Positions 1-64,000 of a stretch of DNA of 64,000 nt are shown piece after piece. How positions within the stretch are numbered: position 1 is the first letter of the stretch; every line of letters starts with the position of its first letter. Source of the stretch: Blastococcus saxobsidens DD2 (lineage in GTDB: Bacteria; Actinomycetota; Actinomycetes; Mycobacteriales; Geodermatophilaceae); the NCBI RefSeq assembly GCF_000284015.1, contig NC_016943.1, forward strand, positions 4,381,541 to 4,445,540, in the 5' to 3' direction. A program made the position numbers and the translations under genes. Below the pieces are notes generated by a model that did not search any database, was not told the DNA's origin, and worked only from the letters and a program-made list of their open reading frames with translations.

Positions 1-1170
1 GACAGCAAGGCGGTGTTCGAGGACCAGTACGAGGCCGTCGAGCGGGCCAGCGCCGGCGGCGACTACGTGAACCTCGCGCTGCTCACCGACGGTCTGCGGG
101 CCGAGCGCGAGCAGGGCATCACCATCGACGTCGCCTACCGCTACTTCGCCACCCCGCGGCGCACGTTCATCCTGGCCGACACGCCGGGCCACGTGCAGTA
201 CACGCGGAACATGGTCACCGGCGCCTCCACCGCCGACCTGGCGATCGTGCTGGTCGACGCCCGCAAGGGCATGCTGGAGCAGAGCCGCCGGCACGCCTTC
301 CTCGCCTCGCTGCTGCGAGTGCCGCACCTGGTCGTCGCGGTCAACAAGATGGACCTGGTCGACTGGTCGGAGCAGACCTTCGAGGCGATCCGCGACGAGT
401 TCACCGCCTTCGCCGCGAAGCTGGACGTCCCCGACCTCACCGTCGTCCCGATCTCGGCGCTGCACGGCGACAACGTCGTCCGCCGGTCGGAGCACAGCCC
501 CTGGTACGAGGGGTCGTCGCTGCTGCACCACCTGGAGCACGTGCACGTGGCCAGCGACCGGAACCTGGTCGACGTGCGCTTCCCGGTGCAGTACGTGATC
601 CGGCCGCAGTCCGACGCCCACCACGACTACCGGGGCTACGCCGGGACGGTGGCCAGCGGCGTGCTGCGCACCGGCGACGAGGTGCAGGTGCTGCCCAGCG
701 GGCTGACGACGACGATCGCCGGCATCGACGGCCCCCGCGGCCCGATCGACGAGGCCTTCGCCCCGATGGCGGTGACGGTGCGGCTGGCCGACGACCTCGA
801 CGTCTCGCGCGGGGACCTGATCTGTCGGCCGTCGAACGCCCCGCACGTGACCCAGGACCTCGACGCGCTGGTGAGCTGGATGACCGACGAGCCGCTGCGC
901 CCCCGGCAGCGGCTGGCGGTCAAGCACACGACGCGTTCGGTGCGCGCGGTGGTCAAGGACGTGCAGTACCGGCTCGACGTCAACACGCTGCACCGGCAGC
1001 CGGAGGCGGGCGAACTCGGGCTCAACGACATCGGCCGGGTGCGGCTGCGCACCACCCAGCCGCTGTTCGTCGACGAGTACGCCCGCAACCGGGTGACCGG
1101 CCGGTTCATCCTCGTCGACGAGGCGACCAACGCCACCGTCGGCGCCGGGATGCTCGTCCCCGGGAGCTGA
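1..1170 (+). CDS. cysN: Sulfate adenylyltransferase subunit 1 (CysN), 5' end outside window
   Basis: This is the GTPase subunit of ATP sulfurylase, which couples GTP hydrolysis to adenylation of sulfate to APS in assimilatory sulfate reduction. The reading frame is open from base 1, so the start and the P-loop lie before the window; 389 residues are visible. A DTPGH motif (G3) follows at about residue 60 of the visible part and NKMDLVD (G4) at about residue 116, then EF-Tu-like beta-barrel domains. The protein ends with a TGA at 1168-1170, normal for actinobacterial CysN. The partner cysD would be expected just upstream. The family call is secure; only the N-terminus is unseen. Confidence 0.93.
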   Translation, partial: DSKAVFEDQYEAVERASAGGDYVNLALLTDGLRAEREQGITIDVAYRYFATPRRTFILADTPGHVQYTRNMVTGASTADLAIVLVDARKGMLEQSRRHAFLASLLRVPHLVVAVNKMDLVDWSEQTFEAIRDEFTAFAAKLDVPDLTVVPISALHGDNVVRRSEHSPWYEGSSLLHHLEHVHVASDRNLVDVRFPVQYVIRPQSDAHHDYRGYAGTVASGVLRTGDEVQVLPSGLTTTIAGIDGPRGPIDEAFAPMAVTVRLADDLDVSRGDLICRPSNAPHVTQDLDALVSWMTDEPLRPRQRLAVKHTTRSVRAVVKDVQYRLDVNTLHRQPEAGELGLNDIGRVRLRTTQPLFVDEYARNRVTGRFILVDEATNATVGAGMLVPGS

Positions 1171-1245
1171 ACGACGCGTCCTCTTCCCCAGCCCTTCCCA
1201 GCTCGGGGCGGCGCCCTGGACGGGGCAGGCCGCAGAGGTGACCGG

Positions 1246-2685
1246 TTATGCGGCCTCGGGGAACGGGAGAACAGGACGGTGCTGGCCATGGCCCGTGGCC
1301 TGCTCGATCGCGTGCCCGACCTCGAGAACTCGGCGGTCCGCGCCGGGTGGGCCGATGATCTGTAGTCCCACGGGGAGACCGTCCGGGCTGAACCCCCCGG
1401 GCACCGACAGCGCAGGGCAGCCGGTGGGTGAGATCAGCGTGCATGAGCGCATCCAGCCCAGGTAGTCCCGCTGTGGCACGCCGGCGACCTCCGTGGGGTA
1501 CTCGCAGTCGACGGGGAAGGGCAGTACCTGTGTCGTCGGCGCCAGCAACACGTCGAAGCGGTCGAAGAAGGCGATCACCCGCTCGTAGAGTCTCGTGTGC
1601 GCAATCTCGGCCCTAGCGACGTCGCCGCCAGTGAGGGCGGCACCGAGCTCCGCGTTCCAACGGATGGTCGCTTTGACCTTGTCGGGTGAGCGGCGGACCA
1701 CATCCCCCAGGGATGCCTCGAAGATCCACGCCCGCAGGGTCCGGAACACCTCATCCGCGTCGGAGAGGTCGGGGCAGTCCTCCTCGACCTTCGCCCCGAG
1801 ATCCTGGACCACCTGGACCGTGGAGGTGAGCACCGCCGTGATCACCGGATCGACCGGGATGCGCCCTCCGAGGTTCGGCGCCCAAGCCACCCGCAGACCG
1901 GGCAGCTCGACAGGGAGGGAGGCGGCGAAACCGGCACCGTCGTCCTGCAGTGCGATCGGCACCCGACTGTCCGGGCCGGCGAGCACCGACAGTTGAAGGG
2001 CAACGTCGGCCACCGTGCGCCCCATGGGCCCTTGGACTTGCATGGGCGACCAGCCCATGGCGGACGGCCACGTCGGGACACGACCAGGGGTGGGTCTCAG
2101 TCCGACGACGTTGCAGAACGCGGCGGGGTTGCGGAGCGACCCTCCCATGTCGCCGCCCTCGGCGACGGGCACGAGGCCCGCCGCGAGAGCTGCCGCCGCG
2201 CCGCCACTGGAGCCGCCGGCCGACAACCCACGACGGTAAGGGTTGTGAGTCGTGCCGAAGACCGGATTGACGGTGTGGGAACCGGCGGCGAACTCCGGCA
2301 CGTTGGTCTTGCCGAGCCGGATCGCACCCGCCGCCTTCAGGCGGGAGACCACCAGTTCGTCGCTGGCCGGCACGGTGTCGACGTGCAGCGGCGAGCCCCA
2401 GGTGGTGCGCATCCCGCCGGTGGCGTGCGTGTCCTTGTGCGCCACCGGGAGCCCATGCAACGGACCGACCTTCTCGCCGGCGGCCACGGCAGCGTCAGCA
2501 GCGTCTGCCGCCGCTCGAGCACCGTCGGGGTCGAGCGTGACGATCGCATTGATCGCGGGGTTCAGACGTTCGATCCTGTCGAGATGCGCGTCCACCACCT
2601 CTCGTGCGGACACCTGACGATTGCGGAGGAGGGCTGCGAGCTCGGTGGCCGAGCGCATGCACAGCTCGTCACGAGGTGACGTCAT
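1246..2685 (-). CDS. Amidase signature family hydrolase
   Basis: A 479-residue amidase signature enzyme. The Ser-cisSer-Lys machinery is visible: Lys84 in GLPVAHKD, the serine pair 159-160 in GGSSGG and the nucleophile Ser183 in GGDMGGSLRNPA. The family hydrolyses linear amides, ureides and biurets. The start is ATG at 2685 with a weak AGGACAG upstream. It is the last gene of the left-pointing catabolic arm, 96 bp after the carboxyltransferase gene, so it may have its own promoter. Next to a barbiturase/cyanuric acid hydrolase homologue, the attractive role is hydrolysis of the ring-opened ureide (ureidomalonase or carboxybiuret/biuret hydrolase type). That role is inferred from context; the family alone does not fix the substrate. 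Confidence 0.85.
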   Translation of the reverse strand: MTSPRDELCMRSATELAALLRNRQVSAREVVDAHLDRIERLNPAINAIVTLDPDGARAAADAADAAVAAGEKVGPLHGLPVAHKDTHATGGMRTTWGSPLHVDTVPASDELVVSRLKAAGAIRLGKTNVPEFAAGSHTVNPVFGTTHNPYRRGLSAGGSSGGAAAALAAGLVPVAEGGDMGGSLRNPAAFCNVVGLRPTPGRVPTWPSAMGWSPMQVQGPMGRTVADVALQLSVLAGPDSRVPIALQDDGAGFAASLPVELPGLRVAWAPNLGGRIPVDPVITAVLTSTVQVVQDLGAKVEEDCPDLSDADEVFRTLRAWIFEASLGDVVRRSPDKVKATIRWNAELGAALTGGDVARAEIAHTRLYERVIAFFDRFDVLLAPTTQVLPFPVDCEYPTEVAGVPQRDYLGWMRSCTLISPTGCPALSVPGGFSPDGLPVGLQIIGPPGADRRVLEVGHAIEQATGHGQHRPVLPFPEAA

Positions 2686-2781
2686 CGGCTGCTGTCCTGT
2701 CCATTCTGATCCACGACGGATGGGTGAACGAGCGTGCTCATCCGGCCGAGCCGCCGGGGGCCGACACCGCTCAGTGAACGT

Positions 2782-4362
2782 TCATCTGCCGATGGCTCCG
2801 CCGAGGCGGCGGTACCGGTGCAGCCGGGTGCGGAAGCGCTCGGTGTCGTCCCGGCCGAGCAGACCGGCCAGCTCCTCGCCGAGCACCCGGCCCAGCCGCA
2901 GGCAGAACTCGGTCGGTTCGTCGGCGGCATCGGGCCGCTCCGGCACCACCCGGTCGACGATGCCGGCCCGCCAGAGATCGGTGGCCCGTACTCCCTGGTC
3001 GGCGGCCATCTCGCCGGCCCGGTCCACGGTGCGGTGCACGATGGCCGAGGCGCCTTCCGGCGGCAGCGGGCCCAGCCAGCCGTTGGCCGCGGCCAGCACC
3101 CGGTCGGCCGGCACCAGGGCGAGCGCCCCGCCGCCGGTGCCCTGCCCGAGCAGCACCGCCAGCGTCGGCGCCTTCAGCACCACCAGGTCGTGCAGGCAGC
3201 GGGCGATCTCCCCGGCCAGCCCGCCCTCCTCGGCCTCCCGCGACAGCGCCGCGCCGGGGGTGTCGATCAGGGTCACCAGCGGCAGCCGCAGCTCCGCGGC
3301 CAGGTGCATGCCGCGCCGCGCCTCGCGCAGGGCCGCCGGGCCCAGCGGCACCGACAGCGACTGGCCCCGCCGGTCCTGCCCGAGCACGACGCACGGGGCG
3401 CCGCCGAACCGGGCCAGCGCGAGCAGCAGCCCCGGGTCCTTCTCACCGGCCCCGGTGCCCGAGAGCCCGACGACGTCGGTGGCGGCGGTCCGCAGCAGCC
3501 GCCGCACGCCCGGGCGGTCCTCCCGTCGCGACGCGGTGACGACGTCCCAGGCGGTACGCCCGTCTGCACCGTCCACCCCGCCCAGCCCCGCGTCGGTGCC
3601 GTCCTCGGGGGTGGGCCGCTCGGCGTCCCGGACGTCGAGGTGCCAGGTCTGCCGGGCCGAGAGCACGCGCAGCGCGCGGTCGGCGACCTCGGCGATCTCC
3701 CCGTGCGGGACGACGGCGTCGATCAGGCCGTGCTCGGCCAGGTTATCGGCGGTCTGCACCCCTTCGGGGAACGGTTCGCCGTAGAGGGCCTCGAACACCC
3801 GCGGGCCGAGGAAGCCGACCGAGGCGCCGGGCTCGGCGATGGTGACGTGCCCGAGCGAGCCCCAGGAGGCGAGCACGCCGCCGAAGGTCGGGTGGCGCAG
3901 GTACACCAGGTAGGGCAGTCCGGCCTCCTTGTGCCGGGCGATGGCCGCGGTGATGCCGATCATCTGCAGGAAGGCGACCGTGCCCTCCTGCATCCGGGTG
4001 CCGCCCGACACCGGTGCCGCGAGCAGCGGCAGCCCCTCGTCGGTGGCCCGCTCCACCGCGGCGATCAACCGCTCGGCGGCGGCCACGCCGATGGAGCCGG
4101 CGAGGAAGCCGAACTCGCCGGCGACGACGGCCACGCGCCGGCCGCGCAGCCTCCCCTCGCCGGTGATGATCGACTCGTCCTGCCGCGACTTCTCCTCGGC
4201 CGCCGCCAGCTCGCGCGCGTAGCCCTCCGACACGTCGGGGCGGACGACCGGGGAGTCCCACGACGTCCACGAACCCGCGTCGAGCACGAGGTCCCGGAGC
4301 GAGCGTGCGTCGAGGCGCGCGGGCGGCACCGGCTCCGCCCGTAACGTGGGCGGCGAAATCAC
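2782..4362 (-). CDS. Fused acyl-CoA carboxyltransferase (AccD/AccA-like)
   Basis: A 526-residue protein with two crotonase-fold carboxyltransferase halves. The N-terminal half (about residues 50-240) is AccD/beta-like, with [11 protein letters not shown] and [10 protein letters not shown]. The C-terminal half (about 300-490) is AccA/alpha-like, with [25 protein letters not shown] and [11 protein letters not shown]. No N-terminal Cys4 zinc ribbon is present, unlike bacterial AccD. Start is GTG at 4362, sharing GTGA with the stop of the preceding gene, so the two are probably translationally coupled. No biotin carboxylase or biotin carrier gene lies nearby. It may therefore serve a housekeeping carboxylase or, in this context, handle malonyl units released from a ring-opened ureide, as malonate decarboxylase subunits (same fold) do. 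Fold is clear; reaction is not. Confidence 0.8.
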
Positions 4363-5462
4363 GCCTTGACGATCGCCGCGACCGGTCCGCCGCCGGACGG
4401 GCCCTGGTGCACCGCGGCCACCGACACGAACACGGCCGGGTCACCGGTCACCGACGCCGTCACCCCACCGACCGTCGCCTTGATCTGGCGGTGCCAGGAG
4501 ACGTCGGAGTCGTCGAGCATGGCGTTGCGGCGCCCACGGACCTTGCCGTCCGGCGAGGCCTCGCACTTGAGGAACACGTTGACCAGGCGGTCGCCCAGGT
4601 CGGTGTGGTGCGGACGCTCGGGCAGTTCGAGGCCGGCGTCGCGGATCGCCGCCCAGATGCCGTCCTGGTCCAGCGCGTCCTTCATCACCGAGTGGCCGAC
4701 CCGGTACGCACCGCCGTGGCCGCGGGCGTTGCCGACCACGACGATCTGCGCCCGGTCCAGCTCCACGCCCGACGAGCAGGAGGCGACGGCGCTGTACAGG
4801 GAGAGGTCACGCATGACCTGCTCCTGCGTCGGCATCTCGATCTCGCCGAGCGCCACCGCGATGCCCAGCGCCGTCGTGCCGTTGGAGACGTCCATGGAGC
4901 CGTGCGGCTCCTCCAGGATCGTCGTCTTTCCGCGCTGGTGGGCGTCGCGGATGGTGTCGATCGTCAGCAGCGGCGTCTTCGTCTGCACGTAGTGCACGTC
5001 GGCCGGGTCGGTGATGCCGGCGGCCTCCATCGCCTTCTTCACGCCCTCGGCGACCTTCTCCACCATCGCGACGCGGCCGATGTCCTCGGGCAGCAGGACG
5101 TCGCTCATCGCGTAGCCCACGGTCAGCCGCGGCTCGTCGGTCTTCTCGACCGCGTCCTCGGGCAGCGTGGCGAAGACCGTCGCGTGCGGGCTGATGACGC
5201 CGTCGGTGCCGCCGGACCACACGATCGGGATCTGCTTGACCTCGTCGGGCGAGCGCGTGCCCTTCTCGAGCAGCACCTCGCGGAAGGCGCGGTCGGCGAT
5301 GATCCGCGTGTAGTCGTTGATCCCGCCGTTGCCCTCCGTCTTGCCGATGACGGCGACGACCCGGTCGGCCTCCATCACGCCGTCGTCGATGAGCTTGGCC
5401 AGCTCGGAGGCGTCACTGACGTTGTGCAGCGGGACCTTGCGGACCTCGATCGGAGCGGGCAT
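4359..5462 (-). CDS. Ring-opening amidohydrolase (barbiturase/cyanuric acid hydrolase family)
   Basis: A 367-residue member of the AtzD/TrzD/barbiturase family, which opens cyclic ureides: cyanuric acid to carboxybiuret, or barbiturate to ureidomalonate. All three Lys-Ser pairs of the threefold repeat are visible: Lys41 ([10 protein letters not shown]) with Ser83 ([11 protein letters not shown]), Lys162 (QTKTPLL) with Ser230/231 (CSSGVELDR), and Lys299 (FLKCEAS) with Ser356 (GPSGGGPVA). Length matches the family. Start is ATG at 5462 after GAGAGAGTGAG. It sits in an operon with a carboxyltransferase, amidase and aldehyde dehydrogenase, which fits a catabolic role. Sequence reading cannot tell barbiturase from cyanuric acid hydrolase or from an enzyme acting on a larger fused ring. 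Confidence 0.92.
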
Positions 5463-5554
5463 CGCTCACTCTCTCCTTCGTCGTGGGATCAAGCTGTCGG
5501 CCCCCTGCCGGGTACCGCGACGAACTCGCGGTCGGTGAGGATGAGGGGTGTCTT

Positions 5555-6988
5555 TCAGCGGTAGGGGATCGCCGTGTACTTGGTGTCGAGGAACTCGCGG
5601 ATGCCCTCGCTGGCGCCCTCCCGGCCGATACCGGACTGCTTGACGCCGCCGAACGGCGCCGCGGGATCGGACACGACCCCTCGGTTCAGACCCACCATCC
5701 CGGCGCGGAGCCGGCGGGAGACCGACAGGCCGCGGTCGAGGTCGCGCGTATACAGGTAGGCGATGAGGCCGAATTCGCTGTCGTTCGCCAGGGCGATGGC
5801 CTCGTCCGTGGTGGAGAAGCGCACGACCGGCGCGACCGGGCCGAAGATCTCGGTGCGGAGGATGTCGGCGTCCGGCTTCACGTCCGCGAGCACCGTCGCC
5901 TGAAAGTGGTAGCCGGGGAGGTCACCGGTCCCGCCGCCCGCGGTCACGGCAGCCCCCTGCGCCACCGCACCGGCCACCAGGTCGGCCACCTTGTCCCGGG
6001 TCGCGGCGTTCACGAGCGGTCCGAGCTCGACGTCCTCGTCCAGCCCGTTCCCGGATCGCACGGCCGACATCCGCGTCGACAGCTCGGCCACGAAGTCGTC
6101 GGCGATCGCATCGGCGACGTAGATGCGGTTGGCCGCCGTGCAGGCGGAGCCCCCGTTGCGGAGCTTGGCCACCATGAGCCCGTTGACGGCGTCGGCCAGG
6201 TCGGCGTCCTCGAGGACGACGAATGGCGCGTTGCCGCCCAGTTCCATGGACGGCCGAACGACGTTGTACGCCGCGGCGGCCAGCAGGACGCGCCCGACCT
6301 CGGTGGAGCCGGTGAACGACAGCGCGCGGATTCGGGGGTCGTGCAGGGCGTGGTCCACGACCGGACCCGACCGCTTCGTGCAGACCACGTTGAGCACGCC
6401 GCGCGGCAAGCCGGCCCGCTCGAGCAGGTCGACCAGCGCGAGGGCGGTGAGCGGCGTCTCCGCAGCCGGCTTCAGGACGGCCGTGCACCCCGCGGCGAGC
6501 GCGGGGGCGATCTTCCGGGTGGCCATGGCCGCCGGGTAGTTCCAGGGGGTCACCAGCAGGGCGACGCCCACCGGCTCCTCGGTGACCATGATCCAGTTCT
6601 GTCCGTTGGGGGATCGCCGCATGTCGCCCGGGATCCGGACCGCCTCCTCGGCGAACCAGCGGAAGAACTCCGCGGCGTACGCAACCTCGCTGCGGGCGTC
6701 ACGGAGGGCCTTGCCATTCTCGCGAACGATCAGCCGGGCGAACGTCTCGGCCTCGGCGACCATGAGCTCCCAGGCGCGGCGGAGGATCTCCCCACGCTCC
6801 CGGGGCGGGAGCTCCGCCCAGCCTTGCTGGGCGCGCTCGGCGGCGCCGATGGCCGCGTCCATGTCCGCGATGCCGCCGTCGGCGACGTGCCCGATGACGT
6901 CGGTGGTCGCCGGGTCGACGACCGGGATGAGGTCTGCCGCGACGACCGGCTCCCGCCACGTGCCGTCGATGTACAGGCCGGTTTGCAT
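5555..6988 (-). CDS. NAD(P)-dependent aldehyde dehydrogenase (succinate-semialdehyde type)
   Basis: A 477-residue aldehyde dehydrogenase that would oxidise an aldehyde intermediate to the acid. Visible family motifs are PWNYP, the cofactor-loop FTGSTEVGR, the general base Glu in MELGGNAP, the catalytic Cys in NGGSACTAANR and the C-terminal EIFGPV. The frame stays open upstream to 7087, but ATG at 6988 (MQTGLYIDGTW) matches the normal family N-terminus and follows GGGAGACCTG, so it is preferred. It lies 14 bp after the ornithine-cyclodeaminase-like gene and 92 bp before the amidohydrolase gene. Motif context is closest to the succinate-semialdehyde dehydrogenase (GabD) group, but the true substrate probably comes from the surrounding pathway. 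Confidence 0.88.
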   Translation of the reverse strand: MQTGLYIDGTWREPVVAADLIPVVDPATTDVIGHVADGGIADMDAAIGAAERAQQGWAELPPRERGEILRRAWELMVAEAETFARLIVRENGKALRDARSEVAYAAEFFRWFAEEAVRIPGDMRRSPNGQNWIMVTEEPVGVALLVTPWNYPAAMATRKIAPALAAGCTAVLKPAAETPLTALALVDLLERAGLPRGVLNVVCTKRSGPVVDHALHDPRIRALSFTGSTEVGRVLLAAAAYNVVRPSMELGGNAPFVVLEDADLADAVNGLMVAKLRNGGSACTAANRIYVADAIADDFVAELSTRMSAVRSGNGLDEDVELGPLVNAATRDKVADLVAGAVAQGAAVTAGGGTGDLPGYHFQATVLADVKPDADILRTEIFGPVAPVVRFSTTDEAIALANDSEFGLIAYLYTRDLDRGLSVSRRLRAGMVGLNRGVVSDPAAPFGGVKQSGIGREGASEGIREFLDTKYTAIPYR

Positions 6989-7002
6989 CAGGTCTCCCGA
7001 GG

Positions 7003-7992
7003 TCAGAGGTTGCGCTTGATGTCGGTCAGGCTGTCGATGACCCGTCCGGGGTGCTGCTGGTCCTCCAGCAGCGAGACGATTTCCCACGCCAGCACGATGT
7101 CCTGCTCGGGTGAGCCGATGGACTTGTAGACGGTGCTGCCGGACGCGGGCGCCGCGCCGAGGTAGTCCCCGAGCAAGAGTGCCCGCGCCGGGTCGAGCCC
7201 ACCGCCGAGGGCGTCCAGGGCGTCGCCGGACTCCTCGAGCACGTCCGGGGTGTCGATGACCAGGACGTCGGCCTTGGCCAGGACGTCGGCGTGGAGCTCC
7301 CGCTGATCGGGCATGGTGCTGCCGATGGACAGCACCAGCGGCACGCCCGCCAGGATCTCGAGGCCGGCCACCACCTTTCCTCCGGAGTTGGTGGCCAGGT
7401 ATGCGGCATCGGCTCCGACTGCCGCCGCCGCGCCCTCCGCCACCGGGATCACCGGGATGCCCAGTTCGGCGGACATGCGGTCGGCGAAAGCCTGCCGGTT
7501 GACCTCGTTGCGGCTGCTTACCCGGGCCTCGGCGACGGGGAGTGCCGAAGCGAGCGCCCGCAGTCCGGCCTGCGCCTCCGCTCCCGAGCCGATGACCCCC
7601 ACGGTGAGCGGCTCGGTGCGGCCGTCGTAGAAGGCGGTGGCCGCCGCGGTGGCCGCGGCCGCCGTGCGCAGGGTGGTGATGAGCGCGGCGTCCACGATGC
7701 CCAGGGGTCGCCCGTCCTCGGTGGAGAACAGGTGAATCGCGTAGCGCAGCGTGCCGCCCGGCGAGTAGTGGAACTCCTTGTAGCCGAACACGCCGATCGA
7801 CGGCAGCGCCGCCCCGAGGATGCGCATCCAGCCGCCGGGCAGCCGGAAGTTCATCCGCCTGACCTCGGAGCCCGGCTCGCGGACCACCCGGGCGGCGGTG
7901 CGCGCCGCCCCAAGGGCCAGCCGGGAGCCGCCGAACCGCTCGACCTCCTCGGCGCTGACCACCCGGACGCGGGTGGTGTCCTGCTCGATCAC
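7003..7992 (-). CDS. Ornithine cyclodeaminase/mu-crystallin family protein
   Basis: A 329-residue protein with an N-terminal dimerisation part (FGYKEFHYSPGG) and a Rossmann domain with GVIGSGAEAQAGLRAL. The family includes ornithine/alanine-type cyclodeaminases and ketimine reductases that use NAD(P)H on cyclic imines or amino acids. The start is GTG at 7992, sharing GTGA with the stop of the upstream aldolase-like gene; an apparently longer open frame to 8829 is only a shadow of that gene. Being in a nitrogen-heterocycle-like operon, it could reduce a cyclic imine or remove ammonia from an amino-acid intermediate. The family is clear, the reaction is open. Confidence 0.85.
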   Translation of the reverse strand: MIEQDTTRVRVVSAEEVERFGGSRLALGAARTAARVVREPGSEVRRMNFRLPGGWMRILGAALPSIGVFGYKEFHYSPGGTLRYAIHLFSTEDGRPLGIVDAALITTLRTAAAATAAATAFYDGRTEPLTVGVIGSGAEAQAGLRALASALPVAEARVSSRNEVNRQAFADRMSAELGIPVIPVAEGAAAAVGADAAYLATNSGGKVVAGLEILAGVPLVLSIGSTMPDQRELHADVLAKADVLVIDTPDVLEESGDALDALGGGLDPARALLLGDYLGAAPASGSTVYKSIGSPEQDIVLAWEIVSLLEDQQHPGRVIDSLTDIKRNL

Positions 7993-9008
7993 TTGGCGAT
8001 CCGGCCGCGGAAGAACTCGGTGTCCGGCTCGCCGGTCACCGGCAGGCCCGAGGCCACGGCGGCGGCCCGCAGGGTCTTCATCTGCCGGTCGGCCAGCCGC
8101 ATGTGCGGCGGACGGACCGGGCCGCCGTTGAAGCCCTGCAGCCAGCCCTGGTACTTCCAGAGCAGCCGGTGCACGAACACCGTGCCGGCGTTCGCCTCCT
8201 TCATGAGCGAGCCCGTGGCCTGGCGCGCCGGGTGGATCCGCCAGTAGATGTCCATCGCCTCGTCGAAGCGGTTGGGCTGCTGCAGGAGGTCGAAGTACCG
8301 GGGCACCTCGGCGCCGAAGTACTCGTAGTTCGACGTCCCCATCCAGGGCATGCCGTACGTGGTGGTCCACGCCGGGGAGTTCATCTCCAACGGATCGGCC
8401 ACGAGGACCCGGTCGGAGAAGCGACGGAACACCTCGGAGATGCCGGCGACGCCGGGCTCGGCCACCTCGTTCTTGATCGCAACCATGTCCGGCACGGTCT
8501 CGATCAGCTCGTCGAGCCAGGGCGCCGCGAAACCCGACGGGTGCAGCCGCTCGAAGTTCCACAGGTTCATCGCGAACACGATCAGACCCATGTGGCTGGC
8601 CTGCCCCAGGACGCGGGTGTACTCGACGACCTCGCTGCCGTCCTGGGGGTAGAAGCTCAGCGGGTAGGACGGCATCACCAGATCGACACCGGCCCGCGCG
8701 GCGTACTGGATGATCTCGACGTTCTCCTCGAGGGTGCCCGCGGCCGCCTGGAGCACCGTCACCATGTCGCCGCTCTCGGCGACTGAGATGTCGATGAACC
8801 GCCGGAGCTCGTCGGGCGTCGTCCCGCACTCGGCGACGATGAGGAACCCGGTGAACCCGAGCTCACGCTCCCGCTCGATGTCGTGGACGATCGCCTCCTC
8901 GTTGAGGCCGGACAGGTCCTGGGTGAACGACGGCATCACGCAGCCGGTCACGCCCCGCAGGTTCTCCAGGGCCCACGCACGGGCCTCACCTGGTTCGAAC
9001 TTGGCCAC
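7989..9008 (-). CDS. DHDPS/N-acetylneuraminate lyase superfamily aldolase
   Basis: A 339-residue TIM-barrel class I aldolase of the dihydrodipicolinate synthase superfamily. The Schiff-base lysine is in MVAIKNE and the motif VMPSYP marks a substrate-binding strand. It is longer than DapA (about 290) and close in length to hydratase-aldolases such as NahE, which cleave the pyruvate side chain after extradiol cleavage of aromatic rings. With Rieske and extradiol dioxygenases in the same locus, a hydratase-aldolase role is plausible, but this is inference. Start is GTG at 9008. It is 61 bp after the ferredoxin gene and overlaps the next gene by 4 bp. Confidence 0.85.
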   Translation of the reverse strand: MAKFEPGEARAWALENLRGVTGCVMPSFTQDLSGLNEEAIVHDIERERELGFTGFLIVAECGTTPDELRRFIDISVAESGDMVTVLQAAAGTLEENVEIIQYAARAGVDLVMPSYPLSFYPQDGSEVVEYTRVLGQASHMGLIVFAMNLWNFERLHPSGFAAPWLDELIETVPDMVAIKNEVAEPGVAGISEVFRRFSDRVLVADPLEMNSPAWTTTYGMPWMGTSNYEYFGAEVPRYFDLLQQPNRFDEAMDIYWRIHPARQATGSLMKEANAGTVFVHRLLWKYQGWLQGFNGGPVRPPHMRLADRQMKTLRAAAVASGLPVTGEPDTEFFRGRIAK

Positions 9009-9069
9009 CGAGGGCTCGCTTTCTCTTGTCGTTGACGCCGCCGGATTCGTCTCGGACGGCGCGATGGGA

Positions 9070-9267
9070 TCAGTCTTCGAGGACTCGGATGGCTTGGACC
9101 GGGCAGGCGCGGACCGCTTCCTCGGCGGCGGCCTTGTCCTCGTCCTGGACCACGCCGCCGTTGCGGACAGCGGCGTAGCCGAAGTCGTCCAGCTCGAACA
9201 CCTGGGGGGCGGCGTCGGCGCACAGTCCGTAGGCGTCGCACTTGGTCGAGTCGACTTGGACCTTCAT
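9070..9267 (-). CDS. Three-cysteine ferredoxin ([3Fe-4S] type)
   Basis: A 65-residue acidic ferredoxin. Cysteines are at residues 10, 16 and 55 (KCDAYGLC and ACPVQ), the C-x5-C...C-P pattern of single-cluster [3Fe-4S] ferredoxins used by actinobacterial P450s and by some actinobacterial Rieske dioxygenases (phenanthrene dioxygenase class). Start is ATG at 9267, 26 bp after the NuoF-like flavoprotein gene, so the two are surely co-transcribed. The likely job is carrying electrons from that flavoprotein to the Rieske dioxygenase at 15.1-16.9 kb; the P450 at 23.1-24.5 kb is another possible partner. Confidence 0.9.
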   Translation of the reverse strand: MKVQVDSTKCDAYGLCADAAPQVFELDDFGYAAVRNGGVVQDEDKAAAEEAVRACPVQAIRVLED

Positions 9268-9293
9268 GGGTTCTCCGTTCGGGGGTGGCTCGG

Positions 9294-10583
9294 TCACGGT
9301 GCGGGCACGCGGAACCGGGTGTCCGGGTCGGCCCGCTCGGCGGCAGCAGCACACTGCGCGCAAGGGACGGTGGCGTGCCGCTCGACGACGCCGGCGAACT
9401 GGGTGAGCAGGGTGCGCGCCAGGCAGGCGGCCCCGTCGAGGGTGGCGCAGGAGCCGCGGCCGGGCAGCGTCCTCGTCCAGCGTTCGAGGTTGGCGACGTC
9501 GGTGTCCTGCTGCGTGCCCAGACCGATCCTTTCCAGGGCCTGGTGCATCGCCGCGGTGCCCTTGAAGCAGGAGCCGCACTGGTGGGCGTTCTCCCGGTCG
9601 AAGAACGCCATGACGTCGGTCGCGACGTCCACCGGGCAGGCGCCGGGAAGGAAGATGAAGGATCCGCAACCGACCCCGGTACCCAGCCTGCGGAACCCGT
9701 CGAAGTCCAGGGGCGCGTCGAGCGCCACGTCCGGGAGGAAGCCCGAGAAGAAGCCGCCGGAGAGGACAGGCGTGCCGGGCGAGACGTCCAGCCCCAGTGC
9801 CTGGCGCGCAACCTCTCTCAGCGTCGTGCCCGCGGGTACCTCGGTGAGGACGACCTGGTCGGGATCCAGCAGCGTGAGCATGAGCAGGTCGACCGGCGGG
9901 TCCTGGTCGAGAGCCGCAGCGGTCCACAGCCGGCAGGCGCGGGCCAGCGTCTCCACGTTCATGACCGCCGTCGGCCGCTGCCCGACCCCGGACTCGAACG
10001 GGCGCGGCGGCTTCTGCGTGGGCAGCGCTGGACCACCGTCCAGCGCACGGACGACGGCGGACTCCTCACCGCTGACGTAGCCGCGGGGCGCAAGGAACAC
10101 CTCGATCCCCAGAAGGCCCCGCTCGGCGATCGCGGCGAGGACCCGATCGCGGCCGAGCTCGTCGGAGACGTAGACGTAAGCCGCATCGGCGACCAGCGCA
10201 CGTCGGACGATCTCCAGGCCCTCGAGGACGAGGTGGGGGCGGTGGCGGAGGAGGTAGCGGTCCTTGCAGCTGGCGGGCTCGCCCTCCTCACCGTTGGCCA
10301 CTACCGCGACCGGGCCGTCCGGCCGGCGGGAAACGACGGCCTCGATCTTGCGCCATGCGGGGAACCCGGCCCCGCCGCGGCCGCGGAGGTCGGCACGGCG
10401 CAGCACGTCCACGAGGGCGGCGCTGTCGGGCGGCGCCACCTCGGGGTACTCCTGCCGGAAGTCCGGAAGGGTCTCGGCCTCGGGGCCGGGCGCCAGCAGC
10501 AGGCCGGCCCCGAGGGGGCTCCAGGGCAGGACGTCCGGCACGCCGTACCTCGGGCGCGGGACGGCGTGAAGGGCATCAGGCAA
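9294..10583 (-). CDS. NuoF-like FMN/iron-sulfur NADH oxidoreductase
   Basis: A 429-residue homologue of the NADH-binding subunit NuoF/HoxF. RGRGGAGFPAWRKI (67-80) is the FMN/NADH site and NGEEGEPASCKDR follows at about 97. The C-terminal iron-sulfur region has CGSC in HQCGSCFKG, but the third Cys of the usual CxxCxxC triplet is Gly, while extra Cys residues occur nearby (GVGCGSF, GSCATL, CAQC near the end). No NuoE or other complex I gene is near. Start is TTG at 10583 after GGGGGG, overlapping the SDR stop by 8 bp. Paired with a ferredoxin, it probably acts as a stand-alone NADH:ferredoxin reductase. The altered cluster site makes its iron-sulfur content uncertain. Confidence 0.82.
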   Translation of the reverse strand: MPDALHAVPRPRYGVPDVLPWSPLGAGLLLAPGPEAETLPDFRQEYPEVAPPDSAALVDVLRRADLRGRGGAGFPAWRKIEAVVSRRPDGPVAVVANGEEGEPASCKDRYLLRHRPHLVLEGLEIVRRALVADAAYVYVSDELGRDRVLAAIAERGLLGIEVFLAPRGYVSGEESAVVRALDGGPALPTQKPPRPFESGVGQRPTAVMNVETLARACRLWTAAALDQDPPVDLLMLTLLDPDQVVLTEVPAGTTLREVARQALGLDVSPGTPVLSGGFFSGFLPDVALDAPLDFDGFRRLGTGVGCGSFIFLPGACPVDVATDVMAFFDRENAHQCGSCFKGTAAMHQALERIGLGTQQDTDVANLERWTRTLPGRGSCATLDGAACLARTLLTQFAGVVERHATVPCAQCAAAAERADPDTRFRVPAP

Positions 10584-11391
10584 CGGACAGCCCCCCGTCG
10601 GGACGCAGCACGTGGCCGGTGAGTCCGCGGCTCTGGCTCGTGAGCAGGTAGAGGTAGTGCGGCACCAGGTCCTCGGCGCTGAGGACGGTCCGAAGGGGGT
10701 TGATCGAACGGATCTGCTCCACCACGCTCTCGACGTCGCCGTAGACGGCCTTCTCCGCCTCGGCGCCCGGGGCGAGGCTGCTCAACCCGGTGGGCACACC
10801 TCCCGGGGCCACTGCGTTGACGCGGACGCGTGGGGCCAGCTGGGCGGCGAGCGAGCGCACGACGCCCAGGCCGGCGTGCTTGGACGCCGCGTACGCGACG
10901 CCGGCGCCGTTGCCCGACACGACGAACGAGGCATCGGAGAGCGTGAAGACCATCGTGCCGTCGGCACGCTCGACGGCGTCCGCGGCGGCGCACGCCCCCA
11001 CCAGGTAGCCGACGACGTTCACGTCCAGGATGCGACGCGCCAGGTCGCGCATCTGGCCGGGGCTGAGGTCGCGTACCGTGGCCCCGCCGTCGTGGACGCC
11101 GGCGTTGCCCACGAACGCGTCCAGCCGGCCGAACTCCGCCACAGCGAGGTCCACCGCCCGCTGGTTGGCTTCGGGGTCGGTGACGTCACCGACCACGTGC
11201 AGGGACCGCCCGGACGTCCCCTCGACGGCCTGGGTCTCTGGCGCCGCGCCGTCCCGGTCGAGGGTCACGACGTGGCTGCCTCGCCGGAGAAGGGCCTGCC
11301 CCAGGGCTCGACCGATGCCGGAGGCCCCTCCGGTCAGGAGAACGACGCTGCCGGCGAGCTCGTCCTCGAAAGATGACTGCGGGTAGGCCAC
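10576..11391 (-). CDS. Short-chain dehydrogenase/reductase
   Basis: A classical SDR of about 271 residues: TGGASGIG cofactor loop, GNAGV, and YAASK with the catalytic Tyr and Lys; the serine is in FTLSDASFV. It oxidises or reduces an alcohol/carbonyl with NAD(P)H; in aromatic pathways such enzymes re-aromatise the cis-dihydrodiol made by a Rieske dioxygenase. GTG at 11391 is preferred because GGAGGG lies 4 bp upstream and the N-terminus then fits the family; ATG at 11421 is possible but has no ribosome-binding site. It is the first gene of the left-pointing arm, directly downstream of the proposed IclR operator, and overlaps the next gene by 8 bp. Confidence 0.85.
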   Translation of the reverse strand: MAYPQSSFEDELAGSVVLLTGGASGIGRALGQALLRRGSHVVTLDRDGAAPETQAVEGTSGRSLHVVGDVTDPEANQRAVDLAVAEFGRLDAFVGNAGVHDGGATVRDLSPGQMRDLARRILDVNVVGYLVGACAAADAVERADGTMVFTLSDASFVVSGNGAGVAYAASKHAGLGVVRSLAAQLAPRVRVNAVAPGGVPTGLSSLAPGAEAEKAVYGDVESVVEQIRSINPLRTVLSAEDLVPHYLYLLTSQSRGLTGHVLRPDGGLSVA

Positions 11392-11433
11392 GGAACCCTC
11401 CACTCTGGGTGGCGTACGCATACGCGGCGTTTT

Positions 11434-11458
11434 CGGACAGTGTGTCCGCTATGTGGAC
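11434..11458. promoter_or_regulatory. Predicted IclR-type operator, copy 1
   Basis: This 25-nt stretch shares 19 positions with 23032-23056: GGACA, then T at position 10, then TCCGCTATG-N-GGAC. Read on the minus strand the core is GTCCACATAGCGGAC, an imperfect palindrome resembling operators described for IclR-family regulators. An exact inverted repeat, CGGACA-GTG-TGTCCG (11434-11448), overlaps it. It lies between the divergent SDR (minus) and LysR (plus) genes and so could control either. An IclR gene is at 21148-21966. Confidence 0.6.
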
Positions 11459-11536
11459 GTGATGTTCGACTAGGCTGGCCCTCGTTGTCAAGCACTCGCG
11501 CCGCCGGGATGACGCCGCGAGGGAGGAGTGGGAGAC

Positions 11537-12442
11537 ATGAATTTGCATGGCGTCGACCTCAACTTGCTCGTGGCCCTCGACGCCCTGCTCGCGGAACGCA
11601 ACGTCACGCGCGCCGCCGAGCGGCTGTCGATCGGCCAGCCCGCAATGAGCGCAGCCCTGAACCGGCTCCGGAAGCTATTCGACGACCCGCTCCTGTCACG
11701 GGTGGGCGGTGAACTGGTGCCGACGCCCCTGGCCGAGAGCTTGGTCCGACCGGTGCAGGAGGCTATCGCCGCGATTCAGTCGGTGCTCGGCGTCCGTGGC
11801 ACCTTCGATCCTCGCGTCGATCACCGAACGTTCACCGTCGTGGCCAGCGACTACGTCGGCCTCGTGTTGCTGCGGCACCTCGTCCGGCGGATGGCATCCG
11901 CCGCGCCTCGCGTCCGACTGGTCGTGCGACCGGTGCTGTCCGACTTCGTCGCGGACCTCCGGCGGGATCAGATCGACCTCGCGCTCGTCCCCCAGGAACT
12001 CATGCCCGAGCGACTCGAACTGCCCCACGAGGAGCTCTTCCGCGATCGATACGTCTGTGCGGTGGACGCCGGCAACACGGCGATCGGCGAGTCGCTGAGC
12101 CTCGAGGAGTTCACCCGCCATCCCCATCTCGCCAGCAGCGGCCACCCGCTGCCGGCGCTGGGCCAGCGCCAGATCGGTTCCCTCGGTCTGTTCCCGGCCG
12201 CGGAGGTCAGCACCCAGACTTCCCTGCTCGCCCCGTTCCTGCTGGCCGGGACCGATCTGATCACCCTCGTGCTTGAGCGGCTCGGCCGACAGCTGCAGGA
12301 CGTCGCCGGCATCCGTCTCGTGGAGCCGCCCGTCCCACTCCAGACAATCACCGAGGCCATGTACTGGCATCCGCGTCGCGCCGACGAACGCGGCCACCGG
12401 TGGCTCCGCGAACAGGTGAAGCAGGCTGCACTGGAGGTCTGA
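11537..12442 (+). CDS. LysR-family regulator (NahR/DntR/NodD-like)
   Basis: A 301-residue LysR-type regulator with the winged HTH at residues about 15-60 (NVTRAAERLSIGQPAMSAALNRLRKLF) and a periplasmic-binding-like effector domain behind it. The HTH wording is that of the NodD/NahR/DntR subgroup, often tied to aromatic compounds. ATG at 11537 is chosen because GGGAGGAG ends 7 bp before it; the GTG at 11528 lies inside that ribosome-binding site. It is divergent from the SDR-first operon and followed 129 bp later by the extradiol dioxygenase. It probably controls one or both sides of the intergenic region together with the IclR operator. Confidence 0.9.
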   Translation: MNLHGVDLNLLVALDALLAERNVTRAAERLSIGQPAMSAALNRLRKLFDDPLLSRVGGELVPTPLAESLVRPVQEAIAAIQSVLGVRGTFDPRVDHRTFTVVASDYVGLVLLRHLVRRMASAAPRVRLVVRPVLSDFVADLRRDQIDLALVPQELMPERLELPHEELFRDRYVCAVDAGNTAIGESLSLEEFTRHPHLASSGHPLPALGQRQIGSLGLFPAAEVSTQTSLLAPFLLAGTDLITLVLERLGRQLQDVAGIRLVEPPVPLQTITEAMYWHPRRADERGHRWLREQVKQAALEV

Positions 12443-12571
12443 CGCCCGCCGTCCCGGGCCTCCCGCACTGCGTCATCGACCGGGTCGATGGGCCCCATCA
12501 CCACGGGTTCCTGGCGTCGCAGACCTCGCCCTGCCTACCGTCAGCGCACGGACACGAGGAGGAATCGCGAC

Positions 12572-13504
12572 GTGAGCGCCGAACCGACGACCCCCATCAC
12601 CCATTTGCGATACGTGGGCATCGCCGCGCCCGACTTCGAGAGGGCCACTGAGTTCTACCGGACGGCCTGGGGCCTGGAGCAGGTCGCCGAGGACGGCGGG
12701 ATCGCCTTCTTCGGCAGCCCGGCAGCCCCCGAGAACTACCTCCTGCGGGTGCGCAAGGACTCGGCGAAGCGGATGGACGTCGTCGCCTTCGGGGTGCGCC
12801 AGGCGTCGGACGTCGACGCGCTCGCCGAGCGCCTGGGGCAGGCGGGCGTCCGCATCGACCGGGAGCCCGGCAAGCTGGACACCCCCGGCGGCGGTCACGG
12901 CTTCCGTTTCTGGGACCTCGACGGCCGGCTGATCGAAATCTCCAGTGACGTGGCCGAGCGGACCGCCCGAGAGCTGGAACCCAAGGAGTCCATCCCCCGC
13001 AAGCTCAGCCACGTCGTCTTCAACTCCACCGACGCGCCGGCCACGCTGGCGTTCTACGAGAAGCACCTGGGCCTGCGGCTGACGGACTGGCTCGCCGACC
13101 GGCTGTGCTTCCTGCGCAGCGGGGTCGACCACCACATCCTGGCGATCGCCCAGGCGCCGCACGTGGCCCTCAACCACGTCTCCTTCGAGATGCGCGGCCT
13201 CGACGAGTACATGCGCGGTACCGGGCGGCTGGTGCGCGACGGTCATCGGCTGCTCTGGGGTCCGGGCCGGCACGGTCCGGGCGACAACACGTTCTCGTAC
13301 TTCTACGACCCGTTCGGCAACGTCATGGAGTACACGACGGAGCTGGAGCAGATCCCGGACGAGAAGACCTGGGAGCCCCGGGTGTTCGAGCTGACCCCGG
13401 AGAACTCCGACCAGTGGGGCACCTCGAACTCCATCAACGAGGTCTTCATCCCCGCGCAGTTCAATGACCCCGACCAGGGCCTCTGGACGCCGTCCCCGGT
13501 CTGA
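12572..13504 (+). CDS. Type I extradiol ring-cleavage dioxygenase (two VOC domains)
   Basis: A 310-residue two-domain extradiol dioxygenase of the BphC/2,3-dihydroxybiphenyl dioxygenase type. The Fe(II) ligands in the C-terminal domain are present: His147 (LSHVVF), His202 (LNHVSFEM) and Glu253 (VMEYTTE), with spacing like BphC. It would cleave a catechol next to its hydroxyl pair. The start is GTG at 12572, with GAGGAGG 9 bp upstream. It points right while the SDR-VOC-Rieske genes point left, meeting it tail to tail with 52 bp between. It is the probable ring-opening step after the Rieske dioxygenase and dehydrogenase; the exact catechol is unknown. Confidence 0.88.
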   Translation: MSAEPTTPITHLRYVGIAAPDFERATEFYRTAWGLEQVAEDGGIAFFGSPAAPENYLLRVRKDSAKRMDVVAFGVRQASDVDALAERLGQAGVRIDREPGKLDTPGGGHGFRFWDLDGRLIEISSDVAERTARELEPKESIPRKLSHVVFNSTDAPATLAFYEKHLGLRLTDWLADRLCFLRSGVDHHILAIAQAPHVALNHVSFEMRGLDEYMRGTGRLVRDGHRLLWGPGRHGPGDNTFSYFYDPFGNVMEYTTELEQIPDEKTWEPRVFELTPENSDQWGTSNSINEVFIPAQFNDPDQGLWTPSPV

Positions 13505-13556
13505 CCCCGCGCCCCGCGGCGGGCCGGACCGAGCCGATCGGTCCGGCCCGTCGCCG

Positions 13557-14267
13557 TCAGGCCTGGCGGGTGTGCGCGACGTGCAACTCGCGCACGCAGA
13601 CGTCCTGCGGCAGGTCGCAGGCCAGCCCGACCACCTCGGCCACCGCCTCGGGGTCCAGGGCGTGCCGGCGCCCGGCCAGATACCGGTCCCGCAGCTGCGC
13701 GTCGGTGGTCGAGTCGACCAGCGCGGTCTCCACCAGCCCCGGGGCGATCTCGATGACCCGAACCCCGTACGGGGCCGCCTCGAGCCGCAGCGCCTCGCAC
13801 ATCGCGTGCACCGCAGCCTTCGAGGCGCAGTAGGCGGACTCGTGGGCGAACACCTGCCGCGCACCCAGCGAGCTCACGACGACGATCGTCCCGCTCTGCC
13901 GTTCCAGCATGGCCGGGAGCACCTGCCGGGTCACGCCGACGACCGCCAGGACGTTGACCTCCAGTGTGGCGCGCCAGTCGTCGACCGGCTGGGAAGCCAG
14001 GTCGCCGAGCCGCAGCACGCCGGCGTTGTTGACCAGCGTCTCGACCGGTCCGAACCGGGCGGTCGCCGCGCCGAGCGCCTCCGCCACCGCGTCCTCGTCG
14101 CGCACGTCGACCGCCGCCAGCAGCGCACCGTCGAGGCCCAGCCGGGCCATCTCCTCCCGCCGACGGGCGAGCAGCAGCAGCGGACGCCCGGTGCGGTGCA
14201 GCCGCGTCGCGATCGCAGCACCCAGCCCGCCGCTCGCACCCGTGACGACGGCGAGCCCGCCGGTCAC
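13557..14267 (-). CDS. Short-chain dehydrogenase/reductase
   Basis: A 236-residue SDR with TGASGGLG, NNAG, VVVSSLG and YCASK, so all catalytic residues (Asn-Ser-Tyr-Lys) are visible. Start is GTG at 14267, sharing GTGA with the VOC gene stop, and it is the last gene of the Rieske operon. The likely role is oxidation of the dihydrodiol made by the Rieske dioxygenase to the catechol used by the extradiol enzyme. A role on another alcohol in the pathway cannot be excluded. Confidence 0.85.
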   Translation of the reverse strand: MTGGLAVVTGASGGLGAAIATRLHRTGRPLLLLARRREEMARLGLDGALLAAVDVRDEDAVAEALGAATARFGPVETLVNNAGVLRLGDLASQPVDDWRATLEVNVLAVVGVTRQVLPAMLERQSGTIVVVSSLGARQVFAHESAYCASKAAVHAMCEALRLEAAPYGVRVIEIAPGLVETALVDSTTDAQLRDRYLAGRRHALDPEAVAEVVGLACDLPQDVCVRELHVAHTRQA

Positions 14268-14854
14268 GCCCACAGCGTCGCCGGGTCGACCGGCGAGTAG
14301 AGCCGCGCGTCGGTCTCCCGCTCGTAGGCCTTCCCGTTCGGGTAGCTGATCAGCTCCAGCGGCTGGCCCCACGGCGCCAGGAAGAAGCAGAACTCCGCCT
14401 GCTCGGCGGCCTCCGGCTCGGGCAGCGGCTGCGGCCCGCCGAGCACCCGCACGCCCTGCTCCCGCAGGAAGGCCACGGCGACTGCCATGTCCTCCACGTA
14501 GAGAGCGATGTGCGCGCTGCCCCAGTCGCTGGTCCTCGGCACCCGCCGGACCTGATCGGGGGACTCGAACTCGAAGAGCTCCAGGTTCAGGTTGCGGGTT
14601 CGCAGCATGCGGATGAGCACGCACCGCGAGCGGGGATGCCGGTCGAAGTAGACCGACTGGTAGTCCCCGGTCTCGTCCACGTACGGACCGTGGTCGTAGA
14701 ACTCGACGAAGCCGAGCAGGCCGGTGAAGAACCGGGTGGCCTCTTCGATGTCCGGCACGGTGAGGCCGACGTGGTCGACGCCGCGGTTGCCGGGCAGGCC
14801 TGGCGGGGCCGGGGCCGCCGGCAGCGCACCGCCGACGGCGGCCCCGGCGCTCAC
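14264..14854 (-). CDS. Single-domain VOC (glyoxalase/bleomycin-resistance fold) protein
   Basis: A 196-residue VOC-fold protein: GVDHVGLTVPDIEEATRFFTGLLGFVEFYD near the N-terminus, SAHIALYVEDM in the middle and PLELISYPNG near the end. The possible metal ligands are the His of VDHVGL, the His of SAHIAL and the Glu of PLELIS. The family spans extradiol dioxygenases, glyoxalases, epimerases and fosfomycin-resistance enzymes. It overlaps both neighbours by 4 bp in the dioxygenase operon, so it probably acts on a pathway intermediate, for example as a second ring-cleaving enzyme or an isomerase. Confidence 0.8.
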   Translation of the reverse strand: MSAGAAVGGALPAAPAPPGLPGNRGVDHVGLTVPDIEEATRFFTGLLGFVEFYDHGPYVDETGDYQSVYFDRHPRSRCVLIRMLRTRNLNLELFEFESPDQVRRVPRTSDWGSAHIALYVEDMAVAVAFLREQGVRVLGGPQPLPEPEAAEQAEFCFFLAPWGQPLELISYPNGKAYERETDARLYSPVDPATLWA

Positions 14855-15120
14855 GCGCGCTCCGGCGTCGGGTCGAGCTCCTCCGCGGCTGCGGCGTCGA
14901 CCGTCTCGTCGGAGGCCTGCATGGCGACCCCGACCAGCGCGGCCAGCGCCTCCGGGTCGAACCGGGTCAGCGCCTCCAGGACGGTGGCGTCGAGCAGCGC
15001 GGAGGTTCCCAGCTGGCCCGAGCTCACCTCCAGGCGGGTGCCCCGACCGTGCGGGCGGACGGTCAGCCGCACCGCGGCGAACTCGTTGCGGATCTCGGCG
15101 CTCTGCAGCGCTTCAGACAT
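14851..15120 (-). CDS. Small protein of the Rieske operon, unknown function
   Basis: An 89-residue protein starting MSEALQSAEIRNEFAAVRLTV and ending in an acidic tail (ELDPTPERA). I recognise no motif or membrane segment. ATG at 15120 follows GAGAGAAG; it starts 13 bp after the beta-subunit stop and its stop overlaps the VOC start by 4 bp, so it is a real operon member. Small open frames next to actinobacterial biphenyl-type dioxygenases are known, often labelled as dihydrodiol dehydrogenase-associated, but no function can be read from this sequence. Confidence 0.7.
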   Translation of the reverse strand: MSEALQSAEIRNEFAAVRLTVRPHGRGTRLEVSSGQLGTSALLDATVLEALTRFDPEALAALVGVAMQASDETVDAAAAEELDPTPERA

Positions 15121-15133
15121 GGAGTAGCTTCTC

Positions 15134-15643
15134 TCAGTAGATGACGCTGGTCTGGCTGTCGTTGGGCAGCTCGGAGTCAAGGTAAACAGTCCGGTGCTGC
15201 AGCCGTAGCCCGTCCGGCGTCTCGACGATCACGTCGTGGCGCCCCGCGCTGGACAGCGAGGTGGCCTCGGGCAGCCGCGATCGCGCCACCAGCACGTTCG
15301 TGCCGACCGTCCAGCGGCCGTCCCTGGCGCCGGCATCGAGCACCCGCAGGTTGCTGACGAAGTGCCGGATGAACGCCGCCGGCCGCTCCGCCCAGGCGTA
15401 GTCGGAGTCGACGCGGGTGAACCGCATGGTGAGGAAGCTCTTCGACTCGTGGGCCAGGTAGATCCCATCGGCGTGCTGGGCCATCCCGGGATCCTCCCGG
15501 GACTGCGGGACCGGGACCTCGTAGACGAAGTCGTCGGTCAGCAGACCGAGCCAGTCCGTGTAGCGGCGCTCGTCCAGTGCCGCCGACTCCTCGACCAGGA
15601 AGTCCAGGAGCCGGGTACGCAGCCCGGTGTCGACGTCGATCAC
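15134..15643 (-). CDS. Aromatic-ring-hydroxylating dioxygenase, beta subunit
   Basis: A 169-residue small subunit of a Rieske non-heme iron oxygenase (NTF2/cystatin-like fold). It shows DFLVEESAALDERRYTDWLGLLTDDFVYEVPV at the N-terminus, the HFVSNLRV segment in the middle and LQHRTVYLDSELP near the end, all typical of the family. It has a structural role in the alpha3beta3 hexamer. Start is GTG at 15643, sharing GTGA with the alpha-subunit stop. Confidence 0.92.
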   Translation of the reverse strand: MIDVDTGLRTRLLDFLVEESAALDERRYTDWLGLLTDDFVYEVPVPQSREDPGMAQHADGIYLAHESKSFLTMRFTRVDSDYAWAERPAAFIRHFVSNLRVLDAGARDGRWTVGTNVLVARSRLPEATSLSSAGRHDVIVETPDGLRLQHRTVYLDSELPNDSQTSVIY

Positions 15644-16938
15644 TGTGCAGCCTCTCCGTTCAGCTGGGCGAGGTACCGGCGGTAAAAGTTGCGCTGGTTG
15701 TGCTCGCTGAAGTCCTGGGACAGGACCGTGCACGGACCCGAGAAGGGGGGCTTGCCCGAGACCGGCTCGACGCCAACGCCCAAGTCGTAGTTCTGGGGGA
15801 CGTCCGCGGCGGCGATACCGCCCAGGCCGGCGTCGATCCGGCGGAAGTTCTCGAGGTCGTCGGCCTCGAAGTACGACGACGCGCCGTGCTGGCGGACGGA
15901 GTACAGGTAGGACTTCTTCTTCCACTCCTCCGGGGCGTCCTTCGGCACCAGCGCCCAGTAGGTCACCTCGTGCGAGTGCGCATCCACCGGCATGACGGTG
16001 CGCACCTGGGTGAAGGCGGTCTGCCCCTCGGCGTCGGTGCCGAACGTGACCGGTGCAGTGGTGATGAACGGCATGTTGGGGAAGACCGTGCCGTGGATGA
16101 CCGAGCTAGCGGCACGGAAGGCCATCGCGTCGGGCAGGTCCGCGGGCCGGGCGCCGTCCAGCAGGCCGTCGGGGTAGCCGAAGACGATGTCGGACAGCGA
16201 CTCGTCGTCGACGTACTGAGCCCGAACCCCGTGGCCCTCCGGCGCGGAGATGCAGAAGCCCTTCACCGCACCCGCCTGCGTCCCCATGACGCCCAGCTCG
16301 AACATCGTGCGGTGCGCGATGCGCAGGTGATAGCCGTCGCCGATGAAGTTCTCCGCGTGGATCTTCCAGTTGCCCTTGACGATCACGCGGTGAGCACCGC
16401 CGTAGACCTCCATGCCGCCGGGGAAGAACCCGAACACCCGGTCGAGGTACCAGCGGAAGTCGCCCAGGAATTCGTCGAGGGACGGACCCTCGTGATCGAA
16501 TGTCGCGTACACCAGGCCGTGCACGGCGCCGACGCGAGCCTTGCGCAGCCCGAGGGTCTTCAGGTCCAGGTCCGGCCCGTACACCGCTCGGCGGCCTGGG
16601 ACCCCCCGCAGCTGCCCGTCGTTGCCGAAGGTCCAGCCGTGGTAGCCGCAGCGGAAGTTCGCCGAGTTGCCGAAGGCGGCCTTGCAGACCTGCGTACCGC
16701 GGTGGGTGCACGAGTTGTGCAGGACGTGCAGTTCCCCGGACTCGCTGCGGGTCAGGATCACCGGGTCCACGCCCATGCGGCGGGTCACGTAGTCGCCCGG
16801 CTGGGGTACCTCGGACTCGAAGCCCACGAGCAGCCAGGACTTGGCGAAGACCGTCGCCAGCTCCTGCCTCAGGACCTCCTCGTCGGTGTAGAGGCGTCGT
16901 GTCACCGACGGCCGTGCTGTGGTGTCCTCGATCGTCAT
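15640..16938 (-). CDS. Aromatic-ring-hydroxylating dioxygenase, alpha subunit (Rieske)
   Basis: A 432-residue catalytic subunit. The Rieske [2Fe-2S] ligands are Cys77, His79, Cys97 and His100 (SCTHRG and CGYHGW). The mononuclear iron site is ENFIGDGYHLRIAH with Asp201, His204 and His209. It adds O2 to an aromatic ring to give a cis-dihydrodiol, with electrons probably from the ferredoxin and NuoF-like protein in the other arm, since none is encoded here. Start is ATG at 16938, overlapping the ABC ATPase stop by 4 bp. Tight linkage to an importer suggests the substrate is taken up intact. The substrate class cannot be read off; motifs look like naphthalene/biphenyl/benzoate-type alpha subunits. 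Confidence 0.93.
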   Translation of the reverse strand: MTIEDTTARPSVTRRLYTDEEVLRQELATVFAKSWLLVGFESEVPQPGDYVTRRMGVDPVILTRSESGELHVLHNSCTHRGTQVCKAAFGNSANFRCGYHGWTFGNDGQLRGVPGRRAVYGPDLDLKTLGLRKARVGAVHGLVYATFDHEGPSLDEFLGDFRWYLDRVFGFFPGGMEVYGGAHRVIVKGNWKIHAENFIGDGYHLRIAHRTMFELGVMGTQAGAVKGFCISAPEGHGVRAQYVDDESLSDIVFGYPDGLLDGARPADLPDAMAFRAASSVIHGTVFPNMPFITTAPVTFGTDAEGQTAFTQVRTVMPVDAHSHEVTYWALVPKDAPEEWKKKSYLYSVRQHGASSYFEADDLENFRRIDAGLGGIAAADVPQNYDLGVGVEPVSGKPPFSGPCTVLSQDFSEHNQRNFYRRYLAQLNGEAAQ

Positions 16939-18479
16939 CGGTCGTTCTCCTCCCTGGTGGGCGCCGCGGCGTTCCGGTCACCGGCGGCGTAGCACGCTGC
17001 GTAGATCTCGTCGATGTGGTCCAGTCCCGCCGGCAGTTCGCCCACCAGGGCGCCCCGCCGCATGACCAGCACGCGGTCCGCGCACTCGGCCACCTCTTCG
17101 GCGTCGGACGACACGTACAGGACGCCGAGCCCCTCGTCCACGAGGTCACGGACACGGCGCAGGAGCGCCCGCCGGGTGTTCTCGTCGACACCCTGGGTCG
17201 GCTCGTGCAGGACGAGCACTCGTGGGTCGTGCTCCAGCACGCGGGCGAACAGCACCTTCTGCTGGTTGCCCCCGCTGAGCGCGGACATCGGCAGCTCGGG
17301 GTCCGGCGGCATCACCGCGTAATCCGCACAGATGTCGCGCGCCCACGCCTTCTCCCGCTGGACCCGCAGCACACCCCCGGTGCGGTGCGACGCCCGGCTC
17401 GCCGGCGACAGGTTCTCCCGCACCGAGGCGCGGGGGACGATGCCTTGGCGGAGCCGGTCGGCGGGCAGCACCCCCAGTCCGCTCTGCTGCGCTTCCCGGA
17501 CGCTCCGGCCGGTGTACGGCTCGCCGGCCACGCCGATGCTGCCCACCGAGCGCTTGGTGACCCCGCACAGCAGGTACGGCACCTCGTCGTGCCCGGCACC
17601 CGCGGCTCCGGTGAGCCCCACGATCTCGCCGGGACGGACCGCGAAGTCGAGGTCGTGGACGGCGGCTCCGGTCAACGATCGGACGGTCAGCACCTCGTCC
17701 CCGATGGAAGCCTGGCGACCGCTGGGGCCGACCTTCGGCGGCACCTTCCCGCCGCCGATCAGCCGGAGGAGGTCGTCCTCGGTGACCCCGGCGACGTCGA
17801 CGGTGTCGACCACCCGCCCGCTGGCCAGCACCGTCGCGCGGTCGGCATCGGCCAAGACCTCCGACATGTGGTGGGTGACGAGCAGGACCCCGCCGCCGTG
17901 CGCGGCGACGGCGCGGGCTGCGGAGAGCACCTTCTCCGCATCCGGCCCGCGCAGCGCGGCGGTGGCCTCGTCGAGCACCAGCAGATCGAGGCCTTCGACC
18001 CCGCCGCTGGCCTTCAGCGCCCGCGCGATCGCGGTGATCGCCTTGTCCGCCGGCGAGAGATCGGCCACGATGTCGTCGAGGCCGAAGTCTGCTCCGAGCG
18101 AGGTGAGGATCTCCGCCACCACCCGGCGCTCCTGCTTCCAGTTGATCATGCCGAGCCGGCGCTGGAAGCTGCCCATGCCGCAGTTCTCCACGACGGTGGC
18201 CGACCGGCACAGCCCGAGGTCCTGGTGCACGATGCCGACTCTCGCGCCCGCACCGTCGAGTCCGCCCATGGTGATGGAGCCGGAGTCGGCGGCCTGGAAC
18301 CCGCTGATGATCTTCACGAGCGTCGACTTGCCGCAGCCGTTGTGGCCCAGTAGAGCGTGCACCTCACCGCGACGCACCTCGAAGGTGACGTCGCGCAGTG
18401 CGTGGGTGGCGCCGAACTGCTTGCCGACCCCGCGGACTAGCAGCGGCGGTGCGGCGGGGCTCGCGACAGCGGCGGTCAT
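16935..18479 (-). CDS. Ribose-type ABC transporter ATPase (RbsA/MglA-like, two NBDs)
   Basis: A 514-residue double nucleotide-binding protein of the CUT2 (RbsA) class. The first domain has an intact Walker A (GHNGCGKS) and Walker B (LLVLDEAT) but a degenerate signature (LSPADKA). The second has a degenerate Walker A (GAAGAGHDE) but a good signature (LSGGNQQK), with HEPT in place of DEPT. This asymmetry is usual in the family. Start is ATG at 18479, 13 bp after the binding-protein gene. It energises the permease at 19779-20807. Confidence 0.92.
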   Translation of the reverse strand: MTAAVASPAAPPLLVRGVGKQFGATHALRDVTFEVRRGEVHALLGHNGCGKSTLVKIISGFQAADSGSITMGGLDGAGARVGIVHQDLGLCRSATVVENCGMGSFQRRLGMINWKQERRVVAEILTSLGADFGLDDIVADLSPADKAITAIARALKASGGVEGLDLLVLDEATAALRGPDAEKVLSAARAVAAHGGGVLLVTHHMSEVLADADRATVLASGRVVDTVDVAGVTEDDLLRLIGGGKVPPKVGPSGRQASIGDEVLTVRSLTGAAVHDLDFAVRPGEIVGLTGAAGAGHDEVPYLLCGVTKRSVGSIGVAGEPYTGRSVREAQQSGLGVLPADRLRQGIVPRASVRENLSPASRASHRTGGVLRVQREKAWARDICADYAVMPPDPELPMSALSGGNQQKVLFARVLEHDPRVLVLHEPTQGVDENTRRALLRRVRDLVDEGLGVLYVSSDAEEVAECADRVLVMRRGALVGELPAGLDHIDEIYAACYAAGDRNAAAPTREENDR

Positions 18480-18492
18480 CGGGTCAGCCCCC

Positions 18493-19695
18493 TCATGCCA
18501 GGCCCCACAGCGCCAGGTACCCGTCGCGGTACTCGGTGCCGAAGAGCGCCTCGTTCACCGCCATCTGTGAGCTGGTGTCAAGGTCCTGGACGTCATCCGT
18601 GGTGACGTAACGGACCGGCAGGACCGGGTCCGCCGGATCCATGCCCAGCATGCCCCGCAGTGCCTGGTCCACGGCGGCCCAAGCCGCCCAGTCGTTGTTC
18701 TGCGCGACGTTGGCGACGGCGATGTCCCCTTCTGCCACCAGGTCGAGCGCGGCCGCCGTGCCGTTGAAGGAGGCCATGTCGACCTGGTCGACGGCACCCG
18801 CCTGCCGCACACCGGTGCTGGCGAACAGCGTCATCGCATCGTAGATCGGCAGCATGAAGTTGAGGTCCGGGTTGCTCCGCACGACCGAGGCCGCCTGACC
18901 GGGCAGTTCGGTGGACCAGTCCACCAGTGCGGTATCCGTCTCGGTGTACTCGCAGTCCTCGCACTCGTCGAGGATTTCGGTCATCCCGCCCACGAGGACC
19001 GGGGCGACGGTCAGCTCCGAGGTGTTCATGATGGCGACATTGGCCGCGCCGTCGGTCTCCACGACGGCGGTGGCACCAAGCAACCGGCCCACCAGGTCGC
19101 TGTCCGGAGCGACGTTGCCGTACACATTGGGATCGGACCCCTGCCCCGGCACCCCCGCCTCCGGGGGCGTGTTGATGACGTCGACGACTGGTATCCCGGC
19201 CTCGGCCGCGGCCGCGATCTGGTCGGCGATGATCTGCACCGGCAGTCCGACGCTGATGATCGCGTCCACCCCGCTGTTGATCGCCTGCGTCATGCCCTGG
19301 TTCACCAGTGTCGGGTTCCCCTGGCCGTCGAACACCGTCGTCTGCAACCCGATCTGCTCGGCAACATCCTGAGCACTGTCGGTCACCTCGGTCAGTGCGG
19401 GCACCCGCAGGTCGATCGCGATCAGCGCGATGGTCCGACCCTCCAGCTGCGTGGCGTCGAACGCCGGGCCGGGCTCGCCGAACTCCGGCTGGCCCGAGTA
19501 CTCGTCCAGGAGCCCCTGCATCTCCTCGACCAGAGCGGAGGCATCGCCGCCACCGCCCTCACCACCCGGCTCCTCCGCATCGGCGCAGGCGGTGAGCAGC
19601 AGAGCCGTCGCGGCGGTCGCCCCGACGATCGCTCGGCGGGAGGCACCGAGGCGTCGACGCGGGGGGCGACTGGGCAGGAATGACTGGAGCGACAT
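18493..19695 (-). CDS. Ribose-type ABC transporter substrate-binding lipoprotein
   Basis: A 400-residue periplasmic-binding type I lipoprotein. The N-terminus is positively charged, then a hydrophobic segment ending in a lipobox (LLTAC, Cys about 37) and a Gly/Glu-rich linker. The body has IALIAIDLRVPALTEVTD and the GVDAIISVGLP repeat typical of RbsB/LuxP-like proteins; a CEDC pair at about 255-258 may form a disulfide. Start ATG at 19695 with AGGAGG. It delivers the substrate of the catabolic locus to the permease. The ligand is not evident. Confidence 0.9.
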   Translation of the reverse strand: MSLQSFLPSRPPRRRLGASRRAIVGATAATALLLTACADAEEPGGEGGGGDASALVEEMQGLLDEYSGQPEFGEPGPAFDATQLEGRTIALIAIDLRVPALTEVTDSAQDVAEQIGLQTTVFDGQGNPTLVNQGMTQAINSGVDAIISVGLPVQIIADQIAAAAEAGIPVVDVINTPPEAGVPGQGSDPNVYGNVAPDSDLVGRLLGATAVVETDGAANVAIMNTSELTVAPVLVGGMTEILDECEDCEYTETDTALVDWSTELPGQAASVVRSNPDLNFMLPIYDAMTLFASTGVRQAGAVDQVDMASFNGTAAALDLVAEGDIAVANVAQNNDWAAWAAVDQALRGMLGMDPADPVLPVRYVTTDDVQDLDTSSQMAVNEALFGTEYRDGYLALWGLA

Positions 19696-19778
19696 GGGTG
19701 CCTCCTGGGGCTGGGAGAGGGAGCGGTGCGTGAGCGGGTGGGGCGTCTCGGGGGAGAGCGGTCCGACAGCCGGCGCCG

Positions 19779-20807
19779 TCACGTTTTCCGCCCGAAGATT
19801 CGGGAGAAGGCGACGGCGAGGATGAGCACGGCCCCGTTGAAGACGTCGGTGACCCAGCTGCTGAGACCCAGCAACTGGAAGCCGGTGGTCCCCACGGCCA
19901 GCAGGTAGACGGCGAACAGGGTGCCCCAGACGTTGAACCGTCCGGGGGTGAAGGCGGTGGCGCCGAGGAACGCCGCGGCGTAGGCCGGGAGGAGGTACGG
20001 CGCCGCGATGGACGGGCTGGCCGCACCGATCTGGCCGACCAGCATGACGCCGGCCAGCGAGGCGAGCACGCTGGAGGTGACCAGCGACCCCACCCGCAGC
20101 GCGTTCACCCGGATGCCGGCGAGGGCCGCGGCGGTCGGAGCCTCGCCCGTGAAGAAGATGTTGCGGCCCAGCGGCATCTTCTGGAGCAGGATCCACCCGA
20201 TCAGGGCGACGACCAGCATGATGAAGAAGGCGGCCTCGATCCCGAGGATCTCGGTCCGGAAGACGTCGGTCAGCCCCTGCGGGACACCGCCGATGGTCGT
20301 CGTACCAGCCAGGCCGATCGCCGCACCCGTGACGAGCGTGCCCATGCCGAGCGTGACGATGAACGAGTGGATGCCGACCTTGACCACGAAGAACGACGTC
20401 ACGGCGCCGATCAGCAGGCCGGCGACCAGCACCACACCGAGCGCGGCGAGGACGGAGAAGTCACGGGCCGTCGTCAGGTAGGCGACCACGCTGGCCGACA
20501 TGCCCATGACGGATGCGGCGGACAGGTCGAACTCGCCGACGAGCAGCACGACCGTGACCCCGAGCGCCAGCAGGGCGAGCGAGGCCTGGATGCCGAGCGT
20601 GGAGGTCAGGTTCGCCGTCGAGAAGAACGACTCGGGCCGGAGGATGGAGAAGACGGCGATCAGCGCCGCGAGTGCGACCAGGAGCGCGTAGCGCTGCAGG
20701 ACCACCCCGCCCACGCGGCCGACGACGCCGACGCCCGTCCCCTTCGCCTCGTCCGGCGAGCCGCTGCCCGTCGCCTCCAGGCGCACCGTGGACTCCGTGG
20801 TCACCAT
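19779..20807 (-). CDS. Ribose-type ABC transporter permease (RbsC-like)
   Basis: A 342-residue membrane permease with about nine to ten hydrophobic helices and the family sequences LTSTLGIQASLALLALGVTVVLL and VGEFDLSAAS near the N-terminus. Start ATG at 20807 follows GAGGAG. It is the first gene of the transporter-dioxygenase operon, with a 340-bp upstream gap holding a probable promoter. Only one permease gene is present, as usual for CUT2 systems that work as homodimers. Confidence 0.92.
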   Translation of the reverse strand: MVTTESTVRLEATGSGSPDEAKGTGVGVVGRVGGVVLQRYALLVALAALIAVFSILRPESFFSTANLTSTLGIQASLALLALGVTVVLLVGEFDLSAASVMGMSASVVAYLTTARDFSVLAALGVVLVAGLLIGAVTSFFVVKVGIHSFIVTLGMGTLVTGAAIGLAGTTTIGGVPQGLTDVFRTEILGIEAAFFIMLVVALIGWILLQKMPLGRNIFFTGEAPTAAALAGIRVNALRVGSLVTSSVLASLAGVMLVGQIGAASPSIAAPYLLPAYAAAFLGATAFTPGRFNVWGTLFAVYLLAVGTTGFQLLGLSSWVTDVFNGAVLILAVAFSRIFGRKT

Positions 20808-21147
20808 GCCGCTCTCCTCGCTCGACGCATGTCGGGTCGTTCCATCACCGTCCGCAGCGGTCTCGCTCCGGATGTCCGCGCGAGGAGCGGGAGGACCAGG
20901 CGGGAACCGATTACGGCTACGATGTTTGCAATGCGGATACGATGGTCGGAAATGTGACCGACGTCAAGCGCTTCAGGTAACAGCTCAGTCAGGGATTCGT
21001 CAGGTTCAGGTGACGCGTCGGCCACGGTGCGTCAGCCGATCCCCAGGACGGTCAACGAAGGCGCCGGCGACCATGCAGACGGCTCGCGGGACGGGTCCCC
21101 GTCGACCCCGGTGGCGGGCCGGGGTCGGAAGTCGCGAGAGGGCGTTC
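20808..21147. other. Intergenic region with the probable promoter of the transporter-dioxygenase operon
   Basis: This 340-bp gap between two left-pointing genes holds no convincing gene. On the minus strand TTGACG (20962-20967) can be a -35, with TCGTAT about 19 bp further as a weak -10. Just downstream, GTATCCGCATTGCAAAC (20924-20940, minus strand) resembles one half of the TATCCGCTATG operator motif. The rest of the gap shows nothing clear. Confidence 0.4.
20924..20967 (-). promoter_or_regulatory. Candidate promoter with degenerate IclR half-operator
   Basis: TTGACG at 20962-20967 is a -35-like box. The sequence TATCCGCATTG inside 20924-20940 matches the left half of the 25-nt motif (TATCCGCTATG), while the right half (GGAC) is lost. 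If real, the IclR regulator would also control the transporter-dioxygenase genes directly. Confidence 0.35.
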
Positions 21148-21966
21148 TCAGGCGCCGGCGCGATAGGCCGCGTCGCGGTAGGCGCGCCAGCCCAGCGACT
21201 CGGAAAGCGTGACGGCGGTGTCCATGAGCAGCTGGCGCTGCTGGTCGGCCACATCGGCGTCGTCGATCAGTTGGAGGGGCAGGACGGCGCTGACCGCGGC
21301 GGCCACGGACCCGTCCTTGCGGAAGACCGGCACGGCGATCGACCCGTTGTCGCTCTGGAGCTCCGCCCGGGAGACGGCGTAGCCCTGCTCCCGGATCTGT
21401 GCGAGGACCGTCGTCATCGCGTCCGGATCGGTCACGGTCCTGGACGACACTCGCTGCAGCGGCTCGGCCAGGTAGGCCGCCACGAACTCGGGGCTCTCGA
21501 AGGCGAGGAGAACCTGACCGAAGGACACCGCGTGCAGCGGGACCCGGTACTGCTCGCGGATCCGCCGGACCGCGGGGACCTGAGGGTTCTGCTCGGCGAA
21601 GAGCGTGACCGCCTCGGAGTCGCACCGCTCGGTCAGCTTGAGCAGGCCCTGGATGCTGGGGAGCAACTGCTCCAGGTGTCGGAGGCCCACGCCCAGCACG
21701 GCGTGATCGCGGATGTAGCTGCTGGCCAACGCCCAGAGCGTCGGTCCGACGGAGTACTCGCCGGTGTCCGGATCGCGCTGGAGCATGCCCTCCTCGGTCA
21801 GCCCGCGCACCGTGCGGTAGATCGTCGCCCACGGCGCGTCCAACTCGCGCGACAGGTCACTGGGACGCATCGGCCGGTCGGCCAGGGTGCGGAGGATCCG
21901 TGTGCCCCGCGACAGAGACTTCACCTGCGGGAGACCGCGCGGGGGCGCACCGACCTGCTCGGTCAT
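21148..21966 (-). CDS. IclR-family transcriptional regulator
   Basis: A 272-residue IclR protein: N-terminal winged HTH (PSDLSRELDAPWATIYRTVRGLTEEGML, about residues 37-65) and a C-terminal GAF-like effector domain (VPLHAVSFGQVLLAF, GSIAVPVFRKDG). Start ATG at 21966 overlaps the dehydrogenase stop by 4 bp. IclR proteins usually act as local regulators of catabolic operons and bind near-palindromes with TCCGC-type cores. The motif copies at 11434 and 23032 flank the operons it would control, and it would autoregulate through the latter. Confidence 0.92.
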   Translation of the reverse strand: MTEQVGAPPRGLPQVKSLSRGTRILRTLADRPMRPSDLSRELDAPWATIYRTVRGLTEEGMLQRDPDTGEYSVGPTLWALASSYIRDHAVLGVGLRHLEQLLPSIQGLLKLTERCDSEAVTLFAEQNPQVPAVRRIREQYRVPLHAVSFGQVLLAFESPEFVAAYLAEPLQRVSSRTVTDPDAMTTVLAQIREQGYAVSRAELQSDNGSIAVPVFRKDGSVAAAVSAVLPLQLIDDADVADQQRQLLMDTAVTLSESLGWRAYRDAAYRAGA

Positions 21967-22964
21967 GACCTCTTCCTCGTTCCCTCGGACATGCCGGACC
22001 CAGCCGGCTGTACACCCACGGTGACCACCCGGCCCTCGTCCAGCGCCGCCCGGGCGGCCTCGACGAGGAACTCGGTGCGCAGCGCCTCCTGGAGGTCGCA
22101 GGGGTTCGGCCCGGCGCCCCGCGCGAGTGCGAGGAAAGCGTCGACTTCGGCATGGTAGGCGTCGAGGAAGCGGTCCCGGAAATCCACGACGGTGCTCGCA
22201 GGTACTGGTTCCGGCTTCTCGGCCACCGTTCGGCGGTTGCCGACGACCACGACCTCCTCCGCCGTCTCCACCTCCACCGTCAGGTCGAACCCGGCGACGG
22301 AGCGGTAGCCGCCCCACACAGCGGCAAGGCCGCCGTCTGCGAGCTCGAGGGTGACGGCCGCCGTCATCGTCTCCGGGTCCGCGGGTGCGCCGACCGCCGG
22401 CAGGACAGCGACCCGGGTCACCTCGCTGCCGGTCAGCCACCGGACCATGTCCAGCTCGTGCACCAGCTTGTCCGCGATCAGCCCCCCGGCCCCGGCGAGG
22501 TACTCCGCCGACGGCGCGAACTCCGTCGTCGAGTGCACCCGCACCAGCCGCGGACCGGGGGATGCCGCCACCCGCTCGGCGAGCTCTCGGAGCGCGGGGT
22601 CGAAGCGGTAGTGGAAGCCCACCTGCACCGGGCAGCCGCTGCGGCGCGCGCGTTCGGCCAGCGCCTGCACCTGGGCCAGCTCGGCGGCGACGGGCTTCTC
22701 GCAGAAGGCGGGGAGGCCGGCGTCCATCGCGCGGTCAAGGAGGGCCACGTGCGTGGCCGTCGGGGAGGCGATGACCACCGCGTCGACCTGGGCGACGAGC
22801 TCGTCAGCCCCGGTCACCGCGCACGCCCCGTACTCCTGCGCAAGAGCAGCCACCCGGGCCGCATCCGGGTCGTACAGGTGCACGGTGGAGACATCCGGGT
22901 GCGCGGTCAGCGTGCGCAGGTGCACCTCACCGATGCGACCGGCCCCTGCCAATCCCACGCGCAT
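21963..22964 (-). CDS. Gfo/Idh/MocA family NAD(P)-dependent dehydrogenase
   Basis: A 333-residue oxidoreductase with GLAGAGRIGEVH at the N-terminus (Rossmann), the family EKP motif (CEKPVAAE) at about residue 90 and HELDMVRWLTG in the catalytic domain. Relatives oxidise inositols and sugars. ATG at 22964 follows GAGGGG by 5 bp and is preferred to the in-frame GTG at 22970. First gene of the second arm, behind the operator at 23032-23056. Together with a ribose-type importer it hints that the substrate carries a sugar or polyol part, which is inference. Confidence 0.88.
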   Translation of the reverse strand: MRVGLAGAGRIGEVHLRTLTAHPDVSTVHLYDPDAARVAALAQEYGACAVTGADELVAQVDAVVIASPTATHVALLDRAMDAGLPAFCEKPVAAELAQVQALAERARRSGCPVQVGFHYRFDPALRELAERVAASPGPRLVRVHSTTEFAPSAEYLAGAGGLIADKLVHELDMVRWLTGSEVTRVAVLPAVGAPADPETMTAAVTLELADGGLAAVWGGYRSVAGFDLTVEVETAEEVVVVGNRRTVAEKPEPVPASTVVDFRDRFLDAYHAEVDAFLALARGAGPNPCDLQEALRTEFLVEAARAALDEGRVVTVGVQPAGSGMSEGTRKRS

Positions 22965-23031
22965 GCGCACCCCTCGGTCGACTCGTCCTGCGTCCTGGCT
23001 GATTCCCCACGCACGGCCGGGGCCAAGTAGG

Positions 23032-23056
23032 TGGACACCTTATCCGCTATGAGGAC
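23032..23056. promoter_or_regulatory. Predicted IclR-type operator, copy 2
   Basis: Matches 11434-11458 at 19 of 25 positions (GGACA, T, TCCGCTATG-N-GGAC). It lies 68-92 bp before the dehydrogenase start. On the minus strand GATAAGGT inside the motif could be a -10 box, so bound regulator would block RNA polymerase. No other full copy was noticed in the window. Confidence 0.6.
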
Positions 23057-23140
23057 AAAAGGGGAACCGTTGCGGCCGTTGACTCCGTGTGCCGGCCATA
23101 TCGGGCCGCCTGGAATCAGCCGGAGGGGCGGTCGACGGCC

Positions 23141-24490
23141 TCAGCAGAGGGCGACCGGGAGGTGCTCGAAGCCTCGGAGAGTCTGCAGGTTCCGGCGCAC
23201 CGGCCGGCCAGCCACCCGCAGCCCGGGGAAGCGCTCGCTCAGCGCCTGCAGCCCGATGGCGCCCTCGAGTCGGGCCAGCCCGGCGCCGACGCAGTAGTGG
23301 ATGCCCCCGGAGAAGGCCAGGTGCTCGCGGGCGTTGGCCCGGGCGACGTCGAACCGCGCCGGCTCCGGAAAGACGTCGGGGTCCCGGTTCGCCGCCCCCA
23401 GCAGCAGGGTGACCCGGGTACCCGCGGCGACGGTGCGCCCGGCCAGCTCGACGTCGGCCCGGGCGGACCGGCCGGTCAGCTGCACCGGGCTGTCCAGCCG
23501 CAGCACCTCCTCGACGGCGGTGTCCCAGCCGGCGGGGCTGGCCCGCAGGGCCTCCCACTGGTCGCGGTGGGCGTCGAGCAGGACGACGGCGTTCCCCAGC
23601 AGGTTCACCGTCGTCTCGAAGCCGGCGCCGAGCAGCAGGAGCACCGTGGCATGCAGCTCGCGCTCGGTGAGCGCCTCGTCCGGCGGCAGCGTGACCAGCC
23701 GGCTGACCAGGTCGTCACCGGGATCCCGGCGCAGTCGCTCGAAGTGCTCCCCGAGGAATGCGTGCATGGCCCGCAGCGCCTTCTCGGCGGCGAGGTAGCG
23801 GCGCAGCGGCAGCCCCGGGTCCAGCGTGGCCGCCGCTGCCGCGCCCCAGCGGAGGAAGTCCTCGCGGCGCTCCGTCGGCACCCCCAGCAGCTCGGCGATG
23901 ACCAGCACGGGCAGCTGGGCGGCGTAGGCCGCCACCAGGTCGACGGTGCCGCCGCGGCGCTCGAGGTCGTCGAGCAGCCGCTCGGCCGTGCTCCGGATGG
24001 CCGGTTCGAACGCCGCCGTCGCCCGCGGGGTGAAGGCCCGGCTGACCAGCCGGCGGAAGCGCGTGTGGTCGGGCGGGTCGACGACGAGCATGGACGGCGG
24101 CTCCGCGACGCCGGCGGCGGAGGGGTCGTCGCCGAACGCCAGCGCCCACCGGATCAGCCGCGGGGCGCCGGCCCGGTCCCAGCCGACGCCGAAGCGGTCG
24201 CTGCGCAGGATCTCCTGGGCGACCGGGTACGATGTCGTGACCAGGCCCAGGCTGCTGCCCGAGAGGGGCCCGCGGGCGCGCAGCTCCTCGTAGAGCTCGT
24301 AGGGCTGCTCGCGCAGGACCCGGTCCCGCATCAACCGGCCGACCAGGTCGCCCCGCCGGGCGCTACGCGAGAGGTAGACCGCCGGCAGCCCGTGCCGGAC
24401 GGCCCAGCGCACGGCGGTCCGCGCCGGCCGGGCCAGCGACGCCGGCCCCACCGAGGGGAGGATCTGCCCGGCCTGCGCTGTGGCGCTCAT
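23141..24490 (-). CDS. Cytochrome P450
   Basis: A 449-residue bacterial class I P450. Visible are the I-helix motif GAGFETTVN, the K-helix ExxR (EEVLR), and the heme loop FSGGIHYCVGAGLARLE with the axial Cys near residue 400. No membrane anchor is seen. ATG at 24490 (GTG at 24493 also possible) has no clear ribosome-binding site. It points left and ends 84 bp from the IclR operator of the neighbouring operon. It might draw electrons from the [3Fe-4S] ferredoxin at 9070 but there is no direct evidence that it belongs to the catabolic locus. Confidence 0.93.
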   Translation of the reverse strand: MSATAQAGQILPSVGPASLARPARTAVRWAVRHGLPAVYLSRSARRGDLVGRLMRDRVLREQPYELYEELRARGPLSGSSLGLVTTSYPVAQEILRSDRFGVGWDRAGAPRLIRWALAFGDDPSAAGVAEPPSMLVVDPPDHTRFRRLVSRAFTPRATAAFEPAIRSTAERLLDDLERRGGTVDLVAAYAAQLPVLVIAELLGVPTERREDFLRWGAAAAATLDPGLPLRRYLAAEKALRAMHAFLGEHFERLRRDPGDDLVSRLVTLPPDEALTERELHATVLLLLGAGFETTVNLLGNAVVLLDAHRDQWEALRASPAGWDTAVEEVLRLDSPVQLTGRSARADVELAGRTVAAGTRVTLLLGAANRDPDVFPEPARFDVARANAREHLAFSGGIHYCVGAGLARLEGAIGLQALSERFPGLRVAGRPVRRNLQTLRGFEHLPVALC

Positions 24491-24583
24491 CACGGCAGTC
24501 TGTCAGCCCTGATCCGCCCCTCAGCATGGCACCGCCCCCGGCCCGGAGCGGGTCGGGGGGCGGTGCGTCGGCTGCTGGAGCGC

Positions 24584-24748
24584 TCAGGCCTCGTCGCTGG
24601 GGGCGGGAGCGGCAGCCGGGTCGCCGTCCCAGTCCTTGCCGGCGACGTCGGCGTTCTCCGAGGCGCTGTCCGTCTGGCCGGCGACGGTCTCGATCATCTC
24701 CTCGTCGGAGACGTCCCCACCGGCTGCGTGGGTGTTCGGCTCGCTCAT
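24584..24748 (-). CDS. Small acidic hypothetical protein
   Basis: A 54-residue, strongly acidic protein without hydrophobic segment or Cys, probably disordered. ATG at 24748 follows AAGGGA at good distance. It sits between the P450 gene and the RsbW-like ATPase gene on the same strand. No function can be read from it. Confidence 0.5.
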   Translation of the reverse strand: MSEPNTHAAGGDVSDEEMIETVAGQTDSASENADVAGKDWDGDPAAAPAPSDEA

Positions 24749-24823
24749 CGCGCAGTCCCTTCGTTCGGCTGGCTTCCTCTTCGGCGGTCCCCGATCGGGC
24801 ACCGGCGCAAACCAGCCGCTGCG

Positions 24824-25213
24824 TCACAGCCGGGGCGTCCGCAGTTCGAACCACACCCGCTTGCCACCGCGGTGGTCCTCGCACCCCCAGCGGTCGGCGA
24901 GCATCTGGACCATCAGCATCCCCCGGCCGCGGGCTCGTTCCGCGTCCAGTTCCTGGACGGCGGGGCGGGCCGGCGAGCAGTCGACGACGGCCAGCCGCAG
25001 CCAGTCGTCGGAGAAGGTCGCCTCCAGGGTGAGGCAGGCGCTGCCGCCCACGTGGTCGACCACGTTGGCGACCAGCTCGGTCACCAGCAGGGCCGCGTCG
25101 TCGCGATCCTGCCGGACACCCCACACCTGCAGCAGCTGGCGCACCAGCCGGCGGGCCACCGGAACGCTCGCGGCGACCGGCGGCAGGTCCATGCTGGCGG
25201 TGAGGGTGGACAT
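24824..25213 (-). CDS. RsbW-like HATPase (anti-sigma-type ATP-binding protein)
   Basis: A 129-residue GHKL ATPase domain protein: helix with LLVTELVANVVDH (N box) and the G box RGRGMLMVQMLADRWG. Such single-domain proteins act as serine kinases/anti-sigma factors in partner-switching systems. ATG at 25213 follows AGAAGGGA; a longer frame to 25405 runs into the promoter region. The gene is divergent from the HTH gene at 25426. No sigma factor or anti-anti-sigma gene is nearby. Confidence 0.82.
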   Translation of the reverse strand: MSTLTASMDLPPVAASVPVARRLVRQLLQVWGVRQDRDDAALLVTELVANVVDHVGGSACLTLEATFSDDWLRLAVVDCSPARPAVQELDAERARGRGMLMVQMLADRWGCEDHRGGKRVWFELRTPRL

Positions 25214-25347
25214 GGGGTGTTCCCTTCTGCCGGCGAAGCGGGAGGCGACATTGATGCCCGGTACCTCCGTCATCGGCAGGTAGGGCGATGGGCTGGATGC
25301 GTTGCGCGCAACTATCCATGGCGACCACCGGGTGTGCAACCCCCATT

Positions 25348-25389
25348 GCATGACATGCCTGTTGCATGCAAGGGACGTTGCGCTACAGT
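25348..25389 (+). promoter_or_regulatory. Palindrome-rich promoter of the HTH gene
   Basis: TTGCAT (25362-25367) and TACAGT (25384-25389) form a -35/-10 pair with 16 bp spacing. The -35 is inside the perfect palindrome TTGCATGCAA (25362-25371), and a second palindrome, GCATG-A-CATGC (25348-25358), lies just upstream. The repeats suggest binding of a dimeric regulator, perhaps the encoded HTH protein. Confidence 0.5.
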
Positions 25390-25425
25390 GCGGCGGTCCG
25401 CTCATCGACCGCCGGAAGGAACACC

Positions 25426-25794
25426 ATGACCGCCCCGGTGCCCGCGGACGGCGACGCCGCCGTCCGCGCCCTCGAGGAGCTGATCAGCTGCATCGACGAC
25501 TCCGCGGAGGAGTTGCGCCGGGCACGCGTGCGGGCCGAGCACCTGCTGGCCGACCGGCGCGCGGGGAAAGCCTGGCTCGAACTGGTCACCGAGGAGTCCC
25601 GCCCCCTCGTGGTCGAGAGCATCTCCACCGTGCTGGCGTCCCTCGCCGGTGCCGGGCACACCTGGCGCCGCGAGGAGGCCGCCGCCCTGCAGCGCGAGAA
25701 GATCAGCATCAACCGGATCGCGGTGCTCTTCGGCGTGACACGTCAGCGGATCTCCGCCCTGCTGAAGGAGAACGGGACCACCGCGACCGGCTGA
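25426..25794 (+). CDS. Small helix-turn-helix protein
   Basis: A 122-residue soluble protein. The N-terminal two-thirds is helical (about residues 10-90), and the C-terminus has an HTH: EKISINRIAVLFGVTRQRISALLKENG. ATG at 25426 follows GGAAGG by 5 bp. It may bind the palindromes in its own promoter. Its partner or signal is unknown; the divergent RsbW-like gene may be functionally linked. Confidence 0.7.
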   Translation: MTAPVPADGDAAVRALEELISCIDDSAEELRRARVRAEHLLADRRAGKAWLELVTEESRPLVVESISTVLASLAGAGHTWRREEAAALQREKISINRIAVLFGVTRQRISALLKENGTTATG

Positions 25795-25807
25795 GCCCCG
25801 TCCGGGT

Positions 25808-28800
25808 TCACATCAGCAGCGCGTCGATCGCCTTGTGGATCCGCTGCTCGGAGACCGGCCGTGGGGTGCCTACGATCTGGGCGAACAGCCCCACCCGGAG
25901 CTCCTCGACCATCCAGCGCACCCGGGTCACCGGGTCGTCGGGCGCCCCGGTCGAGGGCACCTGACGGCGCAGCTGCTCGTACTCGGCGGCCACCGCGGCG
26001 ACCTGTTGCATCCAGAGCTCGTCGCGGGCGGCGTTCGCGGGCAGCTTCTCCAGCCGGTGGACCATCGCCCGCAGGTACCGGACGACGTCGGGCAGCCGCC
26101 GCCGCCCGGTCGCGGCCACGAACCCGCGGTGCAGCAGCCCCGTCATCTGCCGGCGCAGATCCGCGACGGCGGCCTCCGGCACCCGGCGGGCCGGCGCGGC
26201 ACCGATCGCGACCGCCACCTCCCGCGCCTGGGTGAGCACCGCCTCGACGCGGCGCACGGTGTCGGCGGTGAGCGGGGGCAGCTGCTGCTTCGCCGTCGCC
26301 ACCAGTGCGGCGAAGGCGTCCGGATCGCGCGGCGGCCCACCGGCGGCGGCGATCAGCTCGTCGGCGGCGGCGTCCACGCAATCGGCGACCAGGTCGGGGA
26401 TCTCGCCGTCCGGGTTGAACTGCAGCGCCAGCCGGGTGCCCGGCCCGAGGCCCTTGACCACCTGCTTGGCCGGCGAGCCGGCGACCAGCACCAGCAGCCG
26501 CCGGGTCCCCCGCCAGGACAGCCGGGTCGCCTCGGCCTCGGTCGGCACGACGCGGACGCCGACGGTGGCCCCCTCGTCGACCAGCGCCGGATGGGCGGTC
26601 ACCACGTGCGCGCCGCGGCGCACCTCCACGGTGCGGGGCAGCGTGCCGACGTCCCAGCTGGTCAGGCCGGTCCGCTCCAGCTCCGAGGAGGCCCGGGCCA
26701 GGCTCGCCCGGGCCTGGGGCGCGACCTGCGCCTTGAGCGCCGCCAGGTCCTTCCCGGTGGCCAGCGGCCGCTGCTGGTCGTCGAGCACCCGGAAGGTCGC
26801 CCGCAGGTGGTCGGGCACCTGCCCGGGTTGCCAGGCGTCCGGCGGGATCACCACGCCGGCCGCGCGGCGCAGTTCCCGTTCCAGGGCCGGCAGCAGCGAC
26901 TCTCCGGGAGCGATCCGCGGCAGGACCTCGCGCACCCGGTCCGGGATGGGGACGAGCGCACGGCGCAGCTGCTTGGGCAGCGTGCGCAGCAGCGCGGTCA
27001 CCAGCTCCTCGCGCAGTCCGGGGACCGTGAACGCCAGGGACTCCCCGGACGTCGCGCCCACCACCGTGTCCAGCACGCCGAGGGGGACGTCGACGGTCAC
27101 CCCGTCCTCCGGAGCGCCCGGGGAGAACGCGTAGGACAGCGGCAGGGTGAGCCCCTGCGTCAGGGGCACCTCGTCGGGATAGTCCTCAGGGCGCACCCCG
27201 GCGGCCACCGCGGCGTTGGCGAGCATCTCGGGGGTGAACGTGAGCAGGTCCGGCTGCTCGTGCCGGGCCCGCTTCCACCAGCGGTCGAAGTGCCGGGTGG
27301 AGACGACGTCGGCGGGGATGCGGCCGTCGTAGAGCTCGAACAGCGTCTCGTCGTCGACGGCGATGTCACGACGCCGCGCCCGCTCCTCCAGCGCGGCGAC
27401 CCGCTCGATCGCCCGCTGGTTCTCCGTCCAGAACCGGTGGTGGGTGGTCCACTCCCCGTGCACGAGCGCGTGCCGGATGAACAGCTCCCGGGAGACGACC
27501 GGGTCGATCGCCCCGTACTGGACCCGTCGTCCCACGACCAGCGGGAGCCCGTAGAGGGTGACCCGCTCGGTGGCGACGACGGAACCGCGCTTGGCGTCCC
27601 AGCGGGGCTCGGAGTGCTGGCGCTTGACCAGGTGCTCGGCGAGCTTCTCGACCGTCTCCGGGTCGATCCGGGCGACCGTCCGGGCGAACAGCCGGCTGGT
27701 CTCGACCAGCTCCGCGGCCACCACCCAGCGCGGCGGCTTCTTCGCCAGCGGGGTGCCGGGCGCGATCACGAAGCGGGTGTTCCGGGTGCCCAGGTACTCA
27801 CGGCTCGGCCGCTTGTCACGCTGTGCTTCCTGCCCGCCCCGCCGCCCCTGGCCAAGCTCCATCTGCAGCCCGACGTGGCTGAGCAGGCCGGCCAGCAGGG
27901 CAGCGTGGACGCCCTTCTCGTCGGGCTCGGCCGCCGGTTCCCCCACGGTCATCCCCAGGCGCCGGGCGGTGCCACGCAGCTGGCCGTGCAGGTCCTGCCA
28001 CTCGCGGATGCGCAGGTAGTGCAGGAACTCCCGCTTCACCGTGCGGCGGAACTGGTTGCCGGACAGCGCCTCCTGCTGCTCGCCCAGGTAGCGCCAGAGG
28101 TTGAGCAGCGCGAGGAAGTCCGAGTTCTCGTCGGCGAACCGCGCGTGCATCTGGTCGGCGGCCTGCTGGTGTTCCGTCGGCCGCTCGCGCGGGTCCTGGA
28201 TGGTGAGGCCGGCGGCGATGACGAGGACCTCGTCGAGCACCCCGCGTTCGTTCGCCTCGACCACCATGCGCGCCATCCGGGGGTCCAGCGGCAGGGCGGC
28301 CAGCGAGCGGCCGGTCGGCGTCAGCCTTCCGTGCTCGTCGAGCGCGTGCAGCTCCTCGAGCAGGGCCATGCCGTCGGCGATCGCCCGCCGGTCGGGCGGG
28401 TCGACGAACGGGAAGTCCTCGACGGCGCCCAGGTCCAGCGCGGCCATCTGCAGCAGCACCGAGGCGAGGTTCGTGCGCAGGATCTCGGGATCGGTGAACT
28501 CGGGGCGGGACTCGAAGTCGGCCTCGGTGTAGAGGCGGACGGCGATGCCCGGGCCCAGCCGCCCGCACCGGCCCGACCGCTGCCGGGCCGAGGCCTGGCT
28601 GACCGGCTCGATCGGCAGCCGCTGGACCTTGGTCCGATGGCTGTACCGGGAGATGCGGGCGGTGCCGGGGTCGATCACGTACCGGATGCCCGGCACGGTG
28701 AGCGAGGTCTCGGCGACGTTGGTGGACAGCACGATCCGGCGCCCGCTGTGCGGGGCGAAGACCTTGTGCTGGTCGGCGGCCGACAACCGGGAGTAGAGCG

Positions 28801-29779
28801 GCACGATCTCGGTGCTGGGCAGCGCCCGCTCGGTGAGCGCGTCCTGGGTGTCGCGGATCTCCCGCTCACCGGCGAGGAACACCAGGATGTCGCCCGGCCC
28901 CTCGGCGACCAGCTCGTCGACGGCGTCGAGGATCGCGCTGACCTGGTCGCGGTCGGGGTCGGCGTCCTCGTCGTCGGGGTCGACCACCGGGCGGTAGCGG
29001 ACCTCGACCGGGTACGTCCGCCCGCTCACCGCCACGACCGGGGCGCCCGAGAAGTGTGCGGCCACCCGCTCCACGTCGATCGTCGCCGAGGTGATGACCA
29101 GCTTCAGGTCGGGCCGCTTCGGCAGCAGCTGGGCGAGGTAGCCCAGCAGGAAGTCGATGTTGAGGCTCCGCTCGTGCGCCTCGTCGAGGATGATCGTGTC
29201 GTACTGGCGCAGCAGGCGGTCGTGCGCGATCTCGGCCAGCAGCACGCCGTCGGTCATGAGCTTGACCAGCGTCGAGTCGGAGACCTGGTCGTTGAAGCGC
29301 ATCTTGTAGCCGACGGCCTCGCCCAGCGGGGTCTCCAGCTCCTCGGCGATCCGTTCGGCGACGCTGCGCGCGGCGATCCGGCGCGGCTGGGTGTGCCCGA
29401 TGCGACCGCGCACACCGCGACCGAGCTCGAGGGCGATCTTCGGCAGCTGCGTCGTCTTGCCCGACCCCGTCTCGCCGGCCACGACGACCACCTGGGCGTC
29501 GCGCAGCGCGGCGGCGATGTCGTCCCGCCGGGCGCTGACCGGCAGCTCCTGGGGGTAGCTGATCTCCGGGACGGCGGCGCGGCGGCGCGCGATGCGGGCC
29601 TCCGCGGCCCCGACGTCGGCAGCCAGGCGCTCGCGCTGGCGCTCCCGCGCCTGCGGATCGCGGGTCCGCCGCAGGCCGTCGAGCCGCCGGCGGAGGCGGT
29701 GCTCGTCGGCGAGGGTCAGCCCGGTGAGGCGCTCCCGGAGATCGTCGCGCGCCCGGAGGGGTTCCGGCGGTGCACTCAC
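25808..29779 (-). CDS. hrpA: ATP-dependent RNA helicase HrpA
   Basis: A 1323-residue DEAH-box RNA helicase. In order: a basic N-terminus, Walker A GETGSGKTT, DEAH (ILDEAHERS), SATID, and QRSGRCGRLGPG (motif VI), then the helicase-associated region, an OB-like part and a long C-terminal DUF3418-type region, matching E. coli HrpA in length. GTG at 29779 is chosen because the family N-terminus begins there; the frame stays open to 29944 but passes through the MarR promoter region. It is a monocistronic gene, convergent with the HTH gene. HrpA acts in RNA/ribosome quality control. Confidence 0.93.
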   Translation of the reverse strand: MSAPPEPLRARDDLRERLTGLTLADEHRLRRRLDGLRRTRDPQARERQRERLAADVGAAEARIARRRAAVPEISYPQELPVSARRDDIAAALRDAQVVVVAGETGSGKTTQLPKIALELGRGVRGRIGHTQPRRIAARSVAERIAEELETPLGEAVGYKMRFNDQVSDSTLVKLMTDGVLLAEIAHDRLLRQYDTIILDEAHERSLNIDFLLGYLAQLLPKRPDLKLVITSATIDVERVAAHFSGAPVVAVSGRTYPVEVRYRPVVDPDDEDADPDRDQVSAILDAVDELVAEGPGDILVFLAGEREIRDTQDALTERALPSTEIVPLYSRLSAADQHKVFAPHSGRRIVLSTNVAETSLTVPGIRYVIDPGTARISRYSHRTKVQRLPIEPVSQASARQRSGRCGRLGPGIAVRLYTEADFESRPEFTDPEILRTNLASVLLQMAALDLGAVEDFPFVDPPDRRAIADGMALLEELHALDEHGRLTPTGRSLAALPLDPRMARMVVEANERGVLDEVLVIAAGLTIQDPRERPTEHQQAADQMHARFADENSDFLALLNLWRYLGEQQEALSGNQFRRTVKREFLHYLRIREWQDLHGQLRGTARRLGMTVGEPAAEPDEKGVHAALLAGLLSHVGLQMELGQGRRGGQEAQRDKRPSREYLGTRNTRFVIAPGTPLAKKPPRWVVAAELVETSRLFARTVARIDPETVEKLAEHLVKRQHSEPRWDAKRGSVVATERVTLYGLPLVVGRRVQYGAIDPVVSRELFIRHALVHGEWTTHHRFWTENQRAIERVAALEERARRRDIAVDDETLFELYDGRIPADVVSTRHFDRWWKRARHEQPDLLTFTPEMLANAAVAAGVRPEDYPDEVPLTQGLTLPLSYAFSPGAPEDGVTVDVPLGVLDTVVGATSGESLAFTVPGLREELVTALLRTLPKQLRRALVPIPDRVREVLPRIAPGESLLPALERELRRAAGVVIPPDAWQPGQVPDHLRATFRVLDDQQRPLATGKDLAALKAQVAPQARASLARASSELERTGLTSWDVGTLPRTVEVRRGAHVVTAHPALVDEGATVGVRVVPTEAEATRLSWRGTRRLLVLVAGSPAKQVVKGLGPGTRLALQFNPDGEIPDLVADCVDAAADELIAAAGGPPRDPDAFAALVATAKQQLPPLTADTVRRVEAVLTQAREVAVAIGAAPARRVPEAAVADLRRQMTGLLHRGFVAATGRRRLPDVVRYLRAMVHRLEKLPANAARDELWMQQVAAVAAEYEQLRRQVPSTGAPDDPVTRVRWMVEELRVGLFAQIVGTPRPVSEQRIHKAIDALLM

Positions 29780-29927
29780 GGGCGGGCTCGCGTTCCTCTC
29801 GGGGTGGACACGGGTATCGGGCGGGCGTCGTCCGGTCGGGCCGGGACCTCGCACCCAAGGATCGCACTGCCGGGCCGGCACCCGGGCATGCATGGGACGG
29901 ATCACAGTCTGTGCGCACTGCACCTTC

Positions 29928-29957
29928 TTGCTTGCCAACTGCAACGGGTTGTACGGT
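29928..29957 (+). promoter_or_regulatory. Promoter/operator of the marR-MFS operon
   Basis: TTGCTT (29928-29933) and TACGGT (29952-29957) form a plausible promoter with 18-bp spacing. The inverted repeat TTGC-N5-GCAA (29932-29944) lies between the boxes, where a MarR dimer would repress transcription. Confidence 0.45.
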
Positions 29958-29985
29958 GCACGCGTTCCCTCGTCCCTGGAGTCCC

Positions 29986-30498
29986 ATGCATCACCCCCGG
30001 GCCGACCGGCTCGCCGAGGTCGCCACGCTCTCCGAGCAGCTGCCGCGGTTCATGCGCCTGGTCCAGGCGCTGAAGAGCCAGCCCAGCGGCCCCGAGGTCC
30101 GCGACCGTGCCGCCCTCGTGCTGCTCCACCCGCTGGTGCGCCAGGGGCCGATCCGGCAGGGCACGCTCGCCGAGCTGGTGCACGCCGACCCCTCCACCGT
30201 CAGCCGGCACGTCGCGGCACTGGTGGAGCAGGGGCTGGTGCGGCGGGTCGCCGACGAGTCCGACGGAAGGGCGAACCGCCTGGTGGTGACCGACGCCGGC
30301 CGCGCCGCCCTCGACTCGCTCCGCGCCGAGCGCACCGCACACCTGGAGCAGGTGACCGCGAACTGGGATCCCGTCGATCTCGCCACGCTCACCACCCTCT
30401 TCGGCCGCCTGCTCGACGACCTCGCGGCCGGTCTGCCGAGGAGCACCGACCCGTCTCCCACCGAACGCACCACCCACCCAGCCGGAGAGCACCGATGA
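29986..30498 (+). CDS. MarR-family transcriptional regulator
   Basis: A 170-residue MarR protein with the wing-HTH sequence QGTLAELVHADPSTVSRHVAALVEQGLVRRVADESDGRANRLVVTDAGR. ATG at 29986 follows a GGAG. Its stop overlaps the start of the MFS exporter by 4 bp, the classic pairing in which a MarR repressor controls its own gene and the efflux pump and is released by the pump substrate. Confidence 0.92.
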   Translation: MHHPRADRLAEVATLSEQLPRFMRLVQALKSQPSGPEVRDRAALVLLHPLVRQGPIRQGTLAELVHADPSTVSRHVAALVEQGLVRRVADESDGRANRLVVTDAGRAALDSLRAERTAHLEQVTANWDPVDLATLTTLFGRLLDDLAAGLPRSTDPSPTERTTHPAGEHR

Positions 30499-32258
30499 GC
30501 CAGTCCGCCCGCACGACCGCGGCCGGCCGCCGCGACGCCCGGGCCGCCGCCGCCGCCCCGGACGCCGAAGGCGGTTTCTCCCACCGGCAGATCGTCACGA
30601 TCCTGGCCGGCCTGATGGTGGCGATGTTCCTGGCCGCGCTGGACCAGACGGTCGTCTCCACCGCGATCCGGACGATCGCCGACGACCTGCAGGGCTACGA
30701 CCTGCAGGCCTGGGCGACGACGGCCTTCCTCATCACCTCGACCATCTCGACGCCGCTGTACGGGAAGCTCTCCGACATCTACGGCCGGCGGCCGTTCTAC
30801 CTGTTCGCGATCACCATCTTCGTCGTCGGCTCGGCGCTGTGCGGCATCGCCGACTCGATGTACCAGCTCGCCGCGTACCGGGCCGTGCAGGGCATCGGGG
30901 CCGGCGGCCTGATGTCGCTGGCCCTGGCGATCATCGGCGACCTCGTCCCGCCGCGGGAGCGCTCGCGGTACCAGGGCTACTTCATGGCGGTCTTCGGCAC
31001 CTCCAGCGTGCTGGGCCCGGTCATCGGCGGCTTCCTGGCCGGTCAGTCGTCCATCCTCGGGGTGGACGGCTGGCGCTGGATCTTCTGGATCAACGTGCCA
31101 CTCGGCGCGCTCGCCTTCGTCGCCATCTCGCGCGTCCTGCACCTCCCGCACGAACGACGCGATCACCGGATCGACTGGCCCGGCGCGCTGGCGCTGATCA
31201 CGTTCCTCGTGCCGCTGCTGGTCGTCGCCGAACAGGGCCGCATCTGGGGCTGGACCGACGGCCGCTCGGTCGCCTGCTACCTGATCGGCGCCGCGGGCTT
31301 CGCCCTGTTCGTCCTCGCGGAGCGGGCCTACCGGGACGACGCCCTGCTCCCCCTCCGGATGTTCGGCAACCGGACCTTCGCCGTGAGCGCGATCGGCAGC
31401 GTCGTCATGGGCGCCGGGATGTTCGGCGGCCTGCTGCTCCTGCCGCAGTACCTGCAGATCGTCCAGGGCTCCAGCGCCACCGTCGCGGGCCTGCAGATGA
31501 TCCCGCTGGTCGCGGGCATCATGACCGGCGCGATGAGCTCGGGCATCGCCATCTCCAGGACCGGCCGGTACAAGGTCTTCCCGCTGGTCGGCATCGCGTT
31601 CATGGTCGTGGCGCTGGTCTCGATGTCGTTCGTCGTCGGCGCGGACACCTCGGTGTGGGCGCTGGTGCCCTTCATGGTCCTGCTGGGCCTGGGGCTGGGC
31701 TTCAACTTCCAGCCGGTGATCCTCGCCGTGCAGAACGCCGTCTCCCCGCGGGAGATGGGCGTGGCGACGTCGTCGGTGACCTTTTTCCGGCAGATGGGCG
31801 GGACGATCGGGGCGGCGGCGTTCCTCTCGATCCTGTTCGCCCGGCTGCCGCGGGACATCGGGGCCGCCGTCGAGGACTCCGTGCGCGCGAACCCGGAACT
31901 CGCCCCGCGGTTCGAGCAGCTCGGCGCCGGCAGCGGCGGGACCCTGGACGACACGTCGTTCATCCAGGAGCTGCCCGCCGTCCTGGCGCAGCCGTTCAAG
32001 GTCGGCTTCTCCGACTCGATCGACCTGGTATTCCTCATCGCCGCCGGCATCGTGGCCATCGGCTTCTTCGTCTTCCTGCTCCTGCCGCAGCTGGCACTGA
32101 GCACCAAGTCGGGCATCCAGGCCCGGCAGGGCGAGGCGGCCGGGACGGCGACCAGCGACCCGTACGACCCGGCCGAGGAGGCCGTCGAAGCCGTCGGCGC
32201 AGCCGCGCCCACCTCGGTCCCGCCGCCGGTGGGCCGCCCGGGCGACACCCCTCGCTGA
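30495..32258 (+). CDS. MFS multidrug exporter (DHA2, EmrB/QacA type)
   Basis: A 587-residue, 14-helix drug:H+ antiporter. It starts AGLMVAMFLAALDQTVVSTAIRTI (motif D1), has the motif A loop GKLSDIYGRRP, and motif C in TSSVLGPVIGGFL. ATG at 30495 overlaps the marR stop. The C-terminal tail is long and Ala/Glu-rich. It is probably induced by the compound it exports through MarR. Confidence 0.92.
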   Translation: MSQSARTTAAGRRDARAAAAAPDAEGGFSHRQIVTILAGLMVAMFLAALDQTVVSTAIRTIADDLQGYDLQAWATTAFLITSTISTPLYGKLSDIYGRRPFYLFAITIFVVGSALCGIADSMYQLAAYRAVQGIGAGGLMSLALAIIGDLVPPRERSRYQGYFMAVFGTSSVLGPVIGGFLAGQSSILGVDGWRWIFWINVPLGALAFVAISRVLHLPHERRDHRIDWPGALALITFLVPLLVVAEQGRIWGWTDGRSVACYLIGAAGFALFVLAERAYRDDALLPLRMFGNRTFAVSAIGSVVMGAGMFGGLLLLPQYLQIVQGSSATVAGLQMIPLVAGIMTGAMSSGIAISRTGRYKVFPLVGIAFMVVALVSMSFVVGADTSVWALVPFMVLLGLGLGFNFQPVILAVQNAVSPREMGVATSSVTFFRQMGGTIGAAAFLSILFARLPRDIGAAVEDSVRANPELAPRFEQLGAGSGGTLDDTSFIQELPAVLAQPFKVGFSDSIDLVFLIAAGIVAIGFFVFLLLPQLALSTKSGIQARQGEAAGTATSDPYDPAEEAVEAVGAAAPTSVPPPVGRPGDTPR

Positions 32259-32393
32259 CCCCCTCCACCGCTCCACGCCCACGCGAGTGCCCGGTCGTGC
32301 CGAGTGGGCCCGGAGGGATCCGCGCAGGCGCGACGCAGCGGCTCATCGCGTCAGGGGACCCTCCCTGGCCGCGGTGTCGTCCGGAGGACGACA

Positions 32394-34214
32394 ATGGGCA
32401 CCGTGCCGTCGTCGTCGCTGATCCTGTCCCGCCGTGATCTGGACTTCCTGCTCAACGAGTGGCTCGACGTCGAGTCCCTGACCAAACGGGCCCGGTTCAC
32501 CGAGCACTCGCGCGAGACGTTCGACGCGGTCCTCGACCTGGCCGAGCAGATCGCCACGGAGCACTTCGCGCCGCACAACCGCACGGCCGACGAGAACGAG
32601 CCGCGGATGGTCGACGGCAAGGTGCAGCTCATCCCCGAGGTGGCGAAGGCGCTGGAGGTCTTCGCCGAGGCCGGCCTGATGGCCGGCGAGTTCGACGAGG
32701 AGTTCGGCGGCATGCAGCTGCCGCACGTCGTCGGCCAGGCCGTGTTCGCCTGGTTCAAGGCGGCCAACGTGGGCACGTCGGCCTATCCGTTCCTCACCAT
32801 GGGCAACGCCCGCCTGCTGCTCGCCCACGGCAGCCGGGAGCAGATCGACACCTACGTGGCGCCGGAGGTCGAGGGCCGCTGGTTCGGCACCATGGCGCTG
32901 TCGGAGCCGCAGGCCGGCTCGTCGCTGGCCGACATCACGACGAAGGCCGTCCCGCAGGACGACGGCACCTACCGGCTCTCCGGCAACAAGATGTGGATCT
33001 CCGGCGGCGACCACGAGCTGACGGAGAACATCGTCCACCTCGTACTGGCCAAGATCCCCGGTGGTCCGCCCGGGGTGAAGGGCATCTCGCTGTTCATCGT
33101 GCCCAAGTTCCTGGTGAACGACGACGGCTCACTGGGCGAGCGCAACGACGTCGTCCTGGCCGGGCTCAACCACAAGATGGGCTACCGGGGGACGACGAAC
33201 ACCCTGCTGAACTTCGGCGAGGGCGTGCACACCCCCGGCGGGAAGGCCGGCGCGGTCGGCTACCTCGTGGGCGAGCAGCACCGCGGCCTCACCTACATGT
33301 TCCACATGATGAACGAGGCACGGATCGGCGTCGGCATGGGCGCGACCGTGCTCGGCTACACCGGGTACCTCCACGCGCTGGAGTACGCGCGCACCCGCAC
33401 GCAGGGGCGTCCGCCGGCCGGGAAGGCCGCGGCGTCGAAGAACGTCCCCACCCCGATGGTGCCCATCGTCGAGCACACCGACGTCCGGCGGATGCTGCTG
33501 GCCGCGAAGTCCTACGCGGAGGGCGGGCTGGCGCTCGGGCTGTACTGCGCGCGCCTGGTCGACGACGAGCAGACCGCGGAGGCCTCCGAGGACAGAGCGA
33601 GAGCGCACCTCTTGCTGGAGATGCTGACGCCGATCGCGAAGGCCTGGCCCTCGCAGTGGGGCCTGGCCGCGAACGACCTCGCCATCCAGGTGCACGGCGG
33701 CTACGGCTACACCCGCGACTACCCGGTGGAGCAGTTCTACCGGGACAACCGGCTCAACCCCATCCACGAGGGCACCCAGGGCATCCAGTCCCTCGACCTG
33801 CTCGGCCGCAAGGTGGCGATGAAGGGCGGAGCCGGGCTCGCGCTGCTCGGCGAGACGATCGCCGCGACCACCGCACGGGCGGCCGGTACCCAGTGGGCCG
33901 GCTTCGCCGCGGACCTCGACGCCGCCGTCGCCCGGCTGGGCTCGGTCACCGCGACGCTGTGGGGCGCCGGCGACCCCGACGTCACGCTGGCCAACTCGCA
34001 CGTCTACCTGGAGGCGACCGGCCACCTGGTCGTCGGCTGGCTGTGGCTGGAGCAGGCCCTGGCGGCCGAGAGCGGGACCAGCGACTTCCACGAGGGCAAG
34101 CGCGCCGCGGCCCGCTACTTCTGGCGCTGGGAGCTCCCCCGCACACGGGCCCAGTTCGACCTCCTCGAGTCGCTGGACCGCACGGTCCTCGACACCCAGG
34201 ACGCCTGGCTCTGA
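32394..34214 (+). CDS. Acyl-CoA dehydrogenase with C-terminal extension
   Basis: A 606-residue acyl-CoA dehydrogenase of the long form (FadE5/DmdC-like): N-terminal helical part, the FAD-binding MALSEPQAGSSLAD, the middle beta domain, and HEGTQGIQSLDLLGRKV, whose Glu is the expected catalytic base, then a C-terminal extension of about 130 residues. ATG at 32394 follows GGAGGACG. Single gene ended by strong hairpins at 34220-34286. Confidence 0.92.
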   Translation: MGTVPSSSLILSRRDLDFLLNEWLDVESLTKRARFTEHSRETFDAVLDLAEQIATEHFAPHNRTADENEPRMVDGKVQLIPEVAKALEVFAEAGLMAGEFDEEFGGMQLPHVVGQAVFAWFKAANVGTSAYPFLTMGNARLLLAHGSREQIDTYVAPEVEGRWFGTMALSEPQAGSSLADITTKAVPQDDGTYRLSGNKMWISGGDHELTENIVHLVLAKIPGGPPGVKGISLFIVPKFLVNDDGSLGERNDVVLAGLNHKMGYRGTTNTLLNFGEGVHTPGGKAGAVGYLVGEQHRGLTYMFHMMNEARIGVGMGATVLGYTGYLHALEYARTRTQGRPPAGKAAASKNVPTPMVPIVEHTDVRRMLLAAKSYAEGGLALGLYCARLVDDEQTAEASEDRARAHLLLEMLTPIAKAWPSQWGLAANDLAIQVHGGYGYTRDYPVEQFYRDNRLNPIHEGTQGIQSLDLLGRKVAMKGGAGLALLGETIAATTARAAGTQWAGFAADLDAAVARLGSVTATLWGAGDPDVTLANSHVYLEATGHLVVGWLWLEQALAAESGTSDFHEGKRAAARYFWRWELPRTRAQFDLLESLDRTVLDTQDAWL

Positions 34215-34219
34215 GAGAA

Positions 34220-34286
34220 GGCCCTCCTACCGGGAGGGGGCCGACATGGCAGCGCCCCGTCACTCCGAGGGAGTGACGGGGCGCTG
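34220..34286 (+). terminator. Tandem hairpin terminator
   Basis: A perfect 17-bp stem (34250-34266 with 34270-34286, 3-nt loop GAG) without a U tract, typical for actinobacteria. A weaker hairpin (CCCTCC 34222-34227 with GGAGGG 34233-34238) comes first. It ends the acyl-CoA dehydrogenase gene and, read the other way, the small gene at 34305-34466. Confidence 0.8.
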
Positions 34287-34304
34287 TCGCATCCGGTGCG
34301 CGGG

Positions 34305-34466
34305 TCAGGCTCGCGCGGCCTCAGGGGCGCTCTTCCGCCCGGCCGAGGCGCGGCTCGCGGCGCGCTTCTCCCGCTCGTAACGCGCGGTGGACTGCGTCCC
34401 CATCGCGATGACCAGGGCCGTCAGGAGCAGGAACCCCAGCAGGGTCACAACCGGCCACACCATCAT
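34305..34466 (-). CDS. Small single-pass membrane protein with STARYE motif
   Basis: A 53-residue protein: MMVW, one transmembrane helix (about residues 4-22), then MGTQSTARYEREKR and a basic Ala/Ser-rich cytosolic tail. ATG at 34466 follows AGGAGAG by 7 bp. The segment after the helix resembles that of the protein at 52002-52853 (ALVVVLAAGSTARYEFER). No known function. Confidence 0.7.
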   Translation of the reverse strand: MMVWPVVTLLGFLLLTALVIAMGTQSTARYEREKRAASRASAGRKSAPEAARA

Positions 34467-34639
34467 CAAGTCGCTCTCCTCGGTACATCGGGTACTCACC
34501 GCCGGGTCAGGGGCGGGCAACACGTCGTCGGGGCACTGTGTCCCCCGAACTCCCCCGTCCCAATCGTCCATTCCGTAACGTCACCCCGACGAGGGGGTGA
34601 CCGGAACCACACCGTCGGCGACGGAACCGCGCCGTCCCG

Positions 34640-36181
34640 GTGTCCGAGGCGCCGTGGTCTCATCTCCAGGTGTCCGACCCCACAGCCGTGCCGACGGCCC
34701 GGCCGGGCACGGGCACCCGCCCGGCGGTGCTCGTCCTGGCCCTCTCCCTGGGCGTCACCACGCTGTCGCTGCTGCAGAGCCTCGTCGTCCCGTCGCTCGG
34801 GCGGATCGAGGAGCAGCTCGACATCTCGGCCGGGGCGGCCGGGTGGGTGCTGACGGCGAACCTCCTCGCCGCCGCCGTCCTCACCCCGGTCCTGGGCCGG
34901 CTCGGCGACCTCAGGGGAGAGCGCCCGGTCATCCTGGGCATCCTCGCGGTCGTCTCGCTGGGCACGCTGCTGGCGATCGTGACGACGTCGCTGCCGCTGC
35001 TGCTCGTCGCCCGGGTGCTGCAGGGCGCGTCGTACGGGCTGTTCCCCCTCTCGATGAGCGTGCTCCGGCGGGAGCTCCCCGAAGGCCGGCTGAGCGTGGC
35101 GATGTCGGTGGTCAGCAGCACGCTGGCCGTCGGCGGGGTGGCCGGCCTGGTCGCCACCGGCCTGCTCACCGGCGACGGCGGCGACTACCGGCACCCGTTC
35201 TGGATCGGCCTCGCGGTCGCGCTGCTCTCCCTGGTGCTGACCGCGTGGCTGCTGCCCTCGCGCCGGGTCACCGGGAGCGGGCGGGTCGACTGGTGGGGGG
35301 CGATCGTGCTCGGCGCCGGGCTGGTCCTGCTGCTCCTGCCGCTCTCCCAGGGCCCGGCCTGGGGCTGGGCGTCGCCGGCCACCGTCGGCTGCCTGGCCGC
35401 AGCCGTGGCCGTGCTGGCCGGCTGGGTGCTGCTGCAGCGGCGGACCACCCAGCCGCTGGTGCGCCCGGCGATGCTCGCCGACCGGCGCACGGTGGTGCCG
35501 AACGTGGCCGGGTTCATGACCGGCGTCGCCTTGTTCGCCTCGTTCCTCGCCATCCTCCAGTACGTGCAGTCGCCGCCCGGGATCACCGGGTACGGCTTCG
35601 GGGCCGGGGTGCTGGAGGCCGCGGTCGTCTACCTGCTCCCCGGCGGCGTCGTCGGCATCGTCGTGGCGCCCTTCGCCGGGCGGGTGGTCGGCCACTTCGG
35701 GGCATTGCCGACCCTCGCCGCCGGGGCGCTCTCCGGGATCGCCGGATTCGGCGTGCTGGCCGGCCTCCGGGAGGAGCCGTGGCTGGTCGTCCTCGCCGGT
35801 GTGCTGACGCAACTGGCGGTGACGGTGGCCTACGCCGCGCTCCCCGCCCTCGTCGTCGACGCCGTCGAGGAGGAGGAGACCGGCGTGGCCAACGCGGTGA
35901 ACTCCATCGCCCGCTCGGTGGGCCAGGCGCTGGGCAGCACGCTGGCCGTCACGATCATCGCCGGCAGCCTCGACCCGGTCACCGGGCTCCCGCGGGCCAT
36001 CGCCTTCACGCTGGTCGCGCTGATCGGGGCCGGCGCCTCCGCGGTCGTCGTCGTGGTGGCGCTGCTCGGCATGCGCGGCGACCGGCGCGGTGGCCGCGGC
36101 CGGCAGCGGGATCCGCTCGCCGACGTGGAGCGGGCGACCGCCGGGGCCGGCGAGTGGTCGCCGGTGTCCGGCATCCGCTGA
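34640..36181 (+). CDS. MFS transporter (DHA2-like)
   Basis: A membrane transporter of up to 513 residues with about 14 helices; GRLGDLRGERPVILG is the motif A loop and LQGASYGLFPLSMSVLRRE follows in helix 4-5. GTG at 34640 gives the longest frame; GTG at 34670 (VSDPTAVPTARPG) is an equally good start, and neither has a strong ribosome-binding site. Substrate unknown; drug efflux is the family default. Confidence 0.88.
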   Translation: MSEAPWSHLQVSDPTAVPTARPGTGTRPAVLVLALSLGVTTLSLLQSLVVPSLGRIEEQLDISAGAAGWVLTANLLAAAVLTPVLGRLGDLRGERPVILGILAVVSLGTLLAIVTTSLPLLLVARVLQGASYGLFPLSMSVLRRELPEGRLSVAMSVVSSTLAVGGVAGLVATGLLTGDGGDYRHPFWIGLAVALLSLVLTAWLLPSRRVTGSGRVDWWGAIVLGAGLVLLLLPLSQGPAWGWASPATVGCLAAAVAVLAGWVLLQRRTTQPLVRPAMLADRRTVVPNVAGFMTGVALFASFLAILQYVQSPPGITGYGFGAGVLEAAVVYLLPGGVVGIVVAPFAGRVVGHFGALPTLAAGALSGIAGFGVLAGLREEPWLVVLAGVLTQLAVTVAYAALPALVVDAVEEEETGVANAVNSIARSVGQALGSTLAVTIIAGSLDPVTGLPRAIAFTLVALIGAGASAVVVVVALLGMRGDRRGGRGRQRDPLADVERATAGAGEWSPVSGIR

Positions 36182-36288
36182 CCGCCGGCGCCGGTGGTGC
36201 CCGAACCGTTACCGGCGGGTCCGGCATGGATCGCGACGGTCCGGGGCATCGGAGATGCGACCGTCATCGCTTCCCGGAGGACTTCTTC

Positions 36289-37329
36289 ATGGCCCGACCC
36301 ACCGGCTCGTCCGGCCACAGCACGGCGGGCACCCGTTCCGCCGGTAACCGCGCCGAGGGCGACCCCGCGCCGCACGACGACGTCGTCAACGGCACGCGGG
36401 CCGACAAGGCCCCCACGGGCGCCGACACCGGCACCGGCACGGGTGCCACACTCAAGCGCACCGCCAAGGAGTTCGGCGAGGACGGCCTGACCGACTGGGC
36501 GGCGGCGCTGACCTACTACGGCGTGCTCGCGCTGTTCCCCGCCCTGACCGCGCTGGCGGCCATCGTGGGCCTGTTCACCACCCCCCAGCAGCTCACCGAC
36601 GCGTTGACCGCGGTGGTGCCCCAGTCCGCGGCGGAGACGCTCAACCCGGTCATCGAGGACATCGCCGGGCAGAGCGCGCCGCTGGGCTTCGCCCTCGTGC
36701 TCGGTCTCGTCGGTGCCCTGTGGACGGCCTCCGGCTACGTCGGTGCCTTCACCCGGGCGGCGAACGTCGTCTACGAGACGCCGGAAGGCCGCAAGATCTG
36801 GAAGCTCAAGCCGCTGCAGCTGCTGATCACCCTGATCGGCATCCTGTTCGCCGCGCTGCTCGTGGCGATGCTGGTGCTCAGCGGCCCGGTGGTCGACGCC
36901 ATCGGGCAGGCCATCGGGTTCGGCGACACCGTCCTGACCATCTGGACCTGGGCCAAGTGGCCGGTCATCCTGGTGATCCTGGCCCTGATGATCGCCGTCC
37001 TGTACTACTCGACGCCGAACGTGAAGCTCCGCGGGTTCAAGTGGGTCAGCCCGGGCGCGGGGGTCGCGATCCTGGTCGCGGTGGTCGCCTCGGCGCTGTT
37101 CGCCTTCTACGTGGCCAACTTCGGCAGCTACAACGCCACCTACGGCGCGCTGGCCGGCGTGGTGATCTTCCTGATCTGGTTCTGGCTGATCAACCTGGCC
37201 CTGCTCTTCGGCATCGAGCTGGACGCCGAGATGGAGCGCACGAAGGAGCTGAAGGAAGGCGTCCCGAGGGCGGACAAGGAGATCCAGCTCGACGCCCGCG
37301 ACGACCCGAAGCCGCAGCAGACGACCTGA
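36289..37329 (+). CDS. YihY/virulence factor BrkB family membrane protein
   Basis: A 346-residue protein with a hydrophilic N-terminal 60 residues and six hydrophobic helices. The YihY core is clear: DWAAALTYYGVLALFPALTAL, SGYVGAFTRAANVVYET, YNATYGALAGVVIFLIWFWLINLALLFGIELDAEMER. ATG at 36289 follows CGGAGG. The precise role of the family is not established. A hairpin terminator follows at 37349-37382. Confidence 0.9.
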   Translation: MARPTGSSGHSTAGTRSAGNRAEGDPAPHDDVVNGTRADKAPTGADTGTGTGATLKRTAKEFGEDGLTDWAAALTYYGVLALFPALTALAAIVGLFTTPQQLTDALTAVVPQSAAETLNPVIEDIAGQSAPLGFALVLGLVGALWTASGYVGAFTRAANVVYETPEGRKIWKLKPLQLLITLIGILFAALLVAMLVLSGPVVDAIGQAIGFGDTVLTIWTWAKWPVILVILALMIAVLYYSTPNVKLRGFKWVSPGAGVAILVAVVASALFAFYVANFGSYNATYGALAGVVIFLIWFWLINLALLFGIELDAEMERTKELKEGVPRADKEIQLDARDDPKPQQTT

Positions 37330-37348
37330 GCCGTCGGCACGACGCAAG

Positions 37349-37382
37349 AACGGCCCCCTCTCGGATCCGGGAGGGGGCCGTT
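37349..37382 (+). terminator. Hairpin terminator after the YihY gene
   Basis: A 12-bp perfect stem (AACGGCCCCCTC, 37349-37360, with GAGGGGGCCGTT, 37371-37382) around a short palindromic loop, 20 bp after the stop codon. GC-rich, no strong U tract. Confidence 0.75.
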
Positions 37383-37480
37383 CCGTCATGCCGAGGGGCC
37401 GGTCCTGCACGCCCTGGTTGCCCGGTCATGCGCCGGGTAGGTGCCCGGCACAGTTCCCCGGCACAGAGGCGGTACCCCCG

Positions 37481-38662
37481 ATGAGCGACCGGTCGGCGAT
37501 CACGTCGGACTTCTACGACCTCGAGGCCCTGCTCGACGACGACGACCGGGCGCTGCTGCACCGCGTCCGCACGTTCATGGCCGAGCAGGTCGAGCCGGTC
37601 ATCAACGAGTACTGGACGCGCGCGGAGTTCCCGCACCACCTCATCCCGGCCATGGCCGAGCTGGGCATCGCCGGCACCTCGATCCAGGGGTACGGCTGCC
37701 GGGGCCGCTCGCCGCTGCTCGACGGGATGATCGCCATGGAGCTGTCGAAGGGCGACCCCTCGATCTCCACGTTCATGGGCGTCCACGGCGGCCTGGCCAT
37801 GGGGTCGATCTACCTGTGCGGCTCCGAGGAGCAGAAGGAGCGCTGGCTGCCGGCCATGGCCCGCATGGAGCTGATCGGGGCGTTCGGGCTGACCGAGCCC
37901 GAGCACGGCTCCGACGTCGCCCGCGGCCTGCAGACGACGTGCCGGCGGGACGGCGACTCCTGGGTGCTGGACGGCGAGAAGAAGTGGATCGGCAACGCCA
38001 CCTTCGCCGACCTGGTCATCATCTGGGCCCGGGACGTCGACACCGAGCGGGTGCTCGGCTTCGTCGTCGAGCAGGGCACGCCCGGCTTCACCGCGGTGAA
38101 CCTCGAGGACAAGATCGCGCTCCGGGTGGTGCAGAACGCGCACATCACCCTGGCGGGCGTGCGGGTGCCCGAGGAGAACCGGCTGCAGGAGGCGCACAGC
38201 TTCCGCGAGACCGCCGACGTGCTGCGGATGACCCGCGCCGGCGTCGCCTGGTCGGCGGTGGGCTGCTCCCGCGGCGCGTACGAGCACGCGCTCCGCTACG
38301 CCCTGGGCCGCCGGCAGTTCGGCCAGCCGATCGTGGAGTTCCAGCTCGTGCAGGACCTGCTGGTCCGGATGCTGGGCAACATCACCGCCTCGGCGGCCAT
38401 GTGCGCGCGGCTGTCGCACCTGCAGGGGGCCGGCCGGATGACCGACGAGCAGGCGTCGCTGGCGAAGGCGTTCTGCACCATGCGGATGCGCGAGACCGTC
38501 GGCTGGGCCCGCGAGCTGATGGGCGGGAACGGGATCCTGCTGGAGAACCACGTGGGCCGCTACGTCGCCGACGCGGAGGCGATCTACAGCTACGAGGGCA
38601 CCCGCGAGGTGAACACGCTGATCGTCGGCCGCGGCGTCACGGGGTCCAGCGCCATCGTCTGA
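37481..38662 (+). CDS. Acyl-CoA dehydrogenase (glutaryl-CoA dehydrogenase-like)
   Basis: A 393-residue acyl-CoA dehydrogenase. FGLTEPEHGSDVA is the FAD/substrate motif and YSYEGTREVNTLIVGR carries the catalytic Glu in the context typical for glutaryl-CoA dehydrogenases (YEGT...N.L.VGR). These oxidise and decarboxylate glutaryl-CoA to crotonyl-CoA in lysine/tryptophan breakdown. ATG at 37481 has a GAGGCGG somewhat far upstream. Single gene; no electron-transfer flavoprotein gene in the window. The subfamily call is tentative. Confidence 0.85.
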   Translation: MSDRSAITSDFYDLEALLDDDDRALLHRVRTFMAEQVEPVINEYWTRAEFPHHLIPAMAELGIAGTSIQGYGCRGRSPLLDGMIAMELSKGDPSISTFMGVHGGLAMGSIYLCGSEEQKERWLPAMARMELIGAFGLTEPEHGSDVARGLQTTCRRDGDSWVLDGEKKWIGNATFADLVIIWARDVDTERVLGFVVEQGTPGFTAVNLEDKIALRVVQNAHITLAGVRVPEENRLQEAHSFRETADVLRMTRAGVAWSAVGCSRGAYEHALRYALGRRQFGQPIVEFQLVQDLLVRMLGNITASAAMCARLSHLQGAGRMTDEQASLAKAFCTMRMRETVGWARELMGGNGILLENHVGRYVADAEAIYSYEGTREVNTLIVGRGVTGSSAIV

Positions 38663-38682
38663 CGACAGCCCCGTGCGGGTCG

Positions 38683-38715
38683 CAGCGAGCGCCAGCGAGC
38701 GAGGAGCGGAGCGGG
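38683..38715. repeat. Short GAGCG-rich intergenic repeat
   Basis: CAGCGAGCG occurs twice (38683-38691 and 38693-38701), followed by GAGGAGCGGAGCGGGG. Sequences of this wording recur between genes in many high-GC actinobacterial genomes. Only one site was noticed here, after the acyl-CoA dehydrogenase gene. Confidence 0.35.
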
Positions 38716-38784
38716 GCGCGGATGGGGGTACCTCCTCCGCTTGCGGGGACAGCCCGACGGCATCGTCCGACGACCGCCCCGGAG

Positions 38785-39684
38785 CTACTGGCGGTCCCAC
38801 CACGCTCGGGCCGCCTCGGCCGGGGTGCGCCCCTGCAGCTCGACCGCGCGGTTGAGCGCGACGAGGTCGGCCGTGGTCAGCCGTGCGCTGGTGCTCTCCA
38901 GGGCCTCCCGCAGCGGCTCGCCCCACCGGTCGAACACCTCCGAGCGCACCATCGGCACGACGTTCTCGCGGGGCTGCAACCCGCGGTCGTCGGCCAGCAG
39001 GACCACCGGCGCGATCGCCAGCCGGGCGTCGGTGGTCTCGAGCATGCCCACCTGGATCTGCCCCGCCAGGAGCGCCTCGATCGTGGCCGCCCGTGACGGC
39101 ATGCTGGTCACCGCCCCGAAGCGCACGCCGTAGACCTGCTCCAGACCGAGCAGGCAGAACGGCCGGTCCGGGCACTCCGGCGGACCGCCGAAAGCCAGAT
39201 CTCCGGCCAGACCGGTGAGGTCGGACAACCGGTGCACATCGTGGGCGGCCGCGAAATCGGTGGTGACGGCGAAGCCGTTCTGGTCCTCGGCGTCCGCGGC
39301 GGCGAGGACGTCGACCCCGCGCCCGCCCATCGTGCGGGTGAGGACGGCGTGCATCTGCTCGGGCATCTCCGGCGGGCGGGGGAACTGCGGACGGGCGAAG
39401 GCGAGCGCCGTGCCGAGGTAGTCGACCACGACGTCGACCACGCCTTGCTGCAGTGCTGGTGACACCACCTCGCGGGTGCCGATGCCGTGCTGCACCGACA
39501 CCGGCAGCCCCCGTCGGCGCACGGCCTCGGCGTAGACCTCCACGAGGGTCTGGTTCTCCGGGAAGTCGTAGGAGGCGAACCGGATCGTGTCGGGCCGGTC
39601 CGGTGGGGACGGCGATCCCCGCTCGCAGCCGGTGAGCACGCAGAGGGCCAGGAGGACCGCGACGACGCCCCGGCCAGCGCGCAC
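38785..39684 (-). CDS. Glycine betaine/osmoprotectant-type ABC binding lipoprotein
   Basis: A 299-residue OpuAC/ProX-family solute-binding lipoprotein: signal peptide with lipobox VLTGC (Cys about 20), then IRFASYDFPENQTLVEVYAEAV and VDYLGTAL, the ligand-site segment of the family. GTG at 39684 is chosen because GGGAGG lies 8 bp before it; the GTG at 39693 touches that site. No permease or ATPase gene is adjacent, so the rest of the transporter is elsewhere or the protein is an orphan. Confidence 0.82.
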   Translation of the reverse strand: MRAGRGVVAVLLALCVLTGCERGSPSPPDRPDTIRFASYDFPENQTLVEVYAEAVRRRGLPVSVQHGIGTREVVSPALQQGVVDVVVDYLGTALAFARPQFPRPPEMPEQMHAVLTRTMGGRGVDVLAAADAEDQNGFAVTTDFAAAHDVHRLSDLTGLAGDLAFGGPPECPDRPFCLLGLEQVYGVRFGAVTSMPSRAATIEALLAGQIQVGMLETTDARLAIAPVVLLADDRGLQPRENVVPMVRSEVFDRWGEPLREALESTSARLTTADLVALNRAVELQGRTPAEAARAWWDRQ

Positions 39685-39822
39685 GGCACCCACCTCCCGC
39701 TGTCCCGGGCCCCGCTCGCTCCTCCCCCGGCACGGTGGCCGGCGGCGGAGGCGGTCACGGTAGCGCCGAACGGGGCCGAAAGGGATGGCTTCGGCCCGCG
39801 CGAGGGTGGAACATCAGCCGGC

Positions 39823-41538
39823 ATGGCGTCGCTGCCGCAGGCGCTGCCGGAACAACGGGCGGTGGGTCCGGTCACGCGACCGGCCCCGCCCCCGATCGCC
39901 CGCGTCCGACGCCGCCGCCGTCCCTCGGGCGAGCCCCCGCCCCTGCCCCGCCAGCTGCGGGCGTCGGGAAAGTGGTGGCTCGGGCTCAGCGCAGCGGTGC
40001 TGCTCGCCTGCGTCGCCGTCGTCGCCACGGACACCATCCGCTACGTCGACGTCGCCGACACCCGGGTCCTCCAGGCCATCGCCGGTATCCGCTCCCCCGG
40101 GCTGACCGCCGTCGCCGACGCCGCCGGCATGCTCGCCGCCGCCGCGGTGCTGCACGTGATCTGGCTGACCGACCTGGTCCTGCTGGCCGTCTTCCGCCGC
40201 TGGCGGCACCTGTTGGTGTGGCTGGGCGTCGGCCTGCTCGTCATCAACGTCGGTGCGGCGATGGCGACCACACTGCAGCGGCCGCGACCGTTCGAGGTCC
40301 AGGTCCTCGGCGACTGGTCGGGCTTCGCCATGCCGTCGCTCCCGGTGACCGTGCTCGCCGCGCTCCTGGTCAGCACGCTGTACTCGCTGGTCCCGCCCGG
40401 CCGGATGCGCACGATCGGCAAGTGGCTGGTCTGCGGATTGCTGGTGGTCACCGCCGCCTCCCGGCTCTACCTGGCGCAGGACCATCCGACCGGGGTGCTG
40501 GCCGGGATCGTCCTCGGCGTGGCGACGCCCCTGGCCGCGTTCCGGCTGCTCACTCCCAACGCCGCACACCCGGTGCGGTACACCAGGTCGCGGCCGGCAC
40601 ACCTCGACGTCTCCGGCGAGCGCGGGGCGGCCATCGTCCGGGCGCTGCAGGACCAGCTGGGCCTGGTGGCCACCGACGTCGCACCCTTCGGCCTGGCCGG
40701 TTCCGGCGGGTCGACGCCGCTGAAGATCACGGTGAAGGCCGCCGGTCCGCAGGACGACGGCGGGAGCTGCGTCTTCGGAAAGCTGTACGCGGCCACCCAC
40801 GTCCGCTCCGACCGCTGGTACAAGCTCGGCCGCACGCTGCTCTACGGCCGGTTGGAGGACGAGAAACCGTTCTCCACCGTCCGCCGGCTGGTGCAGTACG
40901 AGGACTACGTCCTGCGGGTCTTCTGCGACGGCGGGCTGCCGGTGCCCCAACCCCTCGGCATCGTGGAGATCACGCCCGAGCGGGAGTACCTGCTGGTCAC
41001 CGAGTTCATCGCCGGGGCGCAGGAGGCCGGCGAGGCCGAGATCGACGACGCGGTGATCGACCAGGGGCTGGCCGTCGTCCGCCGGATGTGGGAGATCGGC
41101 ATGGCGCACCGGGACATCAAGCCGGCCAACCTGCTGGTCCGAAACGGGACGCTGTACCTCATCGACTCGGCCTTCGCCGAGGTGCGCCCGAGCCCGTGGC
41201 GGCAGGCGGTGGACCTGGCGAACATGATGCTGGTCCTGGCGCTGCGCACCGACGCCGAGCGGGTGTACCGGCGGGCGCGGCGGCACTTCTCCGACGAGGA
41301 GATCGCCGAGGCGTTCGCCGCCACCCGCGGCCTGACCATCCCCTCGCAGCTGCGCCGCATGCTGCGTCAGCAGGGCCGCGGCCTGCAGGACGAGTTCCTC
41401 GCCCTGCTGCCCTTCCGGCTGCCCCCGGTCCGCATCCAGCGCTGGACGTGGCGGCGGGGCGGCCTGACCGTCGTCACGCTGGCCGCGGCCACGCTCGCCG
41501 GCTACGTGTCCGTCGGTCTGCTGAGGTCCCCGCTGTGA
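39823..41538 (+). CDS. Membrane protein: degenerate PAP2 domain fused to kinase-like domain
   Basis: A 571-residue fusion. After a Pro/Arg-rich N-terminus come about six helices forming a PAP2-type domain (about 55-240). Its phosphatase motifs are damaged: LQRPRPF is kept, but PSGH is PSLP (171-174) and SRLYLAQDHPTG lacks the final Asp, so it is probably inactive. Residues about 265-540 form a RIO/Kdo-kinase-like domain: GKLYAATHVRSDRWYK, HRDIKPANLL (429-438) and LIDSAF with Asp448 in the DFG position. One last helix ends the protein (about 548-565). The gene opens a four-gene operon with 4-bp overlaps. A membrane-bound kinase acting on a lipid or polyprenol substrate is a reasonable guess, no more. 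Confidence 0.8.
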   Translation: MASLPQALPEQRAVGPVTRPAPPPIARVRRRRRPSGEPPPLPRQLRASGKWWLGLSAAVLLACVAVVATDTIRYVDVADTRVLQAIAGIRSPGLTAVADAAGMLAAAAVLHVIWLTDLVLLAVFRRWRHLLVWLGVGLLVINVGAAMATTLQRPRPFEVQVLGDWSGFAMPSLPVTVLAALLVSTLYSLVPPGRMRTIGKWLVCGLLVVTAASRLYLAQDHPTGVLAGIVLGVATPLAAFRLLTPNAAHPVRYTRSRPAHLDVSGERGAAIVRALQDQLGLVATDVAPFGLAGSGGSTPLKITVKAAGPQDDGGSCVFGKLYAATHVRSDRWYKLGRTLLYGRLEDEKPFSTVRRLVQYEDYVLRVFCDGGLPVPQPLGIVEITPEREYLLVTEFIAGAQEAGEAEIDDAVIDQGLAVVRRMWEIGMAHRDIKPANLLVRNGTLYLIDSAFAEVRPSPWRQAVDLANMMLVLALRTDAERVYRRARRHFSDEEIAEAFAATRGLTIPSQLRRMLRQQGRGLQDEFLALLPFRLPPVRIQRWTWRRGGLTVVTLAAATLAGYVSVGLLRSPL

Positions 41539-42125
41539 GGGGCCGGCGACGCCGTGCCCTTCTGCCCGTGGTGGCGGCGGGGCTGCTGGCCGGCTGCGTG
41601 CGGCCGGTGGTGCTCGGCGAGGACACGCTCGCCTGCCGGAAGGGCGACGACGGCCACCCGGCGAACGGCGTGGTCCTGATGGCCCAGTCGGTCCCGAGCG
41701 CGACCTGGGTGCCCTGCCTGGAGGTCATGCCCCTCGGCTGGGACCTCGCCGGGTTGGACGCCACCGAGAGCTCCGCGCGTTTCTGGCTCGACTCCGACCG
41801 CGACGGCGTGCACGCCCTCGAGATCGTCCTGACCCCCGCGTGCGACACGACGCAGGCCACCGAGATCCCCAGCGAGCGCGAGGGGATGCGCCGGTGGGAA
41901 CGGGTGACCCAGGTCAGCCCGCAGTACGTCGGCACGCGGCACTACGTCTTCGAGGGCGGCTGCCTGAGCGTGCTCTTCCGGCTGTCCGGTGAGAATCGCT
42001 CCGAGCCCCTGGGGGTGGCCACGCAGGCCATCGGCGCGGTGACCCGCGACCAGGTGCGCACCGCCGTCCGGGACCGGACGGACGGCGAGCTGGCACTCGA
42101 TCCTCCCGAGGACGGTGCCCGGTGA
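41535..42125 (+). CDS. Lipoprotein of the PAP2-kinase operon
   Basis: A 196-residue exported lipoprotein: RGRRRRALLPVVAAGLLAGC is a short basic signal peptide ending in a lipobox (Cys about 21). The mature part has several Cys (ACRKG, PCLEV, PACDT, GGCLSV) that could form disulfides. GTG at 41535 overlaps the previous stop by 4 bp, and its own stop overlaps the next start. No known domain recognised; operon position suggests it works with the membrane kinase/phosphatase on the outer face. Confidence 0.75.
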   Translation: MRGRRRRALLPVVAAGLLAGCVRPVVLGEDTLACRKGDDGHPANGVVLMAQSVPSATWVPCLEVMPLGWDLAGLDATESSARFWLDSDRDGVHALEIVLTPACDTTQATEIPSEREGMRRWERVTQVSPQYVGTRHYVFEGGCLSVLFRLSGENRSEPLGVATQAIGAVTRDQVRTAVRDRTDGELALDPPEDGAR

Positions 42126-43213
42126 GCACCGCCACGGCCGCTGACGTCCGCAGGCCCCGCCCCCTCCGGTACCGCCTCGCGGGGCCGGTGCTGTCGGTGG
42201 GCCTGGTCGCTGCCGTCTTCGTCTGGTTCCTGCCGCAGTTCACCAGCCTCGCGCAGGTCTGGGCGGCGGTCGTCGACATGACCTGGCTGGAGAAGTCGGC
42301 GTTGCTGCTGGCCGCGGTCTGGAACCTGGTCACCTACCAGTTCGTGGTGGTCGCGACGACGCCCGGCATGACCGTGCGGCAGGCCACGGTGGCGACCGAG
42401 GCGGCGACCGCCGTGTCCAACACCGTGCTCGGCGGAGCCGCTGTCGCCGTCGGGCTCACCTACGCGATGAACTCCTCGTGGGGCTTCTCCCGCTCCCGGA
42501 CCTCCGTCGCCCTGCTGATCGCCGGACTGTGGAACAACTTCGCCAAGCTGGGGCTCCCGGTGCTGGCACTGGCGCTGCTGGCGTTCACCTCGCCACCCTC
42601 GACCGCCCGGGTGCTCGCGGGGCTCGCCGGGCTCCTCGGGCTGGGTGCGGCGGCCGCCCTGCTCGGCGCCGTGCTGCGCGGCCCCGACACGGCCGCGCGG
42701 GTGGGCCGGGCGGCGGCCCGGGTGGCCTCGGCTGCGCGCCGCCCGTTCCGCCGGGCGCCGGTGACCGGCTGGGACCGGGCGACGGCGAAGTTCCGCGACC
42801 GCACCGTCCTGCTGCTGCGGGCCCGGTGGCACTGGATCACCCTGGCAACCCTGGTCAGCCATTTGTCCCTGTTCCTCCTGCTGCTGCTCTCGCTGCGCTT
42901 CGTCGGTGTGGGCGCCGACCAGGTGAGCCTGGCCGAGGCGCTGGCCGTCTTCGCCTTCGCCCGGCTGCTCACGGCGGTCCCGCTCACGCCCGGCGGCCTC
43001 GGCGTCGTGGAGCTCGCCCTGATCACCGGCCTGGCGGCGGCGGGCGGGCCGCGGGCGCTGGTGGCCGCGGCGGTGCTGGTGTTCCGGGCGCTGAGCTACG
43101 TCCTGCCCATCCCCATCGGCCTGGGCAGCTACCTGTTCTGGCGGCACAACCGGTCCTGGCGACGTGAGCCCAACGCCGCTCCCCGGACCGCGCTCGTCCC
43201 GGAGGCGGCGTGA
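42122..43213 (+). CDS. YbhN/LPG-synthase-type transmembrane protein (UPF0104)
   Basis: A 363-residue membrane protein with about eight helices, of the family that forms the flippase domain of lysylphosphatidylglycerol synthases. NTVLGGAAVAVGLTYAMN and AFARLLTAVPLTPGGLGVVELALITGL are family signatures. It lacks the soluble aminoacyl-transfer domain of MprF. GTG at 42122 overlaps the lipoprotein stop. In this operon it may move a lipid across the membrane for the kinase or phosphatase. Confidence 0.85.
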   Translation: MSTATAADVRRPRPLRYRLAGPVLSVGLVAAVFVWFLPQFTSLAQVWAAVVDMTWLEKSALLLAAVWNLVTYQFVVVATTPGMTVRQATVATEAATAVSNTVLGGAAVAVGLTYAMNSSWGFSRSRTSVALLIAGLWNNFAKLGLPVLALALLAFTSPPSTARVLAGLAGLLGLGAAAALLGAVLRGPDTAARVGRAAARVASAARRPFRRAPVTGWDRATAKFRDRTVLLLRARWHWITLATLVSHLSLFLLLLLSLRFVGVGADQVSLAEALAVFAFARLLTAVPLTPGGLGVVELALITGLAAAGGPRALVAAAVLVFRALSYVLPIPIGLGSYLFWRHNRSWRREPNAAPRTALVPEAA

Positions 43214-43226
43214 CCACCAGGGGCCG

Positions 43227-43883
43227 GTGCGGCTGATGCTCGTCGACTCCCGGAGGGGACTCGTGGTCAGCGGCGGGCTGCTGGCCGGCGCGGCCCTCGT
43301 CGGCGTGCTCGTCCTCCTGCCGGCCACGGCGCCGGCCGTCCAGGCGGTGGACGACGCGGTGTGGCGGTGGGTGGGCTCCGCGCACAGCGACGTGGCGACG
43401 GCGGTGGCGGTCGCCCTCTCCTGGATCGGCAGCGCCGAGGTCAACTGGCCGCTGCGGGGGGCGGCCCTGCTGCTGCTGGCCTGGCGGCGGCACTGGCTGC
43501 GCATGACGGCGTTCGCCCTCGCCGTCGTGACCAGCGAGCTGTTCATCGGGCCGGTCAAGGCGGCCACCGACCGGCCCCGCCCGCCGGGCGCCCTGATCGA
43601 GACGACGGCCGCCTCGTTCCCGTCCGGCCACGCCATCGCCACGGCGGTGACCGCCCTCGGGCTGGTCCTGGTGTTCGCCCGGCCGGGTCCGCGGCGCTGG
43701 CGGTGGGAGGTGCACGCGGTGGAGTTCACCGCGGTCATGGCGCTGTCCCGCGTCTACCTGCGGGCGCACTGGCTCTCCGACACCGTGGTCGGCGTACTGC
43801 TGGGGGCGGGGCTGGCGCTGGGGTGGCCGGCGCTGCTCATGCTCCTCCGGCACCGGCGCGACCCGACCGCCTCGACGTCCTGA
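43227..43883 (+). CDS. PAP2-family phosphatase
   Basis: A 218-residue, six-helix lipid phosphatase with all three motifs: KAATDRPRP, PSGHAIAT and SRVYLRAHWLSD. It removes phosphate from a lipid such as undecaprenyl diphosphate or phosphatidic acid. GTG at 43227 follows AGGGG by a short distance; ATG at 43236 is an alternative. It begins 13 bp after the YbhN stop. It supplies the active phosphatase that the fused PAP2 domain of the first operon gene lacks. Confidence 0.88.
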   Translation: MRLMLVDSRRGLVVSGGLLAGAALVGVLVLLPATAPAVQAVDDAVWRWVGSAHSDVATAVAVALSWIGSAEVNWPLRGAALLLLAWRRHWLRMTAFALAVVTSELFIGPVKAATDRPRPPGALIETTAASFPSGHAIATAVTALGLVLVFARPGPRRWRWEVHAVEFTAVMALSRVYLRAHWLSDTVVGVLLGAGLALGWPALLMLLRHRRDPTASTS

Positions 43884-43990
43884 GACCCGTCCTGCCGGGT
43901 ACGGCGCGCTGTGGTTCAGTGGGAGAGGTCACAACTGCGTCTCGGGGCGGCGCCGCCGCCTCCCGGGCAGCGCGCCGAAGGAGTCCATCG

Positions 43991-45754
43991 ATGGCCCAGC
44001 CGACGACCGAACCGGCCCGCACGGCCTCGGCTCCCCCGCCCCAGCACCCCGACGCCGCCCCCGCCGCCGGAGGCCCCGAGCAAGCGGCGGAGGCCGCCAC
44101 GGGGCTCGACATGCTGCTGGTCGACGCCGCGCGCGGGCCGCTGCGCCGGCTCGTGCCGCCGGCCGGCACCGCCCTGCGCTTCGGCTCGGCGCTGGCCCGC
44201 AAGCCGGACGTGGTGGCGCGTCGCGGCGGCGAGCTGGCCCGCGAACTCGGAAAGGTCGTGGCCGGTCGCTCGGAGCTGGCGCCGGGCAAGAAGGACAAGC
44301 GGTTCACCGACCCGGCCTGGAGCGGCAACCCGCTGCTCAAGCGGGCCATGCAGGCGCACCTGGCCGCGGCCAGGGTGGCCTGGGAGCTCATCGAGGACGC
44401 CGACCTCGACTGGCAGGACGACGAGCGGATCCGGTTCACCGCGACGAACCTGGTGGACGCGCTGGCCCCGAGCAACGTCCCGGTCGTCAATCCGCTGTCC
44501 CTGAAGGCGGTCATCGACACCGGCGGAGCCAGCGCCTTCAAGGGTCTGCGGCGGATGGTCAAGGACCTGGCCAATCCCCCGCGGGTCCCGACGATGGTGG
44601 AGCCCGACGCCTTCACCGTCGGCGAGGACCTGGCGGTCACCCCCGGCGCGGTCGTCTTCCGGACCGACGTCTTCGAGCTGATCCAGTACCGGCCGACGAC
44701 CGAGACCGTGCGCGCGCTGCCGCTGGTGATGGTGCCGCCGACGATCAACAAGTTCTACATCGCCGACATGGCGCCGGGCCGCAGCATCGTCGAGCACTAC
44801 GTGTCCAGCGGCCAGCAGGTGTTCATGATGTCGTGGCGCAACCCCGACGAGCGGCACGCCGACTGGGACCTCGACACCTACGGGCAGGCCGTCCTCGACG
44901 CCATGGACGCCGTGGAGCGGATCACCGGCCAGGAGCAGGTGGCGCTCCAGGCGTTCTGCTCGGGCGGGATCATCACCGCGATGGTGCTGGCCCACCTGGC
45001 CGCCACGGGACGGCAGGACCGGGTCCGTGCGGTCAGCTACGCGGTCACCGTCCTCGACTGGGACCGGGCCGGCACCATGTCGGCGCTGATGGACGAGGAG
45101 GCCGTGCAGGCCGCCACCGAGCGCTCGCGGAAGAAGGGCTACCTCGACGGCGCGCAGCTGGCCGAGGTGTTCGCCTGGCTGCGGCCCAACGACCTGGTCT
45201 GGAACTACTGGGTCAACAACTACCTGCAGGGCAAGCCCCCGCCGAACTTCGACATCCTGTTCTGGAACGCCGACACCACCCGGATGACCGCGGGCCTGCA
45301 CCGCGGCTTCATCGAGGTGGCGCTGAAGAACGCGCTGACCCGGCCGGGCGCGTCGCGCATGCTGGGCTCGCCGGTGGACCTGTCGGCGGTCACGGTGGAC
45401 AGCTACGTGACCGCGGGGATCGCCGACCACATCTGCCCCTGGCAGTCCTGCTACCGCAGCACCCAGCTGCTGGGCGGCGAGAGCCGGTTCATCCTGTCCA
45501 CCAACGGCCACATCGCCTCGCTGGTCAACCCGCCGGGGAACCCGAAGTCCACCTTCCAGGTGGCGGAGTCCACCCCGCCGGACCCCGACCGCTGGCTGCA
45601 GCAGGCCGAGACGGTCAAGGGCTCGTGGTGGCCCGACTTCATGAGCTGGCTCGGGAACCGCTCCGGCGAGGAGATCCCGGCACCGCGCGAACTGGGCGGG
45701 AACGGCCTGGAGGTGCTGGCCGAGGCGCCCGGGACGTATGTCTTCGACAAGTAG
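43991..45754 (+). CDS. phaC: Poly(3-hydroxyalkanoate) synthase (PhaC)
   Basis: A 587-residue class I/II-like PHA synthase that polymerises (R)-3-hydroxyacyl-CoA into storage granules. The catalytic Cys323 is in QAFCSGG (the first Gly of the usual GxCxGG box is Ala), the Asp is in IADHICPW and the His in NGHIAS. MVPPTINKFYIADM and PGRSIVEHYVSSGQQVFMMSWRNP are family landmarks. ATG at 43991 follows AAGGAG. It is followed by an overlapping hydrolase gene. Confidence 0.93.
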   Translation: MAQPTTEPARTASAPPPQHPDAAPAAGGPEQAAEAATGLDMLLVDAARGPLRRLVPPAGTALRFGSALARKPDVVARRGGELARELGKVVAGRSELAPGKKDKRFTDPAWSGNPLLKRAMQAHLAAARVAWELIEDADLDWQDDERIRFTATNLVDALAPSNVPVVNPLSLKAVIDTGGASAFKGLRRMVKDLANPPRVPTMVEPDAFTVGEDLAVTPGAVVFRTDVFELIQYRPTTETVRALPLVMVPPTINKFYIADMAPGRSIVEHYVSSGQQVFMMSWRNPDERHADWDLDTYGQAVLDAMDAVERITGQEQVALQAFCSGGIITAMVLAHLAATGRQDRVRAVSYAVTVLDWDRAGTMSALMDEEAVQAATERSRKKGYLDGAQLAEVFAWLRPNDLVWNYWVNNYLQGKPPPNFDILFWNADTTRMTAGLHRGFIEVALKNALTRPGASRMLGSPVDLSAVTVDSYVTAGIADHICPWQSCYRSTQLLGGESRFILSTNGHIASLVNPPGNPKSTFQVAESTPPDPDRWLQQAETVKGSWWPDFMSWLGNRSGEEIPAPRELGGNGLEVLAEAPGTYVFDK

Positions 45755-46562
45755 GCCGGGCGTCGTCCGCAGCGTGACGGTCGGCGGCCGGACCCTGCGG
45801 GTGGCCGTCCGGCCCGGCACCGACGACGAGGTGCCGCCGCTGCTGCTGATGAACGGCATCGGCGCGAGCCTGGAGGTGCTGCAGCCGCTCGTCGACGCCC
45901 TCGACCCCCGGCGGACCGCCATCCGGTTCGACGTGCCCGGCGTGGGTGGGTCGCCGCGGCCCGTCGTCCCGTACGTGCTCTCGACGCTGACCCCGGTGGT
46001 GGCCGGGCTGCTCGACCGGCTCGGCCACACCGGGCAGGTTGACGTCCTCGGCCTGTCGTGGGGCGGTGGGCTGGCCCAGCAGTTCGCCGTGCAGCACCGG
46101 CGGCGCTGCCGGCGGCTGGTGCTGGCCGCGACGGGCACCGGGACGTTGATGGTGCCGGCGCACCCGCAGGTGCTGGCGCGGATGCTCACCCCGCGCCGGC
46201 ACCGCGACCCGGAGTACGCGCGCGAGATCGCCGGCCTGATCTACGGCGGGACGATGCGCACCGACCCCGAGCGGGCCGCGACCGCGTTGCACACGCACAC
46301 CCGGGTCGGCCCCCGGCGCGGTTACTACTACCAGCTGGCGGCGAGCACCGGCTGGAGCAGCCTGCCGTTCCTCCGGCTGATCCGGCAGCCGACCCTGGTG
46401 ATCGCCGGGGACGACGACCCGATCATCCCGGTGGTCAACGCCCGGCTGATGGCCCGGCTCATCCCCCGCGCCCAGTTGCACGTGTACCGCGGCGGGCACA
46501 TCGCGCTGATCACCGAGTCCGACGAACTGGCCCCGGTGATCGACGGGTTCCTGGACGACTGA
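45738..46562 (+). CDS. Alpha/beta-hydrolase, probable intracellular PHA depolymerase
   Basis: A 274-residue alpha/beta-hydrolase: oxyanion-hole region LLLMNGIGASLEVL, nucleophile Ser in GLSWGGGLAQQFA, acid in AGDDDPIIPV and His in GGHIALI. The closest family by wording is the PhaZ-type depolymerase next to phaC in pseudomonads, which mobilises PHA. ATG at 45738 lies 17 bp inside phaC, so the pair is translationally coupled. General esterase activity is the alternative. Confidence 0.85.
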   Translation: MSSTSRPGVVRSVTVGGRTLRVAVRPGTDDEVPPLLLMNGIGASLEVLQPLVDALDPRRTAIRFDVPGVGGSPRPVVPYVLSTLTPVVAGLLDRLGHTGQVDVLGLSWGGGLAQQFAVQHRRRCRRLVLAATGTGTLMVPAHPQVLARMLTPRRHRDPEYAREIAGLIYGGTMRTDPERAATALHTHTRVGPRRGYYYQLAASTGWSSLPFLRLIRQPTLVIAGDDDPIIPVVNARLMARLIPRAQLHVYRGGHIALITESDELAPVIDGFLDD

Positions 46563-46582
46563 CCGCGCCGCGCCGGGGCCGG

Positions 46583-48583
46583 TCAGGCGCCGACGTGGCG
46601 CTCGTACTGCTCGAGGACGTCGTCGATCAGCTGCACGTGCGTGTAGTTCATGACGTCGTAGGTGGCCACGTCGCTGCCCCGGCTCCCGGCCCCGCGCAGG
46701 TGCACGTCCAGCCGCGGGTAGCCGGCGTCCACCGGCTCGCGGACACCTGCGCCCTGGCGGGTCACGTCCCGGGACTGGATGCGGTAGCGGAAGGGCGCCC
46801 TCCCGTCCTCCTCCGCCACGAGCTCGACGGCTGTGCGGCCGAGCTCGTCGGTGATCCAGCGCGCCTCCGACCGCAGCCCTCGCGCCCGGAGCTCGGCGGC
46901 CACTTCCGCCAGTGCCGGCCGGACGGTCTCGCGGAGGTACTGGTCCGCCCCCTCCCGCCCCGTGGCGACCGGCTCGCGGCGACGCCGCCGGAGCCGGGCC
47001 CGGCGCCGGGCAGCGGGCCGGCGCGACGGGCCTACCCGGTGCCGGCTGGAGGCGCGGTCGGCCTCCTGACGCAGCGCGCGGTACAGCCCGACCATCACCA
47101 GCACCATCACGAAGCCGAACGGCAGCCCCATGATGATGGTGGCGTTCTGCAGCGCCGGAACCCCGCCGACCACCAGCATCGCTGCGGTGAGGACGCCGGT
47201 GGCGACCGCCCAGATGATCCGGACCGGCGGCGCCGCGTCGTCCTGCGGCTGCCGCAGCCGGGACGACAGGTTCGCCATCACCAGCGCACCCGAGTCGGCC
47301 GACGTCACGTAGAAGAGCAGCCCGATGAACGTCGCGATCGCGGCGACGAACGGGAAGGCCGGATAGTCCATGAGCAGCGTGTAGAAGCCCCGCTCGGGGG
47401 TGTTCATCGCCGTATCGCCGAACGCCGCGTCGCCCTGCCGGATGCGGTCGATGGCGCTGTTACCGAAAATCGAGACCCACATGAGGATGTAGCTGAACGG
47501 CAGCAGCAGCGTCCCGGCGACGAACTGGCGGATCGTGCGCCCCCGCGAGATGCGGGCGAGGAACAGCCCGACGAACGACGCCCAGGCGATCCACCAGGCC
47601 CAGAAGAACAGGGTCCAGCCGTTCAGCCACGCGTCCGGCCGGTCGTAGGCGAAGGTCTGCATCGTCCGCTCCGGGAAGCTGCTGACGAAGTCGCCGACGT
47701 TGAGGACCAGCCCGTTGAGCAGGAACGCGGTGTTGCCGGTGACCAGGATGAACCCGGCCAGGCCCAGGGCCAGGATGACGTTCAGCTGGGAGAGCCGCTT
47801 GATGCCCCGGTCGATACCGCTCACCGCCGACACCGTCGCGACGGCCACGGCCAGCAGGATCAGGCCGAGCTGCGCGGTCCGCCCCTCGGGGATGCCGAAG
47901 AGCACGTAGAGCCCGTAGTTCAGCTGCACGACCCCGATGCCCAGTGACGTCGCGACGCCGAAGATCGTGCCCAGGACGGCCGCGATGTCCACCCCGTCGC
48001 CCAGCGCGCCGTGCACGCGCCGGCCGAAGACGGGGTAGAGGGCCGACCGGATGGCCAGCGGCATGTTCATGCGGTACGCGAAGTAGGCCAGCGCCATCCC
48101 CATCAGCGCATACATGCCCCAGCCGTTGATGCCGTAGTGGAACAGCGTCCAGACCGTCGCCTCGCGGGCGGCTTCGACGGTCTCCCCTTCGCCGACCGGC
48201 GGGGCCAGGTACTGGGTCACGGGCTCCGCGACGGCGAAGAACATCAGGTCGGTGCCGATACCGGCCGCGAACAGCATGGAGGCCCAGGCGAACGTGCTGA
48301 ACTGCGGCGCGGAGTGCTCCGGTCCGAGCTTCACCCGCCCGTACCGGGAGAAGGCGATGGCCAGGACGAACACCAGCACGACGGTGGCGAAGGCGATGTA
48401 GAACCAGCCGAACCACTCGGAGGTCCAGCCCACCAGCGAGCCGATCGTGTCCGCGGCCGACGCCGGGCCGGCCATGGCCCAGAGGGCGACGACCAGGACG
48501 CCGAGCAGCGCCCCGAAGAGGACCCGGCGCCGCGGCCCGCCCCCCGATGCCGCCTGGACCGATCGAGCCATCCGTTCGCTCAT
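46583..48583 (-). CDS. BCCT-family transporter (choline/betaine type)
   Basis: A 666-residue secondary transporter with 12 helices and a long C-terminal cytosolic domain (about residues 510-666). The Trp-rich box WTLFFWAWWIAWASFVGLFLARISRGRT is in helix 8. The Gly-rich stretch of helix 3 is FAAGIGTDLMFFAVAEPV, differing from the common GMGIGLMFWG wording. The C-terminal domain, as in BetT, probably senses osmotic strength. ATG at 48583 follows GGTGAG. The osmoprotectant-binding lipoprotein at 38785 points to the same stress. Confidence 0.92.
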   Translation of the reverse strand: MSERMARSVQAASGGGPRRRVLFGALLGVLVVALWAMAGPASAADTIGSLVGWTSEWFGWFYIAFATVVLVFVLAIAFSRYGRVKLGPEHSAPQFSTFAWASMLFAAGIGTDLMFFAVAEPVTQYLAPPVGEGETVEAAREATVWTLFHYGINGWGMYALMGMALAYFAYRMNMPLAIRSALYPVFGRRVHGALGDGVDIAAVLGTIFGVATSLGIGVVQLNYGLYVLFGIPEGRTAQLGLILLAVAVATVSAVSGIDRGIKRLSQLNVILALGLAGFILVTGNTAFLLNGLVLNVGDFVSSFPERTMQTFAYDRPDAWLNGWTLFFWAWWIAWASFVGLFLARISRGRTIRQFVAGTLLLPFSYILMWVSIFGNSAIDRIRQGDAAFGDTAMNTPERGFYTLLMDYPAFPFVAAIATFIGLLFYVTSADSGALVMANLSSRLRQPQDDAAPPVRIIWAVATGVLTAAMLVVGGVPALQNATIIMGLPFGFVMVLVMVGLYRALRQEADRASSRHRVGPSRRPAARRRARLRRRRREPVATGREGADQYLRETVRPALAEVAAELRARGLRSEARWITDELGRTAVELVAEEDGRAPFRYRIQSRDVTRQGAGVREPVDAGYPRLDVHLRGAGSRGSDVATYDVMNYTHVQLIDDVLEQYERHVGA

Positions 48584-48704
48584 CTCAGCTCACCCATCCT
48601 GCTGATCGCGGTGAGCTCTGCCCACGACTTCGACGTCCCGACACCGGCTGGGATCGTGACACACCCGGCGGCGTGCGGCAGGACGACGGCCGCTCGGACC
48701 GCGG

Positions 48705-50228
48705 TCAGCGCCGGCGCCGGTCACGGCGCGGCGCGAAGGTCCGCCGGACGCGGTGCCAGCGGTTGGGGGTGCGCTCGGCGTCCAGCAGCTCGGTCGCGGC
48801 CAGGGCGCGGTCGACCACGTCCTGTGCCGGCGGCTCGAACGGCCGCAATGTCCGGCCCGCCGGCGTCCGCAGGCTGTCCACCGCACGCGCCAGCGACCCG
48901 TCGTGCTCCTCGACCGCCGCGGCCACCGCGGCCGCGGTGCAGCCGAGGTGCTCGCCGAGCAGGCGGTCCCGGATCGCGAGGAGGGTGCCGGCCACGTCGT
49001 CTCGGCGCGGGTCGTCGGGCCGGGTCTCGATGGTGAGGTCGCACTCCGTGTCCAGGCCCATGGACCGGTTGTTGAGGTTGGAACTGCCGATCCGCATCAG
49101 CCGGTCGTCGACCACCAGCACCTTGGCGTGCACGTACACCGGCCGGCCCTCCTCGGTCACCGGCACGTAGATGCGGAACCGGTCGTGGACGTCGGCCTGC
49201 CGGACGATCTGCAGCAGCCGGGCGCGCGCGGTCCCCATCGCCTTCTCCTCCAGCCAGCCCTCCGCGGACTCCGGGTTCACGAGGACGAACTCGGGGCCGT
49301 CCACCTCGCCCAACCGCTCGGCGATCGCCTCGGCGATCCGGCGGTTGGCGAAGTACTGGGCCTCGATGTAGACGGCGTTCCGGGCGGCCGCGATGGCGGC
49401 CAGCCACAACAGCTCGATCTCCTGCACCAGCTCCGTGCCGCCGTACGCCGGACGGGTGCGCGAGATGGCCACGTCGACGTCGGTGAGCAGCGGCTCCACC
49501 CCGTCCGGCCAGCAGGGCTCGGCGCCCTCGACCGGCTCCAGCCGCCTGCCGGTACCGCTCTCCCACCGCTCCCGGGCCAGATCGCCGAGGGCACGGGCCG
49601 CGGGACCGGAGACCAGGCTGGTGACGTCGTGCCAAGGGCCGGTCGGCCGCCGTGAGGTCGGCCGGTGCCGGTGCCGGTGCCAGTCGGGGTGGTCGGGGGT
49701 GTCCCACCGGTCGGCCGTGACATCGATGCCGCCGGCGAAGGCGAGGCAGTCGTCGACCACCACGATCTTCTGGTGGTGGGCGGCACCCAGCGGGTGGTGG
49801 TGGTCGACGGCGAACCGGAGCCGCTCGTGCGTCCGGCGACGGAGCAGCGGAACCGGCAGCACCCCGCGCCGCAGCGACTCCAGCATCCCCATGCCCCACT
49901 GCAGGACGCCGATCTCGAGCTCGGGATTGGCCCGCACCGCCGCCTCGAGCACCCGCCCGAGCCGATCGTCCCGCGCCCGGCCGGGGGTGCGCGGATCGAG
50001 CCGGATCCGGGGCTCGAAGTCCCAGCCGATGAACAGCACCCGGCGCTCCGCGCGCAGGACCACCTGCTTCAGGACGGCGAAGTAGTCGGCGGCGTCGACG
50101 AACACCACGTGCCGGTCCGCCCGCTCGATCCGCCAGCAGGTCTCGCCCGGCACCAGGACGGTGTCGCCGTCGACGCCCGCGACGGCAGGCCCGGCGCCGT
50201 CGGGCCGCGCCGGCGCGCCGTCAGGCAC
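48705..50228 (-). CDS. Phospholipase D-family protein (two HKD motifs)
   Basis: A protein of up to 507 residues with two HKD motifs: HHQKIVVVDDCLAFAGGID in the first half and HAKVLVVDDRLMRIGSSNLNNRS in the second. Both are complete, so the protein should hydrolyse or transfer phosphodiesters (phospholipase D or cardiolipin-synthase-like). No signal peptide or membrane helix is evident. The GTG at 50228 gives the longest frame but lacks a clear ribosome-binding site, so the N-terminus is uncertain. Confidence 0.88.
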   Translation of the reverse strand: MPDGAPARPDGAGPAVAGVDGDTVLVPGETCWRIERADRHVVFVDAADYFAVLKQVVLRAERRVLFIGWDFEPRIRLDPRTPGRARDDRLGRVLEAAVRANPELEIGVLQWGMGMLESLRRGVLPVPLLRRRTHERLRFAVDHHHPLGAAHHQKIVVVDDCLAFAGGIDVTADRWDTPDHPDWHRHRHRPTSRRPTGPWHDVTSLVSGPAARALGDLARERWESGTGRRLEPVEGAEPCWPDGVEPLLTDVDVAISRTRPAYGGTELVQEIELLWLAAIAAARNAVYIEAQYFANRRIAEAIAERLGEVDGPEFVLVNPESAEGWLEEKAMGTARARLLQIVRQADVHDRFRIYVPVTEEGRPVYVHAKVLVVDDRLMRIGSSNLNNRSMGLDTECDLTIETRPDDPRRDDVAGTLLAIRDRLLGEHLGCTAAAVAAAVEEHDGSLARAVDSLRTPAGRTLRPFEPPAQDVVDRALAATELLDAERTPNRWHRVRRTFAPRRDRRRR

Positions 50229-50402
50229 CCGACGCCACCGTCCCGCAGGGCGACGAACGCCACCGGCCGGGCGACGATCGGGGGCACGGCCGGAGGCCGG
50301 GACGGAGGATCACCCGGAGGAGTCTGCCGGAGTCGGGACGGCGGGAGCAGCCGTCCTCCCCCGGACGGGCGGGGGGCGGGTCCGCCGGCTGGTCCGCCGG
50401 GG

Positions 50403-51707
50403 TCAGGCCTGCCCGGCCGGTTGGCTCCGGCGCAGGAGCGCGCCGGCGTCCGCGGCCGGCATCGGCCGGTAGAGCAGGTAGCCCTGCGCCTGGTCCTGGA
50501 TCCGCCGCAGGCCGGCGACGGCGGAGCCGAGCGCGGCCGACACGGTCCGCACCTCGCGGGGCCCGGCCACCTCGACCTCCACCAGCGAGCCCTCGCTGAT
50601 CTGGGTGGCCTGGCCGGCCAGGAGGCGCAGCGCCCGCGCCACGCTGTGGCCGAGGAGGATCGCCCCGAGCAACGAGCCGGCGAGCAGGCTCGCACCCAGG
50701 ACGAACACGAGCTGCAGCCGGTCGTGGGCGCGCTCCCGGTCCGCGGAGACCAGCTCCTGCACCTCCGAGACGGCCGCCGCCACGAGCTCGGTGAGCAGGA
50801 CGCTGCGCTCCTGGCTCGCGAAGATCAGCGTGACCACGTCGCCGATCTCCATGTCCCGCGCGACCCCGGCGCCGAGGCCGGTGGCCAGCACCCCGTCGAC
50901 CCGGGTGACGGCCGGAGAGCCCCGGGTCTCCCGCCACTGCTCGACCAGCGGGTCCTGCGAGAGGCTGTCCATCTGGCGCTGCGCGTCGGTGTAGTCCAGC
51001 CAGGCGGTCTGCCAGGCGGTCCGGGACCCGATGATCGTGTCGCCGCCGCCGGTGAACAGCGAGCCGAGGTAGAGCGGCATCTGCCGGCTGGCGCTCTGGG
51101 CCAGGTGCGCGACCGTCTGCACGTCGCGGATGGCGCGGAGCGTGGCACCGGGAACGCCCTCCGCCGTGGCGGCGGCGGCCGCCGTCTCCTGCGCGGCCAT
51201 GAGGTCGGTGGACACGGCCAGGAAGCCGATGTAGACCTCCTCGACGTCGAGCTCGCCGGAGTGGCTGAGGTTCCGCAGCACGGCGAGATCCGCCGCGGCG
51301 CGGTCGGCCGCCCGGGCGCCGATGGAACCGGCAGGGACCTGGGCGAGCGCCTCGTCGGTGAGCTCGCGGGCACGCTCGGCCTGCTCCATGGCGGTCGAGC
51401 GCTGTGCCTGGAGCAGGGAGGTGGGGATGCCGAGCGCGGCGGCAGCGGCCGGGTCGTCGATCACGTGGAGGGAGAGGATCGGCATCATCTCCCGCTCCGC
51501 ACCGCTGCGGGCGGCGTCGAGCAGCGCCAGGGCGCGCACGGCTGCCTCCGCGCGCTCCGCGCTCTCCGCCTCGGCGGCCCGGGCCTGCGCCGCGGCGGCG
51601 GCCAGGACGACCACGCCGACCAGCGGCAGCAGCACGAGGGCGGCCAGGTACCGCCACAACGGCGCTCCCCGCCGTCGGCCATGGTCGGCTCCCGCGAAGA
51701 TCCGCAC
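50403..51707 (-). CDS. NIT/HAMP membrane sensor with EAL C-terminal remnant (internal deletion)
   Basis: About 434 residues: helix 1 (YLAALVLLPLVGVVVLAAA), a large extracellular nitrate-sensing-like helical domain, helix 2 (LQLVFVLGASLLAGSLLGAILL) and HAMP (RALRLLAGQATQISEGSLVEVEVAGPREVRTVSAAL...). Immediately after HAMP comes AQGYLLYRPMPAADAGALLRR, which is worded like the last strand and helix of an EAL phosphodiesterase domain. The GGDEF and most of the EAL domain are missing without a frameshift, so an in-frame deletion is likely. GTG at 51707 fits the N-terminus; the frame stays open to 51923. It probably no longer makes or breaks c-di-GMP. Confidence 0.75.
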   Translation of the reverse strand: MRIFAGADHGRRRGAPLWRYLAALVLLPLVGVVVLAAAAAQARAAEAESAERAEAAVRALALLDAARSGAEREMMPILSLHVIDDPAAAAALGIPTSLLQAQRSTAMEQAERARELTDEALAQVPAGSIGARAADRAAADLAVLRNLSHSGELDVEEVYIGFLAVSTDLMAAQETAAAAATAEGVPGATLRAIRDVQTVAHLAQSASRQMPLYLGSLFTGGGDTIIGSRTAWQTAWLDYTDAQRQMDSLSQDPLVEQWRETRGSPAVTRVDGVLATGLGAGVARDMEIGDVVTLIFASQERSVLLTELVAAAVSEVQELVSADRERAHDRLQLVFVLGASLLAGSLLGAILLGHSVARALRLLAGQATQISEGSLVEVEVAGPREVRTVSAALGSAVAGLRRIQDQAQGYLLYRPMPAADAGALLRRSQPAGQA

Positions 51708-52001
51708 GATCTCGTATCGGCACCCCGGCGCACGCCTTGAGGGGTCCCGCTGCTCCTTCCGGGTGAGGGCGACCCGGGTCCGGGTGGCCGGGAAGCGCAC
51801 GGTTGCTGTCCGGCGGAAATGTCGGACCCGTCCGCGATGCTCGGCGCCCACCGCAGCACCGAGGAGAACCGTGATCCCCATGCCCGCCCGTCTCGACCGT
51901 CCGGGCACGGCCTGCCCGTCCACGGCGGCACCACGCCTGCCGGCCCGGCTGCGTCGCCGCCGGAGCGTCGTCGTGCCCGCAAGGCTCGACGAGGTGGAGG
52001 T

Positions 52002-52853
52002 TCAGCCGGTCGGCGCGGTCACCAGGTGCGCGCCGGTGGAGCCGAACTCCTCGACGGGGAACCCCATCTGACGCAGCACGGTCGCGACGGCGGCGGTCAT
52101 GGTGCGCTGCACCGCCGCCTCCATGGCGGCGCCCCGCACCTGCTGCACGCTCATCCGGTCGTGCTGGCGCCAGGTCACCAGCACCCCGATACCCGCCGGG
52201 TGCGGCATGAGGCAGACCCCGCCGGCTCCGTCCGCCTCGGGCCCCGCGCCTCCGTGCACGGGCAGACCGGCCTCCAGCAGCGCTGCGGTCAGCTCGACCG
52301 CCACGGTCGCCAGCGCATCCTCGTCGTCGGCCATGTTCGGCTCCCAGTCCTCCGGAAGCCGGTCGAGCTGGCGACCGAGCTCGGCCAGCCACTCGCGCTC
52401 CTGCGGCGACTGCCTCCGGACCACGCCGCCGTCGGGACGCCGGACTCCGTGGACGGCGGAGGCGGTCTCCGCCAGGCCGGCCGACCAGAGCGCCCAGTCG
52501 GCCTCCAGCCGGTCGGCGAAGGGACCGGCCACCGTGGAGCCATCCGCCTGGTCGACCAGCCACCATGCGGTGGCCGAGGGCCCCTCGGCGATGTGCCGCC
52601 CGGCCGGGTGCGTGGCCAGGCCGACCGCGGACCGCTCCGGCGCCGGCCGCTGCGCCCCGCGGCGGGCCTCGCCGGCGGCGGTCCCCGCTCGCACCGGCAC
52701 CTCGCCGTGCGCGGGCGCCGGCTGCAGAGCCCGGACGCCGTTGCGCTCGAACTCGTAGCGGGCGGTGGAACCGGCGGCCAGCACCACGACGAGCGCGATC
52801 AGGCCGAAGCAGCCCAGCAGCGGTCCGGCGACCGCCAGCAGCTCACCAGGCAC
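52002..52853 (-). CDS. Membrane-anchored hypothetical protein with STARYE motif
   Basis: A 283-residue protein: N-terminal helix (LLAVAGPLLGCFGLIALVVVLAAG) directly followed by STARYEFERNG, then an Ala/Pro-rich linker and a soluble domain of about 180 residues ending in ALLRQ...GFPVEEFGSTGAH-like wording. GTG at 52853 follows AGGGGG by 6 bp and overlaps the preceding gene; GTG at 52877 is an alternative. The helix-STARYE part resembles the 53-residue protein at 34305-34466. Function unknown. Confidence 0.65.
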   Translation of the reverse strand: MPGELLAVAGPLLGCFGLIALVVVLAAGSTARYEFERNGVRALQPAPAHGEVPVRAGTAAGEARRGAQRPAPERSAVGLATHPAGRHIAEGPSATAWWLVDQADGSTVAGPFADRLEADWALWSAGLAETASAVHGVRRPDGGVVRRQSPQEREWLAELGRQLDRLPEDWEPNMADDEDALATVAVELTAALLEAGLPVHGGAGPEADGAGGVCLMPHPAGIGVLVTWRQHDRMSVQQVRGAAMEAAVQRTMTAAVATVLRQMGFPVEEFGSTGAHLVTAPTG

Positions 52854-53067
52854 GCCAGGCCCCCTGCGGTCCGGCACCCCAGGACGACGCCCGGCGCGAC
52901 AGGTCCTGCACGCGGGTCGCCCACCGGTGGTGCGGCAGGCCCGCCGGCCGCGGCACCTCGGCGGGCTCGTCGGCCATCAGGTCCAGCAGCAGGGCCAGGG
53001 CCTCGCTGTCGGGGACCTCTCGGACGGAGACGGACGGTTCGGCGACCGGGACCGCGGTGGCGTGCAC
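52843..53067 (-). CDS. Small hypothetical protein
   Basis: A 74-residue soluble protein (HATAVPVAEPSVSVREVPDSEALALLLDLMADEP...) with a Trp-containing C-terminus. GTG at 53067 follows GAGGAG by 6 bp, a strong ribosome-binding site. It overlaps the membrane protein gene by 11 bp, so the two form an operon. No known domain. Confidence 0.6.
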   Translation of the reverse strand: MHATAVPVAEPSVSVREVPDSEALALLLDLMADEPAEVPRPAGLPHHRWATRVQDLSRRASSWGAGPQGAWRAW

Positions 53068-53328
53068 AGGAACTCCTCGCAGGTCGTGCTCCGCGGCTGG
53101 GAAGCGCCGCGGACGGCCCGAACGTTAGGTCCCGACGGGGTCGGCGCCGGCCGCTCCGACGGCGTCCGGGCCCGCTCCGTTTCCCTTTCGTTGCAGACCT
53201 CCGCCGGGGCGTGCGGCGATCCGCAGCAACGCTCGGCGACCTGTCGACAAGGCGCCCGTTCCTGAGCGTGCGCGCCCGGCGACCGGACGTCGGTCATGCC
53301 CGGGCGGCGCCGGCGCGCCGGCGTGTCG

Positions 53329-53643
53329 CTATCCGACGGCGGCGAGGAATGCGAGCACCCGCTGCACCACCAGAGCCGCGGCGGCCGGGTCGTGCTCGGG
53401 CAGGCTGCGGTCGGTGAACAGGTGCCGGTCGCCCGGGTAGCGGAACAGCTCGGCGCCGTCGATCGTCTCGGCGAGGGCACGGGCGACGTCGGCGTCACCC
53501 TGCTCATCGGCGTCCATGGTGTGGAACTGCACCGGCACCCCGGGGGGCCAACCGTCCCCGAACTCCCCGAGGGGGACGGCGGCGTGCATCAGCACGGCAC
53601 CGGCCGCACCCGGCCGGGTCTGGGCCGGCAGCTGCGAGGCACC
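53329..53643 (-). pseudogene. 5'-truncated dienelactone hydrolase-family gene
   Basis: About 105 codons match the C-terminal half of the dienelactone hydrolase-like family: GASQLPAQTRPGAAGAVLMHAAVPLGEF, WPPGVPVQFHTMDADE, then the catalytic-His region ELFRYPGDRHLFTD and PAAAALVVQRVLAFL. The N-terminal half with the nucleophile Cys is missing: upstream of about 53643 the frame no longer resembles the family and runs into the divergent UvrA-like gene. It is probably a remnant left by a rearrangement. An ATG at 53595 could still express 88 residues. Confidence 0.7.
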
Positions 53644-53646
53644 CGC

Positions 53647-56097
<2,451 letters not shown>

Positions 56098-56131
56098 GCC
56101 GGAGCCGCCGTAGGGGCCGGGGCGTCGACCG

Positions 56132-56329
56132 CTATCGCTGCTGCCGGCGCGCGACGAGCACGAGGACGCCCAGGACGACGACGAGGGGGGCCCACGACGG
56201 CAGGCTCAACGGCCCGAGAAGGACGCCGGCGACGAACAGCAGGACCTGGAAGCCCAGCACGAAGGCCACCAGCAGCCCCACCCAGAAGAGCACCGGGCGC
56301 TCCGTCTGCAACTGACGCAGGTAGTCCAT
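56132..56329 (-). CDS. Small two-helix membrane protein
   Basis: A 65-residue protein: MDYLRQLQTERPVLFWVG, two transmembrane helices (about 13-35 and 42-60) and a basic end (RRQQR). ATG at 56329 follows GAGGAGAG, a strong site. Convergent with the UvrA-like gene. Function unknown. Confidence 0.65.
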   Translation of the reverse strand: MDYLRQLQTERPVLFWVGLLVAFVLGFQVLLFVAGVLLGPLSLPSWAPLVVVLGVLVLVARRQQR

Positions 56330-56574
56330 CGTCTCTCCTCGATCGTGCGGTCCAGGACCCGACTCGACGACACCACCGACTGTCGCCTCTCCGGCCACCG
56401 GGCTGATCGGCCGGGCCCGGGTCGTTCAACACATCGGCAGCGCCGACCGGGGCGGAGGACCGACGCCCTCGACAACGCACCGGGTGCGGCTCGGCGTCCC
56501 CGCCCGCCCGTGTGACTTCGCCCGCCGAGCCACCGGTCGTCGCCGCCCCGCTTTCCTGCGCAGTTACTCCGGGA

Positions 56575-56611
56575 GTGGGCCCCGTGGGGATCGAACTCTC
56601 AACCCGCGGAT
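56575..56611. repeat. att-like repeat, distal end (partial tRNA-Lys copy)
   Basis: Copy of the 3' half of the tRNA-Lys gene: GTGGGGATCGAAC and AACCCGCGGAT are shared. The differences from 59574-59610 are two bases just beyond the first 22; after 56611 the similarity fades. It cannot form a complete tRNA. Confidence 0.75.
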
Positions 56612-56816
56612 CAACAGCTCCCCCGAGACGCTCTTCTGAGCAGCGAGAACCCGGCCGACGCGGACGTCATCGGCCGCTGGATGAGCGCGGCGATTTCCGG
56701 CGTCTATGCGATTGCGGTTCTCGAGCAGCTCAGCGACCGGTCGCAGCACCTCGTGCTCCACGAGACCAGTCTGCGCCGAGGCGCGGGAACGAGAGGCGGT
56801 CTAACGACAGGAGAGA

Positions 56817-56835
56817 GGCCCCGTGCAACGGGGCC
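56817..56835 (-). terminator. Hairpin terminator after the antitoxin gene
   Basis: Perfect 8-bp stem GGCCCCGT-GCA-ACGGGGCC, 18 bp beyond the antitoxin stop in the direction of that operon. Confidence 0.6.
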
Positions 56836-56853
56836 CCTTCCTGGTTCATCGAG

Positions 56854-57171
56854 CTAGCCGAGCAGTTCCCCTAGTCGCTTCACGTCCACCTGGAGTCGCT
56901 CGACGATGTTCGACAGCGACCCGTTGTCGTGCTCGACCATGCCGCGGAGAATCCATCCGCGGACCAGGGTCGACACCGGCACGTCCATCCGACGTGCGAT
57001 GGTCTCGATGGCTGCGATGTCGTTCGGGTCCAGACGGACGGAAAACACCTGGGCTCGATTGCGGTTGCGTCGAACGCCGGCCGCGGGCAGATCCTCCCCG
57101 CGAGTGAGTTCCGAAGCGTTCCGCTCGTCGACCGCAACCTTCTGCAACTCCTCGTGCGTGAGCTGACTCAT
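56854..57171 (-). CDS. Probable ribbon-helix-helix antitoxin
   Basis: A 105-residue protein. Residues about 42-75 read FSVRLDPNDIAAIETIARRMDVPVSTLVRGWILRGM, a clear ribbon-helix-helix DNA-binding unit (strand then two helices). An acidic N-terminal arm and a C-terminal helix could hold a toxin. ATG at 57171 follows AGGAGG by 7 bp and overlaps the upstream toxin-like stop by 4 bp. The order toxin then antitoxin is that of BrnT/BrnA-type modules. It would repress its own promoter at 57486-57514. Confidence 0.75.
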   Translation of the reverse strand: MSQLTHEELQKVAVDERNASELTRGEDLPAAGVRRNRNRAQVFSVRLDPNDIAAIETIARRMDVPVSTLVRGWILRGMVEHDNGSLSNIVERLQVDVKRLGELLG

Positions 57172-57479
57172 CCTTCCGCCTCCTCTCGATACCTGCGGCT
57201 GTCGGTGCTGTTGGAGCGCCACCCGTTGACCCCGTACCAGCCGCTTCCGTCCAACTCGGTGTCAGCGTGCAGCAGGATGACGGTGAGGATGGCGCGGGCG
57301 GTCTGGGAGTAGCCGATGACACGCACGCTGAGACCTGATCGACTCTTCGGGTCCGGGTCGAACCAAAGAGCATCGACGTCGTTGACGGCTTCCGTGGCCT
57401 CCCCTGGGCTCACCTGGTGGCGGCTGAACATGTGGTCGACCGCGTCCGGGAGGAACGTCCAGTCGACCTTCTCGATCAC
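57168..57479 (-). CDS. Probable BrnT-like toxin
   Basis: A 103-residue protein (VIEKVDWTFLPDAVDHMFSRHQVSPGEATEAVNDVDALWFDPDP...VRVIGYSQTARAILTVIL). The RH-x-VSPxEA helix, the DPDPKSRSG loop and the VIGYS strand fit the BrnT-type RelE-like fold, though the typical BrnT catalytic residues cannot be placed with certainty. GTG at 57479 is chosen because a -10 box ends 6 bp before it, implying a leaderless message; the frame is open to 57536. It may be an RNase held by the RHH protein encoded just behind it. Confidence 0.6.
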   Translation of the reverse strand: MIEKVDWTFLPDAVDHMFSRHQVSPGEATEAVNDVDALWFDPDPKSRSGLSVRVIGYSQTARAILTVILLHADTELDGSGWYGVNGWRSNSTDSRRYREEAEG

Positions 57480-57485
57480 CCGGTT

Positions 57486-57514
57486 AGTGTATGACGCGCT
57501 GTAATACGCGACAA
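57486..57514 (-). promoter_or_regulatory. Leaderless promoter of the toxin-antitoxin pair
   Basis: On the minus strand TTGTCG (57509-57514) and TACACT (57486-57491) are separated by exactly 17 bp. The GTG start at 57479 begins 7 bp after the -10, so transcription would start on the start codon. No ribosome-binding site precedes it. Confidence 0.6.
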
Positions 57515-57538
57515 TCGTTCGCAGGCAAGGTCCCACGG

Positions 57539-57584
57539 GCGGGTCAGCGCCTTCGGCCTGTTCTGACCAGAGGCGCTGACCCGC
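57539..57584. repeat. 14-bp perfect inverted repeat
   Basis: GCGGGTCAGCGCCT (57539-57552) and AGGCGCTGACCCGC (57571-57584) with an 18-nt loop. It may be a terminator, a protein-binding site or a recombination-related structure of the element. Confidence 0.55.
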
Positions 57585-57841
57585 TCACGGTGGGTTCGAC
57601 ATCGTCCTCGACGGCATCAGCGTCGAGCTGGCGCCGTCGCCCTGAGGAGACCGCCGTTCCCCGACTGCACCGCCGCCCGCCGCCCGCTCTCGACGGACTG
57701 GACGCCCTCGAACCAGCACTGGATACGAGCAAGATCACGAGGTGACACGTCTCATGCATTCGCGGTGGGTGGCACTCGTTGTGACGAGTAGGCGGGCGCT
57801 GCGAGTGGATGCCGTGCGGCGTCGCGCGGGACGATCGCGCC

Positions 57842-58345
57842 ATGGCCCAGCGATCGGGTGAGGACCCGCAGGTCCTCCACCGGAAATCGCAGGCCGCGAT
57901 CCTGTCCAGCCTCGCCGACGGGAACGACGACGCCTTCGAGCTCATGCTGTCGGTCCGGCCGTACGACGTCCGCGGCCACTTCACGCCGGACGTCGCACTG
58001 CTCGAGGTGGCAGCGGCGGCGCTCGGGCTGGCCAGCCCGCCCGGAAACGAGCGGCTGGAGTACGAGGGACTGACGGATCGCTACCTGGCCGACCTGATGC
58101 TCGACGGCCGCACCCTGCACCGCCGGACGCAGTACGCCATCTACGCGGCCGCATGCATGCGCGGCGGACTGCATCCCGACCTGCTGATGGAGGCCGGCGG
58201 CTGGAAGCCGAGGCTGTGGACGCACGCCGTCTCGGCCGTCGTCCTGTACAGCCGAGCTGCGGCCGACCGCCTCGGGGTACCCCTATCCGAGGTCGCCTCG
58301 AGGGTCGCTCAGGAGCTCGGCCTCGAGCTGTCCGAGGGGACCTGA
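57842..58345 (+). CDS. Hypothetical cargo protein of the integrative element
   Basis: A 167-residue soluble, mostly helical protein (MAQRSGEDPQVLHRKSQAAILSSLADGNDDAFELMLSVRPYD...). A segment HRRTQYAIYAAACMRGGLHPDLLMEAGGW and a helix ending in LGLELSEGT are the only notable features. ATG at 57842 has no strong ribosome-binding site. It lies 75 bp before the integrase and points the same way, so it may regulate excision or be a cargo function. No family recognised. Confidence 0.55.
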   Translation: MAQRSGEDPQVLHRKSQAAILSSLADGNDDAFELMLSVRPYDVRGHFTPDVALLEVAAAALGLASPPGNERLEYEGLTDRYLADLMLDGRTLHRRTQYAIYAAACMRGGLHPDLLMEAGGWKPRLWTHAVSAVVLYSRAAADRLGVPLSEVASRVAQELGLELSEGT

Positions 58346-58420
58346 GCGAACTGCCGGCTGCAGGACCGATTCTCCGGTCCGGGCGACGATATCCCGAGAA
58401 CTTCCGCCACGGAGTCCCCC

Positions 58421-59641
58421 ATGGACGGCTCCATCAGCCGCATCACCCTCAGCGACGGCTCCGTCCGCTACCGCGCCCGATACCGGGATCTGAGCGACCG
58501 TCAGCACGAGCGTCGCTTCAAAGGCAAGGTCGATGCGTAGCGCTGGCTCGACGAGCCCACCTCGGCCCTCGTCACGCAGACCTGGACGGCGCCGGAGCGG
58601 GGCCGGGTCATGGTTAGCGAATGGGCTGAACGGTGGCTGTCCTCGCAGACCGGCGTGAAGCCGAGCACGCTCTATCGCTACGGGAATCTGCTACGGACGC
58701 ACGTCCTGCCGACCTGGGGACGCTATCGGCTCGTCGACGTCATGCACGCCGACGTCGCCGTGTGGGTCGCGGAGTTGCTGGGCCAGGGGTCCGCGCCAGC
58801 CACGGTTCGCCAGGCTCACCGCGTCTTCTCGCTGCTGCTCAGTCTCGCCGTCCGCGATGGACGCATCCCACGCAACCCGGCCGAGCGGGTGCCGCTGCCG
58901 AGGGTCACCCGCAACGAGCCGAGGTTCCTCACCCACGACGAGGTCGAGCGGCTCGCGGACGTGGCAGGTGAGGACGGAGACATCATCCGGCTGCTGGCCT
59001 ACACCGGACTGCGCTTCGGCGAGATGGCCGCCCTCCGAGTCCGCCGCGTCGACTTCCTCCGGCGCCGGCTCACCATCGCCGAGGCCGTCACCGAGGTCGG
59101 CGGGCGGCTGGAGTTCGGCATACCGAATACTCACCAGCAGCGAACCGTGCCCCTGCCCGCGACCCTCGCCGAGTCGCTGGCCCGCCGCTGCGAGGGCAAG
59201 CAGAGCGACGACCTGCTGGTGACCACGGCCAGCGGCACGGTGCTGCGGCTGCGGAACTGGCGTCGGGCCGTCTTCCATCCGGCGGTCCGGACGGCCGGGC
59301 TGAGCGACGTCACCCCACACGACATCCGGCACACCGCCGCCTCTCTCGCCGTCGCCAGCGACGCGACCGTCAAGAGCGTCCAGCGGATGCTTGGGCACGC
59401 CTCGGCGGCCATGACGCTGGACGTGTACTCCGGCCTGTTCGACGACGACCTGACCGCTCTGGCCGACCGGATGGACGCCGCCGCGCGGGCAGCCGCGGAT
59501 GCGCGTGTGGGCGCCGTGTGGACGCGGCCACCAGCCGAAACTCCCGCGAAGGGGGAACGTTCAGGTCAGCGCGGTGGGCCCCGTGGGGATCGAACCCACA
59601 ACCCGCGGATTAAAAGTCCGCTGCTCTGCCAGTTGAGCTAG
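58421..59641 (+). pseudogene. Tyrosine integrase interrupted by in-frame TAG
   Basis: A 406-codon phage-type integrase. Residues 1-39 are the arm-binding domain (SISRITLSDGSVRYRARYRD), then TAG at 58538-58540, then RWLDEPTS... continues in the same frame without loss. The core-binding domain follows (about 64-145) and the catalytic domain is complete: Arg in TGLRFGEM, HDIRHT, and GHASAAMTLDVY with the nucleophile Tyr. The TAG probably replaced a CAG (Gln), as AQRWL is the usual wording. ATG at 58421 has GGAG 6 bp upstream. The last codons run through the tRNA-Lys gene. A shorter product from ATG 58610 would lack the arm domain. Confidence 0.82.
59574..59610. repeat. att-like repeat, tRNA-proximal end
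   Basis: The 3' part of tRNA-Lys that is repeated at 56575-56611. It is within the intact tRNA gene, so integration left the tRNA functional. Confidence 0.75.
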
Positions 59642-59647
59642 AGGCCC
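59575..59647 (-). tRNA. tRNA-Lys (anticodon TTT)
   Basis: A 73-nt cloverleaf on the minus strand: acceptor GGGCCTC paired with GGGGCCC (one G-T pair), D stem GCTC/GAGC, anticodon stem GCGGA/TCCGC with loop CTTTTAA, T stem GTGGG/CCCAC with TTCGATC, discriminator A. CCA is not encoded. It is the integration site of the element to its left. Confidence 0.95.
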
Positions 59648-60002
59648 CTGGGGCCGGCGGCCCCAGGTGGTCCAGGAGCGGCAGGCGAGACGCCTGCCGG
59701 CTCCGGGACCGCTGGAAGGCTACCGCCGGGAGCGTGGGCGTCCGCCTCGCACACCGTCTGCTCGCGGGGATGCAGACACCGACCTGAGGACGGGTGGAGT
59801 CCGCACGCCCCCGCCGCGGGTGAAGGGTCACACCCGCCCGGAGCCCCACCCCGGCACCGCCGGTCATAACCTTGAGGGCAGCGACACACGGATCGCGGTG
59901 ACGCACGTCATGACCGCGCGATCCCGAGGAGCGGCCGCTTTCGGCCGACGATCGATGCAAGGGCGCTGCGGCGCCTCGCCCAGCACCGCCAGAGAGGCAG
60001 AC
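59648..60002. other. tRNA-mqo intergenic region
   Basis: This 355-bp gap between divergent genes holds an 8-bp hairpin CTGGGGCC-GGC-GGCCCCAG (59648-59666) immediately 5' of the tRNA. It should also hold the promoters of the tRNA and mqo, but no convincing -35/-10 pair stands out. Confidence 0.4.
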
Positions 60003-61502
60003 GTGACTTCCCAGCGCAGCGTTCCCGACAGCGCGAACCCCGACGTCGTGCTCGTCGGGGCCGGCATCATGAGCGCCACCCTGGCCGAGCTGCTGCAGAT
60101 CGTCGCCCCCGACTGGAGCGTCACCGTCTTCGAGTCCGGCAGCGCCGTCGCCGGCGAGAGCTCCGGCCCCTGGAACAACGCCGGTACCGGGCACGCCGCC
60201 CTCTGCGAGCTCAACTACACCCCCGCGGGCCCTGACGGCCGGGTGGACCCGACCAAGGCCGTCACGATCAACGAGCAGTTCCAGATCTCCCGCCAGTTCT
60301 GGTCGCACCTGGTGCACCGCGGGATGACCGGGTCGCCGAAGGAGTTCATCACCCCGGTCCCCCACCTGAGCTTCGTCACGGGCGAGGACGGGCGGGCCTA
60401 CATGCACAACCGGCATGCCGCGCTCGCCGCCCAGCCGCTGTTCGAGGATCTCCAGTACACCGAGAGCCACGCCCGGATGGCCGAGTGGCTGCCGCTGATG
60501 ATGGCGGGCCGCGACGCCGAGCAGGTCGTCGCCGCCACGCGGTCGGACGCCGGCACCGACGTCAACTTCGGCGCCCTCACCCGGCTGATGCTCGACGACG
60601 TCTCGACCCGCGGCGTGAACGTGCACCTCAACCAGCGGGTGGACAGCCTGGAGAAGGAGACCGACGGCCGCTGGAAGGTGACCGTCCGCGACACCGTCTC
60701 GGGTGAGCGGGTCACCGTGCGCACCCGCTTCGTCTTCGTGGGCGCCGGCGGTGGCGCTCTCCCGCTGCTGCAGAAGGCCGACATCCCCGAGATCCGCGGC
60801 TTCGGTGGTTTCCCGGTCAGCGGGATGTTCCTCCGCTCGCGGTCGCCGGAACTGGTCGCCCGCCACCAGGCCAAGGTGTACGGGCAGGCCGCCGTCGGGG
60901 CGCCGCCGATGTCGGTGCCACACCTGGACCTGCGCCTCATCGACGGCGAGTACGCGCTGCTGTTCGGCCCCTACGCGGGCTTCTCGCCCAAGTTCCTCAA
61001 GGCCGGCTCGATGTTCGACCTGCCCAAGAGCGTCAAGACCAACAACCTGGGATCCATGCTCGGCGTCGCCCGCACCGAGCTGGCCCTGACCAAGTACCTC
61101 GTGGGCGAGGTACTGCAGTCCCGCTCCGCCCGGCACCGCACCCTGCAGGGGTTCGTGCCCACGGCGGAGCAGCGCGACTGGGACATGGTGACCGCCGGCC
61201 AGCGGGTGCAGGTCATCAAGCAGGACCCGACGACCGGAAAGGGCGTCCTGCAGTTCGGCACCGAGCTGATCGTCGGTGAGAACGGCAGCATCGCCGGCCT
61301 GCTGGGCGCCTCCCCCGGGGCCTCCACCGCCGTCTCGGCGATGCTCACCCTGCTGGAGCGGTGCTTTCCGCAGCGCATCGACGCGTGGCGCCCCCTGCTG
61401 CAGGAGGCGATCCCCTCCTACGGGCACCCGCTCAACGACGACCCGGCCCTGCTCGCCCAGGTGCGGGCCGACACGATGCAGACCCTGGAGCTCAACGGCT
61501 GA
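60003..61502 (+). CDS. mqo: Malate:quinone oxidoreductase
   Basis: A 499-residue FAD-dependent, membrane-associated malate dehydrogenase that passes electrons from malate to the quinone pool in the TCA cycle. The FAD motif is VVLVGAGIMSATLAELL, with GPWNNAGTGHAALCELNYTP and FVGAGGGALPLLQ further on; the C-terminus has GENGSIAGLLGASPGASTA. GTG at 60003 follows AGAGAGG. Ends at a strong hairpin terminator. Confidence 0.95.
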   Translation: MTSQRSVPDSANPDVVLVGAGIMSATLAELLQIVAPDWSVTVFESGSAVAGESSGPWNNAGTGHAALCELNYTPAGPDGRVDPTKAVTINEQFQISRQFWSHLVHRGMTGSPKEFITPVPHLSFVTGEDGRAYMHNRHAALAAQPLFEDLQYTESHARMAEWLPLMMAGRDAEQVVAATRSDAGTDVNFGALTRLMLDDVSTRGVNVHLNQRVDSLEKETDGRWKVTVRDTVSGERVTVRTRFVFVGAGGGALPLLQKADIPEIRGFGGFPVSGMFLRSRSPELVARHQAKVYGQAAVGAPPMSVPHLDLRLIDGEYALLFGPYAGFSPKFLKAGSMFDLPKSVKTNNLGSMLGVARTELALTKYLVGEVLQSRSARHRTLQGFVPTAEQRDWDMVTAGQRVQVIKQDPTTGKGVLQFGTELIVGENGSIAGLLGASPGASTAVSAMLTLLERCFPQRIDAWRPLLQEAIPSYGHPLNDDPALLAQVRADTMQTLELNG

Positions 61503-61547
61503 CGCCGGAGCCGCCGCCCGCTGGTGCGGGCCCGCCGCACTGACGAC

Positions 61548-61596
61548 GACGCCGCGGGCGCCCGGCCCTTCCAGAGGGCCGGGCGCCCGTGGCGTC
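61548..61596 (+). terminator. Strong hairpin terminator after mqo
   Basis: A 22-bp stem with one mismatch (61548-61569 with 61575-61596, loop TCCAG), containing GGGCGCCCGG. It starts 46 bp after the mqo stop. Confidence 0.85.
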
Positions 61597-61729
61597 ACAA
61601 CACGCCGAGTGCCAGGAGCAGGATCAGCGTCAGGAGCGCCGACAGCAGGAGCGAGCCGAGGCAGCCGAGACGGCCGGAGAAGAGGAAGAACACCTCGTCC
61701 GGGTGCCCGCAGCAGACCTTCCGCCACAC
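61595..61729 (-). CDS. Possible 44-residue membrane peptide
   Basis: A minus-strand open frame from GTG at 61729: VWRKVCCGHPDEVFFLFSGRLGCLGSLL then a run of Leu/Ala that forms one transmembrane helix, ending at TGA 61595. There is no ribosome-binding site and the stop touches the mqo terminator arm, so it may be chance. Listed because the helix is clear and the region is otherwise empty. Confidence 0.3.
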   Translation of the reverse strand: MWRKVCCGHPDEVFFLFSGRLGCLGSLLLSALLTLILLLALGVL

Positions 61730-61976
61730 ATCGTGTGCCCGGGCTCACCCGCCCGCGCAGTGCACCACCCGTTCAGGGGATCGCGGGTCACCACGGCGAC
61801 TACGTACCGTCATCGTCGTTCCGGTCGGGGAACGCGTCACCGCGTCCCTGCTCCGCCGACACGTCCGCCCAGCGCTCCGGTGCCCGGCGGGTACGACCCC
61901 GGCCCGGCTGACCCGTTCCCCCCGGGGCGGCCGGGCCGGCTTCTTTCCCGGGGGCGGGTTCCCCGGGAAAGGCGCC

Positions 61977-62825
61977 TCATCCCCCGCCGCGGTCCTGGCA
62001 GCTCCGGGCGACCAGATCGGTCAATGCGCCGAGCAGGCGATCGTCCACCGGCAGGTCGACCACCACCGGCGGCGCCGTCCCCAGCCGTACCTCCCACGGG
62101 AACAGGTACGGCTGCTTAGCCTCGGCCAGCACGTGCGCGTCGCAGGTGGCAACGGTGAACCGCACCGGGCCGTCGGTCATCGCCTCGCCGGCCTCGAGCG
62201 GCAGGGGCGCGTCCGCCGCCACGTCCACCAGGACGCTGCCGCCCACCCGCTCGACGACGACCCGGTCGTCTCCCGCACGCCGAATGAGGGTCAGCCGGCC
62301 GGCCAGCCCCTCGTCCTCCGCGACCAGTCCGGTGATCCGGACCTCCACCGCACCGGCCACCGCCTGGGCAGCGCAGTCCTCGCGGTGGACCCGCTGGAGC
62401 ACCGCGTCCCCCAGCGGGACGCGCAGCTCCTCGACCGCCCCATTCGGTCGCACAACCGTGATGCGGGCGCTCGATGTCGCCGGCTTCACCCCGCACATGA
62501 CGTCTCCGTGGGGCGTCGGCAGGTCGATCACGCGGTCGGGGACGAACGCTGCGCTCACCGCGGTCGGCGCCAGCGGCGCGAAGCCCGGCGCGTCCAGCGC
62601 CACGGCGGTCACGGTGAACGGCTCGTCCCCGGTGTCGGTGATCCGCAGCTGGATCCGGCCACCGACGACTTCGTCGGTCCGTAGCCGGACCGCCTCGGCC
62701 CGGATATCCGGAACCGCCGCCACGGTCGAGCCGGACGGCGCCGGCCGATCACCGGCGGGTGCGGCCGGTCCACCGCAGCCGGTCGCGGCCACCGCCGTCA
62801 CCACCAGCGCGGCCGCCCCTCTCAT
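61977..62825 (-). CDS. Secreted lipoprotein, unknown function
   Basis: A 282-residue lipoprotein: RGAAALVVTAVAATGC is the signal peptide with lipobox (Cys about 17), then a Pro-rich linker and a beta-rich body (RLRTDEVVGGRIQLRITDTGDEPFTVTAVAL) suggesting immunoglobulin-like folding. Pairs of Cys (MCGVK, EDCAA, ATCDA, SCQDR) may form disulfides. ATG at 62825 lies 41 bp after the neighbouring Rieske gene. No known function. Confidence 0.75.
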   Translation of the reverse strand: MRGAAALVVTAVAATGCGGPAAPAGDRPAPSGSTVAAVPDIRAEAVRLRTDEVVGGRIQLRITDTGDEPFTVTAVALDAPGFAPLAPTAVSAAFVPDRVIDLPTPHGDVMCGVKPATSSARITVVRPNGAVEELRVPLGDAVLQRVHREDCAAQAVAGAVEVRITGLVAEDEGLAGRLTLIRRAGDDRVVVERVGGSVLVDVAADAPLPLEAGEAMTDGPVRFTVATCDAHVLAEAKQPYLFPWEVRLGTAPPVVVDLPVDDRLLGALTDLVARSCQDRGGG

Positions 62826-62865
62826 GACGCCGCAGCGTAGGACTCGGCGGCGCCTCCGGGAGGGG

Positions 62866-63741
62866 TCAGCGGTGGCGGCTGGGCACGCGGGCCATGACCC
62901 GCCCCGCCTCCATGCGCGCCTCGAGCTTCTCCTGCGGGTTGGCCGCCGGGCCGCGCCGCGGCTCACCGTTGTCCAGGTCGAACGCCGATCCGTGCCACGG
63001 GCAGACGAGGCACTCACTGCCCCGCACCGTCTCCACGACGCCCTCGTCGAGCGGGCCGGACAGGTGCGAGCACGCCCCCACGAAGACGTCGACCCGCGCC
63101 CCGCGGCGTACGACGGCCAGCGGCACCGCCATGCTGCCGCCCTTCCCGGTGCGCATCGTCGGCCGGCCCTCCGGCAGGTCGTCGAGCGGCCCGAGGTCGA
63201 TCCAGTCGGAGGACAGCGCCCGCACGGCGGTCGCCGCGTGCGAGGCGCCGGAGGACTGCGCGTAGGACATGTGCCCGCCGATCGCCGCCGCTCCCCCGGC
63301 GACGCCCAACCCGCTGTAGGCCAGCACCCGGCCGAGCGTGCCACGGCCCTTCGACCGGGCGACCAGGGATCCGACGTACAGGCCGAGGGCCGCGGTGTTC
63401 AGGACCGCGTGCACCGCACCCAGCCGGCGGACCCCGGCACCCTGCTCCGACCAGTCAGCGGCGCCGGACATCGCCGCCGGCACGGCGGCGGCCACCCCGG
63501 TACCGATCAGCAACGTGGCGGCCGGGCGCAGCCGAGGCACCGCGTCCAGCAGTCCGGCGGAGACCCAGGTGCCCACCGGCACCTGCACCAGCACCGGGTG
63601 CAGGGGATGACCCAGCCAGGTGCCGTGGAGCACGTCCTTGAGCCCGCTCGGCAGGCCCTGCACGGCGCGCCGGGCGGGCTCGATCGCCGTGTCGATCGCC
63701 GACACGTCCGCGTAACGGTCCAGGAAGCCCATGAGACTCAT
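62866..63741 (-). CDS. DUF2231 membrane protein with Rieske domain
   Basis: A 291-residue fusion. The N-terminal part (about 35-170) has four hydrophobic helices of the DUF2231 type with the GHPLHPVLVQVPVGTW signature. The C-terminal Rieske domain (about 185-285) has CSHLSG and CPWHGS, the four [2Fe-2S] ligands. The Rieske part resembles those of ferredoxin-like oxygenase components, placed on the cytosolic side. ATG at 63741 follows AGGGG. It may carry electrons to or from an unknown membrane partner. Confidence 0.88.
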   Translation of the reverse strand: MSLMGFLDRYADVSAIDTAIEPARRAVQGLPSGLKDVLHGTWLGHPLHPVLVQVPVGTWVSAGLLDAVPRLRPAATLLIGTGVAAAVPAAMSGAADWSEQGAGVRRLGAVHAVLNTAALGLYVGSLVARSKGRGTLGRVLAYSGLGVAGGAAAIGGHMSYAQSSGASHAATAVRALSSDWIDLGPLDDLPEGRPTMRTGKGGSMAVPLAVVRRGARVDVFVGACSHLSGPLDEGVVETVRGSECLVCPWHGSAFDLDNGEPRRGPAANPQEKLEARMEAGRVMARVPSRHR

Positions 63742-63955
63742 GACGGCACCCCTACCCGCGCGGTCGCCGGGTGACGCACCGGTCCGACGACCACTCCCGG
63801 ACGTCCGCGGCAGTCACTCCCGGGCAACCGTGAGCAAGGACACGGGTGAAGCGCGAGGTCGCCCGGCATGTATAGGCGTGACAAGGGTTGGGCCGAGGAG
63901 GAGCCTTGACCCTGCTCCGCCGCGACGACCGCCGAACCTGCCCGAAGGACCACCG

Positions 63956-64000
63956 TGACCTGCCCGTCCCTGCTGCTGCACCCCGCCGAGACCGTCGGTG
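63956..64000 (+). CDS. Start of an unidentified gene, cut by the window
   Basis: GTG at 63956 follows GAAGGACC at ribosome-binding distance and opens a frame (VTCPSLLLHPAETVG) to the window end. A competing start, TTG at 63906 with GAGGAGGAG before it, is in a different frame. Fifteen residues are too few to name a product. Confidence 0.4.

Follow-up and report, generated by a model that had tools for sequence, protein, structure and literature searches.

Two 25-nt sequences in the genome of Blastococcus saxobsidens DD2, each directly before a left-pointing gene, raise the question of whether they are copies of one operator and, if so, which regulator reads them and with what effect. We addressed this question in a 64-kb stretch of the genome (the window). 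The two sequences, CGGACAGTGTGTCCGCTATGTGGAC at 11434-11458 and TGGACACCTTATCCGCTATGAGGAC at 23032-23056, are exactly as an earlier note had described them, i.e., identical at 19 of 25 positions, with TCCGCTATG unbroken in both and GGAC at either end. The gene arrangement that the note had read from the window was also confirmed, as the sites precede, respectively, an SDR gene (10576-11391, reverse strand; cis-dihydrodiol-dehydrogenase-like) and a Gfo/Idh/MocA oxidoreductase gene (21963-22970, reverse strand), and the latter is the first gene of a unit in which the second encodes an IclR-family regulator of 272 amino acids (21148-21966, reverse strand; PcaR/PcaU/PobR-like). A LysR gene (11537-12442, forward strand) is divergent from the SDR gene.

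The reverse strand also carries the genes for a Rieske ring-hydroxylating dioxygenase (15134-16938; alpha, 15640-16938; beta, within 15134-15925), for which naphthalene dioxygenase is the best PDB match of the alpha protein, and for an ABC importer with an ATPase of the ribose/arabinose type (16935-18479) and a permease and substrate-binding protein (18493-20807; permease, 19779-20807; binding protein ending at 18493). For the DapA-like protein, no PDB relative was found by sequence. The left arm ends in a gene (4359-5462) for a cyanuric-acid-amidohydrolase-like ring-opening amidohydrolase (AtzD/TrzD family), which scores above the NCBIfam cut-off for cyanuric acid amidohydrolase and is accompanied by carboxyltransferase and amidase genes (2782-4362 and 1246-2685); an AtzD fragment (77%) is likewise linked to the cluster at locus L117. 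The association of an AtzD-like gene with the cluster may point to a nitrogen-containing ring substrate. Elsewhere in the window, a direct repeat of 43 nt (91%) flanks approx. 3 kb with a tyrosine integrase gene (58610-59641), a ribbon-helix-helix protein gene and a small partner gene; one of the repeat copies is part of a tRNA-Lys gene (59573-59647). This region (56575-59616) resembles a small integrated element with attL and attR.

Taken as a pair, the two 25-mers are no more similar than chance allows. Against a background of approx. 9.8 kb of GC-rich spacer sequence from the window, their score of 22.2 fell within the range of the best pairs in 15 Markov shuffles (20.3-24.8), and several unrelated 25-mer pairs in the window spacers reach an equal score. 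This result is what would be expected if GC-rich spacers resembled each other by chance and shared no function, and the case for an operator must therefore rest on evidence beyond the pair. Such evidence comes, in the first place, from rarity. The sequence TCCGCTATGNGGAC has exactly 2 matches in the window, both inside the reported 25-mers, and the complete genome (4.88 Mb) contains the same 2 copies only and none with one mismatch; among 114 genomes of the same family, only two others contain it. A genome scan, which had been proposed as a check, found no unrelated copies of the motif in the organism's own genome. Matches to TCCGCTATGCGGAC in L003 and L004, one of which looks like spacer and one like coding sequence by its flanks, were not used, as neither genome yielded a close IclR orthologue.

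The second line of evidence is conservation across genera. A search of the 114 family genomes for the IclR protein gave no close orthologue (best match, 39%), and the matches listed in a plasmid search with this protein were all IclR proteins of approx. 30% identity. Orthologues with 64-67% identity were found in three genomes beyond that of the window, all from a single family (Nocardioidaceae), i.e., by genome scan in Nocardioides sp. LHD-245 (66%) and by a search of the family of this strain in G331 (67%) and G406 (64%). The clusters of these three relatives also contain orthologues of the SDR (66-68%), the DapA-like protein (79-81%), an ALDH (72-76%), an extradiol dioxygenase (75-79%), the Rieske protein (58-61%) and the ABC proteins. 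In all three, the motif is located directly before the SDR gene. In LHD-245, where the sites were originally located with the window motif, further copies precede the extradiol dioxygenase gene and a gene for a transporter-type binding protein, and this genome, with four operator copies, has the most of any. A Gfo/Idh orthologue is present in one of the three relatives only, and it also adjoins an operator copy. Inspection of the same spacers in relatives, the other comparison proposed at the outset, thus found the motif where the IclR orthologue is held.

The IclR gene of the catabolic cluster at 2782-24493 thus lacks a close orthologue in the 114 genomes of its own family and has orthologues of 64-67% in three Nocardioidaceae, a distribution that suggests horizontal transfer. 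More distant IclR relatives (37-39%) in G242, G327 and G373 showed no convincing copy of the motif. These three genomes have in common a conserved element, TATCCGCTGAGCGAAT-N7-TTCGCTGAATGA, approx. 4 kb from the gene for this more distant IclR protein (L114:15090, L115:5644 and L116:8142).

The motif was also recovered from the relatives without any data from the window. An unsupervised motif search of four Nocardioidaceae spacers converged on it in every spacer and always in one orientation. When a 38-bp matrix built from those four sites alone was run over the window, its three highest scores were at 11433 (23.8), 20913 (23.5) and 23031 (20.0), and the next independent place scored 9.5; on 60 random 64-kb sequences, the maxima averaged 12.3 and the largest was 18.7. 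A sequence-only covariance model from eight sites was then run on four whole genomes. In the genome of B. saxobsidens DD2, it reported only three places up to E = 10, i.e., those at 11435-11467 (operator 1; E = 1.1e-5 genome-wide), 20913-20950 (operator 3; 5.1e-5) and 23031-23068 (operator 2; 4.8e-4), and 114 family genomes lacking the IclR orthologue yielded one marginal match (E = 0.03). In LHD-245, a generalised motif had two perfect matches genome-wide, both in the orthologous cluster and one of them between the SDR gene and the IclR orthologue; the covariance model found an additional copy on a different contig, flanked by orthologues of the Gfo/Idh gene (55%) and the glyoxalase gene (67%) of the window. 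As operator 2 also adjoins this Gfo/Idh gene, the additional copy is a prediction that held true at an unlinked locus. G331 and G406 have no Gfo/Idh orthologue, and the covariance model detected no such site in their whole genomes. In G092, a separate tandem site of IclR-like form, GAACATCAGATGCGCATACCGAACATCATGTTC, immediately precedes a start codon (L132:1500-1540); it is probably the operator of another regulator.

Overall, with the motif kept at orthologous promoters in three genomes, unique genome-wide and recovered in the window by a matrix trained elsewhere, a chance likeness of the two 25-mers appears extremely improbable unless the orthology assignments are wrong. The earlier idea is right in substance, and what lies beyond chance is the genome-wide rarity of the motif and its conservation across genera; it is conservation, and not the match at 19 of 25 positions, that gives the case its strength.

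The operator is larger than the 25 nt first proposed, and it occurs at three sites in the window rather than two. The full element spans approx. 33 bp and consists of four boxes of the GGACA/TGTCC type (in general form, RRAYA/TRTYY) in alternating orientation. The boxes pair into two palindromes of 13 bp each, whose centres lie 20 bp, i.e., two helical turns, apart, a layout that would suit two dimers or a tetramer on the same side of the DNA. Operator 1 (forward strand; GGACAgtgTGTCC-gctatgt-GGACGtgaTGTTC) precedes the SDR operon, includes most of the segment at 11434-11458 and has the boxes GGACA-gtg-TGTCC-gctatgt-GGACG-tga-TGTTC. Operator 2 (forward strand; GGACAcctTATCC-gctatga-GGACA), upstream of the Gfo/Idh-IclR unit, has three clear boxes and a degenerate fourth. 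Operator 3 (forward strand; CTACGATGTTTGCAATGCGGATACGATGGTC), which the earlier note had missed, lies between the IclR stop codon and the start of the ABC permease gene, and the permease and substrate-binding protein genes are the first genes downstream of it. The palindromes are clear at the SDR promoters (e.g., GGATA-cat-TATCC-gttatgc-GAACA-tca-TGTTC in LHD-245) and weak at operator 3, in the second half of operator 2 and in two of the copies in the LHD-245 genome.

The inner boxes span a core that resembles TGTYCRYW3RYGRACA, the published consensus of IclR group 1 ("TGT-11-ACA"; PMC8222616). The three window sites fit this consensus at 16, 15 and 15 of 17 positions and those of the relatives at 14-16 of 17, which bears out the initial impression of an IclR-like core. 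The centres of tandem IclR palindromes have been reported to be 18-22 nt apart (PMC8222616), a range that includes the 20-nt spacing found here.

Operator 1 overlaps a putative promoter of the SDR operon (11462-11491, reverse strand), in which TTGACA (11491-11486) and, after an 18-bp spacer, GAACAT (11467-11462) are candidate -35 and -10 elements; GAACAT would be a weak -10 and lies inside the last box of the operator. The same arrangement, TTGACA-N17/18-GARCAT with GARCAT as the outermost half-box, is found at the SDR promoters of the window and of all three Nocardioidaceae, as well as at two further sites in LHD-245. Provided that these hexamers do serve as -35 and -10, both the -10 element and the transcription start lie under the operator. 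The SDR gene probably starts at the GTG at 11391, behind GGAGGG; from this start the centre of the core is approx. 60 bp upstream, which is within the published range of IclR sites. At operator 2, no promoter of the TTGACA type was found at the same spacing.

Two regulators encoded in the window could be considered as binders of these sites. The IclR protein has both family domains above the gathering score (PF09339, E = 1.9e-8; PF01614, E = 3.2e-25) and scores 98.4 bits against the TIGR02431 pcaR_pcaU model, under the curated cut-off of 284.75; judged by its sequence, it is thus a PcaU-like protein outside the PcaR/PcaU/PobR subfamily. It is the regulator common to all four clusters, its HTH region is near-invariant, and in each cluster its gene either belongs to an operator-controlled unit or immediately adjoins one, a placement consistent with autoregulation. 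Wherever the orthologue is held, sites are located before the regulator's own unit and before neighbouring operons. The relatives have a second, distant IclR gene between the Rieske and ABC genes, with no counterpart in the window cluster; no copy of the motif was found beside it.

The divergent LysR protein could instead bind the sites and activate the SDR operon and others, given that operator 1 lies between the LysR and SDR genes and that all but one of the three related clusters have LysR orthologues (57-59%). However, the genome of LHD-245 (G115) has four operator copies and no LysR orthologue, the motif in G331 and G406 is located between the SDR and extradiol genes, away from LysR, and, of the three window sites, only operator 1 adjoins a LysR gene. 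The sites also overlap the putative -10 rather than lying upstream of the -35. We thus rejected LysR as the binder, since the motif occurs where its orthologue is missing, and we regard this reading as very improbable.

From the position of the operators and from what is known of the family, we infer binding by the IclR protein, its oligomeric state, repression and an inducer. For the most part, IclR proteins control aromatic catabolism as well as their own genes, and they contact DNA as dimers or tetramers at sites that include three-box and tandem forms (PMC8222616). In the proposed mechanism, the IclR protein, probably as a tetramer and otherwise as two dimers, would occupy all four boxes from the same side of the helix at three promoters, i.e., those of the SDR-led unit, the ABC-importer/Rieske unit and the Gfo/Idh-IclR unit, and would through the last of these control its own gene. 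As the operator lies over the -10 element where a promoter is readable, bound IclR would be expected to cover this element and to block RNA polymerase until an aromatic-pathway substrate or intermediate freed it from the DNA. We consider it very likely that these approx. 33-bp operators of the IclR protein hold the aromatic-catabolic units off in this manner.

The same protein might recognise the motif and act on it as an activator, or in a dual mode, as with PcaU and PobR. These two regulators have three-box sites, activators and dual regulators are both known in the family (PMC8222616), and the lack of a recognisable promoter at the same spacing at operator 2 would fit such a role. In four genomes, however, the operator at the SDR promoter is placed over the putative -10 and start, an occluding position, and PheR, a member of the IclR family that represses phenanthrene genes, protects the stretch from +23 to -21 (PMC13273656). 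Activation or dual control thus appears unlikely, and the position of the operators suggests repression rather than activation of the PcaU/PobR type.

The predicted system has close parallels among known ones. PcaU and PobR of Acinetobacter baylyi likewise represent IclR-family control of aromatic catabolism through short boxes in alternating orientation, a third box included, and the PobR core TTGTCCGATSATCGGACAR resembles TGTCCGCTATGTGGAC here; in contrast to these, the full operators described here have a fourth box, and three promoters are predicted to be controlled. The core, the box order and the 20-bp spacing match the group-1 and the three-box and tandem sites compiled by Suvorova and Gelfand (2021; PMC8222616), whereas the regulon of the window is a prediction of the present analysis. 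PheR of Sphingobium sp. SHPJ-2 represses genes for phenanthrene uptake and a ring-hydroxylating dioxygenase (PMC13273656) and, like the predicted action of the window IclR, combines control of uptake and dioxygenase, with a footprint over the transcription start; it differs in that it comes from another bacterial class, has the core GCAACG and controls uptake of the TonB type rather than the ABC type. The predicted regulon is new, and the operator type and the mechanism are already known.

We tentatively raise a further possibility, somewhat doubtful at present, that the sites represent a four-box operator whose inner (group-1) and outer (group-2) pairs of boxes are both usable by an IclR orthologous group not described before, on an aromatic-ring pathway shared with Nocardioidaceae. 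If both pairs were usable, a single regulator could change from one dimerisation mode to the other, and the alternating-box layout offers a clean series of naturally occurring sites on which the two modes proposed for IclR proteins could be tested. For B. saxobsidens DD2, these data provide an uncharacterised aromatic-degradation cluster with a predicted regulator, a three-unit regulon and a precisely defined operator, and they indicate that the regulatory wiring has been kept along with the enzymes between this organism and Nocardioidaceae.

Follow-up and report, generated by a model that had tools for sequence, protein, structure and literature searches.

Five neighbouring genes of Blastococcus saxobsidens DD2 encode a solute-binding lipoprotein (E), a fusion protein of a catalytically dead PAP2 domain and a kinase (A), a second lipoprotein that occurs only together with A (B), a flippase-like membrane protein (C) and a PAP2 phosphatase (D). 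We propose, with a probability of about 40%, that E, A and B constitute a transmembrane receptor kinase coupled to the lipid translocator C, so that sensing outside the cell would control lipid translocation. All parts of the cluster are of known fold or family except B, for which the fold is tentative, and the combination is new as far as the literature was searched (no description of a PAP2-kinase-flippase combination was found in this search, most subscription journals lying outside its scope). The cluster points to an undescribed device linking an outside signal to membrane-lipid handling in Blastococcus-type soil bacteria. It bears on the control and powering of flippases of the MprF/YbhN family. 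Furthermore, the input signal is known for only a few bacterial membrane kinases, and here a kinase, a probable outside sensor and a flippase are found in one heritable unit.

The gene cluster of B. saxobsidens

The analysed window is the whole stretch of 64,000 nucleotides from which the cluster was taken. When the open reading frames were re-read, the four genes A-D were recovered with the coordinates and contents of the initial annotation (Table 1), including the four-base overlaps (GTGA) of A with B and of B with C and the gap of 13 bases between C and the GTG start of D. The NTGA overlap of A and B is preserved in all 44 Geodermatophilaceae loci. An alternative in-frame GTG start of D is present at 43164. 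As an account of the whole cluster, the list of four genes was incomplete: the divergent gene E, a conserved fifth component, had been overlooked. It was found by clustering the neighbours of A, beside which it recurs in distant families. A promoter and terminator scan found none. A role in anti-phage defence was considered and rejected, as PADLOC returned only weak kinase-domain matches for A (PD-T4-6, ≤24 bits), a single chance-level match for B (14.1 bits) and none for C, D and E.

Table 1. Features of the cluster (positions counted from the first letter of the window).
Feature	Position	Strand	Support
Gene E, OpuAC/ProX-type solute-binding lipoprotein, lipobox LTGC	38785..39693	-	Pfam PF04069, E 2.1e-42; PDB relatives ProX, EgtUC
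Gene A, dead-PAP2/kinase fusion, 571 aa, C-terminal membrane helix	39823..41538	+	Pfam PAP2, 30.1 bits; AF2 model
A, six-helix PAP2-like domain without catalytic residues	39943..40602	+	Motif table of A homologues
A, PSLP	40333-40344	+	
A, Asp220 replacing nucleophile His	40480-40482	+	
A, predicted cytoplasmic RIO/Bud32-like kinase domain	40603..41442	+	Fold match; invariant residues
A kinase, HRD	41107-41115	+	
A kinase, metal-binding Asp448	41164-41166	+	
A, C-terminal membrane helix, continuing into domain B in many relatives	41449..41523	+	AF2 helix 543-567; A-B fusions
Gene B, extracytoplasmic lipoprotein, lipobox LAGC, LpqN/PsbP/Tsi3-like predicted fold	41535..42125	+	AF2; fold match
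Gene C, LPG_synthase_TM (MprF/YbhN/UPF0104) flippase-like protein	42122..43213	+	PF03706; TIGR00374
Gene D, PAP2 phosphatase, complete motifs, optional cluster member	43227..43883	+	PF01569, 62.1 bits

Protein A combines a pseudophosphatase with a kinase

The PAP2 fold is kept in A according to the Pfam profile (30.1 bits, cut-off 27.2) and a match to YodM; this part of the protein is recognised by profile rather than by structure, and the fold search of A returned kinase matches only. A has the fold, RPRP, PS and the Arg residues in common with the PAP2 lipid phosphatases PgpB, BcrC and YodM, but it lacks their catalytic Lys and both His residues and is in this respect a pseudophosphatase. 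From the catalytic set KX6RP, PSGH and SRX5HX3D, the motif-1 Lys, PSGH and the nucleophile His are all lost: PSLP stands in place of PSGH, as was correctly noted before, and a gap-free alignment to D puts Asp220 at the position of the nucleophile His. The missing final Asp, to which the same annotation drew attention, is indeed absent in the window, but it is not the key loss, since many relatives keep it (DHPTD). In all A-type sequences read, from Geodermatophilaceae as well as from distant families, the motif-1 Lys and the PSGH His are lost; the motif-3 nucleophile His is replaced in every one, and in nearly all of them by Asp. D220, R214, R153/R155, P171 and S172 are invariant in an alignment of 40 sequences. 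As the loss pattern is shared across families and these residues are invariant, the PAP2 domain of A is an old, conserved pseudophosphatase and no recent accident. The invariance of R214, D220, RPRP and PS suggests that binding rather than catalysis was retained in this dead but conserved domain, which is defined here.

The kinase motifs HRDIKPANL and IDS that had been reported for A are present, as are the β3 Lys and the αC Glu; no exchange is seen at K320, E360, D431, N436 and D448 in the alignment of 40 sequences, and all protein-kinase-like residues checked were found. The scores against the RIO1, Kdo and Pkinase profiles of Pfam are below the cut-offs (for RIO1, 20.2 bits with A of the window and a cut-off of 22; 27.6 bits were reached in the homologue L045). 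The structure prediction suggested for the fusion was carried out (AF2, pLDDT 78.7) and gave a match to RIO/Bud32-like kinases, with RIO1, RIOK3 and PRPK/Bud32 as the best fold matches (VIA-align Z 14-15.8) and lower scores for Ser/Thr kinases (Z about 12 or less) and WaaP (Z 11.6). Judging from its residues and the model, the kinase of A is intact, with a fold nearest to RIO/Bud32. It shares the fold and the catalytic residues with these atypical kinases, but RIO and Bud32/PRPK are soluble and function in the biology of ribosomes and tRNA modification, whereas the kinase of A is held between membrane helices and scores slightly below the RIO1 cut-off. A runs from a positively charged N-terminus through six helices to the kinase and ends in a further helix (residues 543-567), an order by which the kinase would lie inside the cell and the C-terminus outside. 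A topology with E, B and the PAP2 pocket outside and the kinase inside is strongly implied by the sequences.

Lipoproteins B and E

No Pfam or NCBIfam match was obtained for B, and a sequence search of the PDB gave no convincing relative (best E about 1). Its AF2 model is confident (pLDDT 87.8) and matches Tsi3, DcrB, LpqN, MTC28, PsbP and RseB-type domains with Z of 5.4-8.6 and low sequence identity; owing to these middling scores, the name of the fold is tentative. The matched α/β fold is common among envelope proteins. Among 396 genomes of the phylum, A was detected in 26 (E-value 1e-60 or better) and B in 24, and all 24 genomes with B also carry A; in the two A-bearing genomes without a match to B (G073 and G267), A lies at or near a contig end. 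In 15 surveyed loci, B is in one open frame with the kinase of A. Since B is often fused after the last membrane helix of A, it is probably located outside the cell. A and B are obligate partners, and B, which is found only with A, can now be defined as such a partner.

E matches OpuAC (PF04069) over its full length (145.9 bits, cut-off 21.2), has the lipobox at its N-terminus and is related over the whole length to ProX and EgtUC in the PDB. E invariably has the carboxylate-binding Arg of ProX. The aromatic cage was compared in a sequence alignment to A. fulgidus ProX, using residue numbers which we take to be those of its four tyrosines: only Tyr63 is kept, while Tyr111 is changed to Asn, Tyr190 to Glu or Phe and Tyr214 to Glu. 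With three of the four lost, a plain quaternary ammonium compound is an unlikely ligand of E, and the prediction of a ligand from the ProX pocket was given up. E is therefore similar to ProX, OsmF and EgtUC over its whole length, but differs from them in that the cage for quaternary ammonium is largely gone and no ABC partner adjoins it. Indeed, no permease or ATPase recurring beside E was seen among the neighbours in these clusters. Relatives of E located away from A or in A-less genomes (about 36-41% identity, common motif GGPPEC..R..C) adjoin ABC ATPase genes and in several cases also permease-like genes, as assigned by motif and by eye. As these relatives belong to ATPase-permease-binding protein operons, of which nothing but the binding protein is found here, and by analogy with GlnH-GlnX-PknG (see below), E was probably recruited from ABC-transporter operons and re-used next to a kinase. 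The same genome encodes other OpuAC proteins, and E could also serve an ABC transporter encoded elsewhere.

Flippase-like protein C and phosphatase D

C matches PF03706 (59.5 bits, cut-off 33.4) and TIGR00374 (49 bits, cut-off 43.2); PF03706 is its only match in the Pfam scan, in which neither a DedA nor a DUF368 domain was found. By these profiles C is a member of the LPG_synthase_TM/UPF0104 family with a putative function in lipid translocation, and this family also includes the flippase domain of MprF and the YbhN/UPF0104 proteins (e.g., AglD, GpgF). MprF is reported as a lipid scramblase (PMC11980842), GpgF is encoded in the glycolipid operon gpgSDF (PMC12713373), and YbhN/UPF0104 proteins are predicted flippases of glycosylation pathways (PMC5898192). 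C differs in that it is devoid of a synthase domain and in that it is accompanied by a kinase and PAP2 proteins instead of by an aminoacyl- or glycosyltransferase.

D (62.1 bits against PF01569) has the perfect phosphatase motifs that had been ascribed to it, i.e. KAATDRPRP, PSGH and SRVYLRAHWLSD, which make up the full KX6RP/PSGH/SRX5HX3D set. However, it does not belong to the conserved part of the cluster. A separate PAP2 gene nearby is absent in 15 of the 40 complete Geodermatophilaceae loci, and whole-genome searches of nine strains without D after C gave no close copy in any of them, with strong matches in two D-bearing strains used as controls. As these nine genomes keep E-A-B-C, D was rejected as an essential part; it is a dispensable, optional accessory. 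Some strains have two PAP2 genes at the position of D.

Linkage of the genes in other genomes

A survey of the operon in Geodermatophilaceae and other groups, as recommended in the initial annotation, showed that the genes belong together and that their linkage exceeds chance. All 40 complete Geodermatophilaceae loci possess B, 38 possess E, 38 C, and 25 a separate PAP2 gene. For 31 distant copies of A, the corresponding numbers are 28 for B (13 fused), 12 for E, 15 for C and 15 for PAP2, all of them lower bounds since 18 of the 31 copies are close to contig ends. The association of A-B, E, C and PAP2 extends to many further families, at 46-58% identity and with order and strand changed: E may lie upstream on the same strand, downstream of B or in divergent orientation, and C is found upstream, downstream or in convergent orientation. 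These varied arrangements of E and C argue that the linkage is not mere inheritance of a single gene order. A-B is the most conserved unit, followed by E and C. Of the four-gene unit A-D proposed before, the linkage of A, B and C is thus confirmed, whereas D is missing from the nine strains mentioned above. The two findings named beforehand as fatal to that proposal did not occur: the genes do recur together in other genomes, and nothing in the kinase-like domain indicates that nucleotide binding is lost.

The occurrence is patchy, with 57 of 112 genomes of the family, 5 of 296 of the class and 26 of 396 of the phylum. The cluster is an accessory system and not a core pathway.

Single-chain and paralogous versions

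Four proteins of about 800-870 residues (L088-L091) combine PAP2, kinase and LPG_synthase_TM in one chain with all catalytic residues, and seven others (L092-L098) have the same three-domain layout with a dead PAP2 domain and, in six of the seven, a damaged kinase. A second cluster of Geodermatophilaceae contains a paralogue of A (42-47% identity), a PAP2-kinase(-flippase) fusion, C and PAP2. In the 24 fusions of the single-chain and second-cluster types, an intact PAP2 domain is accompanied by the intact Lys/Glu/Asp/Asp set of the kinase in 17 of 17 cases and a dead one in 1 of 7, a count that is indicative only, as the sequences are related and one of the 17 has no clean third PAP2 motif. 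Around the single-chain fusions lie genes for FtsH-like proteins, DNA polymerase III/thymidylate kinase, hydrolases and UvrD (assigned by eye), which share no common theme.

Possible function of the cluster

In the proposed receptor kinase, E would bind a small polar solute outside the membrane and dock on B, on the dead PAP2 pocket that A exposes to the outside, or on both; this pocket may itself read the head group of a membrane phospholipid. Docking would alter the activity of the RIO/Bud32-like kinase on the inner face, which could phosphorylate C, itself or another cytoplasmic target, or hydrolyse ATP, and would thereby set the movement of a membrane lipid between the leaflets by C. Where present, D would act as an accessory that dephosphorylates lipid on the outer face. 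While the data establish the gene linkage, the folds and which catalytic residues are kept or lost, all functional steps are inferred, including the binding of a ligand to E, the signal direction, the kinase target and the lipid. The conservation of E points towards ligand sensing. Against it stand various distant A-B copies that lack E, the middling fold scores of B, the other OpuAC proteins of the genome, with which E might serve a distant ABC transporter, and the single chains, which come with neither E nor B, so that lipid processing may have been the original core and sensing have been acquired afterwards. A precedent exists in Actinobacteria, in which signalling from the periplasmic GlnH to a cytoplasmic kinase is supported for GlnH-GlnX-PknG (PMC6069109, PMC9769921). 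There, as for E with A and B, the gene of an ABC-type solute-binding lipoprotein lies beside genes of a membrane protein and a kinase. However, E is of the OpuAC/ProX type and not an amino acid binder like GlnH, A unites the membrane domain (a dead PAP2) and the kinase in one chain, and the cluster includes a flippase. Furthermore, the kinase of A is RIO/Bud32-like and has none of the TPR and rubredoxin parts of PknG (the Pfam scan revealed only PAP2 and kinase-type domains).

The cluster was initially interpreted as a membrane lipid or polyprenol phosphate cycle. A would then be a lipid or polyprenol kinase of the inner face with its dead PAP2 domain as a lipid-binding platform, C would translocate, D or another PAP2 protein would dephosphorylate outside, and E and B would recognise the head group. 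The linkage of the genes and the intact kinase agree with such a cycle, as does the recurrence of PAP2, kinase and LPG_synthase_TM as separate genes, in one chain and in the second paralogous cluster. Its best argument is the co-retention of kinase and PAP2 in the fusions, as if both acted on one substrate, even if the sequences behind this count are mutually related. The kinase also has weak matches to Kdo/WaaP sugar-lipid kinase families, but the fold of A is nearer to RIO/Bud32 than to WaaP. The best counter-arguments are the presence of E and the dispensability of D: because nine strains with E-A-B-C have no D, what is conserved is not a closed cycle of four genes. Moreover, some A-B copies have no C or PAP2 nearby, and the patchy occurrence speaks against a core carrier cycle. 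Core polyprenyl-phosphate recycling in particular is disfavoured by this patchiness and by the fact that C is not of the DedA or DUF368 type to which the known C55-P recycling flippases belong. We regard a lipid-phosphate cycle as the main rival, somewhat less probable than the receptor kinase, and favour a sensing kinase because of the conservation of A-B, E and C, the GlnH-GlnX-PknG precedent and the lipid-translocating relatives of C.

The B fold neighbours LpqN, MTC28 and Rv0999-type proteins belong to the actinobacterial envelope, which, together with the glycolipid operon and glycosylation flippases cited above for YbhN/UPF0104 (PMC12713373, PMC5898192), could speak for an envelope assembly complex with B and E as chaperone-like lipoproteins, a kinase that acts in regulation or as an assembly ATPase, and an exported envelope lipid or glycolipid handled by C and D. 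This is unlikely, as no family of glycosyltransferases or deacetylases is found repeatedly near the cluster and the fold match of B is of middling score. Uptake by group translocation is improbable as well; here E would capture a solute, the PAP2-like domain of A (with B) would pass it, the kinase would phosphorylate it on entry, and C and D would modify the surrounding membrane. A binding protein of the ABC type that lacks ABC partners and adjoins a membrane protein with intact kinase would fit, and so would the invariant residues of the dead PAP2 domain. However, C and the kinase-PAP2-flippase chains are left unexplained, and we know of no PAP2 fold that transports solutes. Finally, the synteny inside Geodermatophilaceae could be inherited, but a neighbourhood that arose by chance or by clonal descent alone, with no shared function, is very improbable in view of the rearranged clusters at 46-58% identity in other families, the fusions (A with B, kinase with flippase) and the fact that B never occurs without A.

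Beyond the receptor kinase proposed here, there might exist, though this is speculative, a new class of actinobacterial membrane machines consisting of a lipid flippase with added kinase and phosphatase domains (active or dead), the movement of a specific lipid across the membrane being driven or gated by a phosphorylation cycle or by a ligand from outside. Its forms would be the separate genes E-A-B-C-D, the kinase-phosphatase-flippase single chains and the pseudo-enzyme versions in a Streptomyces-like lineage. The natural fusions show which parts of the cluster work together.

Variants and neighbours of the cluster

Loci L088-L091 encode one-chain PAP2-kinase-flippase proteins with all catalytic residues kept, in hosts of the same phylum as Blastococcus saxobsidens, but not of its class. 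Within the same layout, the PAP2 domain is dead and the kinase degenerate in L092, L093 and L095-L098; L097 and L098 represent a large-genome, Streptomyces-like lineage, and the sole domain recognised by Pfam in their single chains is the flippase domain of L097. Two consecutive PAP2 genes follow the flippase-like gene (C) in L012, L019, L020, L025-L027, L030, L034-L036, L038, L042 and L043, and the first of the two, with its AR....AHLPLD motif, is similar to the PAP2 part of the one-chain fusions.

A second cluster occurs in Geodermatophilaceae (L113-L130), with a paralogue of the dead-PAP2/kinase fusion (A) close to a PAP2-kinase(-flippase) fusion, after which come C and a PAP2 gene. Genomes G028 and G042 carry multiple copies of A with its partner lipoprotein (B) (L068-L072, L075), most of them lacking C and the solute-binding lipoprotein (E), which looks like a lineage-specific expansion.

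The GGPPEC..R..C motif of E is common to OpuAC proteins in ABC-type operons (L133, L135-L142); these are a distinct subfamily of solute-binding proteins. Synteny of the genes downstream of the window's cluster is kept in Geodermatophilaceae, not in distant loci.

Coordinates of example loci and downstream genes
Feature	Position	Strand	Remark
Single chain, dead PAP2 and degenerate kinase	L097:3346-6057	-	
PAP2-kinase-flippase single chain	L089:3275-5746	-	
Second Geodermatophilaceae cluster	L118:7669-14938		
Downstream PHA synthase-like and alpha/beta hydrolase-like genes	43991-46562		identity read by eye

Follow-up and report, generated by a model that had tools for sequence, protein, structure and literature searches.

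The window, meaning the whole stretch of 64 000 nucleotides that was analysed, contains a gene for a membrane signalling protein that has kept its sensor and lost its output. This gene is very probably the result of a repeat-mediated in-frame deletion that left a young, tolerated loss-of-output allele. As a kind of mutation the event is ordinary; its interest lies in how many c-di-GMP genes of a single genome seem to have been cut recently. Feature coordinates are collected in Table 1.

Table 1. Features of the truncated gene and its upstream region (window coordinates)
Feature	Position	Strand	Details and basis
Truncated NIT-HAMP gene	50403..51707	minus	434 codons plus stop; open reading frame, protein and orthologues
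Leftover EAL C-terminus, 30 residues	50406..50495	minus	29/30 residues as at the end of the full-length protein of G011
Deletion junction, with one copy of the 13-nt repeat left, GACCAGGCGCAGG (coding strand)	50483..50495	minus	BLAST pieces overlap exactly there
Putative HAMP linker (approximate)	50496..50657	minus	Protein residues ~351–404
All-helical sensor, predicted NIT (NasR) fold (approximate)	50730..51611	minus	AlphaFold model residues 33–326
FliA/WhiG-type promoter-like site, CTCAAG-N15-CCGATA	51715..51741	minus	7 nt before the GTG; conserved in orthologues

Gene and product

The host is a bacterium of soil and stone; its genome is a single contig of 4.88 Mb, with Blastococcus as named relatives. 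The initial annotation had described a signalling protein that jumps from HAMP straight to an EAL ending; reading frame, strand and coordinates were as it gave them, and the ending matched the orthologue of the nearest relative (G011). The GTG start at 51707 agrees with the start in that relative. The 434-residue product begins with a membrane helix, which is followed by a long all-helical region and another membrane helix (both membrane helices read from the sequence); a probable HAMP linker and the 30-residue EAL end (C-terminal sequence ...VAGLRRIQDQAQGYLLYRPMPAADAGALLRRSQPAGQA) complete it. The Pfam scan of the window protein gave nothing above cut-off: HAMP scored 16.8 bits at residues 351–401 (cut-off 25), and a TauE match of 16.5 bits (cut-off 32.6) spanned the sensor end and the membrane helix. 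HAMP, GGDEF and EAL were all above cut-off in 3/3 full-length relatives scanned. The GGDEF domain present in relatives is missing, and the final 30 residues are the sole remnant of an EAL domain with its catalytic residues, so that the window protein retains no catalytic residue. As had been proposed, the product is a sensor without output: the sensor is intact and the GGDEF domain and the catalytic part of EAL are absent. No known RNA, riboswitches included, was found at gathering thresholds between positions 50000 and 53000.

An AlphaFold model built with six sequences (mean pLDDT 76.4) was helical throughout, with low confidence at residues 1–15, 366–396 and 406–434. Foldseek returned two matches at E ≤ 0.001, both of them NasR chains. 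With VIA-align, NasR (4akk) was matched with a Z score of 24.2 over 266 residues, the next protein scoring 11.8. The modelled sensor has the NIT fold and, from the model and the NasR match, is adjacent to membrane helices. The fold was assigned by structural comparison only, the sequence searches being silent: neither Pfam (up to E 1) nor a profile search against sequences in PDB showed NIT or NasR. By analogy with NIT domains, the input is possibly nitrate or nitrite.

Missing segment in relatives

The sensor of G011 is 76–78% identical to that of the window gene, and the two genomes share the order of the surrounding genes (collinear locus). The G011 protein, of 890 residues, has the same sensor at its start and the same final 30 residues (29/30 identical), with GGDEF and EAL, both above Pfam cut-offs, in between. 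The EAL tail is not a chance likeness, since this identity is to the C-terminus of an orthologue in the same syntenic locus. In the alignment against full-length relatives that had been recommended, this protein held both halves of the window protein, 456 codons apart.

Sixty genomes were searched with the sensor. All matches outside the own genome (33/33) lay in open frames of 885–1298 aa, against 532 aa for the open frame of the own genome at the window locus. The initial annotation had considered that relatives might share the short architecture; with 33/33 other related frames of at least 885 aa, they do not. Direct orthologues were present in a further 12 genomes of the genus, and 10/23 genomes of the genus gave no sensor match. 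At the DNA level, 16 loci were read, 14 from 12 other genomes of the genus and two from other genera of the family. The extra codons at the junction point numbered 456 in 14/16 loci, 457 in G021 and 454 in G031, and the extra segment corresponds to GGDEF and nearly all of EAL. The earlier reading of an output domain removed with the frame intact is borne out, 1368 nt (456 codons) having gone in frame, compared with its estimate of about 400 residues.

Deletion junction

The junction, previously indicated near 50490–50510, was located at 50483–50495. Its 13-nt sequence matches two places in relatives: the HAMP/GGDEF linker and a point close to the EAL end. G011 has identical copies at both places (13/13), and exact identity was seen in 5/16 loci. 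In full-length relatives the best Pfam HAMP stretch (residues ~396–434, above cut-off) crosses the junction point, which means that the deletion has cut through a second HAMP-like unit. The deletion is known from a single assembly, in which an error at such a GC-rich repeat may have arisen. A literature search on such deletions and on c-di-GMP genes in Geodermatophilaceae found nothing on this gene, which is no proof of absence.

The ancestral gene would have encoded a full membrane c-di-GMP enzyme made of a NIT sensor, HAMP, GGDEF (diguanylate cyclase) and EAL (phosphodiesterase). Replication slippage or single-strand annealing (short-homology recombination) between the 13-nt direct repeats would then have removed 1368 nt, and the frame was left open because the two repeats are in the same codon phase. 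The product would be made and inserted into the membrane, unable to make or degrade c-di-GMP, and the sensor input would no longer be passed on. In the simplest view, the allele would be a young loss of output, tolerated among the GGDEF and EAL domains of the genome (28 and 22 genome-wide matches, respectively).

Age and constraint

Three-taxon codon models were fitted to the window gene and G011, together with a single outgroup in each run (G021, G016 or G019). Omega was 0.077–0.097 on the window branch vs 0.062–0.081 on the G011 branch, and a free-ratio model gained less than 1 lnL unit. Letting the leftover tail evolve neutrally over 5% of the branch lowered its likelihood by 1.8–2.5 lnL units (three outgroups used), with branch lengths fixed at values from the saturated three-taxon model. 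The sensor has 117 positions that do not vary among the 12 relatives, and one of these was changed in the window protein. The same test with each relative in turn gave 1–10 changes, which places the window protein at the low end. Neither the two paralogous loci (G022b, G015b) nor the two other-genus outgroups were part of the codon and invariant-position analyses. The deletion looks recent because neither the sensor nor the leftover tail shows relaxed constraint; a short protein that remains under constraint would, however, give the same substitution pattern as a recent event.

Upstream region

In the promoter-like site, every genus row (15/15, counting the window) had CTCAAG and both family outgroups had CTCAGG; CCGATA was found in 14/15 genus rows and TCGATA in one. 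The DNA around the site is much less conserved than the site itself. The motif resembles, as a variant, the flagellar/WhiG consensus (−35 TAAA, −10 GCCGATAA, as given in PMC8325347). The genome has one match above the TIGR02479 curated cut-off for a FliA/WhiG sigma factor. A relaxed promoter pattern gave three sites genome-wide vs three for the reversed control. A regulon drawn from this count was rejected, and positional conservation is the sole promoter evidence because the two counts are equal. A CTCAAG-N-GCCGATA site also precedes a cheB-like gene (L077:328–1794) and a gene whose product looks secreted (L075 near 1501–1528). These are two of the three genome-wide sites, and the gene names were read from the sequence. 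A second conserved upstream block (GGGTCTGACA-like; gggtccgaca in the window) lies at ~51820–51830 on the minus strand, and sits ~110–120 nt before the start in many orthologues.

Since the promoter-like site has been kept, the short gene is probably still transcribed. The position of the site directly before the GTG suggests a leaderless message. PMC8325347 reports diguanylate cyclase and phosphodiesterase genes (DGC/PDE) behind flagellar/WhiG-type promoters in Rubrobacter and RsiG in 16/16 Geodermatophilaceae. A motility-type sigma factor and c-di-GMP may feed back on each other, and the site before the intact orthologues is a lead on such control of c-di-GMP enzymes in the genus.

Other cut c-di-GMP genes and background rate

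Two further incomplete genes were found among the EAL matches of the genome. One of them, at 2873960–2874802 of the own genome (G000; L084:2461–3303, minus strand), has a sensor that looks PAS-like from its sequence. Residues 1–204/205 and 205–280 of its protein match the two ends of frames of 707–1134 aa in 6/6 relatives searched, and GGDEF and most of EAL (1224 nt) have been lost in frame (5/5 relatives read at the DNA level). No clear repeat was found at this junction. The tail shows no neutral period, and substitution patterns carry no sign of altered selection. The other, a GGDEF-EAL gene at L083:2408–3898 (G000 near 891471, minus strand), lacks ~199 nt inside EAL and has a frameshift in comparison with G021, the single relative read.

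An improved census of internal deletions compared 138 orthologue-like genes of G011 and 162 genes of G021 with the own genome. The positives were the window gene, one transporter gene and one low-complexity candidate (G011 250084–252879), the last of which was discounted. In the reverse direction, 0/154 and 1/162 were found. A 54-aa gap in a G021 protein was flagged in one census and is absent from the improved list. The transporter gene (G000 ~4569242; 187702 in the joined stretch) has lost ~261–268 codons, with a frameshift; its G011 counterpart encodes 412 aa. Internal deletions were seen in 3/~22 EAL genes vs ~1/299 other genes (Fisher p 0.001, or 0.012 without the window gene). This excess is a hint only, because the EAL genes came from a domain search whereas a different method gave the background, and because the census missed the L083 gene, which makes the background rate a lower bound.

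Origin of the short gene

That the 1368 nt are present in the strain and were lost in the sequence, through an assembly or gap-closing error such as PCR jumping between the repeats, is distinctly unlikely. The deletion does look almost brand new, as an artefact would, and three c-di-GMP genes and one transporter gene carry clean internal deletions in the same assembly. However, the assembly is a single contig estimated to be 100% complete, and read overlaps are usually longer than a 13-nt repeat. The three junctions also differ in kind (13 nt, almost none and short), and deletions are rare elsewhere: besides the window gene, one clear and one low-complexity case were found among 300 genes tested. 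It is very improbable that selection keeps the short protein as a sensor-only form or as a dominant partner. A kept role would agree with the intact state of frame, sensor, membrane helices and promoter-like site, but recency accounts for this equally well, and with 33/33 other related frames long, no other searched lineage uses the short form. The dominant partnership with other receptors suggested in the initial annotation is not supported: a search of the genome at E 0.001 gave the window gene as the one member of its sensor family, and so there is no obvious same-sensor dimerisation partner. Several congeners carry a second member, 40–44% identical. A single family member together with many GGDEF and EAL domains fits a tolerated loss and speaks against a like-with-like dominant partner.

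Selection for the loss may be added as a cause to the repeat-mediated deletion: removing GGDEF/EAL outputs would have been gainful, in nature or in culture, and would have led to parallel hits. The higher proportion of cut EAL genes and the fact that two of the three deletions are in frame point this way, as does experimental evolution of Pseudomonas, in which the c-di-GMP network was the main mutation target according to PMC12440571. The numbers are small, however, the EAL and background screens differ, the background screen missed one of three known cases, and the L084 gene shows no sign of altered selection; selected loss is unlikely, if worth keeping in mind. A broader proposal, which we consider rather improbable, is that the lineage actively sheds c-di-GMP output modules. 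Independent recent deletions, two of them in frame, would have reduced full sensor-enzymes to their sensors, with a motility-type promoter still in front of one or more of them. The cause would be either an advantage of lower c-di-GMP turnover or competition between the leftover sensors and intact receptors.

Comparison with known systems

With repeat-mediated deletion as the preferred reading, the window gene is a clean and roughly dated case of a receptor that has lost its whole output, with frame, sensor and promoter-like site intact and with the repeat that probably caused the deletion still visible. Together with the two other cut genes, it is a testable example of c-di-GMP network shrinkage, or a warning about assembly.

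The window protein has sensor, C-terminal end and probably HAMP in common with its orthologues, which are NIT-HAMP-GGDEF-EAL proteins of c-di-GMP turnover; unlike them, it is without GGDEF and, bar the final 30 residues, without EAL. With the NIT nitrate-receptor domain of NasR (PDB 4akk) the modelled sensor shares the helical bundles over the aligned length given above. Identity is 12%, the window sensor is flanked by membrane helices, and NasR has an ANTAR output whereas the window protein has none. The promoter-like site resembles the consensus of the c-di-GMP-controlled WhiG/RsiG sigma switch (PMC8325347), of which it is a candidate target by sequence. The natural truncations of ycgG and yciR in E. 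coli, as described in PMC10333796, likewise removed whole c-di-GMP modules within a species. In ycgG, the sensor was lost and an active enzyme kept, whereas the window gene kept the sensor and lost both enzyme domains; yciR lost EAL and became a cyclase, whereas in the window gene GGDEF and EAL are both gone.
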